Assembly: GCA_025355445.1 (NCBI GenBank)
Contig: JANXZQ010000524.1
Span: 1-48,186 of the forward strand
Direction of reading: 5' to 3'
DNA from: Gammaproteobacteria bacterium
GTDB lineage: Bacteria > Pseudomonadota > Gammaproteobacteria > Steroidobacterales > Steroidobacteraceae
Length of the DNA stretch: 48,186 bases
In this document: positions 1 to 48,186 of the stretch, piece after piece
Numbering within the stretch: the first letter of the stretch is position 1
Layout of the letters: every line of letters begins with the position of its first letter
Notes under the pieces: model-generated
The model's input: only the letters and a program-made list of their open reading frames with translations
The model's database searches: none
Told to the model about the DNA's origin: nothing
Translations under genes and position numbers: made by a program

Positions 1-1
1 G

Positions 2-391
2 TCGGGGCGGGTCACGCGCTGCCCGGAAAGTTGGGATGTGCAGCACCGGGCGATTGCCGAGGGCGATGCGTTCCTGGTTTATTTGCGCGACAGCAACGGC
101 AAGATGGTCGGCGGCGGTTTTTTCGCGACTACGCGCGACGAGGGCGCGTATGCCGTCGGGGCCTATGACCGGTCGCTTTTCGACAAGCCGCTCGGGCACG
201 TCGTGCAGTTCCGCGCCATCGAGCTGATGAAAAGCCGCAAATTGCGCTGGTACAAGATCGGGCAGCGTCATTACCCATCGGAGCTGGCCACGGCGACCGA
301 CAAGGAGATTTCTATTTCAGAGTTCAAGCAGGGATTCGCTACGCATCTTTTCCCGCAATTCGTCCTGTGCCATGAACCCAAAGCCGCCTGA
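2..391 (+). CDS. FemAB/GNAT-like acyltransferase, C-terminal part (5' truncated by window)
   Basis: The open frame runs in from the left edge with no stop, so the gene begins outside the window; about 129 C-terminal residues are visible. The segment reads as the second half of an acetyltransferase/FemAB-type fold: a strand-rich VGGGFFAT stretch, a conserved YDRSLFD segment, then HVVQFRAIELMKSR and WYKIGQRHYP near the end. Proteins of this kind occur in nonulosonic acid and flagellar glycan clusters, where they are thought to N-acylate amino sugars or transfer an aminoacyl group. Its 3' end overlaps the next gene by 20 bp, so it belongs to the same operon. The family call rests on the C-terminal half only; the acyl donor and acceptor cannot be inferred. 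Confidence 0.62.
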   Translation, partial: SGRVTRCPESWDVQHRAIAEGDAFLVYLRDSNGKMVGGGFFATTRDEGAYAVGAYDRSLFDKPLGHVVQFRAIELMKSRKLRWYKIGQRHYPSELATATDKEISISEFKQGFATHLFPQFVLCHEPKAA

Positions 392-1088
392 CCTTGCGGA
401 TCGGACGATCGAGGTATTTGACCGTCAATACCGGGCTCGGGGCTTCGGCTCGCAGCGGATCTATCCGAACGAGAGCCTCATTCAGTTCCTCGCGTCGCGA
501 TACTTCAAGCTCAGCCCGGACGATCGTGCACGCGTGCGGGTCTTGGAAGTGGGCTGCGGCTCGGGCGCGAATCTTTGGATGATCGCCAAAGAGGGATTCG
601 AGACACACGGAATTGACGGCAGTGCGGAAGGAATTGCGCTAGCGCAGAGGCACTTGGAGGAGAAGTGGGGTGTGTCCGCGCTCTTGCGCAAGGGCTCCCT
701 GCTCGAGCTGCCGTATCCCGATGCGCACTTCGACGTCGTCGTTGATATCGTGAGCCTGCAGCATCTTGATTTGAACAATTCGCGGCGGGCACTCGATGAA
801 GTCGCCCGAGTTCTCAAACGCGGGGGAACCTTCTTCAGCTACCGCTTGTCGGACCAGTCCGTGATGCGCGATGCGGGACTGCGGGTCGATGAAGTCACGC
901 TGAGCGATATTACCGACGCGGAGATGCCGCTGGCGCACAATGGTGCGACTTCATTCTGGTCGCCAACCGTCGTGCAACAGTTGTACGGGCCCGCAGGATT
1001 GACGGTCGGTGCCGTGGAACGCGTGGGCCGCACCTATGCGAACGGAATGTTTGTCGAATACCTGAGTATCGTCGGTGTGAGAGATTGA
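372..1088 (+). CDS. class I SAM-dependent methyltransferase (238 aa)
   Basis: Complete Rossmann-type methyltransferase. Motif I is LEVGCGSGAN at residues 58-67, followed by an acidic strand end (HGIDGS), the motif around DAHFDVVVDIVSLQHL, and the LKRGGTFFSYRLS segment typical of Methyltransf_11/25 proteins. The ATG lies inside the 3' end of the acyltransferase (20 bp overlap), so the two are likely translationally coupled. Its position at the head of a PseG/PseI cluster suggests O- or N-methylation of the nonulosonic acid or of an N-linked substituent; this is inference from context. No membrane segment or signal peptide is present, so it should be cytoplasmic. Confidence 0.85.
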   Translation: MNPKPPDLADRTIEVFDRQYRARGFGSQRIYPNESLIQFLASRYFKLSPDDRARVRVLEVGCGSGANLWMIAKEGFETHGIDGSAEGIALAQRHLEEKWGVSALLRKGSLLELPYPDAHFDVVVDIVSLQHLDLNNSRRALDEVARVLKRGGTFFSYRLSDQSVMRDAGLRVDEVTLSDITDAEMPLAHNGATSFWSPTVVQQLYGPAGLTVGAVERVGRTYANGMFVEYLSIVGVRD

Positions 1089-1954
1089 GCAGTCTCGCCC
1101 TCGGTACTGCGCAATTCGGCATGCCCTATGGGATCGCGAATCGCGGCGGCCGCATTCCGCGAGCGGATGCGATTGCAATCTTGGACCTCGCGCGCTCCCG
1201 CGGAGTTGCCACTCTGGATACCGCGATTGCCTACGGCCAAGCTGAGCAGGAGCTGGGTGAGATCGGCGTCGCCGGTTGGCAGGTGATCTCCAAGCTGCCC
1301 GCCGTGCCGCAATCCTGTTCGAACGTTGCCGCGTGGGTGCGGCAATCGGTGCAGGGCTCGCTAGCACGCCTGCGCATTCCCAGACTCCATGGCTTGCTGC
1401 TGCACCGTCCGCAGCAGCTCTTGGAGAGCCAGGGGCGCGAACTATATCGGGCGTTGATCGAGCTCAAGAATGCAGGCATGACCGAGAAGATCGGAGTTTC
1501 CATTTATGATCCTGATATCCTGGGCCAGCTCGGCGAATCCTACACGTCGGACATAGTTCAAGCTCCGTTCAGCATTGTCGACCGCCGCCTGGCGAGTTCG
1601 GGATGGCTCGACAAGCTGGGGGCTGCAGGGACCGAGGTCCACGTGCGGTCGATTTTTCTGCAGGGCCTGCTGTTGATGAAAAGAGGCGAACGCCCGGCAA
1701 AATTTGCGCCCTGGCAGGCCCTTTGGGACAAATGGGACGACTGGCTCGAACGCGAAGGCTCGAGCGCGTTGCAGAGTTGTCTGCAATTCGTCCGCTCACA
1801 GCCGGGGATCGAGCGGATCGTCGTGGGTATAGATAATATCGGGCAATTGGAGCAGATTCTGCGCTGTTTGGCGCATCCCGCGCCGATACGGCCGGCCGAG
1901 GTCGCGTGCCAGGATTTGGATCTGATCGACCCTTCACGTTGGAGTTCGATTTGA
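1085..1954 (+). CDS. aldo/keto reductase family oxidoreductase (289 aa)
   Basis: NAD(P)H-dependent TIM-barrel oxidoreductase. The catalytic tetrad of the family is visible: D45 and Y50 in LDTAIAYG, K70 in VISKLP, and H107 in GLLLHRP. The N-terminus LALGTAQFGMPYG is the AKR subfamily seen in surface-glycan and pseudaminic/legionaminic clusters. The start is a TTG at 1085 whose TTGA overlaps the TGA stop of the methyltransferase, matching other junctions in this operon. It probably reduces or oxidises a carbonyl on a nonulosonic acid or its NDP-sugar precursor; the substrate is unknown. It overlaps the next gene by 4 bp in the same TTGA manner. Confidence 0.87.
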   Translation: MSSLALGTAQFGMPYGIANRGGRIPRADAIAILDLARSRGVATLDTAIAYGQAEQELGEIGVAGWQVISKLPAVPQSCSNVAAWVRQSVQGSLARLRIPRLHGLLLHRPQQLLESQGRELYRALIELKNAGMTEKIGVSIYDPDILGQLGESYTSDIVQAPFSIVDRRLASSGWLDKLGAAGTEVHVRSIFLQGLLLMKRGERPAKFAPWQALWDKWDDWLEREGSSALQSCLQFVRSQPGIERIVVGIDNIGQLEQILRCLAHPAPIRPAEVACQDLDLIDPSRWSSI

Positions 1955-3978
1955 AGACAGTTGCCATCGTCCAGGCCCGGATGGGATCAACCCGCTATCC
2001 GGGCAAAGTCATGCTGCCGATCTGCGGCACGCCGATGATCGGGCTATTGCTACAGCGCTTATCCGGGGCCCGGAACATTGACCAAATTGTGCTGGCCACC
2101 TCCGATGACGCGCGCAACGAACCCTTGGCGAAATATGTTCGGGAGCTCGGACACTCGGTGTTCCAGGGCAGCGAAAACGACGTGCTCGGACGCTACTATC
2201 TCGCGGCCCAAGGCGCCGGCGCCGACACGGTGGTAAGAATCACCGGTGATTGCCCGCTGGTGGATCCCTCCCTGGTCGATGAGATGATCGCGGCGTATCG
2301 CGATGCGGCTGTCGACTACCTGGGGAACGGCTCCCCGCCCACCTATCCGGACGGACTGGATGTGGAAGTCTTCAGTTTCAAAGCTCTGGAAGCCGCAGCG
2401 CGGCAGGCCACGTCGGCCGCAGATCGTGAGCACGTGACGCCGTTCTTGAGAAGATCCGACAAGTTTTCTCGAGCCAATCATGCCGACGCCGCCGATGAGT
2501 CGGGGGAACGATGGACGGTCGATGAGCCCGAGGATTTCGAGGTCATCAGCAACGTGTTCCAGCATTTTCATCCGCGCCGTGATTTTGGTTGGCGCGAAGT
2601 CCTGGCTCTGCGCCGGGAGCATTCGGGCTGGTTCGAGGGCAACCGGCACTTGATTCGCAATGAGGGTTCGCAGCTTGGCGCAGGGCAGAAACTGTGGCGA
2701 CATGCCAAGCGGGTCATCCCCGGCGGCAATATGCTGCTCTCGAAGCGGGCCGAAATGTTCTTGCCGGAGCAATGGCCCGCGTATTTCAGCCGAGCAAAGG
2801 GTTGCCGCGTTTGGGACCTGGATGGGCGCGAGTACATCGACATGTCCATCATGGGCATCGGCACGAACACGCTGGGCTATGGAGAACCGAGCGTCGATGC
2901 GGCCGTGCGAGAGGTCATCGACGCGGGCAACATGTCCACCCTCAACTGCCCGGAGGAGGTGTATCTCGCGGACAGGCTCATTGAACTGCATCCCTGGGCG
3001 CAGATGGTGCGGCTGGCGCGTACCGGAGGCGAAGCCAATGCCATCGCCATCCGGATTGCACGCGCGGCGTCCGGCCGCGACAAGGTGGCTTTTTGCGGCT
3101 ATCACGGGTGGCACGATTGGTATCTTGCTGCGAATCTCGGTGATGAGAAAACCCTGGGCAGTCATCTGCTGCCCGGACTCGCGCCGAACGGTGTCCCTCG
3201 CAACTTGCGCAACACGATTCTGCCTTTCAATTTCAATCGATTCGATGAGCTGCAGGTCCTGGTCGATCAACACTCGATCGGGGTCATCATGATGGAGGTC
3301 TCGCGCAATCGCGATCCGGAGCCGGGTTTTCTGCAGCGAGTACGAGACTTAGCCACTGCCCGGGGAATCGTTTTGATTTTCGATGAGTGCACCTCCGGAT
3401 TCAGGCAGACGCTGGGAGGATTGCATCTGCAATACGGCGTCGAGCCGGATATCGTCATGCTGGGCAAGGCGCTCGGCAACGGCTACGCGATTACAGCCGC
3501 GGTCGGCAGGCGAGAGGTGATGGAAGTCGCGCAAACTTCATTCATCAGCAGCACGTTCTGGACCGAGCGCATCGGACCCGCGGCGGCGCTCAAAACCCTT
3601 GCAGTCATGGAGCGCACACGCTCCTACGAGCAGATCACCCGCACCGGAGAGACGATCAACGCCGGTTGGAAGAAACTCGCCGAAATGCACGGACTGCCCG
3701 TCGAGATCTCGGGTCTGCCGGCATTGACTTCGTTCGCCATCAAAAGCCCCCGGCGTCTTGCCTATAAGACACTGATAACGCAGGAAATGCTGGCTAAGGG
3801 ATATCTCGCCGCGAACAGCGTGTATGTCTGCACCGAGCACACGCCGCAGATCGTCGATGCCTATATGCAGGCGCTCGATCCGATTTTCGCGCTGATCAAA
3901 TCGTGCGAGGAAGGCCGAGACGTGAATTCGCTTCTTTCAGGCCCGGTCTGTCACGACGGATTCAAACGCCTCAACTGA
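1951..3978 (+). CDS. fusion: SpsF-type nucleotidyltransferase + class III (GSA-like) aminotransferase (675 aa)
   Basis: Two enzymes in one chain. Residues 1 to about 235 are an SpsF/CMP-KDO-synthetase-like nucleotidyltransferase: AIVQARMGSTRYPGKVM near the N-terminus and RITGDCPLVDP further in. From about residue 242 a PLP-dependent class III aminotransferase of the glutamate-1-semialdehyde aminotransferase type begins, with FDECTSGFR and the PLP lysine K506 in LGKALGNG. An open frame extends 15 codons upstream, but TTG at 1951 overlaps the previous stop (TTGA), has GGAG six bases upstream, and gives the family start MKTVAIVQARMGS. In Bacillus spsC-G clusters SpsF stands beside the NeuB-like SpsE and PseG-like SpsG. 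Here the nucleotidyltransferase may activate the sugar while the transaminase adds an amino group; the substrates are inferred. Confidence 0.88.
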   Translation: MKTVAIVQARMGSTRYPGKVMLPICGTPMIGLLLQRLSGARNIDQIVLATSDDARNEPLAKYVRELGHSVFQGSENDVLGRYYLAAQGAGADTVVRITGDCPLVDPSLVDEMIAAYRDAAVDYLGNGSPPTYPDGLDVEVFSFKALEAAARQATSAADREHVTPFLRRSDKFSRANHADAADESGERWTVDEPEDFEVISNVFQHFHPRRDFGWREVLALRREHSGWFEGNRHLIRNEGSQLGAGQKLWRHAKRVIPGGNMLLSKRAEMFLPEQWPAYFSRAKGCRVWDLDGREYIDMSIMGIGTNTLGYGEPSVDAAVREVIDAGNMSTLNCPEEVYLADRLIELHPWAQMVRLARTGGEANAIAIRIARAASGRDKVAFCGYHGWHDWYLAANLGDEKTLGSHLLPGLAPNGVPRNLRNTILPFNFNRFDELQVLVDQHSIGVIMMEVSRNRDPEPGFLQRVRDLATARGIVLIFDECTSGFRQTLGGLHLQYGVEPDIVMLGKALGNGYAITAAVGRREVMEVAQTSFISSTFWTERIGPAAALKTLAVMERTRSYEQITRTGETINAGWKKLAEMHGLPVEISGLPALTSFAIKSPRRLAYKTLITQEMLAKGYLAANSVYVCTEHTPQIVDAYMQALDPIFALIKSCEEGRDVNSLLSGPVCHDGFKRLN

Positions 3979-3986
3979 GCTGAATC

Positions 3987-4670
3987 ATGCATCAATCCAT
4001 CCTCGTAGTTGCCGCTCACCCAGACGATGAGGTGCTTGGTTGCGGCGGGACCCTGGCGAAGCTTGCGGAGGCGGGCGCCACTGTCAACGTTACGTTTCTC
4101 TCCGATGGAGTGACCTCGCGCGCCGACGCGGCGGCCCCCCAAGCTGTACAGGTGGAGGCGCGCAAGACGGCCGCGAGACAGGCCGCGCATATTCTGGGGG
4201 TGCGAGGCGTCACTTTTGGTAATTACCCCGATAACAGGATGGACTCAGTGGCGCTCCTCGACATCACGCAATCGATCGAAGCGTTAATCGCTCGGTTTCA
4301 ACCCGACACAGTGTTCACTCACCACTCCGGCGACGTGAATATCGATCATCGGCGAGTTCACCAGGCTGTCGTGACTGCGTGTCGTCCGCAGCCCGGGCAT
4401 TCGGTGCGCACGCTGCTGTGCTTCGAAGTCCCATCGAGCACCGAGTGGCAGCTTGCTGGCAGTGCTCCATCCTTTGCGCCGAACTGGTTCGAAGATATTT
4501 CCGCGACCTTGGACCGCAAGCTGGCCGCCTTGGACGCCTATGCGGCGGAATTACGCGATTGGCCGCATCCGCGTTCGCGCGAGGGCGTGGATCACCTGGC
4601 TCGGTGGCGCGGAGCGACTGTCGGAGCGCGCGCCGCCGAAGCGTTCATGCTGGGACGTAGAATCGCTTGA
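3987..4670 (+). CDS. PIG-L/LmbE family deacetylase (227 aa)
   Basis: Zinc-dependent N-acetyl-sugar deacetylase family. The metal-binding AHPDDE motif is at residues 10-15 (H11, D13, D14, E15), with the downstream histidines in FTHHSGDVNIDHRRVH. Length matches the single-domain family (about 220-240 aa), and there is no signal peptide, so it should act in the cytoplasm. In this operon it would remove an N-acetyl group from an amino sugar or nonulosonic acid, freeing an amine that the neighbouring GNAT, FemAB-like or ATP-grasp proteins could re-acylate. The order transaminase, deacetylase, acyltransferase, ligase makes such a remodelling plausible, but it is inference. It ends in a TTGA overlap with the PseG-like gene. 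Confidence 0.9.
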   Translation: MHQSILVVAAHPDDEVLGCGGTLAKLAEAGATVNVTFLSDGVTSRADAAAPQAVQVEARKTAARQAAHILGVRGVTFGNYPDNRMDSVALLDITQSIEALIARFQPDTVFTHHSGDVNIDHRRVHQAVVTACRPQPGHSVRTLLCFEVPSSTEWQLAGSAPSFAPNWFEDISATLDRKLAALDAYAAELRDWPHPRSREGVDHLARWRGATVGARAAEAFMLGRRIA

Positions 4671-6229
4671 GCGTGGCGTTTCGAGTGGACGCTTCTGCCG
4701 TCATGGGCATCGGGCATCTCTCTCGGTGTCTCACGCTGGCAGAAACGCTTCGCACGCGCGGCGTGCAATCGCAATTTATTTGCCGCCCGCATGCAGGGCA
4801 CTTGATGTCGCGAATTGAAGGCGAAGGCCTGCGCGTTACCGCGCTGCGCGCTCCGCCGCCAAGCATCCCAAACGTCGCGGACGACTATGCCGCGTGGCTT
4901 GGGGTCACCCAGGACGAGGATGCCGCCGAGACTTCAGCGGCGCTGGCCGGCGAAGAACCGGAATGGATCGTGAGCGATCACTATGCGCTCGACACGCGCT
5001 GGGAAACTCAGTTGCGCGCACACACACGGCACCTGATGGCGATCGATGATTTGGCAAACCGAACACACGCTTGCGACGTGCTGCTCGACCAAAATTTTTA
5101 TGCGGCGGCGGACGAGCGATATGCCGGCCTGGTTCCGGCGGGCTGTCGGCTGATGACAGGCCCAAGATATGCGTTGTTGAGGCCGGAGTATGCGCAACAT
5201 CGCTGCAGCCATCCGCCTCTGCGCGACAGTCTGCGGCGGGTTTTCATTTTCTTTGGCGGATCAGACCCGCACAATCTGAGCGGCGCCGCCCTGGAAGCCC
5301 TATCCCGCCCGAGTCTTCGGCATCTCATGGTTGATGTCGTTGCAGGCGTCAACAACCCCCATCGACGGCAGCTGGAGAGGCAGGCATCGGAGCGGCCCAA
5401 CACGACGCTTCACGGCCCGCTGACGCACCTGGCCGGACTGTTGTCGCACGCCGATCTCGCCATCGGCGCCGCGGGCACGACGACGTGGGAGCGGATGTGT
5501 CTCGGCGTTCCTTCCTTGGTCGTCTGCATTGCGGAAAACCAGCGATCCGGCGCGGAAGCCCTGGCAAGGGAAGGCATGATTCTCTACCTCGGGACCGAGC
5601 GCGATGCCGGAGTCGCTAATTTCGCCGCCGCCATCGATCGAGTCGTTAGCGGCGTGGAGGACCTGAGTACCCAAGCGCTGCGCGGCTGGTTGGCGGTCGA
5701 TGGACTGGGGACCATGCGTGTGGCGGAATCTCTCGATCCGACCGACACGCAGGTTCTCAGGTTGCGGAATGCGCAGCCGGACGATGCGGGACTGTTCTTC
5801 GGCTGGGCGAATGATCCGCAAGTGCGCCGTCAGTCGCTCAACACCGGGATCATCCCATGGCCGGCGCATAGGCAGTGGTTTGCCGCCAAAATCGTCGATG
5901 AACGAAGCCGGCTGTATGTCCTCGAAGCCAGATCACTGCCCGTCGGGCAGATCCGGTTTGATATCGAGGCCGGCGAGGTCCGGATAGACTATTCTCTCGA
6001 TGCGCAATTCCGGGGTCGCGGTTGGGCCAGGATTTTGGTTGGGTTGGGATTGAGTCGAATGGCAGCCTTGGGGAGAATGGTGTTTCGCGCCGAGGTGAAG
6101 AAAACCAACAAGGCCTCAGCCGCGGTTTTCAGGCGGCTCGGCTTTTTCGAATCCCCGCTCGCCGGTCGCGAGGATGTTGCCGTCTTTCGTTTTGACAGTG
6201 GTTGCGGGATCCCGGCGGAGAGCGGCTAA
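4667..6229 (+). CDS. pseG: PseG-type UDP-sugar hydrolase fused to a GNAT acetyltransferase domain (520 aa)
   Basis: Residues 1 to about 350 match PseG, the hydrolase that releases UDP from UDP-2,4-diacetamido-2,4,6-trideoxy-L-altrose during pseudaminic acid synthesis: FRVDASAVMGIGHLSRC at the start, with H17 at the position of the known catalytic histidine, then SDHYALD, LLDQNF and a GAAGTTTWERM C-domain motif. From about residue 362 a GNAT domain begins (LRLRNAQPDDAG, WFAAKI, QFRGRGWAR as the acetyl-CoA loop), comparable to PseH. PseG-PseH fusions are known, for example FlmD of Aeromonas. The start is a TTG inside the previous stop (TTGA). The order of reactions in the pathway (acetylation, hydrolysis, condensation) fits the fusion. 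Confidence 0.91.
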   Translation: MSVAFRVDASAVMGIGHLSRCLTLAETLRTRGVQSQFICRPHAGHLMSRIEGEGLRVTALRAPPPSIPNVADDYAAWLGVTQDEDAAETSAALAGEEPEWIVSDHYALDTRWETQLRAHTRHLMAIDDLANRTHACDVLLDQNFYAAADERYAGLVPAGCRLMTGPRYALLRPEYAQHRCSHPPLRDSLRRVFIFFGGSDPHNLSGAALEALSRPSLRHLMVDVVAGVNNPHRRQLERQASERPNTTLHGPLTHLAGLLSHADLAIGAAGTTTWERMCLGVPSLVVCIAENQRSGAEALAREGMILYLGTERDAGVANFAAAIDRVVSGVEDLSTQALRGWLAVDGLGTMRVAESLDPTDTQVLRLRNAQPDDAGLFFGWANDPQVRRQSLNTGIIPWPAHRQWFAAKIVDERSRLYVLEARSLPVGQIRFDIEAGEVRIDYSLDAQFRGRGWARILVGLGLSRMAALGRMVFRAEVKKTNKASAAVFRRLGFFESPLAGREDVAVFRFDSGCGIPAESG

Positions 6230-6230
6230 C

Positions 6231-7136
6231 GTGCGGATCATGATTAGTGCAGCAGCCTCGCCGGCGGCGATCTCGATTCACCGCCACCTACGTGCCTTGG
6301 GCCATACGGTCATCGGGCTGGATGCGGCCGCCGAGGCTGAGCCCCTGGGGCGCGCGTTTTGCGATCGCTTTTACATATCCCCGCTGGCGGATTCGCCAGA
6401 ATACCTGCCGTTTCTGATCGAACGACTGAACGAAGTGGACATTTTCCTGCCGTTCATCGACGAGGAACTGATCGCCATCGCCCAAGGTTGGGACAGCATT
6501 CCCAGGGACCAAGCGGCGCGGATTGCCGTGTCGGCGCCGGATGTCCTGCTCGACTGCACCGACAAATGCCGCTTTCAGCGTGCGTGCGAGGATGCCGGTC
6601 TGCCCATCGCGCCCATCGCCGCAGAACCGCCGGCCTTCTTCAAGCCCCGGTTGGGACGAGGAGGCAAGGGCGTCTTGGCGCTAAACGACAACAGGATGTT
6701 CGAGGCGATGCAGGGGCGCGACGGCGTTGTGCAACGTGCAATCCGCGGCGATGAATTCACCGTTGACGCGGTGTTCGACAAATCCGGCCGTTTGATCGCG
6801 ACCTCGCCGCGTCGGCGGATTCGCGCGGCGGGGGTATCGACCATTGGGGAAGTATTGCCGGATCGGGCGCTGCACGAACTCGCGCGCAGACTTGGGGAAC
6901 GCTGGCGCTTCCGATATGCCGTCAATTTTCAGATCATTCGCGACCCGGAGGGCCGCGATTGGATCATCGAGCTGAATCCGCGCCTTTCAGGAAGCGGGAT
7001 ATTCTCGGCAATGGCGGGCTGCGATCCATTTGCCGCCACCCTTGCATTGTGGAAGGGCGACACGTGGAGCGGCGCCGCCCGGCGGATGCTGGTCTGGCGG
7101 TACTGGAACGAGATGTCGCAGGACGTGCAGCCGTGA
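6231..7136 (+). CDS. ATP-grasp family ligase (301 aa)
   Basis: ATP-grasp enzyme, a family that joins a carboxylate to an amine or thiol through an acyl-phosphate. Visible parts are an N-terminal Rossmann-like ISAAASPAAISIHRHL, the nucleotide-binding FFKPRLGRGGKGV, an acidic VQRAIRGDEFTVDAV strand, and the metal-binding IIELNPRLSGSG near the C-terminus, as in PylC/CarB-like proteins. The open frame extends 19 codons further upstream into pseG. GTG at 6231, just after the pseG stop and with GGAG upstream, gives the normal N-terminus; ATG at 6240 is an alternative. Between PseG and PseI it may attach an amino acid or other acid to the NulO amine. That role is inferred. Confidence 0.86.
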   Translation: MRIMISAAASPAAISIHRHLRALGHTVIGLDAAAEAEPLGRAFCDRFYISPLADSPEYLPFLIERLNEVDIFLPFIDEELIAIAQGWDSIPRDQAARIAVSAPDVLLDCTDKCRFQRACEDAGLPIAPIAAEPPAFFKPRLGRGGKGVLALNDNRMFEAMQGRDGVVQRAIRGDEFTVDAVFDKSGRLIATSPRRRIRAAGVSTIGEVLPDRALHELARRLGERWRFRYAVNFQIIRDPEGRDWIIELNPRLSGSGIFSAMAGCDPFAATLALWKGDTWSGAARRMLVWRYWNEMSQDVQP

Positions 7137-7798
7137 CGGCCGAGTCCGATCAATTGGCCGCCCCTGCGGCGGCCGGCGCGCGGTTTCTGTCCGAATTTGA
7201 CGATCTGCAGCGAATAGGGTTCGATCTCGACGGCACACTGTACGATGCGCGGGACTTCGAGCGTCCGGCGCTTGCCGCGGTCGTTGCGTGGCTGCGCGAG
7301 CGCAGCGGCAAATCGCTCGACGGCATGAGTGAAGCGCTGTGCGCCCGGCGGGAATCGGAGCGACATCGTCCCGGCCTCTTCGACGACATGCTCGGGCGAT
7401 ATCGATTGCCGGCCGACTGGGGGCCAGAGTGCGCCGCGCGTTTTCACGCCTACCCGGGAACCGAGCTCGCCGGCGCGCCCAGTTTGCGGAATGATCTCGT
7501 TGAACTTCGATCCAGAGGCTGTCGATTGGCCTTGGTCACGAATGGCCGCGCGTCGCTTCAACAGCGTAAGCTTCGATTGCTTGGATTGGTGGAGATGTTC
7601 GACGTCTGCATCTACTGCGAGCCGTCGCAGCGGGAGCATTTGAAGCCCGCAAACTGGGGCTGGGAGCAATTGCGGCCGTGGCGCGCGGATCTGCCCGCCG
7701 GGTACGTGGGCGACGATCCGGTGGATGCTTTGTTTGCTGCGGCCGGACAGGCGCGCTTCGTTCGGCAGGTTTTCAGGAACAACTTTTATGGAAATTAA
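7133..7798 (+). CDS. HAD family hydrolase (221 aa)
   Basis: Haloacid dehalogenase-type phosphatase. Motif I is FDLDGTLYD with nucleophile D31 and general acid D33; motif II is VTNGRA, and motif IV is the VGDDPVDALFAA segment near the C-terminus. The open frame reaches upstream into the ATP-grasp gene, but GTG at 7133 overlaps that stop as GTGA and sits about 30 residues before motif I, so I use it. Its end overlaps pseI by 11 bp. In some sialic acid pathways a HAD phosphatase removes the 9-phosphate after NeuB condensation; PseI normally uses an unphosphorylated sugar, so the substrate here is open. Confidence 0.88.
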   Translation: MTAESDQLAAPAAAGARFLSEFDDLQRIGFDLDGTLYDARDFERPALAAVVAWLRERSGKSLDGMSEALCARRESERHRPGLFDDMLGRYRLPADWGPECAARFHAYPGTELAGAPSLRNDLVELRSRGCRLALVTNGRASLQQRKLRLLGLVEMFDVCIYCEPSQREHLKPANWGWEQLRPWRADLPAGYVGDDPVDALFAAAGQARFVRQVFRNNFYGN

Positions 7799-8819
7799 CG
7801 GCCGCTCGATCGGCCCAAACGAACCTCCGTACGTGATCGCTGAAATCTCCAACAATCATTTGGCGGATCCCGATCGGGCCTGCAGATTGATCGAGATTGC
7901 CGCTCAATCCGGCGCCGACGCCGTCAAAATACAGACTTACGATGCAGACTCGCTCACAATTGACAGCGATCGCCCCGAGTTCCTGATTCGCACCCCCCCG
8001 TGGGAAGGGCTGAACTACTACGAGCTCTACAAGCGGATTGCCCTGCCGCGCAGCTTCACCGAGCGGCTTTTCAAGGCGGCGCGCGATTTTGGCATCACGA
8101 TTTTCAGCTCACCGTTTGATGAAAGCGCGGTTGCTCTTCTAGAGAGTCTCGGTTGTCCCGCGTACAAGATCGCTTCGTTTGAAGCTTGCGATGATCCCCT
8201 GCTTCAAGCGGTCGGCGCAACCGGCCGCCCCGTGCTCGTATCCACGGGCGTGGCGAGCATCACGGATATCGAAGAGACATTGCGTGTTCTGCGCGCCGCC
8301 GGCAGCACCGAGGTGGCGTTGCTGCATTGCATTTCCACCTACCCCGCAGCTGCGGGCGACATGAATCTACGCGCGATCGACCGCCTGGCCTCGCTGAATT
8401 GTCTCGTCGGTCTCTCGGATCATAGTTTGGGAAATCTGGCTGCGACTGTCGCCGTGGCACGCGGCGCATCGTTGATCGAGAAACACTTCACGATCTCGAG
8501 GTCGGACGGCGGACCTGATGCCTCGTTTTCATTGGAACCCGCGGAACTGACCGATCTCGTCCGTTGCGTGCGCGAGACCTGGGACGCTCTGGGAAGCAGC
8601 GCTGTCCTGGACCAAGCACGCAGACCGGGCGCCGAACACGCGCGGTCGCTGTTCGTCGTCAGGGCGGTGCGGGCCGGCGCGCGTATCGGAGCAGATGACG
8701 TCCGAGCCATAAGGCCGGGTCTTGGATTGCCTCCGCGCAATTTGTCCAAGGTCATCGGTGCTAAAGCTCGCCGCGATCTTTCCCGAGGCGAACCGCTGCG
8801 CTGGGAGGATCTCGAATGA
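7788..8819 (+). CDS. pseI: pseudaminic acid synthase PseI (NeuB family, 343 aa)
   Basis: NeuB-family enzyme condensing a 2,4-diamino-trideoxy hexose with phosphoenolpyruvate to a nonulosonic acid. Typical segments are YVIAEISNNH, GADAVKIQTYDADSLT, FSSPFDESAV, AYKIASFEACD, STYPAAAGDMNL, GLSDHSLGN and LIEKHFT, followed by a C-terminal SAF (antifreeze-like) domain from about residue 285 with GARIGADDVRAIRPGLGL. KIQTY, SFEA and STYP agree better with PseI than with NeuB or LegI. ATG at 7788 lies just inside the HAD gene; a longer open frame upstream has no family similarity. It ends in an ATGA overlap with the next gene. This gene and pseG anchor the NulO assignment of the region. Confidence 0.94.
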   Translation: MEINGRSIGPNEPPYVIAEISNNHLADPDRACRLIEIAAQSGADAVKIQTYDADSLTIDSDRPEFLIRTPPWEGLNYYELYKRIALPRSFTERLFKAARDFGITIFSSPFDESAVALLESLGCPAYKIASFEACDDPLLQAVGATGRPVLVSTGVASITDIEETLRVLRAAGSTEVALLHCISTYPAAAGDMNLRAIDRLASLNCLVGLSDHSLGNLAATVAVARGASLIEKHFTISRSDGGPDASFSLEPAELTDLVRCVRETWDALGSSAVLDQARRPGAEHARSLFVVRAVRAGARIGADDVRAIRPGLGLPPRNLSKVIGAKARRDLSRGEPLRWEDLE

Positions 8820-10030
8820 GCGCCGCGGGAACGCGGTCGGTGCCGCGCTGCCCCGTGTGCGGCAGCAGCGGTCGGCCGCTGCTCAACTTGAGCGCGCAAC
8901 CCATCTATCAGCACCCGGTCCCGGAGGGGACCGCAGTTCCGCCGCCGCATGCCGTCGATTTGAGCTGGGCGGCGTGCGTGAAGTGCGCGCACGGCTGGCA
9001 GATCGAGATCGACGGCGGACTGTTGGAGACCATCTATCGAAGCCACTATTACACTCCGGCGCCCGGCGGGATGGCCGTCACCTTCAGGAACGAATTCATG
9101 GCGACGATGGAGCGGTTCGGTCTCCTGGGTCCGAGGCGTCGATTGCTGGAAATAGGTGCATCCGACGGCGACGTCCTCGCGGAACTGCAACAACGAACCA
9201 ACGCGCTCGAAGCCTACGCATTCGAGCCCAACGAAGAAAATGCGGCCATAGCCGTCCGGCGGGGTCTCACGGTTCAACCTCGCTTTTTCGGCCGCGACGC
9301 GGCAGCTTATGTCGAGGAGCCGGTGGACTTCATCTGCGCCCGCCATGTCATTGAGCACGTCCTTGAGTTCGACGATTTTTTTCAAGGTCTCAATGCCGTG
9401 ACTGCGGAAAACGCGGATTTGGTGTTGGAAACTCCCAGTCTGGACGAACATGCGCGCCGATGCTCGATTGCGCCCTTTCACATCGAGCACATCCATGTAT
9501 TCTCGCAGCGCTCGCTCGCGACCTTGGCACTGCGCCACGGGTGGAAAATGCAGCGCTCCGAAGTCACTTCCGACGGAAACTTGATCGCCGTGTTTGCCAA
9601 AAACGACGTCCTCCAGTCTGGCGCCGAGACCATTGGCGCCCGTATGCCCGAATTCAGCGACCTGCAGGCGGCCGTTACTTCGCGGCATGATCGTTTGCGT
9701 GCTCTTTTTGCCGATCGTTACATTGTGTTCTGGGGCGCAGGCAGCGCGGGCGTCAGCATGGTAAGCACGATCGGCCGAGAACCGGATATGTGGACAGATG
9801 GCAATCCCAACAAGGTTGGCAAGGTGTTCGTCGGCCTGCAGAGCAAGATCGCCAGCCCGGAAATCGTTTTTCAAGAAGCAAACCGGCGAATTGCCGACAA
9901 GCCGATTCTCCTCATCACGTCGTCGTTTCTGAGCGAAATTCTTCCCCGAGTTCGCCAACTGGGCTGGAACGGCAAGGTGATGGATCTGGATGGCAATCCG
10001 GTCATCGATCCGCGGCCTCAACATGGCTGA
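8816..10030 (+). CDS. class I SAM methyltransferase with zinc-binding N-terminus and C-methyltransferase C-terminal domain (404 aa)
   Basis: Three-domain sugar C-methyltransferase architecture. A putative zinc site is formed by C12/C15 (CPVCGS) and C54/C57 (CVKCAHGW). The SAM fold has motif I LLEIGASDGDVL at about residues 110-121 and ARHVIEHV further on. A C-terminal domain begins near residue 305 with FWGAGSAGVSM and continues through WTDGNPNKVGKVF, as in Methyltransf_13/11/14 proteins such as TylC3-like NDP-sugar 3-C-methyltransferases. It starts with an ATGA overlap to pseI, so it is co-translated with the NulO genes. Known relatives methylate a 4-keto NDP-sugar; the substrate here could be another sugar of the same glycan. 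Confidence 0.88.
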   Translation: MSAAGTRSVPRCPVCGSSGRPLLNLSAQPIYQHPVPEGTAVPPPHAVDLSWAACVKCAHGWQIEIDGGLLETIYRSHYYTPAPGGMAVTFRNEFMATMERFGLLGPRRRLLEIGASDGDVLAELQQRTNALEAYAFEPNEENAAIAVRRGLTVQPRFFGRDAAAYVEEPVDFICARHVIEHVLEFDDFFQGLNAVTAENADLVLETPSLDEHARRCSIAPFHIEHIHVFSQRSLATLALRHGWKMQRSEVTSDGNLIAVFAKNDVLQSGAETIGARMPEFSDLQAAVTSRHDRLRALFADRYIVFWGAGSAGVSMVSTIGREPDMWTDGNPNKVGKVFVGLQSKIASPEIVFQEANRRIADKPILLITSSFLSEILPRVRQLGWNGKVMDLDGNPVIDPRPQHG

Positions 10031-11468
10031 GGCGGACACACTGCATTTCGTCACCGTGGGCACGTCGCTGCGGCTGGTGCGCAACTTGTGGGATCGCATT
10101 GCCGCGCGCGGCAAGTTCAGCGTGTCGCACATCGTGCATCCCACGTACGACGCGCAGTCATGGCCCGATTATCCGGGTTCGGATAATTGCCGCTTTTTCC
10201 GCGATGATTTGCACATGCAGCTGCCGCCGGCCGACGCAGAACTGCTCGCGTCGCTGGAAGGCGGAGAGGTTCCGACAGTCCACAATATGATCCTCAGCGA
10301 CCGAGTCGTCTCGAAGTTGCCGTATGCCGATGGGCTTTCTTACGCGACTTTCCTCGCCATCCGCCTGTTCGAGCTGTACCGGGAGCTGCGGCCATCGATC
10401 ATCATCGGCGATTTCGACGCCTTGCACAGCGCCATTGGTTTGGGCGTCGCGAGAAAACTCGGCATACCCTGGTTTGCGTTGAATTTCAGCACTATTCCGC
10501 GCGGCAGCGTCGCCATGTGCACAGGTTTGACGCCCGCGACGGCGGTCACTCTGGAACCGAATCGCGGTGCCGAACTGCGACCTTATGCCGACGAGATGCT
10601 GCGGGGATTTGAGTCCCGCGTGACCCAGGCGCCGGCGTATGTGCCGCCGCAGCTTCTCTCTCCGCATTTCATGCTCAGACATGCGCCCACGCAAATGCGA
10701 TCGCTGTTCCAGGTTTTGAAGCGCCGCGGATCGAGGAAGCATCGCAAGTATTCCGATTACGCGAAATCCTACTCGTTGACGGTGATGTTCAAAGATGCTT
10801 TTCGGCAGCGTAAAAACTTGCTGTTAATGCCACACCGCGCGCTTCTCGATGAAGCGGATTGCGCCAGATACGCGTTCATCGGCCTGCACCTGCAACCTGA
10901 GTCGTCGATCGACGTGTTCGCGCACTTTTTCAGCAACCAAGTGCGGGTCATCGAATTGATCTCCCGTTCCTTGCCGCCGACGCACACGTTGCTGGTCAAG
11001 CTGCACAAGAGCGACGTGCCGAATTATTCGGGCGCGTATCTTGCGCGATTGGCACAATTTCCGGGTGTCCAACTGGTTTCGCCTCATGCCGACACCTACA
11101 ACCTCATCAAGAATGCCGATCTGGTCTTTGCCATACAAGGTACCATTGGGTTGGAAGCCGCATTGCTGGGACGGCCGGTGATCATGTTCGGTGAATCTCC
11201 CACCCTCGAATTCCCCAGCGTGTCGGCAGTCGGCAAGACTCTGGATCTGCCGCGGCTGGTGCGTGAAAAGCTAGCCGAAGCGCCGTCCAAGCGCCGTGAA
11301 ATTGTGGAGGCGTTTGCCCGCTATTTGGCGCCCTTCTATCCAGCATCGCACAACGACTGGGATGAAGTGCCGAATGATGTCGAAATAGACAGATATGTGC
11401 GACTGTTCCGACTGATGCAGAATTACCTGCGGGACGATCAAGTTGGCATGCGAGCTTCTCGTCAGTGA
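10023..11468 (+). CDS. capsule-type GT-B glycosyltransferase, possible nonulosonic acid transferase (481 aa)
   Basis: Resembles capsular polysaccharide synthesis proteins with a GT-B fold. An N-terminal half contains RPSIIIGDFDALHSAIG. The C-terminal half carries YAFIGLHLQPESSID, TLLVKLHKSDVPN and IKNADLVFAIQGTIGLEAALLGRPVIMFG, the pattern of KpsC/KpsS- and sialyl/KDO-transferase-like proteins (HxP-like segment, then a Q-G-T/S-x-x-x-E-A donor-site loop). ATG at 10023 overlaps the previous stop by 8 bp. Its place directly after the NulO genes and the C-methyltransferase makes it the best candidate in the window for transferring the CMP-NulO, but the donor is inferred. Confidence 0.7.
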   Translation: MAEADTLHFVTVGTSLRLVRNLWDRIAARGKFSVSHIVHPTYDAQSWPDYPGSDNCRFFRDDLHMQLPPADAELLASLEGGEVPTVHNMILSDRVVSKLPYADGLSYATFLAIRLFELYRELRPSIIIGDFDALHSAIGLGVARKLGIPWFALNFSTIPRGSVAMCTGLTPATAVTLEPNRGAELRPYADEMLRGFESRVTQAPAYVPPQLLSPHFMLRHAPTQMRSLFQVLKRRGSRKHRKYSDYAKSYSLTVMFKDAFRQRKNLLLMPHRALLDEADCARYAFIGLHLQPESSIDVFAHFFSNQVRVIELISRSLPPTHTLLVKLHKSDVPNYSGAYLARLAQFPGVQLVSPHADTYNLIKNADLVFAIQGTIGLEAALLGRPVIMFGESPTLEFPSVSAVGKTLDLPRLVREKLAEAPSKRREIVEAFARYLAPFYPASHNDWDEVPNDVEIDRYVRLFRLMQNYLRDDQVGMRASRQ

Positions 11469-12025
11469 ATCTCAGAACGATAAAATCGCGTTGCGTATTG
11501 CGGGTTATAGCGATACAACGACGCATCTGCTCGGCAGTTCGCTTCGCCGGCAGATCCGTGACGGTTCACCCGACCGCGTGGGTCTCGCGGCGCAGCGTAA
11601 TACGCGTGAATGGCGGAGGCTCGATTGCCATCGGCAAAGACTGCGAAATTCATCCGTTTTCCATGCTAATGACTCATGGCGGGCATATCCGTCTGGGCGA
11701 CAATTGCAGCGTGAATCCGTTCACCATCATTTACGGCTGCGGGGGCGCTTACATCGGCAACAATGTGCGTATCGCGGCACATGTGGTGATCATTCCGGAG
11801 AATCACAATCCCGGCACGGATGCGACGGCGCTGCATTTGTCCGGCACGACGCGCAAGGGCATTCGGATCGAAGATAATGTCTGGATAGGCGCAGGAGTAA
11901 AAATTCTCGACGGGGTGAGCATCGGCAGAAATGCAGTGATCGGAGCCGGAAGCGTCGTCTCCCGCTCGATTCCCGCAAACGCAACCGCGGTGGGCGTGCC
12001 TGCCCGCGTCCTGAAGAAGCGCTGA
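11465..12025 (+). CDS. hexapeptide-repeat acyltransferase (186 aa)
   Basis: Left-handed beta-helix O-acetyltransferase of the WbbJ/Cat type. Imperfect hexapeptide repeats run from about residue 50 to the end (SIAIGKDCEIHPF, IRLGDNCSVNPF, IEDNVWIGAGVKILDGVSIGRNAVIGAGSVV). The catalytic-type histidine is in PENHNPGTD, and the protein ends in the common AVGVPARVLKKR. The start is GTG at 11465 in a GTGA overlap with the transferase gene. It probably acetylates a hydroxyl of a sugar in the repeat unit before polymerisation; the acceptor sugar is unknown. Confidence 0.9.
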   Translation: MNLRTIKSRCVLRVIAIQRRICSAVRFAGRSVTVHPTAWVSRRSVIRVNGGGSIAIGKDCEIHPFSMLMTHGGHIRLGDNCSVNPFTIIYGCGGAYIGNNVRIAAHVVIIPENHNPGTDATALHLSGTTRKGIRIEDNVWIGAGVKILDGVSIGRNAVIGAGSVVSRSIPANATAVGVPARVLKKR

Positions 12026-12040
12026 CTGGGGGATCGTTTC

Positions 12041-13270
12041 ATGCGGCTCAATATGGCAGCAGGATTTCTCGGCACATTTGGTCTTGCCGCCGTTTCAACC
12101 TGTACCGTTTTGGTGGCGCGCTACGAAGATGTCAGTCACCCCTCCCGTGTAATTGCAATACTTCTGGTCCTTATTGCCGTTCATGGCATGAGGTATTTGC
12201 GGCTTTGGTTGAGCCGCGAAGTACTCTTGAATCTCGCATTTCTGAGTTACTCACTACTGACACTTTTGTGGACGGAAAACGTCAAGACGGCCATCGAGAC
12301 GCTGCCGGCGTTTACAACCTTCACTCTCATTCTCATTCTCTTCAGCGCATTGACTGCCTACCACGATTTACGGGCGTTGTTGTGCGGAATGTTCACGGGC
12401 TTCGTGGCAGGCGCCGGCTGGTATTCCATCACGACGGGGTTCCCGCTGGCTTATCCGGAAGCCTTCTCCTACAACACCATCGCGGGCATGTACTTGTTTG
12501 GAATATTCGTCACTCTGGTGTGTGGCGCTTATTTTCGGCTGACGATATTGCCCATTGCGATCGCGGTTATTCTCCTGGCGTTGCTTGCTGCAACCACGTC
12601 GATCAAGACCAATCTCGGGGTCGCTCTTGGACTCGTTGCATCCGGCATCCTCTATTTTAAATTTTCGTTGAACCACGCTCTTAGAAATACCATTGTGGTG
12701 GCGGCCATTGGATCGGCCGTCGTCTATGGCGTAATGTCCAATCAAATTCTCACCGATCGTGTGCAGGACGGCTTCCATCGAATCTCGACGGGCGTGGCTG
12801 TGCTCACAAACCGCGAGGAGGACTCCGGAGCGGTCGGGCTGGGAGCTCGTGAGAATTGGAAAAATGAAGGATTGAAAGGCTGGGCTGCAAACCCGGTATT
12901 CGGCTATGGCGTCGAAGGCTTTCGGTCTGACTACGGCATAACTTCGCACTCCACTCCGATCGACCTGCTGTATAATTCCGGTCTCATCGGTTTCACGCTT
13001 TTCTACGGCATATTGGCGTCAATTGCCTGGCGCCTTCTCACGGCTCGTGATGCGCAGCGACGCAATCTGCGGGCGCGAGTGGTTATTTTCCTGATTGCGT
13101 ATTCGTTCATGTCTCTGTCAGGGAACATCTATTATGAATTCTTGCTCGCCATCTTCGTTGCAGTGAGCTCCGGAATGGTCCTGCGCCTCGAACGAGCCGC
13201 CGTCTCAGGGACGAAGCACGCCGAGCGGTCCGCGAGCACTGTTGGCATATCCTTGTCTGAGGCTCGATGA
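12041..13270 (+). CDS. O-antigen ligase/polymerase-like polytopic membrane protein (409 aa)
   Basis: About ten to twelve hydrophobic segments span the length, beginning with GFLGTFGLAAVST near the N-terminus. A periplasmic loop near residues 285-310 has the Wzy_C signature: NPVFGYGVEGFRSDYG, then THSTPIDL-type histidine and LLYNSGLIGFTLF. This is the pattern of the WaaL/Wzy family that joins undecaprenyl-linked repeat units or ligates them to lipid A-core. In a gene set with a WbpL-type primer and many glycosyltransferases, Wzy is the more likely role; the family does not separate ligase from polymerase by sequence alone. It lies 15 bp after the acetyltransferase in the same operon. Confidence 0.87.
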   Translation: MRLNMAAGFLGTFGLAAVSTCTVLVARYEDVSHPSRVIAILLVLIAVHGMRYLRLWLSREVLLNLAFLSYSLLTLLWTENVKTAIETLPAFTTFTLILILFSALTAYHDLRALLCGMFTGFVAGAGWYSITTGFPLAYPEAFSYNTIAGMYLFGIFVTLVCGAYFRLTILPIAIAVILLALLAATTSIKTNLGVALGLVASGILYFKFSLNHALRNTIVVAAIGSAVVYGVMSNQILTDRVQDGFHRISTGVAVLTNREEDSGAVGLGARENWKNEGLKGWAANPVFGYGVEGFRSDYGITSHSTPIDLLYNSGLIGFTLFYGILASIAWRLLTARDAQRRNLRARVVIFLIAYSFMSLSGNIYYEFLLAIFVAVSSGMVLRLERAAVSGTKHAERSASTVGISLSEAR

Positions 13271-13279
13271 ATCCGCACG

Positions 13280-14410
13280 ATGTTCCCCACGCCAGTTGTC
13301 ACGCCGACCGGCGATCTTGAACCCGCGCCTTTGCGCTTGATGCTGATCACCGGCGGGCTGCAGGGGGGCGGTGCCGAGCGTCAACTGGCGGATATGGCCA
13401 ACTATTGGGCCGACAAAGGCAATGATGTGACGCTGGCGACCTGGAGCGGTCCCGAGACGCCGGACTTCTATCCATTGAACGGACGCGTAATGCGAGTGTG
13501 GCTCGACGTGGGGACATCGGGCCGACTGCCTTTCGCCACGCTCATATTGAGCGTGCGTAGAGTCCGCTTGCTTCGGCGCATTCTTAGAGACTCGAGGCCG
13601 GATGCGGTGGTGAGTTTCATAGACGTACCCAATATATATGCCATTCTAGCCGCCCGCGGCCTGAACATTCGAGTTGTCGTGGCGGAACGCACTCATCCCG
13701 CGATCAATCGCACTATCGGTGGTGCATGGCGGCTGCTGAGACGCCTGTGTTATTCGCAGGCGGATGCGGTGGTCGCTCAGACCCAGGATGCAGGGCGCTG
13801 GCTAGAGCGCAATTGCCGCGCCCGCGTCACAGTGATTCCAAATTTCCTGCGCGAGTTGCCCGCAGAAGAATACAGCCGCGAAAAGACCATCATCGCAGTC
13901 GGCCGCCTGTCTTCCGAAAAGGGATTTGATCTTCTCTTGCAGGCCTTTGCGGGCCTGGCCGCGAAATTCCCGGACTGGCGGGTCTGCGTCCTCGGCGACG
14001 GAATCGAGCGGGCATCGCTCATGCGGCTGCGCGATGAGCTGCAGATGACAGATCGAATCGAGTTTGTCGGCGAAGTGCGTCAGGTTGAGACTTGGATGGC
14101 GCGTGCCGCGCTGCTTGTGCATCCTTCCCGGCGAGAAGGTTTTCCGAACGTCGTGCTGGAGGCAATGGGCATGGGAATGGCGGTAATTTGCGCCGATTGC
14201 CGAGCCGGACCCTCGGAGCTCATCGAGGATGGAGCCAACGGCCGGCTGGTACCGGTCGATGACGTGCGCGCGTTGGCGCAAGCGATGGCGGAGCTGATGA
14301 CCTCGCCACTACTGCGCGAACGACTCGGCGCCGAGGCCAGGAAAGTCAGGGCCCGGTTCAGCCAGGATTTGATCATGGAGAAGTGGCAGGCATGTCTCAC
14401 GGGTCGATAG
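13280..14410 (+). CDS. GT4 family glycosyltransferase (376 aa)
   Basis: GT-B retaining glycosyltransferase, GT4 family. The N-terminal domain begins at LRLMLITGGLQGGGAERQ, the acceptor-side motif of WaaG/WbaZ-like enzymes. The C-terminal domain has AVGRLSSEKGFDLLLQAF and the donor-site loop HPSRREGFPNVVLEAMGMGMAVI with the E-x7-E pair. The ATG at 13280 adds about 17 residues before the core; ATG at 13340 is possible but less likely. It adds one NDP-hexose to the lipid-linked repeat unit on the cytoplasmic face; donor and acceptor are unknown. The 3' end overlaps the next gene. Confidence 0.93.
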   Translation: MFPTPVVTPTGDLEPAPLRLMLITGGLQGGGAERQLADMANYWADKGNDVTLATWSGPETPDFYPLNGRVMRVWLDVGTSGRLPFATLILSVRRVRLLRRILRDSRPDAVVSFIDVPNIYAILAARGLNIRVVVAERTHPAINRTIGGAWRLLRRLCYSQADAVVAQTQDAGRWLERNCRARVTVIPNFLRELPAEEYSREKTIIAVGRLSSEKGFDLLLQAFAGLAAKFPDWRVCVLGDGIERASLMRLRDELQMTDRIEFVGEVRQVETWMARAALLVHPSRREGFPNVVLEAMGMGMAVICADCRAGPSELIEDGANGRLVPVDDVRALAQAMAELMTSPLLRERLGAEARKVRARFSQDLIMEKWQACLTGR

Positions 14411-14997
14411 CGTTGCAGAACTGGAGCCGTCTGCGTTGCCGCATCGACCGTCTCTGGTTGCATGCACTGCGGTTGTTTTTTCGATTCGATCCCTGGCATG
14501 CCGCGGCACCATACTCCTGCCGTCCGTACAAGGCGCTCGTCGTCGAACTGGCAAATGCGCTACAACCTTCCCTCGCCGTGGAAATTGGCTGCGGTCTCGG
14601 TGAAATCATCGGTAGAATCAATGCTGCTGACCGCTTTGGGGTCGACGCAGATCATCGCGTCATCAGAGCGGCGCGTTTCTTACATTGCGGCCGTGGCTTC
14701 TGGATTCACGGTGAAGGAAATTGCATCGACAGCCTGGTTGCGCCGGAGTGTAAAATCGATTGCCTAATCATGGTCAACTGGATTCACAGCTTGAGTCCCG
14801 AGCACCTTTCTGATCTCGTGGTCCCCCTGCTGCCGAGAACGCGTTTTTTGATTGTGGATGCGATCGACGCCGACGGACCGAGTTCCTACCGCCACAAGCA
14901 TGATTTCGAATTTCTCTCGAAGTTGGCCCGGATGCGCTCGGTATCCAGAGTCCCCGGCGATCCGCGCCGGTTTATCGTGTTCGAGACTGTGAATTAA
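14392..14997 (+). CDS. small class I SAM methyltransferase-like protein (201 aa)
   Basis: Short Rossmann-type methyltransferase. Motif I is LAVEIGCGLGEIIGRI, an acidic strand end is in FGVDADHRV, and CLIMVNWIHSLSP corresponds to motif IV/post II. It lacks the longer C-terminal cap of most relatives. The start is taken as ATG 14392, inside the 3' end of the GT4 gene (19 bp overlap); GTG 14383 is an alternative, but it leaves only two bases after GGAG. It abuts the next gene exactly (stop 14995-14997, ATG 14998). A sugar O-methyltransferase role is inferred from context. Confidence 0.75.
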   Translation: MSHGSIALQNWSRLRCRIDRLWLHALRLFFRFDPWHAAAPYSCRPYKALVVELANALQPSLAVEIGCGLGEIIGRINAADRFGVDADHRVIRAARFLHCGRGFWIHGEGNCIDSLVAPECKIDCLIMVNWIHSLSPEHLSDLVVPLLPRTRFLIVDAIDADGPSSYRHKHDFEFLSKLARMRSVSRVPGDPRRFIVFETVN

Positions 14998-15735
14998 ATG
15001 AGTGCCCGGTACTTGATTCGCTTGGATGACGCCTGCGACACCATGGATCGGCGCAAGTGGAATCAGGTTGAGCAGATCCTCGATCGTCATGGCGTCATGC
15101 CGATTGTCGCGATAATTCCAGACAATCGCGATCCATCTCTGATGTTCGAGGCGCGGGATGCGGCGTTTTGGGACAAAGTTCAGGCGTGGGTCAGCAAACA
15201 CTGGAGCGTGGCCATGCACGGCTATACGCACGTTATGCATCACACGCAGAGTAAACTGCTGCTGCCGTACTATAGGCGCAGTGAATTCGCCGGCCTGGAT
15301 TTGCATGCGCAATCCGAGAAGGTGCGGGCCGGCTGGAATCTCTTCCTGGCGCGAGGCGTCGAACCGAGCGTATGGGTGGCGCCGGCGCATTCCTTCGATC
15401 TGTCGACTCTTCTGGCAGTCGGGCGCGAAACAACGATTCGCATCATCAGCGACGGCATCGCACTCGACAGCTTTTACGAGCACGAATTTCACTGGATTCC
15501 GCAGCAACTCTGGACTCTGACTGAGCGCAGATCTGGGCTGTGGACGGTATGCTTGCACCCGAACACCATGAACGATGCCGCGTTTGCTTCCTTGGATTCG
15601 GCGCTTGGCCGGTTTAGCGGCCGCCTGATTGGCGTCCAAGACGTCGGTTTACGAAAACGGAAAAAATCCGCGTTGGATCGCTTGTACAGCAATTATTTCT
15701 GGTGGCGCCACCGGCGCTTGCCGCAGCCTTCGTGA
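14998..15735 (+). CDS. DUF2334/polysaccharide deacetylase-like protein (245 aa)
   Basis: Predicted deacetylase of the DUF2334 kind, related to NodB-type carbohydrate esterases. The N-terminus YLIRLDDACDTMD carries the paired aspartates D10 and D11 of the metal site, and the second motif is AMHGYTHV (histidines of the site) with WVAPAHSFD downstream. There is no signal peptide, so the protein is likely cytoplasmic and would act on a precursor rather than on the finished polymer. It starts at the base after the previous stop. Function is inferred from fold; an amide other than N-acetyl could be the substrate. Confidence 0.8.
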   Translation: MSARYLIRLDDACDTMDRRKWNQVEQILDRHGVMPIVAIIPDNRDPSLMFEARDAAFWDKVQAWVSKHWSVAMHGYTHVMHHTQSKLLLPYYRRSEFAGLDLHAQSEKVRAGWNLFLARGVEPSVWVAPAHSFDLSTLLAVGRETTIRIISDGIALDSFYEHEFHWIPQQLWTLTERRSGLWTVCLHPNTMNDAAFASLDSALGRFSGRLIGVQDVGLRKRKKSALDRLYSNYFWWRHRRLPQPS

Positions 15736-15742
15736 CTTTTTG

Positions 15743-16882
15743 ATGAGAATTCTGCTGGTCATTGATCATTTCGGCTCGGGCGGCGCACAGCGGCAAATCG
15801 TAGAACTGGCGCGGGGCTTAAGCCGGCGCGGCCATTCGGTCGAGATGTTCGTTTATTTCCCTCAGCACGGTTTTTTTCGGCCGCGTCTCGATGCGGAGCG
15901 AATCGTGGTTCACGAATATGACAAGGGCCCGGGTTTTTCGTTGGGAGTCGTGCGCAAGATTGCGGCCCTCATCGTCGAACGGAATGTCGATTTGGTGGTT
16001 TCATATCTGAGCAGCCCGAACGTCTATGCGGAACTGGCAAAAATCCTTGCGCCTAGGGCCAAACTCATCGTGTCGGAGAGAACCAGCCACCACGACGACA
16101 AGTCGCGAGTGAGCGCTTTCGCGCGCAGAGCGATGCATATGCTTGCGGATCATGTGGTTGCCAACAGCGTGAGTCAAACGGAATGGCTGAAGCGCAAGTG
16201 GTGGCTGAAGAACAAGGTCTCGTGCATATACAATGGACTCGATCTCGAGTTGTTCGCCACGGACCGTCCGTTTCCTGAACCCGGTGAGCCTCTGCGGCTC
16301 GTGGCTGTCGGCAGAGTTGGCGCGGAAAAGAACGCGGCCAATTTGATACTGGGCCTGGCGCTATTTCATCGTGAATTTGGCCATGTTCCGCAGGTCAGTT
16401 GGGTGGGAGAAAGAGACGGTGGGCGGCTCGGAAAAGCCTATTGCCGGCGGGTCGATGAGCTCCTGGGCAGCACTCCCGAGGTGCGTGGACACTGGCGTTG
16501 GGTCGATGTGGCAACGGATGTCCGGGGATTGCTGCAGAAACACCATGCCTTGATCCACCCCTCATTCTATGAGGGATTGCCCAACGTCGTTTGCGAGGCG
16601 CTGGCGGTGGGCATGCCGGTGCTGGTATCCGACGTCTGCGATCATTCGCGTCTTGTTGAGGATGGCGAGCGCGGCTTTCTGTTTGACCCAGACGCGCCGG
16701 CCAGCATCGCGTCCGCCATCAGCAAGCTGGTAAATCTGGCCGCGGACGACTGGCGACGGATCTCGCGCAACGCACGCCAATTCGCGGAGGATAAGCTTGA
16801 TGTCGAAAGAATGGTAACGCAGTATGAGGCTTTGTTCGAACGGGTTCTCTCAAGCGGAAGCGGCAAAGGTGGGCCGGCATGA
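15743..16882 (+). CDS. GT4 family glycosyltransferase (379 aa)
   Basis: GT4 glycosyltransferase. The N-terminus MRILLVIDHFGSGGAQRQIVELARGL is the standard opening, and the donor-site loop HPSFYEGLPNVVCEALAVGMPVL lies near residue 275. ATG at 15743, 7 bp after the deacetylase-like gene, is chosen over an in-frame extension of 38 codons because the family motif begins at once. It resembles WbpY/PglA-like sequences more than sucrose synthase types. It probably adds one sugar of the repeat unit at the inner membrane; donor unknown. Confidence 0.93.
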   Translation: MRILLVIDHFGSGGAQRQIVELARGLSRRGHSVEMFVYFPQHGFFRPRLDAERIVVHEYDKGPGFSLGVVRKIAALIVERNVDLVVSYLSSPNVYAELAKILAPRAKLIVSERTSHHDDKSRVSAFARRAMHMLADHVVANSVSQTEWLKRKWWLKNKVSCIYNGLDLELFATDRPFPEPGEPLRLVAVGRVGAEKNAANLILGLALFHREFGHVPQVSWVGERDGGRLGKAYCRRVDELLGSTPEVRGHWRWVDVATDVRGLLQKHHALIHPSFYEGLPNVVCEALAVGMPVLVSDVCDHSRLVEDGERGFLFDPDAPASIASAISKLVNLAADDWRRISRNARQFAEDKLDVERMVTQYEALFERVLSSGSGKGGPA

Positions 16883-16895
16883 ACGTGATGCCAAG

Positions 16896-18044
16896 ATGAG
16901 TTCCCCTGCTTACGGCGCACAGAAATCAATCGTGCTATGCGGCCCGTCGACAGATCTTGGTACCGAAGGCTACGGCGGCGGAAAGGGCGGGTACGTGCGC
17001 AATGTAACGGCATTGTTAGAGTATTTCTGCTCCGACGATCTGAAAATGACGCTTTCCCCTTACAGCACGCGCCGCTATTCTCGATGGTGGAAGGTTCTCC
17101 TGCCATTTCGCCTGATGGCAGACCTGCGGGTATTCGCCGGCAATATTCGAAGAGCCGACGGGGTGCACGTCATGATGAACTATGGGCTGGCGATCTACCG
17201 GGAATTCGGCATGAGCGTGATCGCCACGGCCTTTCACCGTCCGTTGATACTAGACATCCGCGGCGGCGCATTCGTAAGCTGGCTCGAATCGGCGGGCTGG
17301 CTGCAGCGTGCCATGGCGAGCTGGGTGCTCAAGCACGCCGACGCCATACTCGGCCAAGGCGTCGCAGTCGTTGCATATCTAAAGCCCCGGTACGGCGAGA
17401 AGGTGCATCATTTCCCGAACTTCATGCAATCGCGATATCTCCCGTCAAGCGTCAATCCGAAGCTGACACAAACGGAGCTGGGGGTCATGTTTGTCGGCTA
17501 TTGCTATGCCGCCAAGGGAGTCTTTGAGTTGGTGGAGGGTTGCGCGCTCGCCGCCCGCGCCGGGCTGTCCTTGCGACTGACCCTCGTCGGAGCGGAGAGT
17601 TCGGAGTTTACGGCCTATCTCGACAACTTTGCGTCGCCGGCGGGATTGCGCCTGGTTCGCCGCGGGATACTGGAATTCGATGAAGTGCAAGCGCTGCTCG
17701 CCGCGCACGACGTATTCTGCTTCCCCACCCGGCATGTCGGCGAAGGTCACCCTAACGTCATTACGGAGGCCATGGCATACGGTTTGGTGATCGTGTCGAC
17801 GAGGCACGGTTTCATCACCGAGCTTCTGGACGAAGCGTCGGCATATTTCTTGGATGCGGGGTCGGCCGACGCGGTGGCGAATATGCTCGTTTACGTAGAC
17901 GCTCATCGCGACGAGGCCCGGCGCAAAGCGGAAAATGCGCGTCGCGTAGTGCAGGAACGCTTCACCGAAGCGAAGGTGCTGGGGCGGTTGCGAGATCTTT
18001 ACCGGGCCGCTCTGAGCCTTCAGTCAGGGGCAGGGCAAGTATGA
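16896..18044 (+). CDS. GT4 family glycosyltransferase (382 aa)
   Basis: GT-B glycosyltransferase with a less typical N-terminus: VLCGPSTDLGTEGYGGGKGGYVRN replaces the usual GGAE motif. The C-terminal half has GVMFVGYCYAAKGVFELVEG and the loop FCFPTRHVGEGHPNVITEAMAYGLVIV, where two glutamates sit in the expected donor-site places. ATG 16896 is preferred; an upstream in-frame start at 16824 lies within the previous gene. It ends in an ATGA overlap with the next methyltransferase, so the pair is coupled. Donor and acceptor are not predictable. Confidence 0.9.
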   Translation: MSSPAYGAQKSIVLCGPSTDLGTEGYGGGKGGYVRNVTALLEYFCSDDLKMTLSPYSTRRYSRWWKVLLPFRLMADLRVFAGNIRRADGVHVMMNYGLAIYREFGMSVIATAFHRPLILDIRGGAFVSWLESAGWLQRAMASWVLKHADAILGQGVAVVAYLKPRYGEKVHHFPNFMQSRYLPSSVNPKLTQTELGVMFVGYCYAAKGVFELVEGCALAARAGLSLRLTLVGAESSEFTAYLDNFASPAGLRLVRRGILEFDEVQALLAAHDVFCFPTRHVGEGHPNVITEAMAYGLVIVSTRHGFITELLDEASAYFLDAGSADAVANMLVYVDAHRDEARRKAENARRVVQERFTEAKVLGRLRDLYRAALSLQSGAGQV

Positions 18045-19015
18045 AAATCGGGGCGCTAGCGCGCGGACTGGCCACCTACGTGCCGGGTATGGCGCGACTG
18101 CATGGGCACGTCACGCACACAGGGGGCAGCGACTCCGCGAGGTACTGCTATTCGGTATGGCTGCGCCACCTAGTCATGAGCAATCAGAACGGCCTGTGCG
18201 CCCGGGTACCGGATCGGGTTGCTGAGCTCGGGCCGGGCGATTCGATCGGCATAGGTCTCGCGGCGTTGTTGTGCGGAGCAGATCGCTACTATGGCCTCGA
18301 TGCGCTGCCGCTCGCCAATTTACGCCGCAATCTCGTGGTATTCGATGAGCTTGTCGATTTGTTCCGCGCGCGAGCGGCAATCCCCGGCGAGACAGAATTT
18401 CCCGGCATCAAACCGAAACTGCAGTCCTATGATTATCCCGAAGCCCTGCTGAAGAACCCTGACCGAAAACGCATCGAACGTATCAGGTCCTCGATAGAAG
18501 ACTCGACCAATCCCGAATCGATGGTTCGTTATGTGGCTCCGTGGTGGAATCCTGCGGTCATCGAGGCGGGCGGGGTGAATATGATCTTTTCCCAAGCCGT
18601 CCTCGAGCACGTCGACGATCTCAAGACCGCCTACTCCTCGATGCGAGCATGGCTGGCTCCCGGTGGATGGCTATCACATCAGATTGATTTCCGCAGCCAC
18701 GGCACTGCCCATGAATGGAACGGACATTGGACGTACGGAGATCGCTTGTGGCGCTTGCTGCGCGGGCGGCGCGCATTCTTGATCAACCGCGAGCCGCACT
18801 CGACGCATGTCCGGCTGCTTAGAGAGGCGGGTTTTACGCTCGTATGCGACGAAACCGTAAGGGACTACGCCGTGGCCAGGCACAAGCTGGCCCGTCGCTT
18901 CGCTTCGTTGTCTGACTGTGATCTATCCATCTCTGGAGCGTTCATTCAGGCACGCCTCGATGCGACTTCCCGTCACGAATCCTCCGGCGCAGTGCCTCGA
19001 TTGGATAGCCGATAG
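18041..19015 (+). CDS. SAM-dependent methyltransferase-like protein (324 aa)
   Basis: Methyltransferase of the Methyltransf_23/11 kind, longer than usual. Motif I is RVAELGPGDSIGIGLAALLCG, followed by YYGLDALPLAN. The post-binding motif is MIFSQAVLEHVDDL, then WLAPGGWLSHQIDFRSHG, a frequent pairing in glycan clusters. The C-terminal part has no obvious extra domain. The start is the ATGA overlap with the GT4 gene. Its last 74 bp (18942-19015) overlap the 3' end of the convergent acyltransferase gene on the other strand, so both C-termini are encoded in the same DNA. It closes the first + strand operon. Confidence 0.83.
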   Translation: MKIGALARGLATYVPGMARLHGHVTHTGGSDSARYCYSVWLRHLVMSNQNGLCARVPDRVAELGPGDSIGIGLAALLCGADRYYGLDALPLANLRRNLVVFDELVDLFRARAAIPGETEFPGIKPKLQSYDYPEALLKNPDRKRIERIRSSIEDSTNPESMVRYVAPWWNPAVIEAGGVNMIFSQAVLEHVDDLKTAYSSMRAWLAPGGWLSHQIDFRSHGTAHEWNGHWTYGDRLWRLLRGRRAFLINREPHSTHVRLLREAGFTLVCDETVRDYAVARHKLARRFASLSDCDLSISGAFIQARLDATSRHESSGAVPRLDSR

Positions 19016-19994
19016 CCCGCAAGCTTGCATAAGCCGCCAGCGTCGATCCCATCACGTTCAAAAGCAACAATGCCGCGAACTCTTGCGTGGCGCTCAGGAA
19101 ACCAAATCTTGTACCGAGCCAGCGGAAAATCAGCTGCACGCATATCCAATGCAGTATGTAGGTCGGATAGGAAAGATCGCCGAGCAGCCGATCGAACGGT
19201 CCAAAGCCGCGATTTTTCTGCAGCACCAGCAGATGGGCCGAGACAATCATGCAGGCAAGTGTGGCGAACAGATGCGCGACATTTTGATGGTTCGACAGCC
19301 CCATCACCACCAGGGCGATTAGGATGGCACCGGCAAGCAGCGGTATGCACTGAGCCAGTCGCTGCAACCTCGGCGACAGATAGAAGGCGTAGCCCAATAA
19401 AAAAAAGGAGGACCATGCCAACAAGGAGCGGTCGATGTCCAGCAGGCCCACCGGGCGGAAGAACAGGTACACGCTGACGACCCCAAAGACGATCAGCAGG
19501 GCTGACGGCAGCCGGCGATTCCAGACGGTCATCCATAGAATGAAAGGGACTAGGACGTAATATTGCAACTCGACGTCGAGCGTCCATGCTGGGGGATTGA
19601 ACCGAAAATCGCCTCCCCACGCGCGCGTCTGATTGAGTCCCAACAGCAGCGCGTTCGACAGATAAGTCCGCACCCGGGTCAAATCCTGCAGTGTTGTCGC
19701 ATGTTCCATCAGTGAGGGACCGTAGGCGATGACTGCCAACAGGGTCACCGCAAGCGAAGCCCAGTAGATCGGATAGATCCTGAGGAAGCGATTCACATAG
19801 AATTTGCGCGAGCCGATACGCGTGCCATAGGCGCGGTAGTGGGTATCGAAGGTGAGCGGCATCAAGAAACCGGAGATGAAAAAAAACGTCGCGACCGCAA
19901 TCTTTCCCAACCCCAGATTGCCGGTGATGCCCGTCAGACCGGCGGTATGGTCAGCGACGACAAGCCACGCCAGCACGAGTCTCCATGCGCCCAT
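18942..19994 (-). CDS. OafA-type membrane acyltransferase (350 aa)
   Basis: Acyltransferase-3 family protein that O-acetylates polysaccharide at the inner membrane. About ten hydrophobic segments run from LVLAWLVVADHTAGL at the N-terminus; the family histidine is the H of VADHT. Other segments are FFFISGFLMP, RIYPIYWASL, LDVELQYYVLVPF and YPTYILHW. The start is ATG 19994, with GAGG five bases upstream; ATG 19997 directly before it is equally possible. A frame extending to 20372 is rejected because its N-terminal part is arginine- and serine-rich antisense of the beta-helix gene. It lies 43 bp behind the beta-helix gene, in one minus-strand unit. Confidence 0.9.
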   Translation of the reverse strand: MGAWRLVLAWLVVADHTAGLTGITGNLGLGKIAVATFFFISGFLMPLTFDTHYRAYGTRIGSRKFYVNRFLRIYPIYWASLAVTLLAVIAYGPSLMEHATTLQDLTRVRTYLSNALLLGLNQTRAWGGDFRFNPPAWTLDVELQYYVLVPFILWMTVWNRRLPSALLIVFGVVSVYLFFRPVGLLDIDRSLLAWSSFFLLGYAFYLSPRLQRLAQCIPLLAGAILIALVVMGLSNHQNVAHLFATLACMIVSAHLLVLQKNRGFGPFDRLLGDLSYPTYILHWICVQLIFRWLGTRFGFLSATQEFAALLLLNVMGSTLAAYASLRAIGYPIEALRRRIRDGKSHRGVPE

Positions 19995-20037
19995 CATCGC
20001 CTCAGGTAGTGACGAGCAATTGCGGCAACTTGTTGCA

Positions 20038-21693
20038 TCATTGCCGAGGGAGAGTCCAGGAACCCGCGGTAGTCGTGACGCCGCTTGCATGCTCGATGGC
20101 GTTGCCTTTGCCGGCATCCGCGGAGCGATTGGCGTATGCGGAACCTTCGCCTTGCAGGCCGCCGATGTGGTTGCATCGGCAAACCACATGCCGCGCCTGG
20201 GCGCCGATACGGACTGCCGGCCCCTGAGTCGTCTCGGGAATTCCGTCATGGGCCTTTTCGTAGCCGAAGCGGTTGCCCTCAATGATGAATGCCGCGCACA
20301 AGTCAATCTCGATGGCCGCAAAGATTCCCGGCCTCGCTGTGCTGTTACCGGCCATGAAGCAATTGCGGACAAACCCCATCTTCTCCCGCGGCGGATTCCA
20401 TATGGAAACTTGTTGCCCGATTTCCATGCCCTCGTTCCTGCAGCCGAAGATGTCCACGCTTTCGACGGTCATGCGCGTGCACTCGTGAGTCGTAACGATG
20501 CCGCGCGTGAAGTTCGTGATGCGTCCGTTACGCACGTCCATTTTTTCCGCGCTGGATTGAATTCCATATCCGCCGTCGAGGTTTGCGCCGTCAATGGCAA
20601 AGCCGTCAATGGAGCAGTCGATGAGATCGGTCTGGTCGCTCGCGGAATTCTGGGTTCCATGCAGATAACCGCCGGTTTTCGCGGAAGCACCGGCAAACAC
20701 GATCGCAGTGCCGGTAATTGCCGTTCCAACAACGTTGCGCAGTGATATATTCCGCTTCGCGCCCACTTGGTCGACGTGCAACCATGGCCGGTAGAACGCC
20801 GCTTCTCCCGGCGAACTCTGAAACAGGACTTTTGCCGACTTGACGTAAAGTCCGTCAATCGAGCAGTTGTACGCCCCGCTCAGCCCAAATGCCCAGCCAT
20901 GCTCGATGTCCAGATTGGTGATATTGATGTTGCTGAATCGCATGTTGTGCGCGTGCGAAGTCTGTCTCTGGTCCATCCGGGGCTCGTTGGTGGCCCATCC
21001 AAATTCATATGCGATACCACCGTAGAGCGCGCCGCCACCGTCGATCCAGACATTCTCCATGACCACGCCGTTGAGACCGCCGATCATGAATATGCCGCTG
21101 CCGCTTTTTGTATTGGAGGAAATTCGCAAATTCCTCACGACGATGTTTCCCATGGGTGTTGCGAGCAGGCTGTCGTAGATCGGGCTGAAGTAGCGGCTGT
21201 CGCCGCCGCGGTTGCCGAAGGTCAGGGCATTGCCCGCATTGGTACCGCCGCCGCCCATCTGATAGTCGACGATGATTGAACCGTTGCAAATGGAAAAGTC
21301 ACGCACTGCAAAGATGAAGCCGGAGTTGGTGTCGCCTTTCTCGCCGTCCTTGTGAAAATGCAGCGTGCTGCCCTGGAGGTCGACATGGGTGCCGTCCTGA
21401 AACGCAATGATGTCGTTCAGATAATAGACGTCGCGCCCGGTTGCATTGGGAAAGCAAATGCTGCCGTGCAAAGCGCCCCCGGGCGCGCACAGCGCCTTCA
21501 GCGCGCGAGTATTTTCCGCGGCGGCAGCTTCGTTGTCGGGCACCACCCCATACCTGCGCACATCACCGGGGAAGTACTCCGGCGACGCGCGATTGCCGCC
21601 GGCGGCAGCGGGTGCGGAGGGATCAGCGGCAGCGAGCGCCCCGGCGGATGTGGCCCCAAGAGTTCCTGCAAGAAAGCTGCGTCTCGTGTTCAT
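20038..21693 (-). CDS. Tat-exported right-handed beta-helix protein (551 aa)
   Basis: An N-terminal twin-arginine signal (TRRSFLAGTLGATSAGALAAA, residues 3 to about 23) predicts folded export. The mature part resembles pectate lyase-superfamily/parallel beta-helix proteins: the entry motif DVRRYGVVPDNEAAAAENT, then many short repeats such as NIVVRNLRISSNT, GVVMENVWIDGGG and FSNINITNLDI. ATG 21693 puts the signal at the very N-terminus; an in-frame ATG at 21714 only adds seven residues. Such proteins are polysaccharide lyases, hydrolases or epimerases, and could trim or modify the exported glycan; no catalytic residue set can be assigned by eye. Confidence 0.82.
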   Translation of the reverse strand: MNTRRSFLAGTLGATSAGALAAADPSAPAAAGGNRASPEYFPGDVRRYGVVPDNEAAAAENTRALKALCAPGGALHGSICFPNATGRDVYYLNDIIAFQDGTHVDLQGSTLHFHKDGEKGDTNSGFIFAVRDFSICNGSIIVDYQMGGGGTNAGNALTFGNRGGDSRYFSPIYDSLLATPMGNIVVRNLRISSNTKSGSGIFMIGGLNGVVMENVWIDGGGALYGGIAYEFGWATNEPRMDQRQTSHAHNMRFSNINITNLDIEHGWAFGLSGAYNCSIDGLYVKSAKVLFQSSPGEAAFYRPWLHVDQVGAKRNISLRNVVGTAITGTAIVFAGASAKTGGYLHGTQNSASDQTDLIDCSIDGFAIDGANLDGGYGIQSSAEKMDVRNGRITNFTRGIVTTHECTRMTVESVDIFGCRNEGMEIGQQVSIWNPPREKMGFVRNCFMAGNSTARPGIFAAIEIDLCAAFIIEGNRFGYEKAHDGIPETTQGPAVRIGAQARHVVCRCNHIGGLQGEGSAYANRSADAGKGNAIEHASGVTTTAGSWTLPRQ

Positions 21694-21960
21694 GGGTTGT
21701 CTATCCGATTGCATGCAAGATCCGCATAGTAACGTATGCCCATGCGCGGGACGCTCCGTAGGTTATCTATTGTCCCATCCGCCGCAAGAGCCGCTTCGTG
21801 ATATTCTTCGAGTGAGCGCAGGTCCCCACGAGTACTGATACCAGATGTTCCGAGTTACTTAGTGCTTGCGACAGCGTGTTGAACTTCGCATACCGGCACG
21901 GCTCGTCGCGACCGTTGTCGTTGACCCATTCCGCGAGACACGGCGGCCAGCCGTACTGAC
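21694..21960. other. divergent intergenic region (267 bp)
   Basis: This is the longest gene-free stretch. It separates the minus-strand beta-helix/acyltransferase unit from the plus-strand flippase/DprE-like operon, so it should hold promoters for both. On the + strand the best -35-like hexamer is TTGCGA near 21868, with only a poor CATACC-like -10. On the - strand TACTAT near 21730 is -10-like without a clear -35. I found no strong hairpin with a T run. A 70-codon minus frame (21767-21979) overlaps the flippase start and has no recognisable content, so I do not call it a gene. Confidence 0.35.
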
Positions 21961-22929
21961 ATGACTTCGCGTCATGCAAAGGCCTTCTTAGGATTCGCGA
22001 TCGGCGGCTTTTTCCTATATCTGGCAGTCCGTCACGCCAGTGCCGCCGACATCGTCAGGATTCTCGGGTCGGCGAAAGCCGGGTGGCTCGCGATTGCGGT
22101 GTTGGTCTACTGGTTGGAGCTGGGTGCGCGCGTGATCCGTTGGCACGCACTTCTATCCCAGACGGGGAGAACCGTTGCGCTTAGGAATGCGTCTTCGGCA
22201 TTTATCATTGGCTATGCAGCGAATAACGTGCTGCCCGCCAAGCTCGGAGAATTGGTTCGTGTCGACCTGATCAGCCGCATGTCGGACATCCCCCGGCTGG
22301 CGTCGCTGGGGACCGTCGTGGTTGAAAGAATTTTCGACATCCTTCTCATACTGCTGATGGCCGGAATCAGCATTGGAATGTTGGTATTACCGGACACTAT
22401 TGACCTTGCTCGACTTCGCGGCGGCATGATGGTGCTTGGCGCCTTCACAGCGCTCCTTCTGATCATGTGCATGTACTTTGGCCGGAACGGCATCAGCAAA
22501 CGCTGGAAATTGGGCGGCGCGATGCACGCTCGCTTGGGCAACTTGGTTGGCGGAATACAAATTCTGGCAAATCCCAAACAGTGCGGTCGAATCTTCGTCT
22601 ATTCGGTGATGATCTGGGTGCTAAACGGCGTGGCCATGTGGCTGATAGTGTTTGCACTTGGAGTAAGTCTGTCGCTGCTGCAGACTCTGCTGTTGATGGG
22701 CATCGTTGGACTTGCAGCCGTGCTTCCGGCGCCGCCCGCGGGCTTGGGGGTACTCCAATATGCGTTTGCCCTGGTATTTGAACTTTTGAGGAAGCCGGGC
22801 GCCATCGGATTGGTGGCTTCGGCAGCGGTGCAAGTCGCTTTACTTGGCAGTGTCACTCTGGTAGGAGCATTTTTATTTTTCGCAATTATCGTTCCCGTAT
22901 CAGCTAAGAAGTACGAGCTAGATGGATAA
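21961..22929 (+). CDS. flippase-like UPF0104 / lysylphosphatidylglycerol synthase TM-domain protein (322 aa)
   Basis: Integral membrane protein with roughly seven to eight hydrophobic segments, from GFAIGGFFLYLAV at the N-terminus to LLGSVTLVGAFLFFAIIV at the C-terminus. The family signatures are LELGARVIRWHALL, AFIIGYAANNVLPAKLGELVRV and ERIFDILLIL, as in MprF N-terminal domains and AglD-like proteins. The ATG is the first in frame, and the gene heads a new + strand operon. It overlaps the DprE1-like gene by 8 bp (ATGGATAA). A role in moving a polyprenyl-phosphate-linked sugar across the membrane is inferred from the neighbours; the family is not proven to flip in general. Confidence 0.86.
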   Translation: MTSRHAKAFLGFAIGGFFLYLAVRHASAADIVRILGSAKAGWLAIAVLVYWLELGARVIRWHALLSQTGRTVALRNASSAFIIGYAANNVLPAKLGELVRVDLISRMSDIPRLASLGTVVVERIFDILLILLMAGISIGMLVLPDTIDLARLRGGMMVLGAFTALLLIMCMYFGRNGISKRWKLGGAMHARLGNLVGGIQILANPKQCGRIFVYSVMIWVLNGVAMWLIVFALGVSLSLLQTLLLMGIVGLAAVLPAPPAGLGVLQYAFALVFELLRKPGAIGLVASAAVQVALLGSVTLVGAFLFFAIIVPVSAKKYELDG

Positions 22930-24244
22930 TAGTCTACAGCGCCGCACCGAATTCGTGTCCTTCGATGGATCAATTCGCCTGACGACGGTGCATCAGCGAC
23001 CGGACCGTTTCCGGCACCTGGACAATATTCTCGATCGCAAACTGATCGCCCGGGGTGGCGGCTACGCCTACTCGGCGGCCAGTTTCGGCGGGAAATCCTG
23101 CGCGCTTGAAATGACGGCGTTCGATCGCCTGCTCGAGTTCGACCCGGCGAAGTCTGTGCTAAAGGTGGAAGCAGGCGCCAGGATCATCGACGTACTCAAA
23201 TGGGCGACTCGTCGCGGCCTGCAGGTGCCGGTCGTCCCCGGGTATCCGTTGGTGACCATCGGCGGTTGCATTGCAGCCGACGTTCATGGCAAGAACCCTT
23301 GGCGCGATGGTACCTTTGCAGACTGGGTACGGGCTGTCACAATTTTTCACCCGGACAAGGGGTATCTGAGCGTGAGCTCAGCGAGCAATCCTGCGCTATT
23401 CGAGATGACCTGCGGTGGATTCGGTTTGACGGGCGTGATCGTCGACGCAACTCTGGAGCTGACGACGCTCCCGGCCACCGAGGTGGATCTCATGTTCCAA
23501 GCCGTGCGCAGCCTTACCGAGGCAGTTGAGCGGCTTGAATCGAGTACCGAAGACTTCTGCTACAGCTGGCACGACACGGCGCCGGGGAAGAGCTTTGGCC
23601 GTGGTCTTGTGGTGTCCGGACGGTGGATACCGGGTGAACATGGCGATCCTTTATTCCGCTACCGGCCGATGAATGCATGGACACGCGCAGCGCTCCCCAT
23701 TAGTCTTTGGAATTCGCTAACCGTGAGTTGTGCAAATGAACTCTTTTACCAGATAAATGGCCGCTGGAAACGGCGACGCCGGATCAACCTGTTCGACGCC
23801 GCATTTCCACTCGCAACGAATGGGGCTTATCTTGCAGGATTCGGCCGTGCCGGCCTGCGCGAATTCCAGATACTGCTGGACTCGGCGCGCGTCCGTCCCT
23901 TCATCCATACGCTCGAACAGCTTGCGCGTCGTGAAAGGCCGCCGCTCGTTATGGCCTCTGTCAAGCGCTTCCAAGGGAGACAGCGCTCTCTAAGCCCTAC
24001 CGGCGCCGGGTATCTCATCGCAGTCGATCTCCTGCCAGGCAAGGCAGCTGACCGTCTCATGGCGCAAATCGACGGCCTGATGCTGGATATGGATGGTCAG
24101 CCCAATCTGTCGAAGGATTCCCGGATCGGCTTTGAAGTTGCGACGCGTTCGATCCGTCACTATGCGACATTTGCAGAGGGGCTTCGCCAATATGATCCAT
24201 CCCGGAGATTCTGTTCGGAACTGTCTGAACGGATCGGACTTTGA
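22922..24244 (+). CDS. DprE1-like FAD-dependent oxidoreductase (440 aa)
   Basis: FAD-binding (PCMH/p-cresol methylhydroxylase-type) oxidase related to mycobacterial DprE1, which oxidises the 2'-OH of decaprenylphosphoryl-ribose. The N-terminal FAD domain has LIARGGGYAYSAAS, then VPVVPGYPLVTIGGCIAADVHGKN, very close to the DprE1 motif including the HGKN. GGFGLTGVIVDATLEL follows, and the C-terminal substrate domain ends in YDPSRRFCSELSERIGL. By eye the DprE1 cysteine attacked by benzothiazinone drugs is replaced by A367 (LIAVDL), and the active-site lysine before VDP appears as Q. No signal peptide is present. It likely acts with the next gene as a two-step epimerase on a polyprenyl-phosphate sugar. 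Confidence 0.85.
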   Translation: MDNSLQRRTEFVSFDGSIRLTTVHQRPDRFRHLDNILDRKLIARGGGYAYSAASFGGKSCALEMTAFDRLLEFDPAKSVLKVEAGARIIDVLKWATRRGLQVPVVPGYPLVTIGGCIAADVHGKNPWRDGTFADWVRAVTIFHPDKGYLSVSSASNPALFEMTCGGFGLTGVIVDATLELTTLPATEVDLMFQAVRSLTEAVERLESSTEDFCYSWHDTAPGKSFGRGLVVSGRWIPGEHGDPLFRYRPMNAWTRAALPISLWNSLTVSCANELFYQINGRWKRRRRINLFDAAFPLATNGAYLAGFGRAGLREFQILLDSARVRPFIHTLEQLARRERPPLVMASVKRFQGRQRSLSPTGAGYLIAVDLLPGKAADRLMAQIDGLMLDMDGQPNLSKDSRIGFEVATRSIRHYATFAEGLRQYDPSRRFCSELSERIGL

Positions 24245-24963
24245 GCTACCTAATTGTGGGCGCCTCTACCGGCCTCGGTCGGGCGCTGGCGGAGGAATAC
24301 GCCGGCGCCGGATTTGACCTGGTGCTCGTTTCGCGGGATCCGCGCGATATCGAGCCCCTCGCGGCGCATTTGCGGATCCGATTCGGGATTCTCGCCATTG
24401 CGTTGGCCGTGGATCTGTCCCACGAGATCGACCACCTCGTCCGCGTTGATGATGCTCTGGCTCAAGTATCTCCGCTTTGCGGACTATTGCTCCCCATTGG
24501 TGCCAGCGATCCTGAGGATAAGATAGGGCTTTCCGGCGATCTGATGATGCAGCTAGTAAATTCCAATTTTTTGAACCCTTGCAGGCTCTTGAATGCGCTT
24601 CTACCGCGGCTTCGCGGCGGCGAGGTGGTCGGATTTGGCAGCGTTGCCGCCCTGCGCGGCCGTACCCGCAATGCCGCATATGCCGCATCGAAAAGCGCAC
24701 TCATGACCTATTTCGAAGGTCTACGGCATTATGGCGGCGCGGCAGGTGTTGCTGTGCGCTTTTATATCCCAGGCTACCTCGACACCAATCTGGCCTTTGG
24801 CCAGAACTTACCGTTCCGTGCTGCCGATGCGCGGAGCCTCGCGCGCCGAGTGCGAGCGGATACCGGCTTGACATGCACCCGATACTACCCGGCCTACTGG
24901 CGATTGATCGTATCGCTGGTATCGCTGGTTCCCTGGAGCATCTATCGCAGTCTGAAGTTTTGA
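24241..24963 (+). CDS. DprE2-like short-chain dehydrogenase/reductase (240 aa)
   Basis: NAD(P)-dependent SDR. The cofactor motif GASTGLGRAL is at residues 7-16, the catalytic serine is in VGFGSVAALRG, and the Y-x3-K pair is in AYAASKSAL; the ending SLVPWSIYRSLKF gives a hydrophobic tail as in DprE2. Next to a DprE1-like oxidase it is the expected partner that reduces the 2'-keto intermediate to the epimer. The start is TTG 24241 in a TTGA overlap with the DprE1-like stop, supporting fixed stoichiometry. The exact lipid-linked sugar is not known. Confidence 0.85.
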   Translation: MSYLIVGASTGLGRALAEEYAGAGFDLVLVSRDPRDIEPLAAHLRIRFGILAIALAVDLSHEIDHLVRVDDALAQVSPLCGLLLPIGASDPEDKIGLSGDLMMQLVNSNFLNPCRLLNALLPRLRGGEVVGFGSVAALRGRTRNAAYAASKSALMTYFEGLRHYGGAAGVAVRFYIPGYLDTNLAFGQNLPFRAADARSLARRVRADTGLTCTRYYPAYWRLIVSLVSLVPWSIYRSLKF

Positions 24964-24965
24964 CC

Positions 24966-25712
24966 ATGGATGCGTCCGGACCAGAAGTCAGTCTCTTCTT
25001 TCCCGTCTACAAGGACGAACGAACCGTTAGGACCGTTGCCGAGCGCGCGATCGCGTTGCTTGAAGACATCGCGAGCCGCTACGAAATCATCATCGTGAAC
25101 GATGCTTCCCCCGATAGCAGCGGGGTGCTGGCGGACGAACTGGCCCGTGAATATCCGCAGATCCGGGTAATTCATCATCACCGAAACTTGGGTTACGGCG
25201 CGGCGCTGAAGTCCGGAACCGCGGCCAGCAGGTTCGAATGGGTGTGCATGATCGATGGCGACAACGAGTATGATGTATTTGAGCTGAAGAAGATGCTCGC
25301 AGTTCGCCGCTACTATCTGTTAGTGATCGCATTTCGATACCGGAAGCTGTATTCGACCAGACGAATTCTCATATCGTTTGTCTACAACGCAGTACTTCGG
25401 GCGATATTTAATAGTCCTTTTCGGGATATATCGACGGGCATCCGCGTGATTCATCGATCCATACTTGAATCTATTCCGCTGACCTCCAACAGCCCATTCA
25501 TCGGCGCAGAGCTCGCCCTCAAGTCGATGTTGAGAGGCTACCCGGTGGGTGAAGTCGGAATTCAGACGTTTCCGCGCGATTTTGCCCAAGGGTCAGCCAC
25601 GTCGATGAAGAATATCTTGTTGACGATACGCGACCTTTTGCGCGTGAGGCGCGAGGTATTCTCGGATTCCTATGATCTTCCGCAGGGGCGGGGCCGCACC
25701 CGCAATCCATGA
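24966..25712 (+). CDS. GT2 glycosyltransferase, DPM1/polyprenyl-phosphate sugar synthase-like (248 aa)
   Basis: GT-A inverting transferase of family 2. The N-terminus is SLFFPVYKDERTVR; EIIIVNDASPDSS and IDGDNEYD carry the nucleotide-binding acidic residues, followed by RDISTGIRVIHRS. Length and lack of C-terminal membrane segments fit soluble dolichyl/undecaprenyl-phosphate hexose synthases. ATG 24966 is chosen; TTG 24960 would give another TTGA overlap and cannot be excluded. A frame reaching back to 24579 is an out-of-frame shadow of the SDR gene. Placed between DprE1/E2-like enzymes and a GT-C-like protein, it would supply the polyprenyl-phosphate sugar donor. Confidence 0.86.
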   Translation: MDASGPEVSLFFPVYKDERTVRTVAERAIALLEDIASRYEIIIVNDASPDSSGVLADELAREYPQIRVIHHHRNLGYGAALKSGTAASRFEWVCMIDGDNEYDVFELKKMLAVRRYYLLVIAFRYRKLYSTRRILISFVYNAVLRAIFNSPFRDISTGIRVIHRSILESIPLTSNSPFIGAELALKSMLRGYPVGEVGIQTFPRDFAQGSATSMKNILLTIRDLLRVRREVFSDSYDLPQGRGRTRNP

Positions 25713-26380
25713 AGGATCTTCAGACGTTATACAGAGTGAGGTTCTCCGAGGCTGCGCGGGTGCGCAAGGACCTGGTCTGGCAAGCGCTTTGCGAGGGGTT
25801 CTTCCAGCAGTATGTCGCTTCGACCGACACCGTGCTGGAAATTGCTTCGGGCTACGGCGAGTTCATTCGCCATATCGTTGCGTCACGTAAGATCGCCGTG
25901 GATTTGAATCCCGAAGCCGGGGACAGCCTGCCGGCCGAAGTCGAGTTCCACCTCACTAGTGCGTCGCGACTTACGATGATTGCTGATGGTTCGGTTGATG
26001 CCTGCTTCAGCAGCAATTTTTTCGAACATCTCCCGAGCAAGGAGGTGATGGACGAAGTGCTGGAGGAGGTGCTTCGAGTCCTGCGCCCCGGCGGCGTGTA
26101 CGTCGTCATGCAGCCGAACATCCGGTACGAACCCGGCCGCTACTGGGACTACTATGATCACGTTCTGCCTTTGAGCCACCTGTCGTGCCGTGAAGCTTTC
26201 GCGAAAGCCGGATACGAGGTGGTGGAGGTCATCGACCGCTTTGTGCCATTTTCCACCGACAGTCGCTTGCCGCAACATCCATTGCTGGTGCGCCTATACC
26301 TCAAGTGCCGTCCCCTGTGGAAATGGATGGGCGGACAGTTCGTGTTGGTAGGCAGAAAGCCCCGGGGAGCGCGCACATGA
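25709..26380 (+). CDS. class I SAM-dependent methyltransferase (223 aa)
   Basis: Methyltransf_11-like. Motif I is VLEIASGYGEFIRHIV, an unusual ASG in place of GCG. The acidic strand is IAVDLNPEAGD, and DACFSSNFFEHLPSKEVMDEVL and LRPGGVYVVMQPNIRY are the downstream motifs. The C-terminal LVRLYLKCRPLWKWMGGQFVLVGRK is typical of methyltransferases encoded beside DPM1-like GT2 genes. The start is an ATGA overlap with the GT2 gene and the end an ATGA overlap with the next. It may methylate the sugar or lipid-linked intermediate. Confidence 0.88.
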   Translation: MKDLQTLYRVRFSEAARVRKDLVWQALCEGFFQQYVASTDTVLEIASGYGEFIRHIVASRKIAVDLNPEAGDSLPAEVEFHLTSASRLTMIADGSVDACFSSNFFEHLPSKEVMDEVLEEVLRVLRPGGVYVVMQPNIRYEPGRYWDYYDHVLPLSHLSCREAFAKAGYEVVEVIDRFVPFSTDSRLPQHPLLVRLYLKCRPLWKWMGGQFVLVGRKPRGART

Positions 26381-27858
26381 GACTTGGTGCGACTGACGGC
26401 GATCGGGCCGGCCGGTGGTGCAGGGCGGATTGCGCGACGCTTGCAGCGATCGCCGGTGCAACCGTACTAACGCAGCTGCTGTTCTATCAGTCAAATGAGG
26501 GCGTGGGCGTTCTCGGCTTCATCCTGCGGCTCGCAGCCTGGTTGCGAGGCGGGCAGATGCCGGAGGTGGTGACCTGGCCGGCGTGGGGCTATGCCTGGGT
26601 GGTTGCGTGGTTGCCTTCCTTGAACTGGGTCATAGTCTTGCAGGCGACGCTCGGCGCCTTGGCGCTCGCCGCGCTCGCGGCGAGGTTGCGTGCGACATTG
26701 CCGGCCTACGGCACCCCGATCGCCATCCTATGCGTACTCGCGATTCCATGGCACAACCTCGAGGTCACGCCATATCCCTCGGCGCCGGCGGCGTCTTTGG
26801 CGCTGCTAGGACTGTTGGCGCTGGACAGGGCTTTGGCGAAAGGCATTTTGTGGTGGGCATCGGCAGCCGGGATACTGCTGGGCCTCGCGCAGAACTTCCG
26901 GACGGAAACCGTGCTGCTGCCCACTTTCCTTGGAATCGTTCTCTATGTGCTGCGTCGCTTCGTCAATCCTCAGATTCCATCTCTCAAACCAATGTGGGTC
27001 GTCATTGCGGTGGCCTTCGCAATGCAGATACCGTGGGCGCAGTTCTATCACGAGCATACGGGCCGCTATTCGTTGACAGAGTCGAATTTCGGCCATGTGC
27101 TGTATGTTTCGCTCGGCAGCAACTTGCACAATCCTTGGGGCATCGAAGCGAACGACCAAGGCGCCTACAAGGCCGTAAAGGATGCCGGCTATTCATTCTC
27201 GTCCCTGTCCGAGCAGGGAAACAAGTTTCTTGTGGGTCTCGCGATCGAGAAAGTGAAGGAGCATCCGTCGGGGCTGATCGGGCGATCCTTGCAACAGCTG
27301 CGTAACACGGTATTGGCGCCGTTCAATTGGGGCGAACCCCGTCTCGGTACGGCCGGGGCGCTGCATCTGGACGTTCTGAGACAGGAGCTGAAACTTCGAC
27401 TCGGAGTCGGCGTAAACGTCCTCAAAGTGCGCGATTATCAGAGCCGCGGTATCGCACTGGAGGCGCAGAAAGACACACTGGCGATAGCCGCATTGGTCTA
27501 CCAAAGTGTCATGACGGCTGTGGGAAGCATCGTTCTCGCACTCGGTATTCTCGGCTTCGGCTTCGTGCTAATGCGCCACGAGATGCGTCCCGCCTCGCCG
27601 TTGCTGTGGATTCTTGCCGCCACAGCCGCATATAAGCTGTTGCAGAACATTCTGTTGTTTTATACAGTGAATTATCTGAACAGCGTTTATCCATTGTTCA
27701 TTCCATTCGCGGTACTCAGCGTGAAATTCATCCGCGACGTCTTGCATCGACGCTGGACGAAAGGCGATCCGGCATTGCCGAACGTAGCGCGAGGCCTCTC
27801 GACCAATGCCGAAGCCAAGGGGTCCCGATCGCCAAGGAGTTCGGCGCCAGCTAGATAA
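26377..27858 (+). CDS. polytopic membrane protein, GT-C glycosyltransferase-like (493 aa)
   Basis: About ten to eleven hydrophobic segments, e.g. LAAIAGATVLTQLLFY, ILCVLAIPW, GIVLYVLRRF and a C-terminal cluster ending LYTVNYLNSVYPLFIPF-like. A large hydrophilic loop around residues 220-340 carries NFGHVLYVSLGSNLHNPWGIEAND. The topology and loop resemble ArnT/PMT (GT-C) enzymes that use polyprenyl-phosphate sugars in the periplasm, although a clear DD/DE motif in the first loop is not visible. The start is ATG 26377 in an ATGA overlap. It stops 3 bp before the stop of the convergent methyltransferase gene. Function is inferred from neighbours and topology. Confidence 0.7.
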   Translation: MRLGATDGDRAGRWCRADCATLAAIAGATVLTQLLFYQSNEGVGVLGFILRLAAWLRGGQMPEVVTWPAWGYAWVVAWLPSLNWVIVLQATLGALALAALAARLRATLPAYGTPIAILCVLAIPWHNLEVTPYPSAPAASLALLGLLALDRALAKGILWWASAAGILLGLAQNFRTETVLLPTFLGIVLYVLRRFVNPQIPSLKPMWVVIAVAFAMQIPWAQFYHEHTGRYSLTESNFGHVLYVSLGSNLHNPWGIEANDQGAYKAVKDAGYSFSSLSEQGNKFLVGLAIEKVKEHPSGLIGRSLQQLRNTVLAPFNWGEPRLGTAGALHLDVLRQELKLRLGVGVNVLKVRDYQSRGIALEAQKDTLAIAALVYQSVMTAVGSIVLALGILGFGFVLMRHEMRPASPLLWILAATAAYKLLQNILLFYTVNYLNSVYPLFIPFAVLSVKFIRDVLHRRWTKGDPALPNVARGLSTNAEAKGSRSPRSSAPAR

Positions 27859-27861
27859 TGG

Positions 27862-28698
27862 TCAGCTACTGGTCGGCTTGCGAAGAAGAACTTTCCGGCT
27901 GAAAAATGTACGAAGTACCCAACCGAAAATCGGCAACACGCGATTGAGTCGACCAAGCAGGCGGATGATCGGTCGTGAATGCAAATCCAGGGTGTCCTGA
28001 GTCAACCACTTCCATTCAAAGCCAATATCCTCCCAGATCACCTTGTAGGCTGAGTTGCTGATGTAGTTCAAGTTCTCTACAGCCCGAAATGTATTCCACC
28101 GCGCGGTCTTTGTGGAATTGAGGCTTGCTTCTCTTTGAAATTCGTTGCGAATACCGAGGAGAGCCCACAATTTAAACCACCAGTATTGAATGATCACGCC
28201 GCCAAACGGCACATAATTATGCGGCTCTATTAAACAATAGGGTCCAGGAAAGGCGTGAATCGCGACACCCCCTGGTTTCATGATCCGATAGATTTCGCGC
28301 CACACCGGCACTTGATTGTGTACGTGTTCGAAGACTTCTTCCGAAAAAACAAAATCGAATGTGTCGCTGCTGAATGGCAGAGTTCCACTCGTCATGCCGA
28401 AGTAAAATCGATGACGTTCTTCGGCCGACCGGTGTTTTATATGGTCAAAAGCGTCGAACCCGCACGTATTGGTGAAGCCTCGATCGACAAGCGCAAATAC
28501 CGCCGAGCCCGCGCCGCAGCCGAAATCCAGAATGGCTGCTGCGGGAGTAAGCTTCGCCCCATTCCTGGCCAACAAATTCACAAATCGATCCAGAAATACC
28601 GTGGTCACGTTCGCGTCTGCCTTTGGCCACCAGAGCTGGTTCTGTTTCGCAGTATAGTCAATATGGAGTGGATGCGCCCAATTCGCATCAAACCGCAC
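27862..28698 (-). CDS. class I SAM-dependent methyltransferase, AT-richer than neighbours (278 aa)
   Basis: Methyltransferase with motif I AILDFGCGAGSAVFAL, CGFDAFDH, FDFVFSEEVFEHVHNQVPVWREIYR and MKPGGVAIHAFPGPYCLIEPHN; the C-terminal part carries aromatic-rich segments (IIQYWWFKLWALLG). The start is GTG 28698; no ATG, GTG or TTG lies between it and the upstream in-frame stop at 28738. The gene is a single minus-strand insert between two plus-strand operons, and its DNA is visibly richer in A and T than the flanks, suggesting separate acquisition. Target unknown; O-methylation of a sugar or of the glycan end is possible. Confidence 0.86.
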   Translation of the reverse strand: MRFDANWAHPLHIDYTAKQNQLWWPKADANVTTVFLDRFVNLLARNGAKLTPAAAILDFGCGAGSAVFALVDRGFTNTCGFDAFDHIKHRSAEERHRFYFGMTSGTLPFSSDTFDFVFSEEVFEHVHNQVPVWREIYRIMKPGGVAIHAFPGPYCLIEPHNYVPFGGVIIQYWWFKLWALLGIRNEFQREASLNSTKTARWNTFRAVENLNYISNSAYKVIWEDIGFEWKWLTQDTLDLHSRPIIRLLGRLNRVLPIFGWVLRTFFSRKVLLRKPTSS

Positions 28699-28788
28699 GG
28701 TGCCTACGCGGTGTATGATCCGTCCTCCGGAACTCGGCTAGTCGAATACCGAATCCTTCGACGTACCAAGTGAGTGTAAACCATTTAA

Positions 28789-30660
28789 ATGTGCGGCATC
28801 TGCGGTCTATACGGCTTCCCATCTTCCCAAGAGCTTGACCGCACGGTGCGGCGAATGACGCAGACCATCGCGCACCGTGGTCCGGACGGGGAAGGCACAT
28901 TCGTCGGTGAGGGGGTGGCGCTAGGGCATCGGCGGTTGAGCATCATCGATCTGTCGAGTGCGGGATCTCAACCGATGACGTTTGGCGCCGCGACGGTGGC
29001 GTACAACGGGGAGGCCTACAATTTTCCTCAGTTGCGCAGGGAACTGGAAGATCTCGGACATGACTTCAAAGGCCACTCGGATACAGAGGTTCTGCTGCAT
29101 GCATACCAGGCTTGGGGGCTTGCCGGACTCGACCGGTTGGAGGGTATCTTCGCATTTGCCCTCTGGGACTCCGCTCGCCGCCGACTGATCTTGATGCGCG
29201 ACCGACTGGGCATCAAACCGCTGTACTACGCCTGGCGGGGTAAACAGCTTGCCTTCGGTTCGGAGATCAAGGCGGTTATCGCTGCCGGCGGGATTGATCT
29301 GCGCCTGGACGATCAGGCCCTGATGGAATATCTGTGGTATGGCAATCCGTTCGAGGATCGAACAATCTATCGCAACGTGCGGTCGCTGAGGCCCGGGTGC
29401 CGAATGGTCATTGAGGATGGGCACGCTCGATTGGAGTCTTGGTGGAAGCTCGAATCGTGGCTGGGCCGTTCGGAGCGGCAACTGAATTCTCACGAGGCAA
29501 CGATAGCGGTGCGTGAGTCTGTGGATGCCGCCGTTGGCCGACAACTCGTGGCGGATGTGCCGGTCGGGATTTTTTTGAGCGGTGGCGTGGACTCCTCCAG
29601 TATTGCCGCGTCGGCGGCGATTGCCAGCGGACGCCGTTTGGCCAGCTTTTCGGTGGGATTCGACTACGACAAGGGCATCAACGAGCTGCCCAAAGCCCGG
29701 CGCGTTGCCCAAGCATTGGGGCTGGACCATCACGAGTTGCGGATCCGCGGCGGCGCGCTGGAAGATACCATATCGGCGTTGGTGCAAGTGCACGACGAAC
29801 CATTTGCGGATGCGGCAAACATTCCCTTGTATCTGCTTGCCCGGGAATTGCGCGGCACGATCAAGGTCGTTCTGCAGGGTGATGGCGGCGATGAAATGTT
29901 CGCGGGCTACCGACGCTATTCCATTCTGCGTGCGGCCGGACTCTGGCGTCTGTGGCCCCGGCGACTCGAGGCCGCACTTCGCGCGGGGTTCGGCAGCCGC
30001 GGCGCGCGGCTTGCGCGTATGGGCGCCGCTGCGGGACATGCCGATCCGGCATTGCGCATGGCGTTGCTTCTCACTGTCGAGACGCTGCGCGATCCTCCCA
30101 CCGCGGTCATGACGGATGCGGCGCGGCAAGAGCTGGAGGCGTGTGCGGATCCATTCGCGGCGTACCGGCGGTGCGCGTCCCGCTTTGCGGACTACGATCC
30201 GGTGCAGCAAATGCTGTTGACGGACATCTCGTTGCAGCTGCCGTCTCAATTTTTGACCAAAGTTGATCGCGCAACCATGGCGTACGGAATCGAAGCGCGG
30301 GTACCGCTGCTGGATGAAGGCGTGGCCTCGCTGGCGGTCGGCCTGCCGGCGGCTCTCAAGGTTCGTGCCGGTCAAAACAAGGTCGTACTGCGCGATGCCA
30401 TGCGCGAGCGGCTTCCGCCTGAAATACTGGACGCACCGAAGACGGGCTTTGGCGTGCCTTACGAGGAGTGGCTGCGTGGAGCGCTGCACGGATTTGCGCG
30501 CGCTGCAATTCTCGACCGCGGCTTCATCGAACGCTTCAGGCTGGATCGCACCCGCCTCGAGAGCGCCCTCGCCGAACATCGCTCGCGGCGCCGCGACCGG
30601 GGATTTCTGCTTTGGAAGTTATTGCAATTGTCTCTATGGTCGCGACAGCACCTGGCGTAG
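28789..30660 (+). CDS. asnB: AsnB-type glutamine amidotransferase (623 aa)
   Basis: Glutamine-dependent asparagine synthetase family. The N-terminal Ntn amidotransferase domain starts MCGICGLYGF with nucleophile C2 and contains TIAHRGPDGEG and FNGE-like VAYNGEAYN. The C-terminal synthetase domain has the ATP loop FLSGGVDSSS near residue 264, then QGDGGDEMFAGYRRYS and KVDRATMAYGIEARVPLLD. In O-antigen clusters such enzymes (WbpS-like) amidate hexuronic acids rather than make asparagine, which is the likely role here. The start is supported by C2, which must be the first residue after Met removal. It is divergent from the AT-rich methyltransferase. Confidence 0.92.
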   Translation: MCGICGLYGFPSSQELDRTVRRMTQTIAHRGPDGEGTFVGEGVALGHRRLSIIDLSSAGSQPMTFGAATVAYNGEAYNFPQLRRELEDLGHDFKGHSDTEVLLHAYQAWGLAGLDRLEGIFAFALWDSARRRLILMRDRLGIKPLYYAWRGKQLAFGSEIKAVIAAGGIDLRLDDQALMEYLWYGNPFEDRTIYRNVRSLRPGCRMVIEDGHARLESWWKLESWLGRSERQLNSHEATIAVRESVDAAVGRQLVADVPVGIFLSGGVDSSSIAASAAIASGRRLASFSVGFDYDKGINELPKARRVAQALGLDHHELRIRGGALEDTISALVQVHDEPFADAANIPLYLLARELRGTIKVVLQGDGGDEMFAGYRRYSILRAAGLWRLWPRRLEAALRAGFGSRGARLARMGAAAGHADPALRMALLLTVETLRDPPTAVMTDAARQELEACADPFAAYRRCASRFADYDPVQQMLLTDISLQLPSQFLTKVDRATMAYGIEARVPLLDEGVASLAVGLPAALKVRAGQNKVVLRDAMRERLPPEILDAPKTGFGVPYEEWLRGALHGFARAAILDRGFIERFRLDRTRLESALAEHRSRRRDRGFLLWKLLQLSLWSRQHLA

Positions 30661-30674
30661 TGGGCAATCAATCT

Positions 30675-31481
30675 ATGGACGCGGACAAAAAGGCTGTGGA
30701 GGAATTCTGGGACAAGGCTTCCTGCGGCGAGGATCTGTACCTGCAGAATCAACAGCGTGACGGTTACGTCGAACATGCGCGTCGACGATATGAATTGGAG
30801 CCGATCATAGAGGAATTCGCGGAATTCGAAGACGCTTCAGGCAAGAGCGTGCTGGAGATCGGCGTCGGACTGGGTGCGGATCATCAGCGTTTCGCCGAGG
30901 CGGGGGCGCGGCTGACTGGAATCGATCTCACCGCGCGGGCCGTGACGCACACGCGGCGCAGGCTGGCCCTTTTCAATCTCGAGTCAAATTTGTCGGTCGG
31001 CGATGCCGAGAATCTGAGTTTTGCCTCCGGCGCGTTCGACTGCGTCTATTCGTGGGGTGTGTTGCATCATTCACCGAATACCCAACGCGCGATTGCGGAA
31101 GTACACCGGGTGCTGCGGCCGGGTGGCATCGCCAAAATCATGATTTATCACCGATGGAGTCTGGTGGGGTACATGCTGTGGATACGCTACGCGCTGCTGC
31201 GGCTGCGGCCCTGGATGTCCCTGACGGAAGTGTACGCCCGATATCTCGAAAGTCCCGGGACCAAGGCTTATTCGTTCAGTGAGGCGCGGCGCATGTTTGA
31301 GGATTTCGGAGACGTACAGATCCACACCTGGCTGACACACGGGGATCTGCTGGACTCGGCCGCCGGCCAACGCCACGGCGGCGCGCTTCTATCGCTGTCG
31401 CGAAAAATCTGGCCGCGCGGGCTGCTGCGAAGATTCGCCGGTTCACACGGACTCTTCATGCTGATCCGGGCCGTGAAGTGA
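30675..31481 (+). CDS. class I SAM-dependent methyltransferase (268 aa)
   Basis: Motif I is VLEIGVGLGADHQRFA, an acidic strand end is in LTGIDLTARAV, and FDCVYSWGVLHHSPNTQRAIAEVHRVLRPGG carries motifs IV and V, typical of the UbiE/Methyltransf_11 group. The N-terminus KAVEEFWDKASCGEDLY is common to methyltransferases of O-antigen clusters. ATG 30675 is used; GTG 30660 overlapping the asnB stop is possible and adds five residues. It follows asnB closely, so both are likely co-transcribed. Substrate unknown. Confidence 0.87.
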   Translation: MDADKKAVEEFWDKASCGEDLYLQNQQRDGYVEHARRRYELEPIIEEFAEFEDASGKSVLEIGVGLGADHQRFAEAGARLTGIDLTARAVTHTRRRLALFNLESNLSVGDAENLSFASGAFDCVYSWGVLHHSPNTQRAIAEVHRVLRPGGIAKIMIYHRWSLVGYMLWIRYALLRLRPWMSLTEVYARYLESPGTKAYSFSEARRMFEDFGDVQIHTWLTHGDLLDSAAGQRHGGALLSLSRKIWPRGLLRRFAGSHGLFMLIRAVK

Positions 31482-31598
31482 TGCCGGTGCGTACCAAAGA
31501 CTCAACTCGCGCACCCGGTCAGGATGGGGCGCGATTACAGGTCGCGGGATTGGAATGATCGAGGTTAATATAGGTCTAGACCTGTACTGGAATCGGCG
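31482..31598. other. intergenic region with a 12-bp palindrome (117 bp)
   Basis: This short gap between two methyltransferase genes contains the perfect palindrome AGGTCTAGACCT (31572-31583), ending 15 bases before the downstream ATG. TAATAT and TATAGG just upstream are -10-like but have no good -35 at normal spacing. No purine-rich ribosome-binding site stands in the usual place before the ATG at 31599. Confidence 0.35.
31572..31583. repeat. 12-bp perfect palindrome upstream of a methyltransferase
   Basis: AGGTCTAGACCT reads the same on both strands. It lies where a ribosome-binding site or operator would be expected for the gene at 31599. It could be a repressor half-site pair or a small hairpin hiding the start region; it could also be chance, since I see no second copy in the window. 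Confidence 0.4.
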
Positions 31599-32588
31599 AT
31601 GCATCTTGAACATTTGAACGTTTTGGCTTGCCCGGCCTGTCATGGCACTTTGGAATGCGATCAAAGCGTGGCCGATCCGCCGGGAGGCGTCCTCACTGAA
31701 GGTAACTTGAGTTGTGCTGCCTGCGGGCAGCAATACCCCGTGGTTGCCGGCGTGCCGCGTTTCGTTCCGCGGGAAAACTACGCCTCAGGTTTCGGTCTGG
31801 AGTGGACCAAGCACGCGCGGACGCAATACGACAGCTACTCGGGCATTCCTGCCTCAGAAGAACGTTTTTTCCGCCAAACCGGCTGGCCCCGTGACATGCG
31901 AGGCGAATTGATTCTGGAAGTGGGCAGCGGCTCCGGTCGGTTCACGGAACAGGCGGCAAAGGCGGGTGCAACTGTGGTATCTCTCGATTACAGCTATGCC
32001 GTGGATGCCAACTATGCATCCAATGGCGCACGCAAAAATGTTTTGATCGTCCAGGCCGACGTGTTTGCGATGCCATTCCGTCCGCAAAGCTTCGACCGCC
32101 TGTTTTGCTTCGGCATGCTGCAGCACACGCCAAGCCCGGCACGGGCCTTCGCCGCACTGCCCATTGTCTTGAAGCCCGGCGGCGCGCTTTGCGCGGATAT
32201 CTACCGGGCATCGCTCCTGCGCACGGTGCTGCTCACGAAGTATTGGGTGCGTCCCTTTACCCGCCGCATGAATCCCGATCGTCTGTACGCGCTCGTTCAG
32301 CGCTGGGTGGACTTCATGTGGCCGGTCGCGAATTTGATTCGCCGCCTGCCGAAGGGGCATGGGATCAATTGGCGGCTGTTGGTGGCCGATTACAGTCCTC
32401 TCGGGTTGAAAGGACAGATCCTGAAGGAATGGTCCTATCTCGATACGTTCGACATGCTTGCGCCACGCTACGATCGGCCGGCGACCCGCAGGACATTCCA
32501 GCGCTGGGGAGAGCAGGCAAATCTGAGGGATGTTGACGCGCACCACGCTCCTCATGGCGTGGTGATGCGCGCACGCATGCCGCCCTAG
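31599..32588 (+). CDS. SAM methyltransferase with Trm112-like zinc N-terminus (329 aa)
   Basis: The N-terminal 60 residues form a Trm112p-like zinc knuckle: LACPACHG, then LSCAACGQQYPVVAGVPRFVP. The methyltransferase domain follows: ILEVGSGSGRFTEQAA for motif I, VVSLDYSYAVDAN, then FDRLFCFGMLQHTPSPARAF and LKPGGALCADIY. This architecture is common among glycan-cluster methyltransferases of unknown target. Its stop (32586-32588) is directly followed by the stop of the convergent epimerase gene at 32589, leaving no intergenic DNA. A palindrome lies just before the start. Confidence 0.87.
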   Translation: MHLEHLNVLACPACHGTLECDQSVADPPGGVLTEGNLSCAACGQQYPVVAGVPRFVPRENYASGFGLEWTKHARTQYDSYSGIPASEERFFRQTGWPRDMRGELILEVGSGSGRFTEQAAKAGATVVSLDYSYAVDANYASNGARKNVLIVQADVFAMPFRPQSFDRLFCFGMLQHTPSPARAFAALPIVLKPGGALCADIYRASLLRTVLLTKYWVRPFTRRMNPDRLYALVQRWVDFMWPVANLIRRLPKGHGINWRLLVADYSPLGLKGQILKEWSYLDTFDMLAPRYDRPATRRTFQRWGEQANLRDVDAHHAPHGVVMRARMPP

Positions 32589-33548
32589 TCAGCGCGACGT
32601 CAGGGCGCGGCGCAACTCGTCCGGGAGCGAATGTGGCGCCCGCCAGCCCGTTCGCAGGTAGGTGTCCCGAGTGTTCACCACCAACGTCCCGCACAAGCGC
32701 TCGATATCGGCGCGCCGGCCGAGAACTGCGCCCGCCATTCGCAGTAGTGCCGCAGGCATCGGCAACAACCTTGCAGGTCGTCCCATGAGCCGAGCGCACA
32801 ATCGCAATAGCTCGGATGTGGAGATCGCCTCCTCGTCGGCGACCAGGAACGGCTTGCCGACGGTGCCGGGACTCGACAGGCAGGTGATCAGACAATCGCA
32901 GAGATTCCACACGCTGATCAAGCTACGCTGATTGTGGATGGCTCCCAAGGGCAGGGGAATTCCCCTGGCCACCCATCGGATCATGCGTCCGAAGTTTCCG
33001 GGGGCATGTGGTCCATACACCAGGGGCGGACGGACGATGCAAAGCTCCAGCGTCGAATTCGCCGCGGCATTCTCGGCCGCGTGCTCGGCATCCAGTTTGG
33101 TTTGCGAATAGAAGTCATGCGGAGCCGGCGGGCTCGACCCGTCGAAGGCTGAAGTCCCGGAATCGGAGCCGAGCACGCCGATTGAACTCAGCAGAATGAG
33201 CCGCCGCACGCCCAGGCTTCCTGCCGCCGCCGTGAGTTGCGCGACCGCCGAGACATTGACGGACCGGACGCGGCTGGCATCGGCATCATTTCGCGGCGAG
33301 CCGCGATGCGCGATGGCGGCCAAGTGCACTATGGCATCTACGCCATGCAGTGCCTCGCGCCAGTTGGTTTGTGTGATGTCGCTGATTTCGCACAGGTCCA
33401 CGTTGGGGATCATGTCGAAGAGCTCCCGGCGCCGCACCAGCGCGCGCACCGCATGTCCACGTGCCGAAAGCGCGGCGATCAAATGCCGGCCGACGAAGCC
33501 CGTGGCGCCGGTGACAAGGATCAGCGGTAAAGGTGCTTCGTTATTCAG
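32589..33548 (-). CDS. NAD-dependent epimerase/dehydratase, WbpV-like 4-ketoreductase (319 aa), probable CTG start
   Basis: Extended SDR. The nucleotide-binding motif VTGATGFVG lies upstream of any ATG, GTG or TTG: the first such codon (TTG, 33482) would remove it. The reading frame is open back to a TGA about 36 bases upstream of 33548 and holds only CTG candidates. CTG at 33548 overlaps the stop of the GT4 gene as CTGAATAA and yields MNNEAPLPLILVTGATG; CTG 33524, directly before ILVTGATG, is a second option. Catalytic residues are S in LLSSIGV and Y-x3-K in FYSQTK. WbpV-like enzymes reduce UDP-4-keto sugar from WbpM to UDP-QuiNAc/FucNAc; the WbpM-like gene at 47347 would supply it. Confidence 0.82.
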   Translation of the reverse strand: MNNEAPLPLILVTGATGFVGRHLIAALSARGHAVRALVRRRELFDMIPNVDLCEISDITQTNWREALHGVDAIVHLAAIAHRGSPRNDADASRVRSVNVSAVAQLTAAAGSLGVRRLILLSSIGVLGSDSGTSAFDGSSPPAPHDFYSQTKLDAEHAAENAAANSTLELCIVRPPLVYGPHAPGNFGRMIRWVARGIPLPLGAIHNQRSLISVWNLCDCLITCLSSPGTVGKPFLVADEEAISTSELLRLCARLMGRPARLLPMPAALLRMAGAVLGRRADIERLCGTLVVNTRDTYLRTGWRAPHSLPDELRRALTSR

Positions 33549-34776
33549 AGGCGCTCTCAGCGGCGCGCTGAAGAACCTTCAACGAGTCCGATGCCTGGCG
33601 CGTTCGCGAATACAACGGGGCAGACTGTGCGGCTGCCGCGGCAAGGCGTGTGCGCAGTCCGCCATCGCGCGCCAAGGTCAACGCAGCATTCGCCAGCGCG
33701 GCCGCATCCATCGGCGCCACCACGATGCCGCAAGCGCAGCGATCCACGATACTAGAGCCCTCCCCGCGAGGCGCCGCGTAGATTGTCGGCAGACCCACGG
33801 CCATCGCCTCGAATATTTTAGACGGAATCACGCTTTCAAAAACCGGATCAGCCCGCAAATGTACCAGGGAGGCGTCGCAGACCGACCAAAATCGAGGCAT
33901 CGCCGACTTTTCCTGACGCGGCGCGAACACTACATTTTCGAGTTTGCGGGCCCGTGCCTGGGACTCCAATTCCGCTTTCGCCGCGCCCACCCCGACGAAA
34001 AAGAACGTCACTTCGCTGTCCCGCAGGAGTTCGGCCGCATCGAGCACATTCTCGAGCCCGTGCGCCAGTCCAAGAGTTCCGAGGTATCCCACCACGAACC
34101 GGCCCTTGAGCCGAAATTCCGCTTCGATCGCAGAATCGCGCGGCATACCGGGCCGAAATAGTTCGAGGTTGGCGCCGTTGATGACGACGTCGATCTTGGC
34201 CGCACTGATCCCGCGCCTTATGAGGTCGGTCTTGAATGCCGGCGTCAGCGCCAGGATCCTGGTCGAATGACGATACAGAAACAGCTCCAACCGTTCGAGG
34301 GCCCGCAATGCGCGCGCCGCTCCGCCGAGCGCATTGGTGGCCGCGATGCTGGCCGGCCAGAGATCGCGGATCTCGAACACATGCGGCACGCGTCTAAGCA
34401 TTGCGTGCAGTACGCCCGCCATGGGCACAAACAGATGGGGGGAGGTCGAAATGATGACGTCCGGTCGCTTCTCGAACCATGCCGATAGAAATGCCGAGAC
34501 CATGTACGACACATAGTCGAGCGTCCGGCGCACGGTGCCTTCATTGGCGGTGATGTAGGTGACGATCCGAACAACGCGGATGCCGTCGAGCATCTCCACA
34601 GTGCGCAGGGCATTGCGATAGCCTGGAAAGACATTTCCTTCGGGAAAGTTTGGCGCACTGCATAGCACAGTCACCGCATGCCCGGCGGCTACCCACAGTT
34701 TGGCGCGTTCGTAGACGTGAGCCGCCGGAGCAGACGGTTCGGGCAGAAAATGATCGGAGAAGAACAAAATTCGCAT
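33541..34776 (-). CDS. GT4 family glycosyltransferase, WbuB-like (411 aa)
   Basis: The N-terminus MRILFFSDHFLPEPSAPAAHVYERA and the segments SAPNFPEGNVFPGYRN and VFEIRDLWPASIAATNAL are characteristic of the WbuB/WcaI group, whose WbuB member transfers L-FucNAc in E. coli O26. The C-domain has VVINGANLELFRPG, VGYLGTLGLAHGLENVL and a donor loop near FESVIPSKIFEAMAVGLPTIYAAP. ATG 34776 begins the family motif; GTG 34791 would add five residues. It is followed with an 8-bp overlap by the WbpV-like gene, so donor synthesis and transfer of an amino-deoxy sugar are probably paired. Confidence 0.91.
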   Translation of the reverse strand: MRILFFSDHFLPEPSAPAAHVYERAKLWVAAGHAVTVLCSAPNFPEGNVFPGYRNALRTVEMLDGIRVVRIVTYITANEGTVRRTLDYVSYMVSAFLSAWFEKRPDVIISTSPHLFVPMAGVLHAMLRRVPHVFEIRDLWPASIAATNALGGAARALRALERLELFLYRHSTRILALTPAFKTDLIRRGISAAKIDVVINGANLELFRPGMPRDSAIEAEFRLKGRFVVGYLGTLGLAHGLENVLDAAELLRDSEVTFFFVGVGAAKAELESQARARKLENVVFAPRQEKSAMPRFWSVCDASLVHLRADPVFESVIPSKIFEAMAVGLPTIYAAPRGEGSSIVDRCACGIVVAPMDAAALANAALTLARDGGLRTRLAAAAAQSAPLYSRTRQASDSLKVLQRAAESASE

Positions 34777-34968
34777 GGTCGGAGAGTTCACAGAGCGGAA
34801 ACTGCGAGAGGATTGCCGGTTTCGGCCGTATTGTCACGTAGATTGATGATTTCGTCCCATAGCGAGCGGAAGTCACTACAATTATTGTTTATGCATGGTG
34901 AGCACAGAGAAATTCCGGCATTTCCCATCGGCGTTGCGCAGCCCCCTGGCGCCGGACGGCATCCCTAG
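34777..34968. other. divergent intergenic region (192 bp)
   Basis: This separates the minus-strand GT4/epimerase pair from the plus-strand operon starting with the second asnB-like gene and should carry both promoters. On the + strand TACAAT (34877-34882) is a good -10 match, but no convincing -35 lies 16-18 bases upstream; TTGTCA (34831-34836) is a good -35 match that is too far away. No hairpin with a T run and no ops/JUMPstart element were found. Confidence 0.3.
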
Positions 34969-36939
34969 ATGTGCGGCATCGTCGGAGTGCAGGGGGATTT
35001 CCCCGCAGGCCTGCTGAAACGGATGACTGATAGCATCGCGCATCGCGGCCCGGACGGCGAGGGTGAGTTGTGGATTGATGTGCCGAACGAGCCGCGAACG
35101 GGGCTCGGGCACCGGCGGCTCGCCATCATCGATCTTTCCGCCGCCGGCTGTCAGCCCATGGCGCTGCGCTGCCGGGATGCAGTTGCGGACGCCGCCGTGA
35201 CGATGGTGTTCAACGGCGAGATCTACAACTACCGCGAATTGCGTGCCGAACTGACCCAGTCCGGGCATCGGTTCGCGACACAAACCGATTCTGAAGTCTT
35301 GTTGCATCTCTACGAGCGCGACGGGCTGGATATGCTGAGCCGCCTGAACGGGATTTTCGCGCTTGCCATTCATGATGGTCGGACTTCCGGCCGGCCGAAC
35401 GGCGTCGAACGCGGCTCAATATTTCTGGCGCGCGATCAGGCCGGCGTGAAGCCCCTGTATTTTTCCAGCACTCCGCAAGGGTTCTTGTTCGCTTCCGAGA
35501 TCAAGGCGCTTTTGTGCCATTCGGCGATCGATCGCGAGATCGATCCTTTGGCCTTGCACCAAATGCTGGCCTACCTGTGGACGCCGGCGCCGCGCACGAT
35601 GCTGCGCGCGGTGCGAAAGCTGGAGCCTGGCTGCGCGATGCTGGTCCATCGCAAGGGGATCGTAAAACAGTGGCGCTACTATCGCTTGCCCTATGACGGC
35701 CAAACGGATTTGCGGCCGCGCGCGGCTATTGCCGAAGAATTGCAGTCACGGGTGGAGCAGGCCGTCAGGCGTCAACTGGTCGCCGATGTTCCCGTGGGAG
35801 CTTTCTTGTCCGGCGGCCTGGATTCCAGCGCCGTCGTTGCCATGATGCGCCGCGCCTTACCCGATAAAAGAATCCAGTGTTTTTCCATTGGCTTTGACGA
35901 ACATGTCGATGATGAAGGCAATCCCGCGGATCTGCCCTATGCGCGTCGTGTCGCCAAGCATTTGAATGTCGAGCTGGAAGAGATCCGGATCGATGCGACA
36001 TCCATCGATCGCCTCGAGGAAATGGTTGCTCTGCTCGACGAACCTCAAGCCGATCCGGCGCCGATCAATGCGCTGTTCATCGCCGAGCGGGCGCGTGCCA
36101 TGGGTATTCCCGTGCTCCTGTCGGGAGCCGGCGGCGACGACATTTTCAGCGGTTATCGGCGCCATCGCGCGCTGAAATTCGAGCGTTGGTGGGCATGGCT
36201 TCCGCACAGCGTGCGTGCCGCAATTCAATCCGCGGCTGTGGGAGCGGCGATGGGCCGGGGCCGGCGGCAGGGTGGGGTCATCGGGCGGCGCCTGACCAAG
36301 ATGTTTGCTCACGCCGGTGAAGATCCCGAGCGGCGGCTGATCAGCTATTTTTGGTGGAGTCCGGACGCCCTGCGACGAAATTTATATTCGCGGGAATTTG
36401 CGGCGCAAATCGGCGCAGCGGACGCCGCTGAGCCGCTGCTGTCGAGCCTCGCCGAAATTCCCGGCGAACACGCGCCCCTACAGCGCATGCTGTTTTTGGA
36501 AACGCGGCATTTTCTCGCCGACCACAATCTGAACTACACGGATCGGGCCGGTATGGCTGCCGGTGTCGAGGTAAGAGTGCCGCTGCTCGATCTGGATTTG
36601 ATCGATTTTGCGGCCAGGATCCCTTCATCGATGAAGCAGAGCGGTGCCGAAGGCAAGTCGATCTTCAAGGAGGCGATGCGCGGCGTACTGCCGGATGAGG
36701 TGATTTATCGGCCCAAGAGCGGATTCGGGGCACCGCTGCGGCGCTGGCTCAGGCAGGAGTTGCGCGCGCGGGTGGAGGACACATTGGATCCGGCGGTGGT
36801 GCGCCGCCGCGGTTTTTTCGACCCAGGCGCAGTGCGTGCGCTGATCGACGATGACCAGAATGGACGAATTGACGGCAGCTATACGATATTTGCGCTCATT
36901 TGCTTCGAACTGTGGTGTCGTCGATTCATCGATGTTTAA
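34969..36939 (+). CDS. asnB: second AsnB-type glutamine amidotransferase (656 aa)
   Basis: Same family as the gene at 28789 but clearly divergent. It starts MCGIVGVQGDFPAG with nucleophile C2, then SIAHRGPDGEGE and MVFNGEIYNYRELRAEL. The synthetase ATP loop FLSGGLDSSA is near residue 280, with SGAGGDDIFSGYRRHR and NYTDRAGMAAGVEVRVPLLDLDLIDFA downstream. The GAGGDD variant replaces GDGGDE of classical AsnB, as in O-antigen and exopolysaccharide amidotransferases. It heads a plus-strand operon with the bi-domain oxidoreductase and heparinase-like genes. Likely amidation of a uronic-acid-type sugar; two copies suggest two amide sites or different substrates. Confidence 0.92.
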   Translation: MCGIVGVQGDFPAGLLKRMTDSIAHRGPDGEGELWIDVPNEPRTGLGHRRLAIIDLSAAGCQPMALRCRDAVADAAVTMVFNGEIYNYRELRAELTQSGHRFATQTDSEVLLHLYERDGLDMLSRLNGIFALAIHDGRTSGRPNGVERGSIFLARDQAGVKPLYFSSTPQGFLFASEIKALLCHSAIDREIDPLALHQMLAYLWTPAPRTMLRAVRKLEPGCAMLVHRKGIVKQWRYYRLPYDGQTDLRPRAAIAEELQSRVEQAVRRQLVADVPVGAFLSGGLDSSAVVAMMRRALPDKRIQCFSIGFDEHVDDEGNPADLPYARRVAKHLNVELEEIRIDATSIDRLEEMVALLDEPQADPAPINALFIAERARAMGIPVLLSGAGGDDIFSGYRRHRALKFERWWAWLPHSVRAAIQSAAVGAAMGRGRRQGGVIGRRLTKMFAHAGEDPERRLISYFWWSPDALRRNLYSREFAAQIGAADAAEPLLSSLAEIPGEHAPLQRMLFLETRHFLADHNLNYTDRAGMAAGVEVRVPLLDLDLIDFAARIPSSMKQSGAEGKSIFKEAMRGVLPDEVIYRPKSGFGAPLRRWLRQELRARVEDTLDPAVVRRRGFFDPGAVRALIDDDQNGRIDGSYTIFALICFELWCRRFIDV

Positions 36940-36977
36940 ATCGGCGATTGTCATCTGAACCATGAAGCGAAGATTCG

Positions 36978-39110
36978 ATGCAACAACTTCTGCAGTCTCT
37001 GGCCGACGGACGAATCGTCCTGGAAGAGATACCCGCCCCCAGCCCCTCATCGTCCGCAATATTGATTCGAACCTCGCGGTCGCTGATCTCCTCCGGCACC
37101 GAGCGCATGTTGGTCGAGTTCGGCCGCGCCAACTGGATTGAGAAAATCCGCCAGCAGCCGGAGAAGGTGCATCAGGTATTGGACAAAATGCGCACCGACG
37201 GTGTGCTCTCCACGCTCGAAGCCGTGCGCAGCAAGCTCGATCAACCGATCCCTCTCGGCTATTGCAACGTTGGCAGTGTCGTCGAGGTCGGCGCGGGTGC
37301 GCCGGAATTTACCGTGGGCGAGCGCGTCGTTTCCAACGGCAGCCATGCGGAATTCGTGGCCGTCGGGCACAACCTCTGCGCGCACGTTCCAGAGGGTGTC
37401 AGCGACGATGAGGCGGCCTTTGTCCCGCTCGCGGCGATTGCGTTGCAAGGATTGCGTTTGGCCGGCCCCGCGATCGGCGAACGTTTCTGCGTCATCGGCC
37501 TGGGCCTCATCGGATTGATCGCCGTTCAGCTTCTGCGCGCCAACGGCTGCAAGGTGCTGGGTGTGGATCCGGATCCGGCGAAATCCGCGCTCGCGGCGGC
37601 ATTCGGCGCCGACGTGGTCGATGTGGGCGCCGGTGAAGATGTACTGAAGGCCGCCGAGCTTGTTACGCGGGGACAGGGCATCGATGCGGTGCTGATTACG
37701 GCTGCGACCGACAGCAACGAACCCGTACAGCAGGCGGCGCGGATGTGCCGCCAGCGCGGACGGATCGTTCTGATTGGGGTTACGGGACTCGAATTGAATC
37801 GCGCAGACTTCTACAAGAAAGAGATCTCCTTCCAAGTGTCGTGTTCCTACGGCCCCGGGCGTTATGACGAGGTATACGAGGGGCGCGGGATCGATTACCC
37901 GTACGGCCTGGTGCGCTGGACCGAACAGAGAAACTTTCAGGCCGTTTTGCAATTGATGGAATCCGGACAGTTGAATGTGCGGACGCTGATCAGTCATCGA
38001 TTTGCGTTCGGCGCGGCCGGCGCGGCCTATGACTTGCTGGCCGATCGAGCGCAGTCCTCGCTGGGAATAGTGCTCGAATACAAGCAGGGGGCCGATGCAC
38101 CGGTCATCGTGCGCAAATTGCCATTGCGGACGGCGCCTTCGGACTCACACGTGGCGAGTCCGGCGGCGGCATTTGTCGGTGCCGGAAATTACGCGGGAAG
38201 AATTCTAATTCCTGCATTTCGGGCCGGCGGCGCGCGACTCTTCGCCGTGACGTCGGCAAACGGGATAAACGCTGCGCGCTACGGGCGCAAATACCAATTC
38301 GAGTCCGCTTCCACGGAGGTGGACGGCGTACTTGCAGCGCCGGAGGTCGATTTTGTCGTGATCGCGACTCGCCATGATTCCCATGCGCAATTCGTGCAGC
38401 GAGCACTTGCGGCGGGCAAGCATGTATTTGTCGAAAAGCCGTTGGCGCTGGTTCAATCCGACGTCGACGTCATCGAGTCCCTGCTTCGCGCCGACGGGCG
38501 GCAAACGCGGATGCTCATGATTGGCTTCAATCGACGATTCGCGCCGCTGGCGTTGCGAATGAAGAGCTTGCTCGGCGCAGTCCGTGAGCCCAAGACCTTC
38601 GTAATTACCGTCAACGCGGGCGCGGCTCCGGCCGGACACTGGACCGTCGAGTCTGCCGGGGGTGGACGTATCATCGGCGAGGCTTGTCATTTCGTTGATT
38701 TGCTGCGATTCCTCGCCGGGTGCCCGATTACGGGCAGCGTGGCGCGCCGTACGGGGAGTGAGGGTGCAAATTCTCATGACCCTTCGGTATGCATTACATT
38801 GAGTTTTGCCGACGGCTCGCTGGGTACGATTCACTATGCAACGGGGGGTCACGCCTCTTTCCCCAAGGAGCGCGTCGAAGTATTTGCAGGTGGACGGGTA
38901 CTGCAGCTCGACAATTTTCGGCGGTTACGCGCCTTTGGCTGGCCCGGCTTCAAGTCGCAACGATTGTGGCGCCAGGACAAAGGGCAATTCGCCTGCGCTG
39001 CGGCCTTCGTCAGCGCCATCAAGACTGGAGACGTATCGCCGATTCCGCTCGACGAGATTCTCGAAGTGAGCCGCGCGACGATCGCAGTGAGCGAAGCGGC
39101 ACGGCATTGA
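36978..39110 (+). CDS. bi-domain oxidoreductase: zinc-type alcohol dehydrogenase + Gfo/Idh/MocA (710 aa)
   Basis: Two dehydrogenase domains in one chain. Residues 1 to about 365 are an MDR/alcohol dehydrogenase-like domain: SLISSGTERML, PLGYCNVGSVVEVGAG, FVPLAAIALQGLR and the cofactor motif VIGLGLIGLIAVQLL. From about residue 398 a Gfo/Idh/MocA domain follows: FVGAGNYAGRILIPAF, DFVVIATRHDSHAQF and the signature VEKPLAL near residue 487. This fusion is regularly found beside heparinase II/III-like and AsnB genes in exopolysaccharide clusters; its reaction is not established. It ends in a TTGA overlap with the heparinase-like gene. Confidence 0.9.
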   Translation: MQQLLQSLADGRIVLEEIPAPSPSSSAILIRTSRSLISSGTERMLVEFGRANWIEKIRQQPEKVHQVLDKMRTDGVLSTLEAVRSKLDQPIPLGYCNVGSVVEVGAGAPEFTVGERVVSNGSHAEFVAVGHNLCAHVPEGVSDDEAAFVPLAAIALQGLRLAGPAIGERFCVIGLGLIGLIAVQLLRANGCKVLGVDPDPAKSALAAAFGADVVDVGAGEDVLKAAELVTRGQGIDAVLITAATDSNEPVQQAARMCRQRGRIVLIGVTGLELNRADFYKKEISFQVSCSYGPGRYDEVYEGRGIDYPYGLVRWTEQRNFQAVLQLMESGQLNVRTLISHRFAFGAAGAAYDLLADRAQSSLGIVLEYKQGADAPVIVRKLPLRTAPSDSHVASPAAAFVGAGNYAGRILIPAFRAGGARLFAVTSANGINAARYGRKYQFESASTEVDGVLAAPEVDFVVIATRHDSHAQFVQRALAAGKHVFVEKPLALVQSDVDVIESLLRADGRQTRMLMIGFNRRFAPLALRMKSLLGAVREPKTFVITVNAGAAPAGHWTVESAGGGRIIGEACHFVDLLRFLAGCPITGSVARRTGSEGANSHDPSVCITLSFADGSLGTIHYATGGHASFPKERVEVFAGGRVLQLDNFRRLRAFGWPGFKSQRLWRQDKGQFACAAAFVSAIKTGDVSPIPLDEILEVSRATIAVSEAARH

Positions 39111-40741
39111 GCAGCCTCGCCAATTACTTCCATACGCTGCGATATCTGCGTTCGGTCCAGGTCTTTGGACGCGTCGGATACAAGCTGTGGCGGCCGCGGC
39201 CAGACCAACGTCCGGCGCCGGCATTGCGTGCATTGCCCAATCCGTACGCCATGCCGATAAATACACCGGGATCGATGCTTGCGCCCGATGCCTTTCGGCT
39301 CTTGAATCTCGAAGGTAAAATTTCCGAGCCGTCCGATTGGCAGGGTAACGCCCGCTCGCAGTTATGGACGTACAACCTGCACTATTTCGACGATCTGAAC
39401 GCCGCGGACGCATCGTTGCGCCTCACGTGGCATCAACAACTGTTGGCAAGGTGGATCGACGAGAATCCGCCGGGCGTGGGAATCGGCTGGGACCCTTACC
39501 CAGTGTCGCGGCGAATTGTGAATTGGATAAAGTGGTCCCTGCGCGGGAATTTGCCCACGGCCAAGGTGAGGCAAAGTCTGGCCGTGCAAACGCGCTGGCT
39601 GAATCGACGGCTCGAATTCCACCTGCAAGGCAATCATTTGTTCGCCAACGCGAAGGCCTTGGTTCACGCCGGGCTTTTTTTCCAAGGCGAGGAGGCGGAA
39701 CAGTGGCTGCAGCGAGGCCTATCGCTCATGCGCACGGAAATTGGCGAGCAGGTTCTGGCCGACGGCGGCCACTATGAGCGCAGCACCATGTATCACGCCG
39801 CGTTCGTCGAGGACTTGCTGGATACTGTGGGCATCATGCATGCCTATGGGTTGGTGCCCGACCCCGCTTGGAGTGAAACCATCGCGCGCATGGTGGTTTG
39901 GCTCGACGCAATGTCGCACCCCGACTGCGGATTGGCGTTTTTTAACGATGCTGCGTTCGGGATCGCGCCCACTGCCCTGCAATTGCGTGCCTACGCGGCG
40001 CGCCTGAATATTCAGCTCGAGCCAATCGTGCAGGACGGTCTTCTTGAATTGATGCCGAGCGGCTATGTCCGTATCGCGTTGGCGCCATTTTTCGTGATTT
40101 GCGATATCGCCCCGATTGGCCCGGATCATCTGCCGGCCCATGCACATGCGGACACGCTGAGTTTCGAATTGAGTTTCAACGGCAGGCGTGTTTTCGTGAA
40201 TTCCGGAACCTCGGAATATGGCCTGAGCGCCGAACGCCGTCGCCAGCGGGGCACGGCGGCTCATAATACTCTCGTGATCGACGACGAAGACTCGAGCGAG
40301 GTGTGGGCGGGATTTCGCGTGGCTCGGCGGTCGCGTGCCCGCCTCATATCCGCTATAGCCGATAAATCGGCCATGAATGTCCTGGGCGAGCACGATGGTT
40401 ATCGGCGATTGAGCGGTAGGAATCTGCATCGGCGACGCTGGATGCTGAGCGGGGAAGGGTTATTTGTGCAGGATACGGTCGAAGGCCGCTTTCGCACCGC
40501 CAAATGCTATTTTAACCTCCATCCCGAGATTCGCCCGCAGCAACGCCATGGCTCGGACGTTCAACTGAGCGATTCGCAGGGCACGTTGCTCGAGATGAGA
40601 TTTGAAGGCGCCGCCGCGGTCGATATCGTAGATTCGACTTGGCATCCGGAATTTGGCGTTTCTGTGGCCAGTCGTTGCATCGTCGTGAAGCTGGCGGGAG
40701 TTCGCCTGGAAACCTCCATTCGCGTCTGCGCCGAGAATTGA
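39107..40741 (+). CDS. heparinase II/III-like protein without signal peptide (544 aa)
   Basis: An N-terminal alpha-helical toroid (LWTYNLHYFDDLNA, GNHLFANAKALVHAGLFF, DGGHYERSTMYH) is followed by the heparinase II/III beta-sandwich (LPAHAHADTLSFELS, VFVNSGTSEYGL). The start is TTG 39107 in a TTGA overlap; the frame extends further upstream but only into the oxidoreductase. There is no signal peptide, so unlike true lyases it may be cytoplasmic. Homologues paired with the bi-domain oxidoreductase are frequent in polysaccharide operons and may act on lipid-linked or nucleotide sugars; the reaction is unknown. Confidence 0.88.
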   Translation: MSSLANYFHTLRYLRSVQVFGRVGYKLWRPRPDQRPAPALRALPNPYAMPINTPGSMLAPDAFRLLNLEGKISEPSDWQGNARSQLWTYNLHYFDDLNAADASLRLTWHQQLLARWIDENPPGVGIGWDPYPVSRRIVNWIKWSLRGNLPTAKVRQSLAVQTRWLNRRLEFHLQGNHLFANAKALVHAGLFFQGEEAEQWLQRGLSLMRTEIGEQVLADGGHYERSTMYHAAFVEDLLDTVGIMHAYGLVPDPAWSETIARMVVWLDAMSHPDCGLAFFNDAAFGIAPTALQLRAYAARLNIQLEPIVQDGLLELMPSGYVRIALAPFFVICDIAPIGPDHLPAHAHADTLSFELSFNGRRVFVNSGTSEYGLSAERRRQRGTAAHNTLVIDDEDSSEVWAGFRVARRSRARLISAIADKSAMNVLGEHDGYRRLSGRNLHRRRWMLSGEGLFVQDTVEGRFRTAKCYFNLHPEIRPQQRHGSDVQLSDSQGTLLEMRFEGAAAVDIVDSTWHPEFGVSVASRCIVVKLAGVRLETSIRVCAEN

Positions 40742-40774
40742 GGGTCCTATGTTGCAGCATGCAGGGGCGGATGC

Positions 40775-41521
40775 GTGGGGATAGTGTTGAGGGGGTTGGC
40801 CGCGCCGCTGGGCAACCCCCTGTTACTGGCAATTGTTCTCGCAGCGTTAGGGTTGCTGCTATCTCGCGTTCGCCGGCGGCGTGCAGGGGCTTGGCTCGGC
40901 GCCGCGGCCGCCGGCCTCGCATACCTATCGTCGACTGCGCTCGTAGGAAATGCCCTCATTGCGCCATTGGAGCGGCAATATCCGCCCTTTGATCCCGCTC
41001 AGGCAGCCGGAGTGCGCGACATCGTCGTGCTTGGAAGTGGGTATGAGCCTCGCGGCCGCATTCCGGTGACCGGCGCGATCGATGCGGACGGCCTCGCTCG
41101 GGCCGTCGAAGGCCTGCGTCTTGCGGGCTTGCGCCCCGGCTCAAGATTGTTGCTGTCGGGTGGGGCGCCGCCCGGATTCGCGCCCAGTGCTCTGGGGTAT
41201 GCGCAATTGGCTGCTGATTTGGGCGTACAACGGTCTGCGCTGGTCGTGCTCGACCGTGCCCAGGACACCGAGCAGGAAGCACGTGAGGTCGTCGCCGTGC
41301 TGGGGAAAGCCCCGTTCGTTCTCGTCACTTCCGCGTACCACATGCCCAGGGCAATGCAGCTCATGCGGCGTGCGGGAGCCAACCCGGTACCGGCGCCGAC
41401 GGGCCAACTCTCGCGTGGAGAGCGATTCGGTGTACTGCCGGGTTCGCGCGGACTGCGCAGAACAGAAGCCGCCTTGCATGAGTATCTCGGGCTTGCGGCG
41501 ATCCGTTTGCAACTCGACTAA
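40775..41521 (+). CDS. YdcF/ElyC/SanA family protein (248 aa)
   Basis: DUF218-domain protein. Two hydrophobic N-terminal segments (LLLAIVLAALGLLL, AWLGAAAAGLAYLSSTALVG) anchor the domain in the inner membrane. The domain has DIVVLGSGYEPRG, DADGLARAVEGLRLA, LLLSGGAPPG, DTEQEAREV and VTSAYHMPRAMQLMRR. The ElyC group acts in envelope biogenesis and undecaprenyl-phosphate metabolism in E. coli. GTG 40775 has AGGGG seven bases upstream. Within a polysaccharide operon it may balance the polyprenyl-phosphate carrier; this is inference. Confidence 0.89.
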   Translation: MGIVLRGLAAPLGNPLLLAIVLAALGLLLSRVRRRRAGAWLGAAAAGLAYLSSTALVGNALIAPLERQYPPFDPAQAAGVRDIVVLGSGYEPRGRIPVTGAIDADGLARAVEGLRLAGLRPGSRLLLSGGAPPGFAPSALGYAQLAADLGVQRSALVVLDRAQDTEQEAREVVAVLGKAPFVLVTSAYHMPRAMQLMRRAGANPVPAPTGQLSRGERFGVLPGSRGLRRTEAALHEYLGLAAIRLQLD

Positions 41522-41590
41522 AGGGTTCGAATCCCCTGAAGCGCGGCGGGTATTGTTGGATAATGACCAAATGAATTTGCACCTGATCCC
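41522..41590. promoter_or_regulatory. short intergenic region with T-arm-like hairpin, -10-like box and a mini-ORF
   Basis: Three things lie in 69 bp before wecB. GGGTTCGAATCCC (41523-41535) is a near-palindrome that looks like a tRNA T-arm. GATAAT (41559-41564) is a fair -10 hexamer with CTGAAG (41536-41541) as a poor -35 at 17 bp. ATG 41571 opens a seven-codon frame (MNLHLIP) whose TGA overlaps the wecB ATG as ATGA. The promoter call is weak. Confidence 0.3.
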
Positions 41591-42694
41591 ATGAATCTGC
41601 AAAAGATCCATCTCATTGCGGCCGCGCGGCCGAATTTCATGAAGATAGCGCCGCTGTACCATGCTCTGTCGCAGGAGCGCTGGTGCAGGGCGGAGATCGT
41701 GCATACGGGGCAGCACTACGACTACAACATGTCGGATTCGTTCTTCCGCGATTTGAAATTGCCTGAGGCTGATTTTCACTTGGAGGTGGGCAGCGGTTCC
41801 CACGCTGAGCAGACGGGCCGCGTAATGATCGAATACGAAAAGATTGCGGAGCATACCCGGCCGGACTGGGTGGTCGTGGCGGGAGACGTCAATTCGACTC
41901 TCGCCTGCGCGCTGGTCGGAACCAAACTTTGCATTCCGGTCGTCCATCTCGAGGCGGGATTGCGCAGCGGCGATCGAAGCATGCCCGAGGAAATCAACAG
42001 ACTGGCGACCGATGCGATTGCCGACGTGCTATGGACGCCGTCGGCCGACGCCGACGCCAATCTGCTGCGGGAGAATGTGCCCGACTACAAAATAGACCGC
42101 GTCGGCAATTTCATGATCGATTCCTACGAAATGCTGCGAGACTCGATCGACGCCGCGAAAATGGTCGAGCGTTTCGCGCTCGTACCACGCGGCTATGCCG
42201 TCGTCACGTTGCATAGGCCCGCAAATGTCGACCATGCCGATTCCCTCGCCTCATTGGTGGCGCAATTGTCGATTGCCTCCGACTCCCTGCCCATGGTGTT
42301 CGCGGTTCATCCACGCACCCGCAAACGCCTTGGCGAATTCGGGCTGCTGGCAAGATTGGAGGCTTGCGCGAACATCCGGCTCACCGCGCCTTTGGGATAC
42401 ATAGAATTCATGAATTTGGTGTCCAGTGCGGCAGCCGTGGTCACAGATTCCGGCGGCGTGCAGGAGGAAACGACCTACCTCGGGATTCCTTGCCTGACGT
42501 TGCGCGATACCACGGAACGTCCCATCACCATCGAGGAAGGCTCGAATCGCCTGGTGCAGATCCACGCCCTCATCGATGTGCTGGGCGAGGTGATGAACGG
42601 CCGATTTCGCACCGGACGACGGCCCGCGCTGTGGGACGGAAAAGCCGCCCAGCGGTCCGTCATCGCGCTGAAAAGACGGGCCAACGTTTCGTGA
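41591..42694 (+). CDS. wecB: UDP-N-acetylglucosamine 2-epimerase, non-hydrolysing (367 aa)
   Basis: WecB family, interconverting UDP-GlcNAc and UDP-ManNAc. Signature segments are ARPNFMKIAPLYHAL, HTGQHYDYNMSDSFF, GDVNSTLACAL, HLEAGLRSGDRSMPEEINR (active-site glutamates), TLHRPANVD, and the C-terminal TDSGGVQEETTYLGIPCLTLRDTTERP. Length is that of the family. ATG 41591 matches the normal N-terminus; a seven-codon frame overlaps it. It ends in a GTGA overlap with the priming transferase. UDP-ManNAc could feed a ManNAc or ManNAcA residue; no ManNAc dehydrogenase is in the window. Confidence 0.94.
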   Translation: MNLQKIHLIAAARPNFMKIAPLYHALSQERWCRAEIVHTGQHYDYNMSDSFFRDLKLPEADFHLEVGSGSHAEQTGRVMIEYEKIAEHTRPDWVVVAGDVNSTLACALVGTKLCIPVVHLEAGLRSGDRSMPEEINRLATDAIADVLWTPSADADANLLRENVPDYKIDRVGNFMIDSYEMLRDSIDAAKMVERFALVPRGYAVVTLHRPANVDHADSLASLVAQLSIASDSLPMVFAVHPRTRKRLGEFGLLARLEACANIRLTAPLGYIEFMNLVSSAAAVVTDSGGVQEETTYLGIPCLTLRDTTERPITIEEGSNRLVQIHALIDVLGEVMNGRFRTGRRPALWDGKAAQRSVIALKRRANVS

Positions 42695-43719
42695 GCGACG
42701 AGGCGGCCATCGCCTGCATGATGGTGCTGGGCGCTTTTCTGTCGTGGCTGGCGACCGCCTACGTCCGTCGGTACGCGCTTCAGCACGCCATCTTGGATAT
42801 TCCAAACGTGCGCAGTTCGCACGCCACACCGACCCCCAGGGGCGGGGGTCTTGCCATTGTCCTGGTATTCATGGGCGCCGTGGCATGTGTGGCGTTTGCC
42901 GGATTGCTGCAGTCCAACCTGGCGTTGGTGCTGATGGCATGCGGCGGTGGGGTGGCGCTGGCGGGCTATTTGGATGATCGCAAGGCCTTGCCCGCCAGCA
43001 TACGAATTTGCATCCACGCAATCGCCGCGACTCTGGCCGTGATTGTGGTGGGGGGCATCGCTCAGCAGACGCTTGGGCATATGGGGCTGCACGGAGTTTG
43101 GGCGGGCAGCCTGCTCGCTTTGGTGGCGCTGACATGGGCCACCAACCTATTCAACTTCATGGACGGAATCGACGGCATTGCGGGCAGCGAAGCTGTTTTC
43201 ATCGCGGGCGCCGGAGCTCTCCTCAATTGGAAATTCGGGGGCGAGGCCGGCTTGACGGCCGTGATGCTGGTATTGGCTGCTGCGACATTGGGCTTTTTGA
43301 TATGGAATTGGCCGCCGGCAAGGATCTTCATGGGCGACGTCGGCAGTGGATTCTTGGGGTTCACCCTGGCCGTTCTGGGTCTTGCCGCAAGCCGGCACGG
43401 TCATGTCCCGATCGAAGCCTGGGCGATTTTGAGCGGAGTGTTCCTGGTCGATGCAACGGTGACACTGCTGACTCGGATGGTGCGCGGCGATCGTTGGTTC
43501 GAAGCCCATCGCATGCATGCCTACCAAAACATCGCCGGCCGTTGGCGGACGCATCTGCCGGTGACCGTTCTAGCCATCGCCATCAATGTGTTCTGGCTAT
43601 TCCCCTGGGCGTGGATGGCATCGCTCTACCCGGCGCGTGCCATTTTGTATGTCGCGGCCGCATTATCGCCGCTGGCGATTCTGGCCTTGTTGGCCGGCGC
43701 CGGGCGCAACCGCGCCTAG
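42691..43719 (+). CDS. WbpL/WecA-type polyprenyl-phosphate sugar-1-phosphate transferase (342 aa)
   Basis: MraY/WecA family (GT4-fold PF00953) priming enzyme with about ten to eleven membrane segments. Conserved cytoplasmic motifs are SSHATPTPRGGGLAIV, GYLDDRKALP, NLFNFMDGIDGIAGSE, FMGDVGSGFLGF and the HRMHAYQNIAGRW loop. The SSHxxPTPRGGG form and the HRxHxYQ motif are typical of WbpL, which links QuiNAc/FucNAc-1-phosphate to undecaprenyl phosphate. GTG 42691 (GTGA overlap with wecB) is chosen over the longer frame. It likely starts the repeat unit with the sugar made by the WbpM-like and WbpV-like enzymes. Confidence 0.92.
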   Translation: MSDEAAIACMMVLGAFLSWLATAYVRRYALQHAILDIPNVRSSHATPTPRGGGLAIVLVFMGAVACVAFAGLLQSNLALVLMACGGGVALAGYLDDRKALPASIRICIHAIAATLAVIVVGGIAQQTLGHMGLHGVWAGSLLALVALTWATNLFNFMDGIDGIAGSEAVFIAGAGALLNWKFGGEAGLTAVMLVLAAATLGFLIWNWPPARIFMGDVGSGFLGFTLAVLGLAASRHGHVPIEAWAILSGVFLVDATVTLLTRMVRGDRWFEAHRMHAYQNIAGRWRTHLPVTVLAIAINVFWLFPWAWMASLYPARAILYVAAALSPLAILALLAGAGRNRA

Positions 43720-43759
43720 GTATGGAAACCCAAACCGCGGAAATCGGTACTCACACGAC

Positions 43760-45037
43760 ATGGGCCCGCAATACCGCATGACAGCCGCCGCCACCGATCT
43801 TCCGCCGCTGAGCAAGGTGGCTGGCGCCCTACGCACGACCACTGAACGCCTGGTGCGGGAAATTTCTGCGCCTGCCGCGGAAGCGCCGCCGTGGACGGAA
43901 TTTGAATGGGACATCGCTCGGGCGGCATCTGCCATGCATGGGATTTCATCGCTGCTGTGCGATGGCCTGCGCTGGCGGGGCCCGGACGGCTGGGGACGGT
44001 TTCTCCGTGAGCAGCAGGCTCAATCCGTCGCTCGTTATGTGCACATCTCGAAGGTGTTGGACAGCATCGATTTGCATTCCCGCAGAACGGCGAGCGCGTT
44101 CGTGGCGCTGAAAGGCGCGGCTTTGCATGCCGGCGGATTCTATGCGGCGGGCGAGCGCCCGATGGGCGATATCGATTTGCTGCTTCTCAAGGGCGACGCT
44201 GCAGCGGCAGCCCGGGTGCTCGACGCCTGCGGCTATACGACTGCCTTCTCGACTCATCGTCACCAGGTGTTCCGGCCCAAGGACAGCAAAGTCGCGGCGG
44301 ATCACGGTTTCGGCGAGCACATCGACAATCCGATCAAGATCGAATTGCATGCGAACATTGCCGAGTCCCTCCCGGTCATGATGACGGACATTACGCGCTT
44401 CCTCGTTCCGCGCGCGGTACATCCCGGCCTGAACGCATACCCCTCTGCCGCGTCGCTCATGATGCATCTGCTGCTGCATGCGGCGGGCAACATCCGCGCG
44501 CGCGCGCTGCGCTTCATTCAACTCCATGACATCGCGCAGCTGGCGGCGCGATTCAATGGCGCAGACTGGGACGAATTGCTCGCCGCGCGCCCGAATGATC
44601 ATGGCTTGTGGTGGGCGTCGGCTCCGCTGATCCTGACGGCACGCTACTACCCGCAAGCGATCCCGGTACAGCTCTGCGCACGTTTGGGCGCGGAATGTCC
44701 TTGGCTGCTGGAAAGGCGCGCGCGGCGTCAATCCGTGACGGATGTCTCCTGGTCGAACATCCGCATCGAGGCGTTTCCGGGTGTGGAGTGGTCGCGGACT
44801 CCGCGGGAGGCGGTTGCATTCATGCGTAGCAGAATATGGCCGAGCCAGGAGGCCCTATCGGAGCTGAAGGAAGCGGAGGCCCAGATCCCGAACTCTTCCA
44901 CCGTTGTTTGGTACGGCATTTCTCACGGCGCGCGCATACTGCGCTGGGTTTTCTCCAGGCCCCCCAGGGTGCAGACGCTGCTTTCGGTGCGTGCTGCCTT
45001 GGCTTCCACCCGTGAAGGCGAAGCGATTCACGTCTGA
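43760..45037 (+). CDS. uncharacterised nucleotidyltransferase-fold protein (425 aa)
   Basis: Resembles the NTP_transf_5 (PF14907) family. A helical N-terminal region precedes FVALKGAALHAGGFYA and the catalytic-type motif GERPMGDIDLLLL, with acidic residues D137 and D139, then IKIELHANI as a possible third acidic strand; the remaining half is mostly helical. ATG 43760 is used; ATG 43778 is possible. Family members occur in exopolysaccharide and lasso-peptide-like gene sets, but no reaction is known to me. There is no membrane segment or signal peptide. Confidence 0.78.
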   Translation: MGPQYRMTAAATDLPPLSKVAGALRTTTERLVREISAPAAEAPPWTEFEWDIARAASAMHGISSLLCDGLRWRGPDGWGRFLREQQAQSVARYVHISKVLDSIDLHSRRTASAFVALKGAALHAGGFYAAGERPMGDIDLLLLKGDAAAAARVLDACGYTTAFSTHRHQVFRPKDSKVAADHGFGEHIDNPIKIELHANIAESLPVMMTDITRFLVPRAVHPGLNAYPSAASLMMHLLLHAAGNIRARALRFIQLHDIAQLAARFNGADWDELLAARPNDHGLWWASAPLILTARYYPQAIPVQLCARLGAECPWLLERRARRQSVTDVSWSNIRIEAFPGVEWSRTPREAVAFMRSRIWPSQEALSELKEAEAQIPNSSTVVWYGISHGARILRWVFSRPPRVQTLLSVRAALASTREGEAIHV

Positions 45038-45109
45038 CGCCTCAAATGGATGGACGGCGTCGCCATAACAATGGCACGATTAGACGACAACCATTTTTTG
45101 GGCGGCGAA

Positions 45110-46198
45110 TTGGCAAAAACTGCGCTAATCACAGGCGTGACCGGACAAGATGGCGCATACCTGGCTGAATTCCTGCTTGGCAAAGGATATGCCGTGCATG
45201 GCGTCAAGCGCCGCGCCTCCTCCTTCAATACCGATCGTATCGATCACCTGTACCAGGATCCGCACGAACGAAATGTGCGTCTCAAGCTGCATTACGGTGA
45301 TCTGACGGATTCCACCAATCTCATTCGGATCATTCAAGAGGTGCAGCCCGACGAGATTTACAATCTGGCCGCTCAAAGCCATGTCGCCGTCTCCTTCGAG
45401 ACGCCCGAATACACGGCGAACTCCGACGCGGTCGGAACTCTTCGTGTGCTGGAAGCCATCCGTATTCTGGGTTTGGAAAAGAGGACCCGCTTTTACCAGG
45501 CATCGACCTCCGAGATGTTCGGCAAAGTTCAGGAAATTCCGCAACGGGAAACGACGCCTTTTTATCCGCGCTCGCCCTACGGTGCTGCCAAGCTATACGG
45601 CCATTGGATTACCGTGAACTACCGTGAAGCCTATGGACTGTTCGCCTGCAGCGGCATCCTGTTCAATCACGAATCTCCGATGCGCGGGGAGACCTTCGTG
45701 TCGCGCAAGATCACTCGCGCCCTGACGCGAATCAAGGTGGGCCTGCAGGAAACCTTGCATCTCGGTAATCTGGATGCGCGACGCGACTGGGGACATGCGC
45801 GCGACTACGTGCGCGCGCAATGGCTGATGTTGCAGCAGGATGCACCGGAGGATTTCGTCATTGCCACGGGTAAGCAGTATTCGGTCCGAGACTTCGTGGT
45901 TCAGGCCGGCGCATTGCTCGACATGATGATCGAATGGCGCGGTGAGGGCGTGGGCGAGGTGGGTATCGATACCGTCACGGGCCGCAAGCTGGTTCACGTT
46001 GACCCACGCTACTTTCGGCCGACGGAAGTGGAAACCTTGTTGGGCGACGCCAGCAAGGCGCGGGAAAAGCTGGGTTGGACGGCCGAGGTCACCTTTCCGG
46101 AATTGGTCGCAGAAATGGTGGAATCGGATTTGGATGCGGCGAAGCGCGACGCCTTGGTCGCGAAGGAAGGCTACAAGGTCTACAGCCACCACGAGTAA
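45110..46198 (+). CDS. gmd: GDP-mannose 4,6-dehydratase (362 aa)
   Basis: Converts GDP-D-mannose to GDP-4-keto-6-deoxy-mannose. Motifs: [16 protein letters not shown] at the N-terminus, [30 protein letters not shown], the catalytic Y-x3-K in SPYGAAK, and [22 protein letters not shown] 45110 gives [15 protein letters not shown], the exact family start; ATG 45050 and ATG 45071 would add 20 and 13 unconserved residues. The gene is followed after two bases by fcl, forming the usual GDP-L-fucose pair. Confidence 0.95.
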
Positions 46199-46200
46199 AT

Positions 46201-47148
46201 GTGCAGCTAACTCCAACCTCTCGAATTTATGTTGCCGGCCATCGTGGATTGGTCGGGTCGGCTGTTGTCAGAGCCCTGCAGCAACGCGGCCACAGCGGAT
46301 TGCTGGTAAGGACGCATGCTGAGCTCGACCTTACCAATCAGGCCGAAGTGCGCCGCTTCTTTGCCAGCGAACGTCCCGAGGCCGTCATCATGGCGGCCGC
46401 GCGTGTTGGCGGCATCCACGCCAACAACACTCGGCCGGCCATGTTCATTCGTGACAATCTTTTAATCCAGGACAATGTGATCGATGCCGCGTATGCGTCG
46501 GGCGTCGGCAAGTTCGTGTTCTTGGGATCGAGCTGCATTTACCCCAAGTTGAGTCCCCAGCCCATCAAGGAGGAATATCTCCTCACCGGTCCCCTGGAAC
46601 CTACCAACGAGTGGTACGCCATCGCGAAGATTGCCGGTGTCAAGATGTGTCAGGCCTATCGACGGGAATATGGGTTCAATGCGATTTCCCTGATGCCGAC
46701 CAACTTGTACGGACCGGGCGACAATTTTGATTTGAAGAATTCCCATGTGCTGCCTGCACTGATTCGCCGCTTCCACGAGGCCAAGGTCCGCGGCGATGAC
46801 AGCGTAACGGTCTGGGGCACGGGCACGCCGCGTCGAGAGTTCCTGCATGTGGACGATCTTGCCGACGCCGTGGTGTACCTTTTACAAAACTATGACGACG
46901 AGCGCATCGTGAACATCGGCTGGGGCCAAGACGTGACCATTCGCGAACTGGCAGAAATCGTCATGTCTGCGATTGGCTACAGCGGCGGCTTGACCTTCGA
47001 CACCACCAAACCGAATGGCACGCCGCGCAAGTTGCTGGATGTTTCGCGATTGAGCGGGCTCGGCTGGCAACCGCGGATCTCCCTTCGGGATGGCATCGAG
47101 CGGACCTATGCATGGTTCAAGGAACATTCCGCTGACGCGCGACTCTAG
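46201..47148 (+). CDS. fcl: GDP-L-fucose synthase (315 aa)
   Basis: Dual epimerase/reductase completing GDP-L-fucose. N-terminal [33 protein letters not shown], the catalytic serine/cysteine region [11 protein letters not shown]-x3-K in [10 protein letters not shown], the histidine in NSHVLPALI, and the C-terminal [14 protein letters not shown] are all present. GTG 46201 is the start; the ATG two bases earlier is out of frame and meets a stop after three codons. The partner gmd ends at 46198, so the pair is co-transcribed. GDP-L-fucose would be used by one of the cluster's glycosyltransferases. Confidence 0.95.
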
Positions 47149-47346
47149 ATCTTATTTCGACGTGGTCAACCGGATGTCGCCTGGTGCGTTATCAGCATCT
47201 ACTCGCTGTATACTCAGTGCGTCTGTGGTGATTGCCGGGTAAGATTCGGTACACTACGGCGCTGGGGAGATTGAGAAATTCCATGTCGGCCGTGAGACCA
47301 AACGCGTTGGGGAGCCGGCGGTGGAATAAGTGTCAGGGAGACTCAT
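47149..47346. promoter_or_regulatory. 198-bp leader before the WbpM-like gene
   Basis: TATACT (47209-47214) matches the -10 consensus in five of six bases, but the nearest -35-like box TTATCA (47189-47194) is only 14 bases away. A second candidate, TACACT at 47250-47255, lacks a -35. The region ends in the best ribosome-binding site of the window, AGGGAG (47335-47340), six bases before TTG 47347. No terminator-like hairpin follows fcl. Confidence 0.3.
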
Positions 47347-48186
47347 TTGGGTTCGAAGACCTTGGATAAGACTGGCGCCTTTGCGCGGCAAACTGGAGAA
47401 CTCGCGGGGCCGACCAAACGCATCATCGCGATTTGCGCCGATGCCGTGATGATGCCGCTGATGCTGTGGGCAGCGTCAGGTCTCAAACTGGGTTATCCCG
47501 CCTTTAGCAGCAGCGACTGGCCTGCCTATCTCGCGGTCGCCGCCATCAGCATTCCCATCTTCGTACGCTTGGGGTTGTATCGGGCGGTCATCCGCTTCCT
47601 CGGTTATCACGCCGTGTTCGCGGTGGCGCTTGCTGTGGCGCTAAGCGGGGCTCTGCTGGGTATGTTGGGCTTTGGGCTGCACCTGCCTCTGCTCTCCTGG
47701 AGCGTGGTGACGATTTACTCTTGCCTGTCGCTGCTCTACGTAGCCGGCTCTCGTCTGTTGGTCCGGTATTACTTGCTGACGCGGCATATTCGCCCGACGG
47801 TGGCACGAGTTGCCATCTATGGGGCCGGAGATGCGGGTGCGCGTCTTTCCACCGCTTTATCGACTACCCGGGCCTTCGATCCGCTGATTTTCATCGATGA
47901 CAACCCCAGCCTGCACGGCCGCATGGTCAACGGGATCAAGGTCTATCCGCCCGAGCAGCTTTCAGCGCTGATCAAGCACCACGAAATCGACCGTATTCTG
48001 CTGGCGCTGCCGTCGTTGACCCGCCGCCGGCGCCGGGAAATCTTGAGCCAATTGGAACCGCTGGGCGTACATGTGCAGACCGTTCCGGAATTTGAACAAT
48101 TGGTGACCGGCAACGCCAAGGTGGGGGACATTCGGGAGGTGGACGTGTCCGACCTGCTGGGGCGCGATTCGGTGCCGCCTAAGGCG
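47347..48186 (+). CDS. WbpM/PglF-type NDP-sugar 4,6-dehydratase, N-terminal part (3' truncated by window)
   Basis: Membrane-bound polysaccharide biosynthesis protein of the FlaA1/CapD family; 280 residues are visible and the frame is open at the right edge. Four hydrophobic segments (about residues 25-45, 58-75, 88-112, 116-135) are followed by a CoA-binding-like Rossmann domain (VAIYGAGDAGARL, residues 155-167) and the conserved end of the linker, VSDLLGRDSVPP. The catalytic SDR domain lies outside the window. The start is a TTG with a strong AGGGAG site. WbpM-type enzymes make UDP-4-keto-6-deoxy-GlcNAc for QuiNAc/FucNAc, fitting the WbpV-like and WbpL-like genes of this locus. Confidence 0.92.
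   Translation, partial: MGSKTLDKTGAFARQTGELAGPTKRIIAICADAVMMPLMLWAASGLKLGYPAFSSSDWPAYLAVAAISIPIFVRLGLYRAVIRFLGYHAVFAVALAVALSGALLGMLGFGLHLPLLSWSVVTIYSCLSLLYVAGSRLLVRYYLLTRHIRPTVARVAIYGAGDAGARLSTALSTTRAFDPLIFIDDNPSLHGRMVNGIKVYPPEQLSALIKHHEIDRILLALPSLTRRRRREILSQLEPLGVHVQTVPEFEQLVTGNAKVGDIREVDVSDLLGRDSVPPKA

Follow-up and report, generated by a model that had tools for sequence, protein, structure and literature searches.

Six tightly packed genes, all on the + strand at 21961-27858 of the window (the whole 48,186-nt stretch of DNA that was analysed), appear on balance to form a module in which a polyprenyl-phosphate-bound sugar is made and epimerised, the sugar being loaded by a GT2 enzyme rather than by a UbiA-type phosphoribosyltransferase. 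In mycobacteria, DprE1 and DprE2 together act as the decaprenyl-phosphoryl-ribose 2'-epimerase. The substrate of the related pair encoded here (P2 and P3) is best read, from sequence, as a polyprenyl-phosphate sugar made by the GT2 (P4), and not as polyprenyl-phosphate ribose. The argument draws on the association of the genes, the separation of the P2 clade, the absence of UbiA-type genes near its five members and the family to which P4 belongs.

All six open reading frames were confirmed. P1 and P2 overlap by 8 bp, P2 and P3 overlap by 4 bp (TTGA), P4 follows P3 after a gap of 2 nt, and P4 and P5 overlap by 4 bp (ATGA), as do P5 and P6 (ATGA), provided that P6 begins at 26377 rather than at its listed start, 26305. 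The first-pass annotation had described six genes that overlap or nearly touch, which these junctions bear out, encoding a UPF0104 or flippase-like protein (P1), a DprE1/DprE2-like pair, a GT2, a methyltransferase (P5) and a GT-C-like protein (P6); the matches given below uphold each family placement except the last. Other glycosyltransferases are also encoded in the window. The source assembly consists of 548 contigs, with 84% completeness and 6% contamination.

P2 (22922..24244, + strand, 440 aa) is a DprE1-like FAD oxidase. It matches the NCBIfam DprE1 model NF053785 over residues 38-440 with 187.7 bits, below the equivalog cut-off of 500 bits, and solved DprE1 chains among the PDB sequences with E 6e-35. 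Residues H122, K124, Q316, K348 and K398 are kept in all five clade members, and P2 retains the equivalents of H132, K134, Q336, K367 and K418 of Mtb DprE1. Full-length homology is therefore accompanied, in 5/5, by the equivalents of His132, Lys134 and Lys418 that are expected of a DprE1. The pocket, defined by a residue list from PMC6768143, is different, and the P2 clade lacks DprE1 pocket residues such as Gln334. At the position of Mtb Gln334 the clade has Glu (E314, 5/5) where all 102 ordinary DprE1 rows have Gln; Y108 (5/5) replaces the T of 101/102 ordinary rows, A293 (5/5) the F or Y of 99/102, and Y303 (5/5) the W of 99/102. The Phe313/Tyr314 pair of the Mtb enzyme is Ala-Ala in P2.

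The P2 clade comprises only five loci, four of them with a P4-type GT2, from at least two phyla. Its support is 100/100 (tree with 50/99 ordinary rows), and its SH-aLRT value is 100 in a 112-row tree for which the tool gave a long-branch warning; the branch of L079 stays long in the first of these trees too. A plasmid search with P2 returned 66 records, 34 of them from Rhizobium, and the 30 listed are 27-32% identical. P3 (24241..24963, + strand, 240 aa, TTG start) is a DprE2-like SDR reductase, with 84.8 bits to PF00106 and 99.5 bits to PRK07102 (cut-off 267). As expected of DprE2, it is an SDR with Ser-Tyr-Lys encoded beside the oxidase, and Ser134, Tyr147 and Lys151 are kept in 5/5 clade partners. 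G13 is likewise found in 5/5, versus A in 67/77 ordinary partners, and the P3 partners of the clade group together weakly (56/71).

The neighbourhoods of the two kinds of DprE1-like gene differ. A UbiA-type phosphoribosyl-polyprenol synthase lies within 6 kb at 78 of 102 ordinary loci and at 0 of 5 P2-clade loci; among ordinary loci flanked by 5 kb or more on each side the figure is 61/73, and because the other 12/73 also lack a nearby UbiA gene, local absence is no proof. All five clade loci have a GT2 of the type that glycosylates polyprenyl phosphate, which supports the earlier proposal that a GT2 stands in place of the UbiA enzyme. Four of these are P4-type, compared with 0/102 at ordinary loci, but only the one in genome G407 is an independent co-occurrence of P4 and P2, because three of the four were found through P2. 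The fifth, at locus L078, is ArnC/GtrB-like, lies two genes upstream, and has ArnC, DPMS and GtrB as its only solved matches at E<=1e-4.

It is quite unlikely that the substrate of P2 and P3 is soluble, a nucleotide sugar or sugar phosphate whose epimer P4 would then transfer. Sequence leaves the substrate undecided, and P2 does match soluble sugar oxidases weakly; however, its full-length PDB match is to DprE1 only, the remaining matches spanning the FAD-binding half, and the L078 GT2, which contains hydrophobic segments, is matched by ArnC and GtrB along almost its whole length.

By the first-pass annotation, a gene order conserved nowhere would refute the module; that outcome was not observed, although conservation is partial. 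Schlegelella and a Bacteroidales MAG share the P2-P3-P4 order with the window, and a single-contig genome from another class has a cluster of P2, P3, P4 and P5. No other locus showed all six genes in this order: the Schlegelella stretch lacks P6, and the Bacteroidales one lacks P1 and P5. The gene set is thus not fixed, with P1, P5 and P6 varying among loci. In the scan of genome contigs for relatives, a single-protein query returned none, while an alignment query worked.

No UbiA-type synthase is encoded on the contig of the window, and the locus lacks the phosphoribosyl-polyprenol synthase expected of a three-component pentofuranose system. The first-pass statement that there is no such synthase here holds for the contig but not for the assembly, in which contig C259 carries a HAD-UbiA synthase (PRK08238, 553.8 bits, cut-off 351) resembling decaprenyl-phosphate phosphoribosyltransferases. 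P2 and P3 could therefore be supplied in trans: the C259 enzyme would make polyprenyl-phosphate ribose, P2 and P3 would convert it to arabinofuranose, and P4 would be unrelated. We consider this split pathway unlikely. DprE1/E2 homologues have indeed been assigned to Araf (PMC11127046), but the C259 synthase adjoins an extended-SDR epimerase-type gene of its own, the P2 pocket is unlike that of all 102 ordinary DprE1 rows, and P4 is conserved next to the P2/P3 pair. Moreover, no phosphoribosyl-polyprenol UbiA synthase was found in the examined sequence of the four remaining module genomes, Schlegelella koreensis and two MAGs among them, while one was present in the control genomes G007 and G802. 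The UbiA-family proteins of G407 (one, quinone type), G799 (two, quinone and haem O) and G801 (three, haem O-like, menaquinone and GGGP-transferase-like) are of other kinds, and none was found in G800.

P4 (24966..25712, + strand, 248 aa) is a GT2 (PF00535, 73.8 bits) of the ArnC/DPM1/GtrB kind. Its orthologues are 69%, 62% and 54% identical (overall range 54-70%). The P4 profile matches ArnC over 4-215, DPMS over 3-185 and GtrB over 5-169, so that similarity to polyprenyl-phosphate GT2s spans most of the catalytic domain. Other GT2s match the profile in the N-terminal half only, including the best-scoring single match, 3bcv (a putative GT2). The predicted P4 model (pLDDT 71.6, pTM 0.71) has 25 best PDB matches that are all ArnC, DPMS or GtrB, with a mild bias in that the underlying alignment took in the ArnC-like L078 protein. 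Hydropathy gives no transmembrane segment in P4, and with it no C-terminal membrane anchor of the GtrB/ArnC type. Anchorless polyprenyl-phosphate GT2s do exist, for example DPM1.

P4 might instead be an ordinary cytoplasmic GT2 that extends a glycan, its neighbourhood having arisen by chance within a large glycan locus. The window encodes further glycosyltransferases, PgaC/IcaA is the top NCBIfam match of P4 (over the N-terminal half) and 3bcv its top PDB match. This explanation is nevertheless very improbable, as P4 keeps company with this clade of DprE1 homologues in four distant genomes, and lipid-phosphate glycosyltransferases account both for the matches covering most of the domain and for its best fold matches. 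Among 398 genomes of the phylum, a P4 search found, besides its own genome, only G407, where the homologue adjoins a P2/P3 pair of the same clade and P5. In viral contigs the P4 alignment query matched 54 loci, the best at 37% over part of the protein and most of them in the N-terminal half, and a plasmid search with P4 returned none at 1e-40.

P1 (21961..22929, + strand, 322 aa) is a polytopic LPG_synthase_TM/UPF0104 membrane protein and a candidate carrier of lipid-linked sugar. It scores 141.7 bits against PF03706, above the curated Pfam cut-off of 33.4, and 68.4 bits against TIGR00374; no solved relative was found at E<=1. P1-like genes occur within 6 kb of 25/102 ordinary DprE1 loci and 2/5 clade loci. 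P5 (25709..26380, + strand, 223 aa) is a SAM-dependent methyltransferase (PF08241 Methyltransf_11, 46.6 bits) found near 3/5 clade loci, with relatives of 71% and 50% identity in two GT2-type modules and of 50% and 46% identity next to two DprE1 modules of the UbiA type. P5 and a family of 660-aa membrane proteins accompany both GT2-type and UbiA-type pairs, and it looks as if the loading enzyme alone had been exchanged.

P6 (26377..27858, + strand, 493 aa if read from the ATG at position 26377) is a polytopic membrane protein with five hydrophobic segments in a simple hydropathy scan, and a candidate terminal glycosyltransferase. Pfam and NCBIfam gave no match for P6 at E<=0.001, none of the weaker hits to Pfam or PDB sequences was meaningful, and the model built from a two-sequence alignment has a pLDDT of 37.6, the fold not being predictable. 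We infer that P6 may be a GT-C enzyme; the first-pass label "GT-C-like" is unconfirmed because family and solved matches are lacking and the model is unusable. Its single relative, in the same operon position of the Bacteroidales module, is 26% identical over 213 aa; of the other module genomes, four in all, G801 alone has one. P6 occurs at 2/5 clade loci, and a search of the order sample (395 further genomes) found no relative at E<=1e-5. A 514-aa protein (L159) and a 660-aa protein (L077) were dropped as P6 relatives, since BLAST matched neither of them to P6 at E<=0.1.

Taken together, the genes suggest the following route. P4 would move a sugar from a nucleotide sugar onto polyprenyl phosphate, as ArnC, DPM1 and GtrB do, a role indicated by its family, profile and fold. 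P2 with FAD would then turn one hydroxyl into a ketone by oxidation, which P3 would reduce from the opposite face to give the epimer; this step follows from DprE1/DprE2 homology, the kept catalytic residues and the changed pocket, with C2 as the position by analogy. P5 might methylate, most simply this same sugar, P1 would carry the lipid-linked sugar over the inner membrane, as its co-occurrence suggests, and P6 might pass it to a surface glycan. For the loaded sugar, a hexose or another pyranose is probable. A fuller reading, to which we give about even weight, is that of an epimerase for polyprenyl-phosphate hexose (pyranose): a relative of DprE1/E2 with its pocket remade for a six-membered GT2-loaded sugar that is then methylated and exported. 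If so, the surface glycan would contain a sugar that needs no nucleotide-sugar form, and DprE-type lipid-linked epimerisation would have a second branch, spread between phyla.

The occurrence of DprE1/E2 homologues in pathways that supply lipid-linked pentofuranose to Gram-negative glycans has already been published (PMC11127046). The first-pass view that the module is uncharacterised in a Gram-negative glycan locus therefore stands for the GT2-fed version only, which looks new, combining elements of two known pathways whose joint description was not found in the literature. If the proposal is true, the step that DprE1/E2 are known to perform on pentofuranoses is a plug-in combinable with GtrB-type loading, and bacteria can therefore diversify the donors of periplasmic glycosylation on the lipid itself. 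Glu314, Ala293, Tyr108 and Tyr303, together with the isolate Schlegelella koreensis, offer a handle on sugar choice by DprE1-type enzymes, a family of drug-target interest.

Like the mycobacterial DprE1/DprE2 genes, those for the FAD oxidase and SDR reductase lie side by side and P2 is homologous over its full length; unlike there, a GT2 is present and no phosphoribosyl-polyprenol synthase adjoins. In GtrA/GtrB/Gtr(type) O-antigen glucosylation and in ArnC/ArnT, a GT2 of the same kind makes a lipid-phosphate sugar, and we know of no oxidase/reductase epimerase pair in those systems. Gnu, an UndPP-GlcNAc 4-epimerase (PMC3682973), likewise acts on an undecaprenyl-bound sugar. It differs in being a single enzyme that reportedly works at the 4-position of a pyrophosphate-linked sugar. 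A related layout is that of the three-component pentofuranose systems of Citrobacter, which, according to PMC11127046, have a lipid-phosphate sugar donor, an optional epimerase, a carrier and a terminal transferase, as predicted here from the genes. Their loading enzyme is UbiA-type and, by the account of that paper, without similarity to GtrB, and their proposed carrier is MATE-type, whereas the module in the window has a GT2 and a candidate PF03706 carrier in these places.

The six ORFs from P1, a PF03706 membrane protein, to P6, a polytopic membrane protein, are borne out as first annotated on the + strand at 21961–27858. Of the five junctions between them, four are overlaps of 4 or 8 bases and the fifth is a 2-base gap, an arrangement that suggests a single transcript whose translation is coupled. 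No promoter-like site turned up on the + strand in a simple sigma-70 scan of 21600–28800. The window is an entire contig; the assembly is fragmented into 548 contigs, with completeness of 84% and contamination of 6%. Family searches confirmed P1 (141.7 bits) and identified P3 as an SDR, P4 as a GT2 and P5 as a methyltransferase. P2 matches solved DprE1 (E 6e-35) and, nearly full-length, the NCBIfam DprE1 model, at 187.7 bits, far below the equivalog cut-off of 500. For P6, neither Pfam and NCBIfam nor the PDB sequences gave a meaningful match, so it is a candidate GT-C protein, a label that we infer from a polytopic protein closing an operon of this kind.

Other genes of the window were noted as well. 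One ORF (1906–3978) fuses cytidylyltransferase and class III aminotransferase domains, and the same stretch encodes a PIG-L deacetylase (3987–4670) and NeuB (7725–8819), together a nonulosonic-acid-like pathway. Two asparagine-synthase-type amidotransferases (28789–30660 and 34969–36939) occur within the one glycan locus. At 36978–39110, zinc alcohol dehydrogenase and Gfo/Idh/MocA domains share a single ORF, and a heparinase II/III-like protein comes next.

P2-like matches at E ≤ 1e-20 were found in 29 of the 396 genomes of the order, own genome included; matches other than its own are 27–34% identical, those at 32–34% being partial and within one family. We tabulated 112 DprE1-like rows with none left out: 30 longer stretches from the order (all 29 non-own matches at this threshold plus one further match, in G018), the best 80 of at least 582 relatives from a wider scan of genome contigs, the window, and one locus found via P4. 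These comprise five rows of the window's clade, five of an odd group and 102 ordinary rows. The odd group (L062, L067, L071, L072 and L075) belongs to one family of the order and consists of proteins of about 490–530 aa with altered equivalents of His132, Gln334, Lys367 and Cys387; no SDR or UbiA-type synthase lies within 6 kb, two of the five loci having 5 kb on both sides. Four Saccharopolyspora loci (L105, L115, L118 and L126) carry two tandem DprE1-like genes ahead of the SDR.

The clade of the window's P2 contains Schlegelella koreensis (45% identity), genome G407, a Rhodospirillales MAG (L078) and a Bacteroidales MAG (L079), and thus spans at least two phyla. Its support was SH-aLRT 100 in a quick tree of all 112 rows, for which the tool warned of meeting long branches, and 100/100 in a careful tree of 55 rows, namely the five of the clade plus 50 taken from 99 others, after eight rows that were long or odd had been left out.

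A P4-type GT2 is nearby in four of the five clade loci vs 0 of 102 ordinary rows. In Schlegelella the order P1-P2-P3-P4-P5 is conserved (35%, 44%, 48%, 70% and 71% identity, respectively), and in the Bacteroidales MAG the order P2-P3-P4-P6; the six-gene order described in the first-pass annotation recurs in part, neither genome having all six genes in order. In G407, P4 points away from P2-P3, which are followed by a gene for a 514-aa membrane protein and by P5. The Rhodospirillales locus lacks a P4 orthologue; the second gene upstream of its P2 encodes a GT2 of 319 aa that contains hydrophobic segments and that, among solved structures at E ≤ 1e-4, matches only ArnC, dolichol-phosphate-mannose synthase and GtrB. 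With P4-type enzymes at four loci and this ArnC/GtrB-like enzyme at the fifth, all five pairs lie near a GT2 of the predicted polyprenyl-phosphate sugar-loading kind.

The P4 profile aligns over most of the domain with ArnC (4–215), dolichol-phosphate-mannose synthase (3–185) and GtrB (5–169), and over the N-terminal half only with chondroitin synthase, GalT1 and the top-scoring 3bcv. In NCBIfam, PgaC/IcaA scores highest for the window's P4, again over the N-terminal half only, followed by dolichyl-phosphate hexose transferase and ArnC among other models, all scores being far below cut-offs. The 25 best PDB matches of a predicted P4 model (pLDDT 71.6) are all ArnC, DPMS or GtrB; this evidence is not fully independent, the underlying alignment having included the ArnC-like L078 protein. 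No membrane anchor was found in P4.

P4 is rare, since searches for it match only the module genomes: the own genome and G407, where it adjoins the P2/P3 pair, among 398 genomes of the phylum (E ≤ 1e-50); the Bacteroidales MAG itself among 295 genomes of its order; and, with a profile at 1e-60, Schlegelella among 220 genomes of its order and G407 among 48 of its class. This patchy spread suggests transfer. Three of the four P4 copies were reached via P2 and one, that of G407, via P4, which makes G407 the only independent co-occurrence.

Pocket residues also set the clade apart (M. tuberculosis numbering, derived from alignment with solved DprE1). Equivalents of His132, Lys134, Gln336, Lys367 and Lys418 are conserved in all five members, and Tyr60 in four, with Leu in L078. 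The Gln334 equivalent is Glu in 5/5, vs Gln in 102/102 ordinary rows; Thr118 is Tyr, vs Thr in 101/102; Phe313 is Ala, vs Phe or Tyr in 99/102; and Trp323 is Tyr, vs Trp in 99/102. According to a docking paper (PMC6768143), Gln334 and Tyr314 are cavity residues of DprE1 and Phe313 is a docking contact; PMC9993113 describes residues 315–329 as an active-site loop. As a guess, the change of bulky residues to Ala would be compatible with a larger sugar. The clade's P3 partners form a weakly supported group (56/71), with Gly at a position that is Ala in 67 of 77 others.

A UbiA-type synthase, the usual ribose-loading enzyme, is absent within 6 kb at all five clade loci. Ordinary rows have one within 6 kb in 78/102 cases and an SDR in 77/102; among rows flanked by 5 kb or more on each side these become 61/73 and 54/73. 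Lack of UbiA in a stretch is by itself no proof, because 12 of those 73 fully flanked rows also lack it. UbiA-family proteins were listed and typed in the module genomes. No phosphoribosyl-polyprenol type was found in G407 (one contig, 99% complete; one quinone-type protein), Schlegelella (quinone and haem O types) or the MAG G801 (none of three), and no UbiA-family protein at all in the 2.5 Mb searched of the MAG G800; that type is present in G007 and G802, the two controls that carry an ordinary triad. Only the own genome differs, encoding a HAD-UbiA synthase (PRK08238, 553.8 bits) in addition to its haem O and quinone enzymes. This synthase is adjoined by an extended-SDR epimerase-type gene of its own, a protein of 612 aa that belongs to no family and a protein with an FGE-sulfatase domain, all within 6608–11971 of L023, which is contig C259 9000–26565. 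The region looks like a separate, second pentofuranose pathway similar to those of Citrobacter, but the synthase might still supply P2/P3 in trans.

Some parts are shared between GT2-type modules and UbiA-type loci. Two other GT2-type modules contain P5 relatives (71% and 50%), as do the surroundings of two UbiA-type pairs (50% and 46%), and a 660-aa membrane-protein family occurs in the Schlegelella locus and seven UbiA-type loci, a distribution expected if the loading enzyme alone was exchanged. Two UbiA-DprE1-SDR loci (L098, 5177–19035; L066, 2760–11726) hold both a P5 relative and the 660-aa family; judged solely by eye, they also encode a small membrane protein resembling GtrA and a protein resembling FAD amine oxidases.

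Among the literature matches listed, whose scope omits most subscription journals, none presents a GT2-loaded DprE1/E2 module in its title or the start of its abstract, and the available parts of PMC12826051 and PMC7389260 name DprE1 solely in reference lists. PMC11127046 covers pentofuranose systems that are loaded by UbiA, a synthase without similarity to GtrB-type enzymes; DprE1/E2 homologues are assigned there to Araf-containing glycans, and its authors are aware of no further epimerases in systems that add side chains to O-polysaccharides. The present comparison establishes gene association, phylogeny and residues, from which each catalytic step is inferred. P2 departs from ribose-type DprE1 in equivalog score, in pocket residues and, locally, in lacking a UbiA donor, but the P2/P3 module probably works like a DprE1/E2 lipid-linked epimerase.
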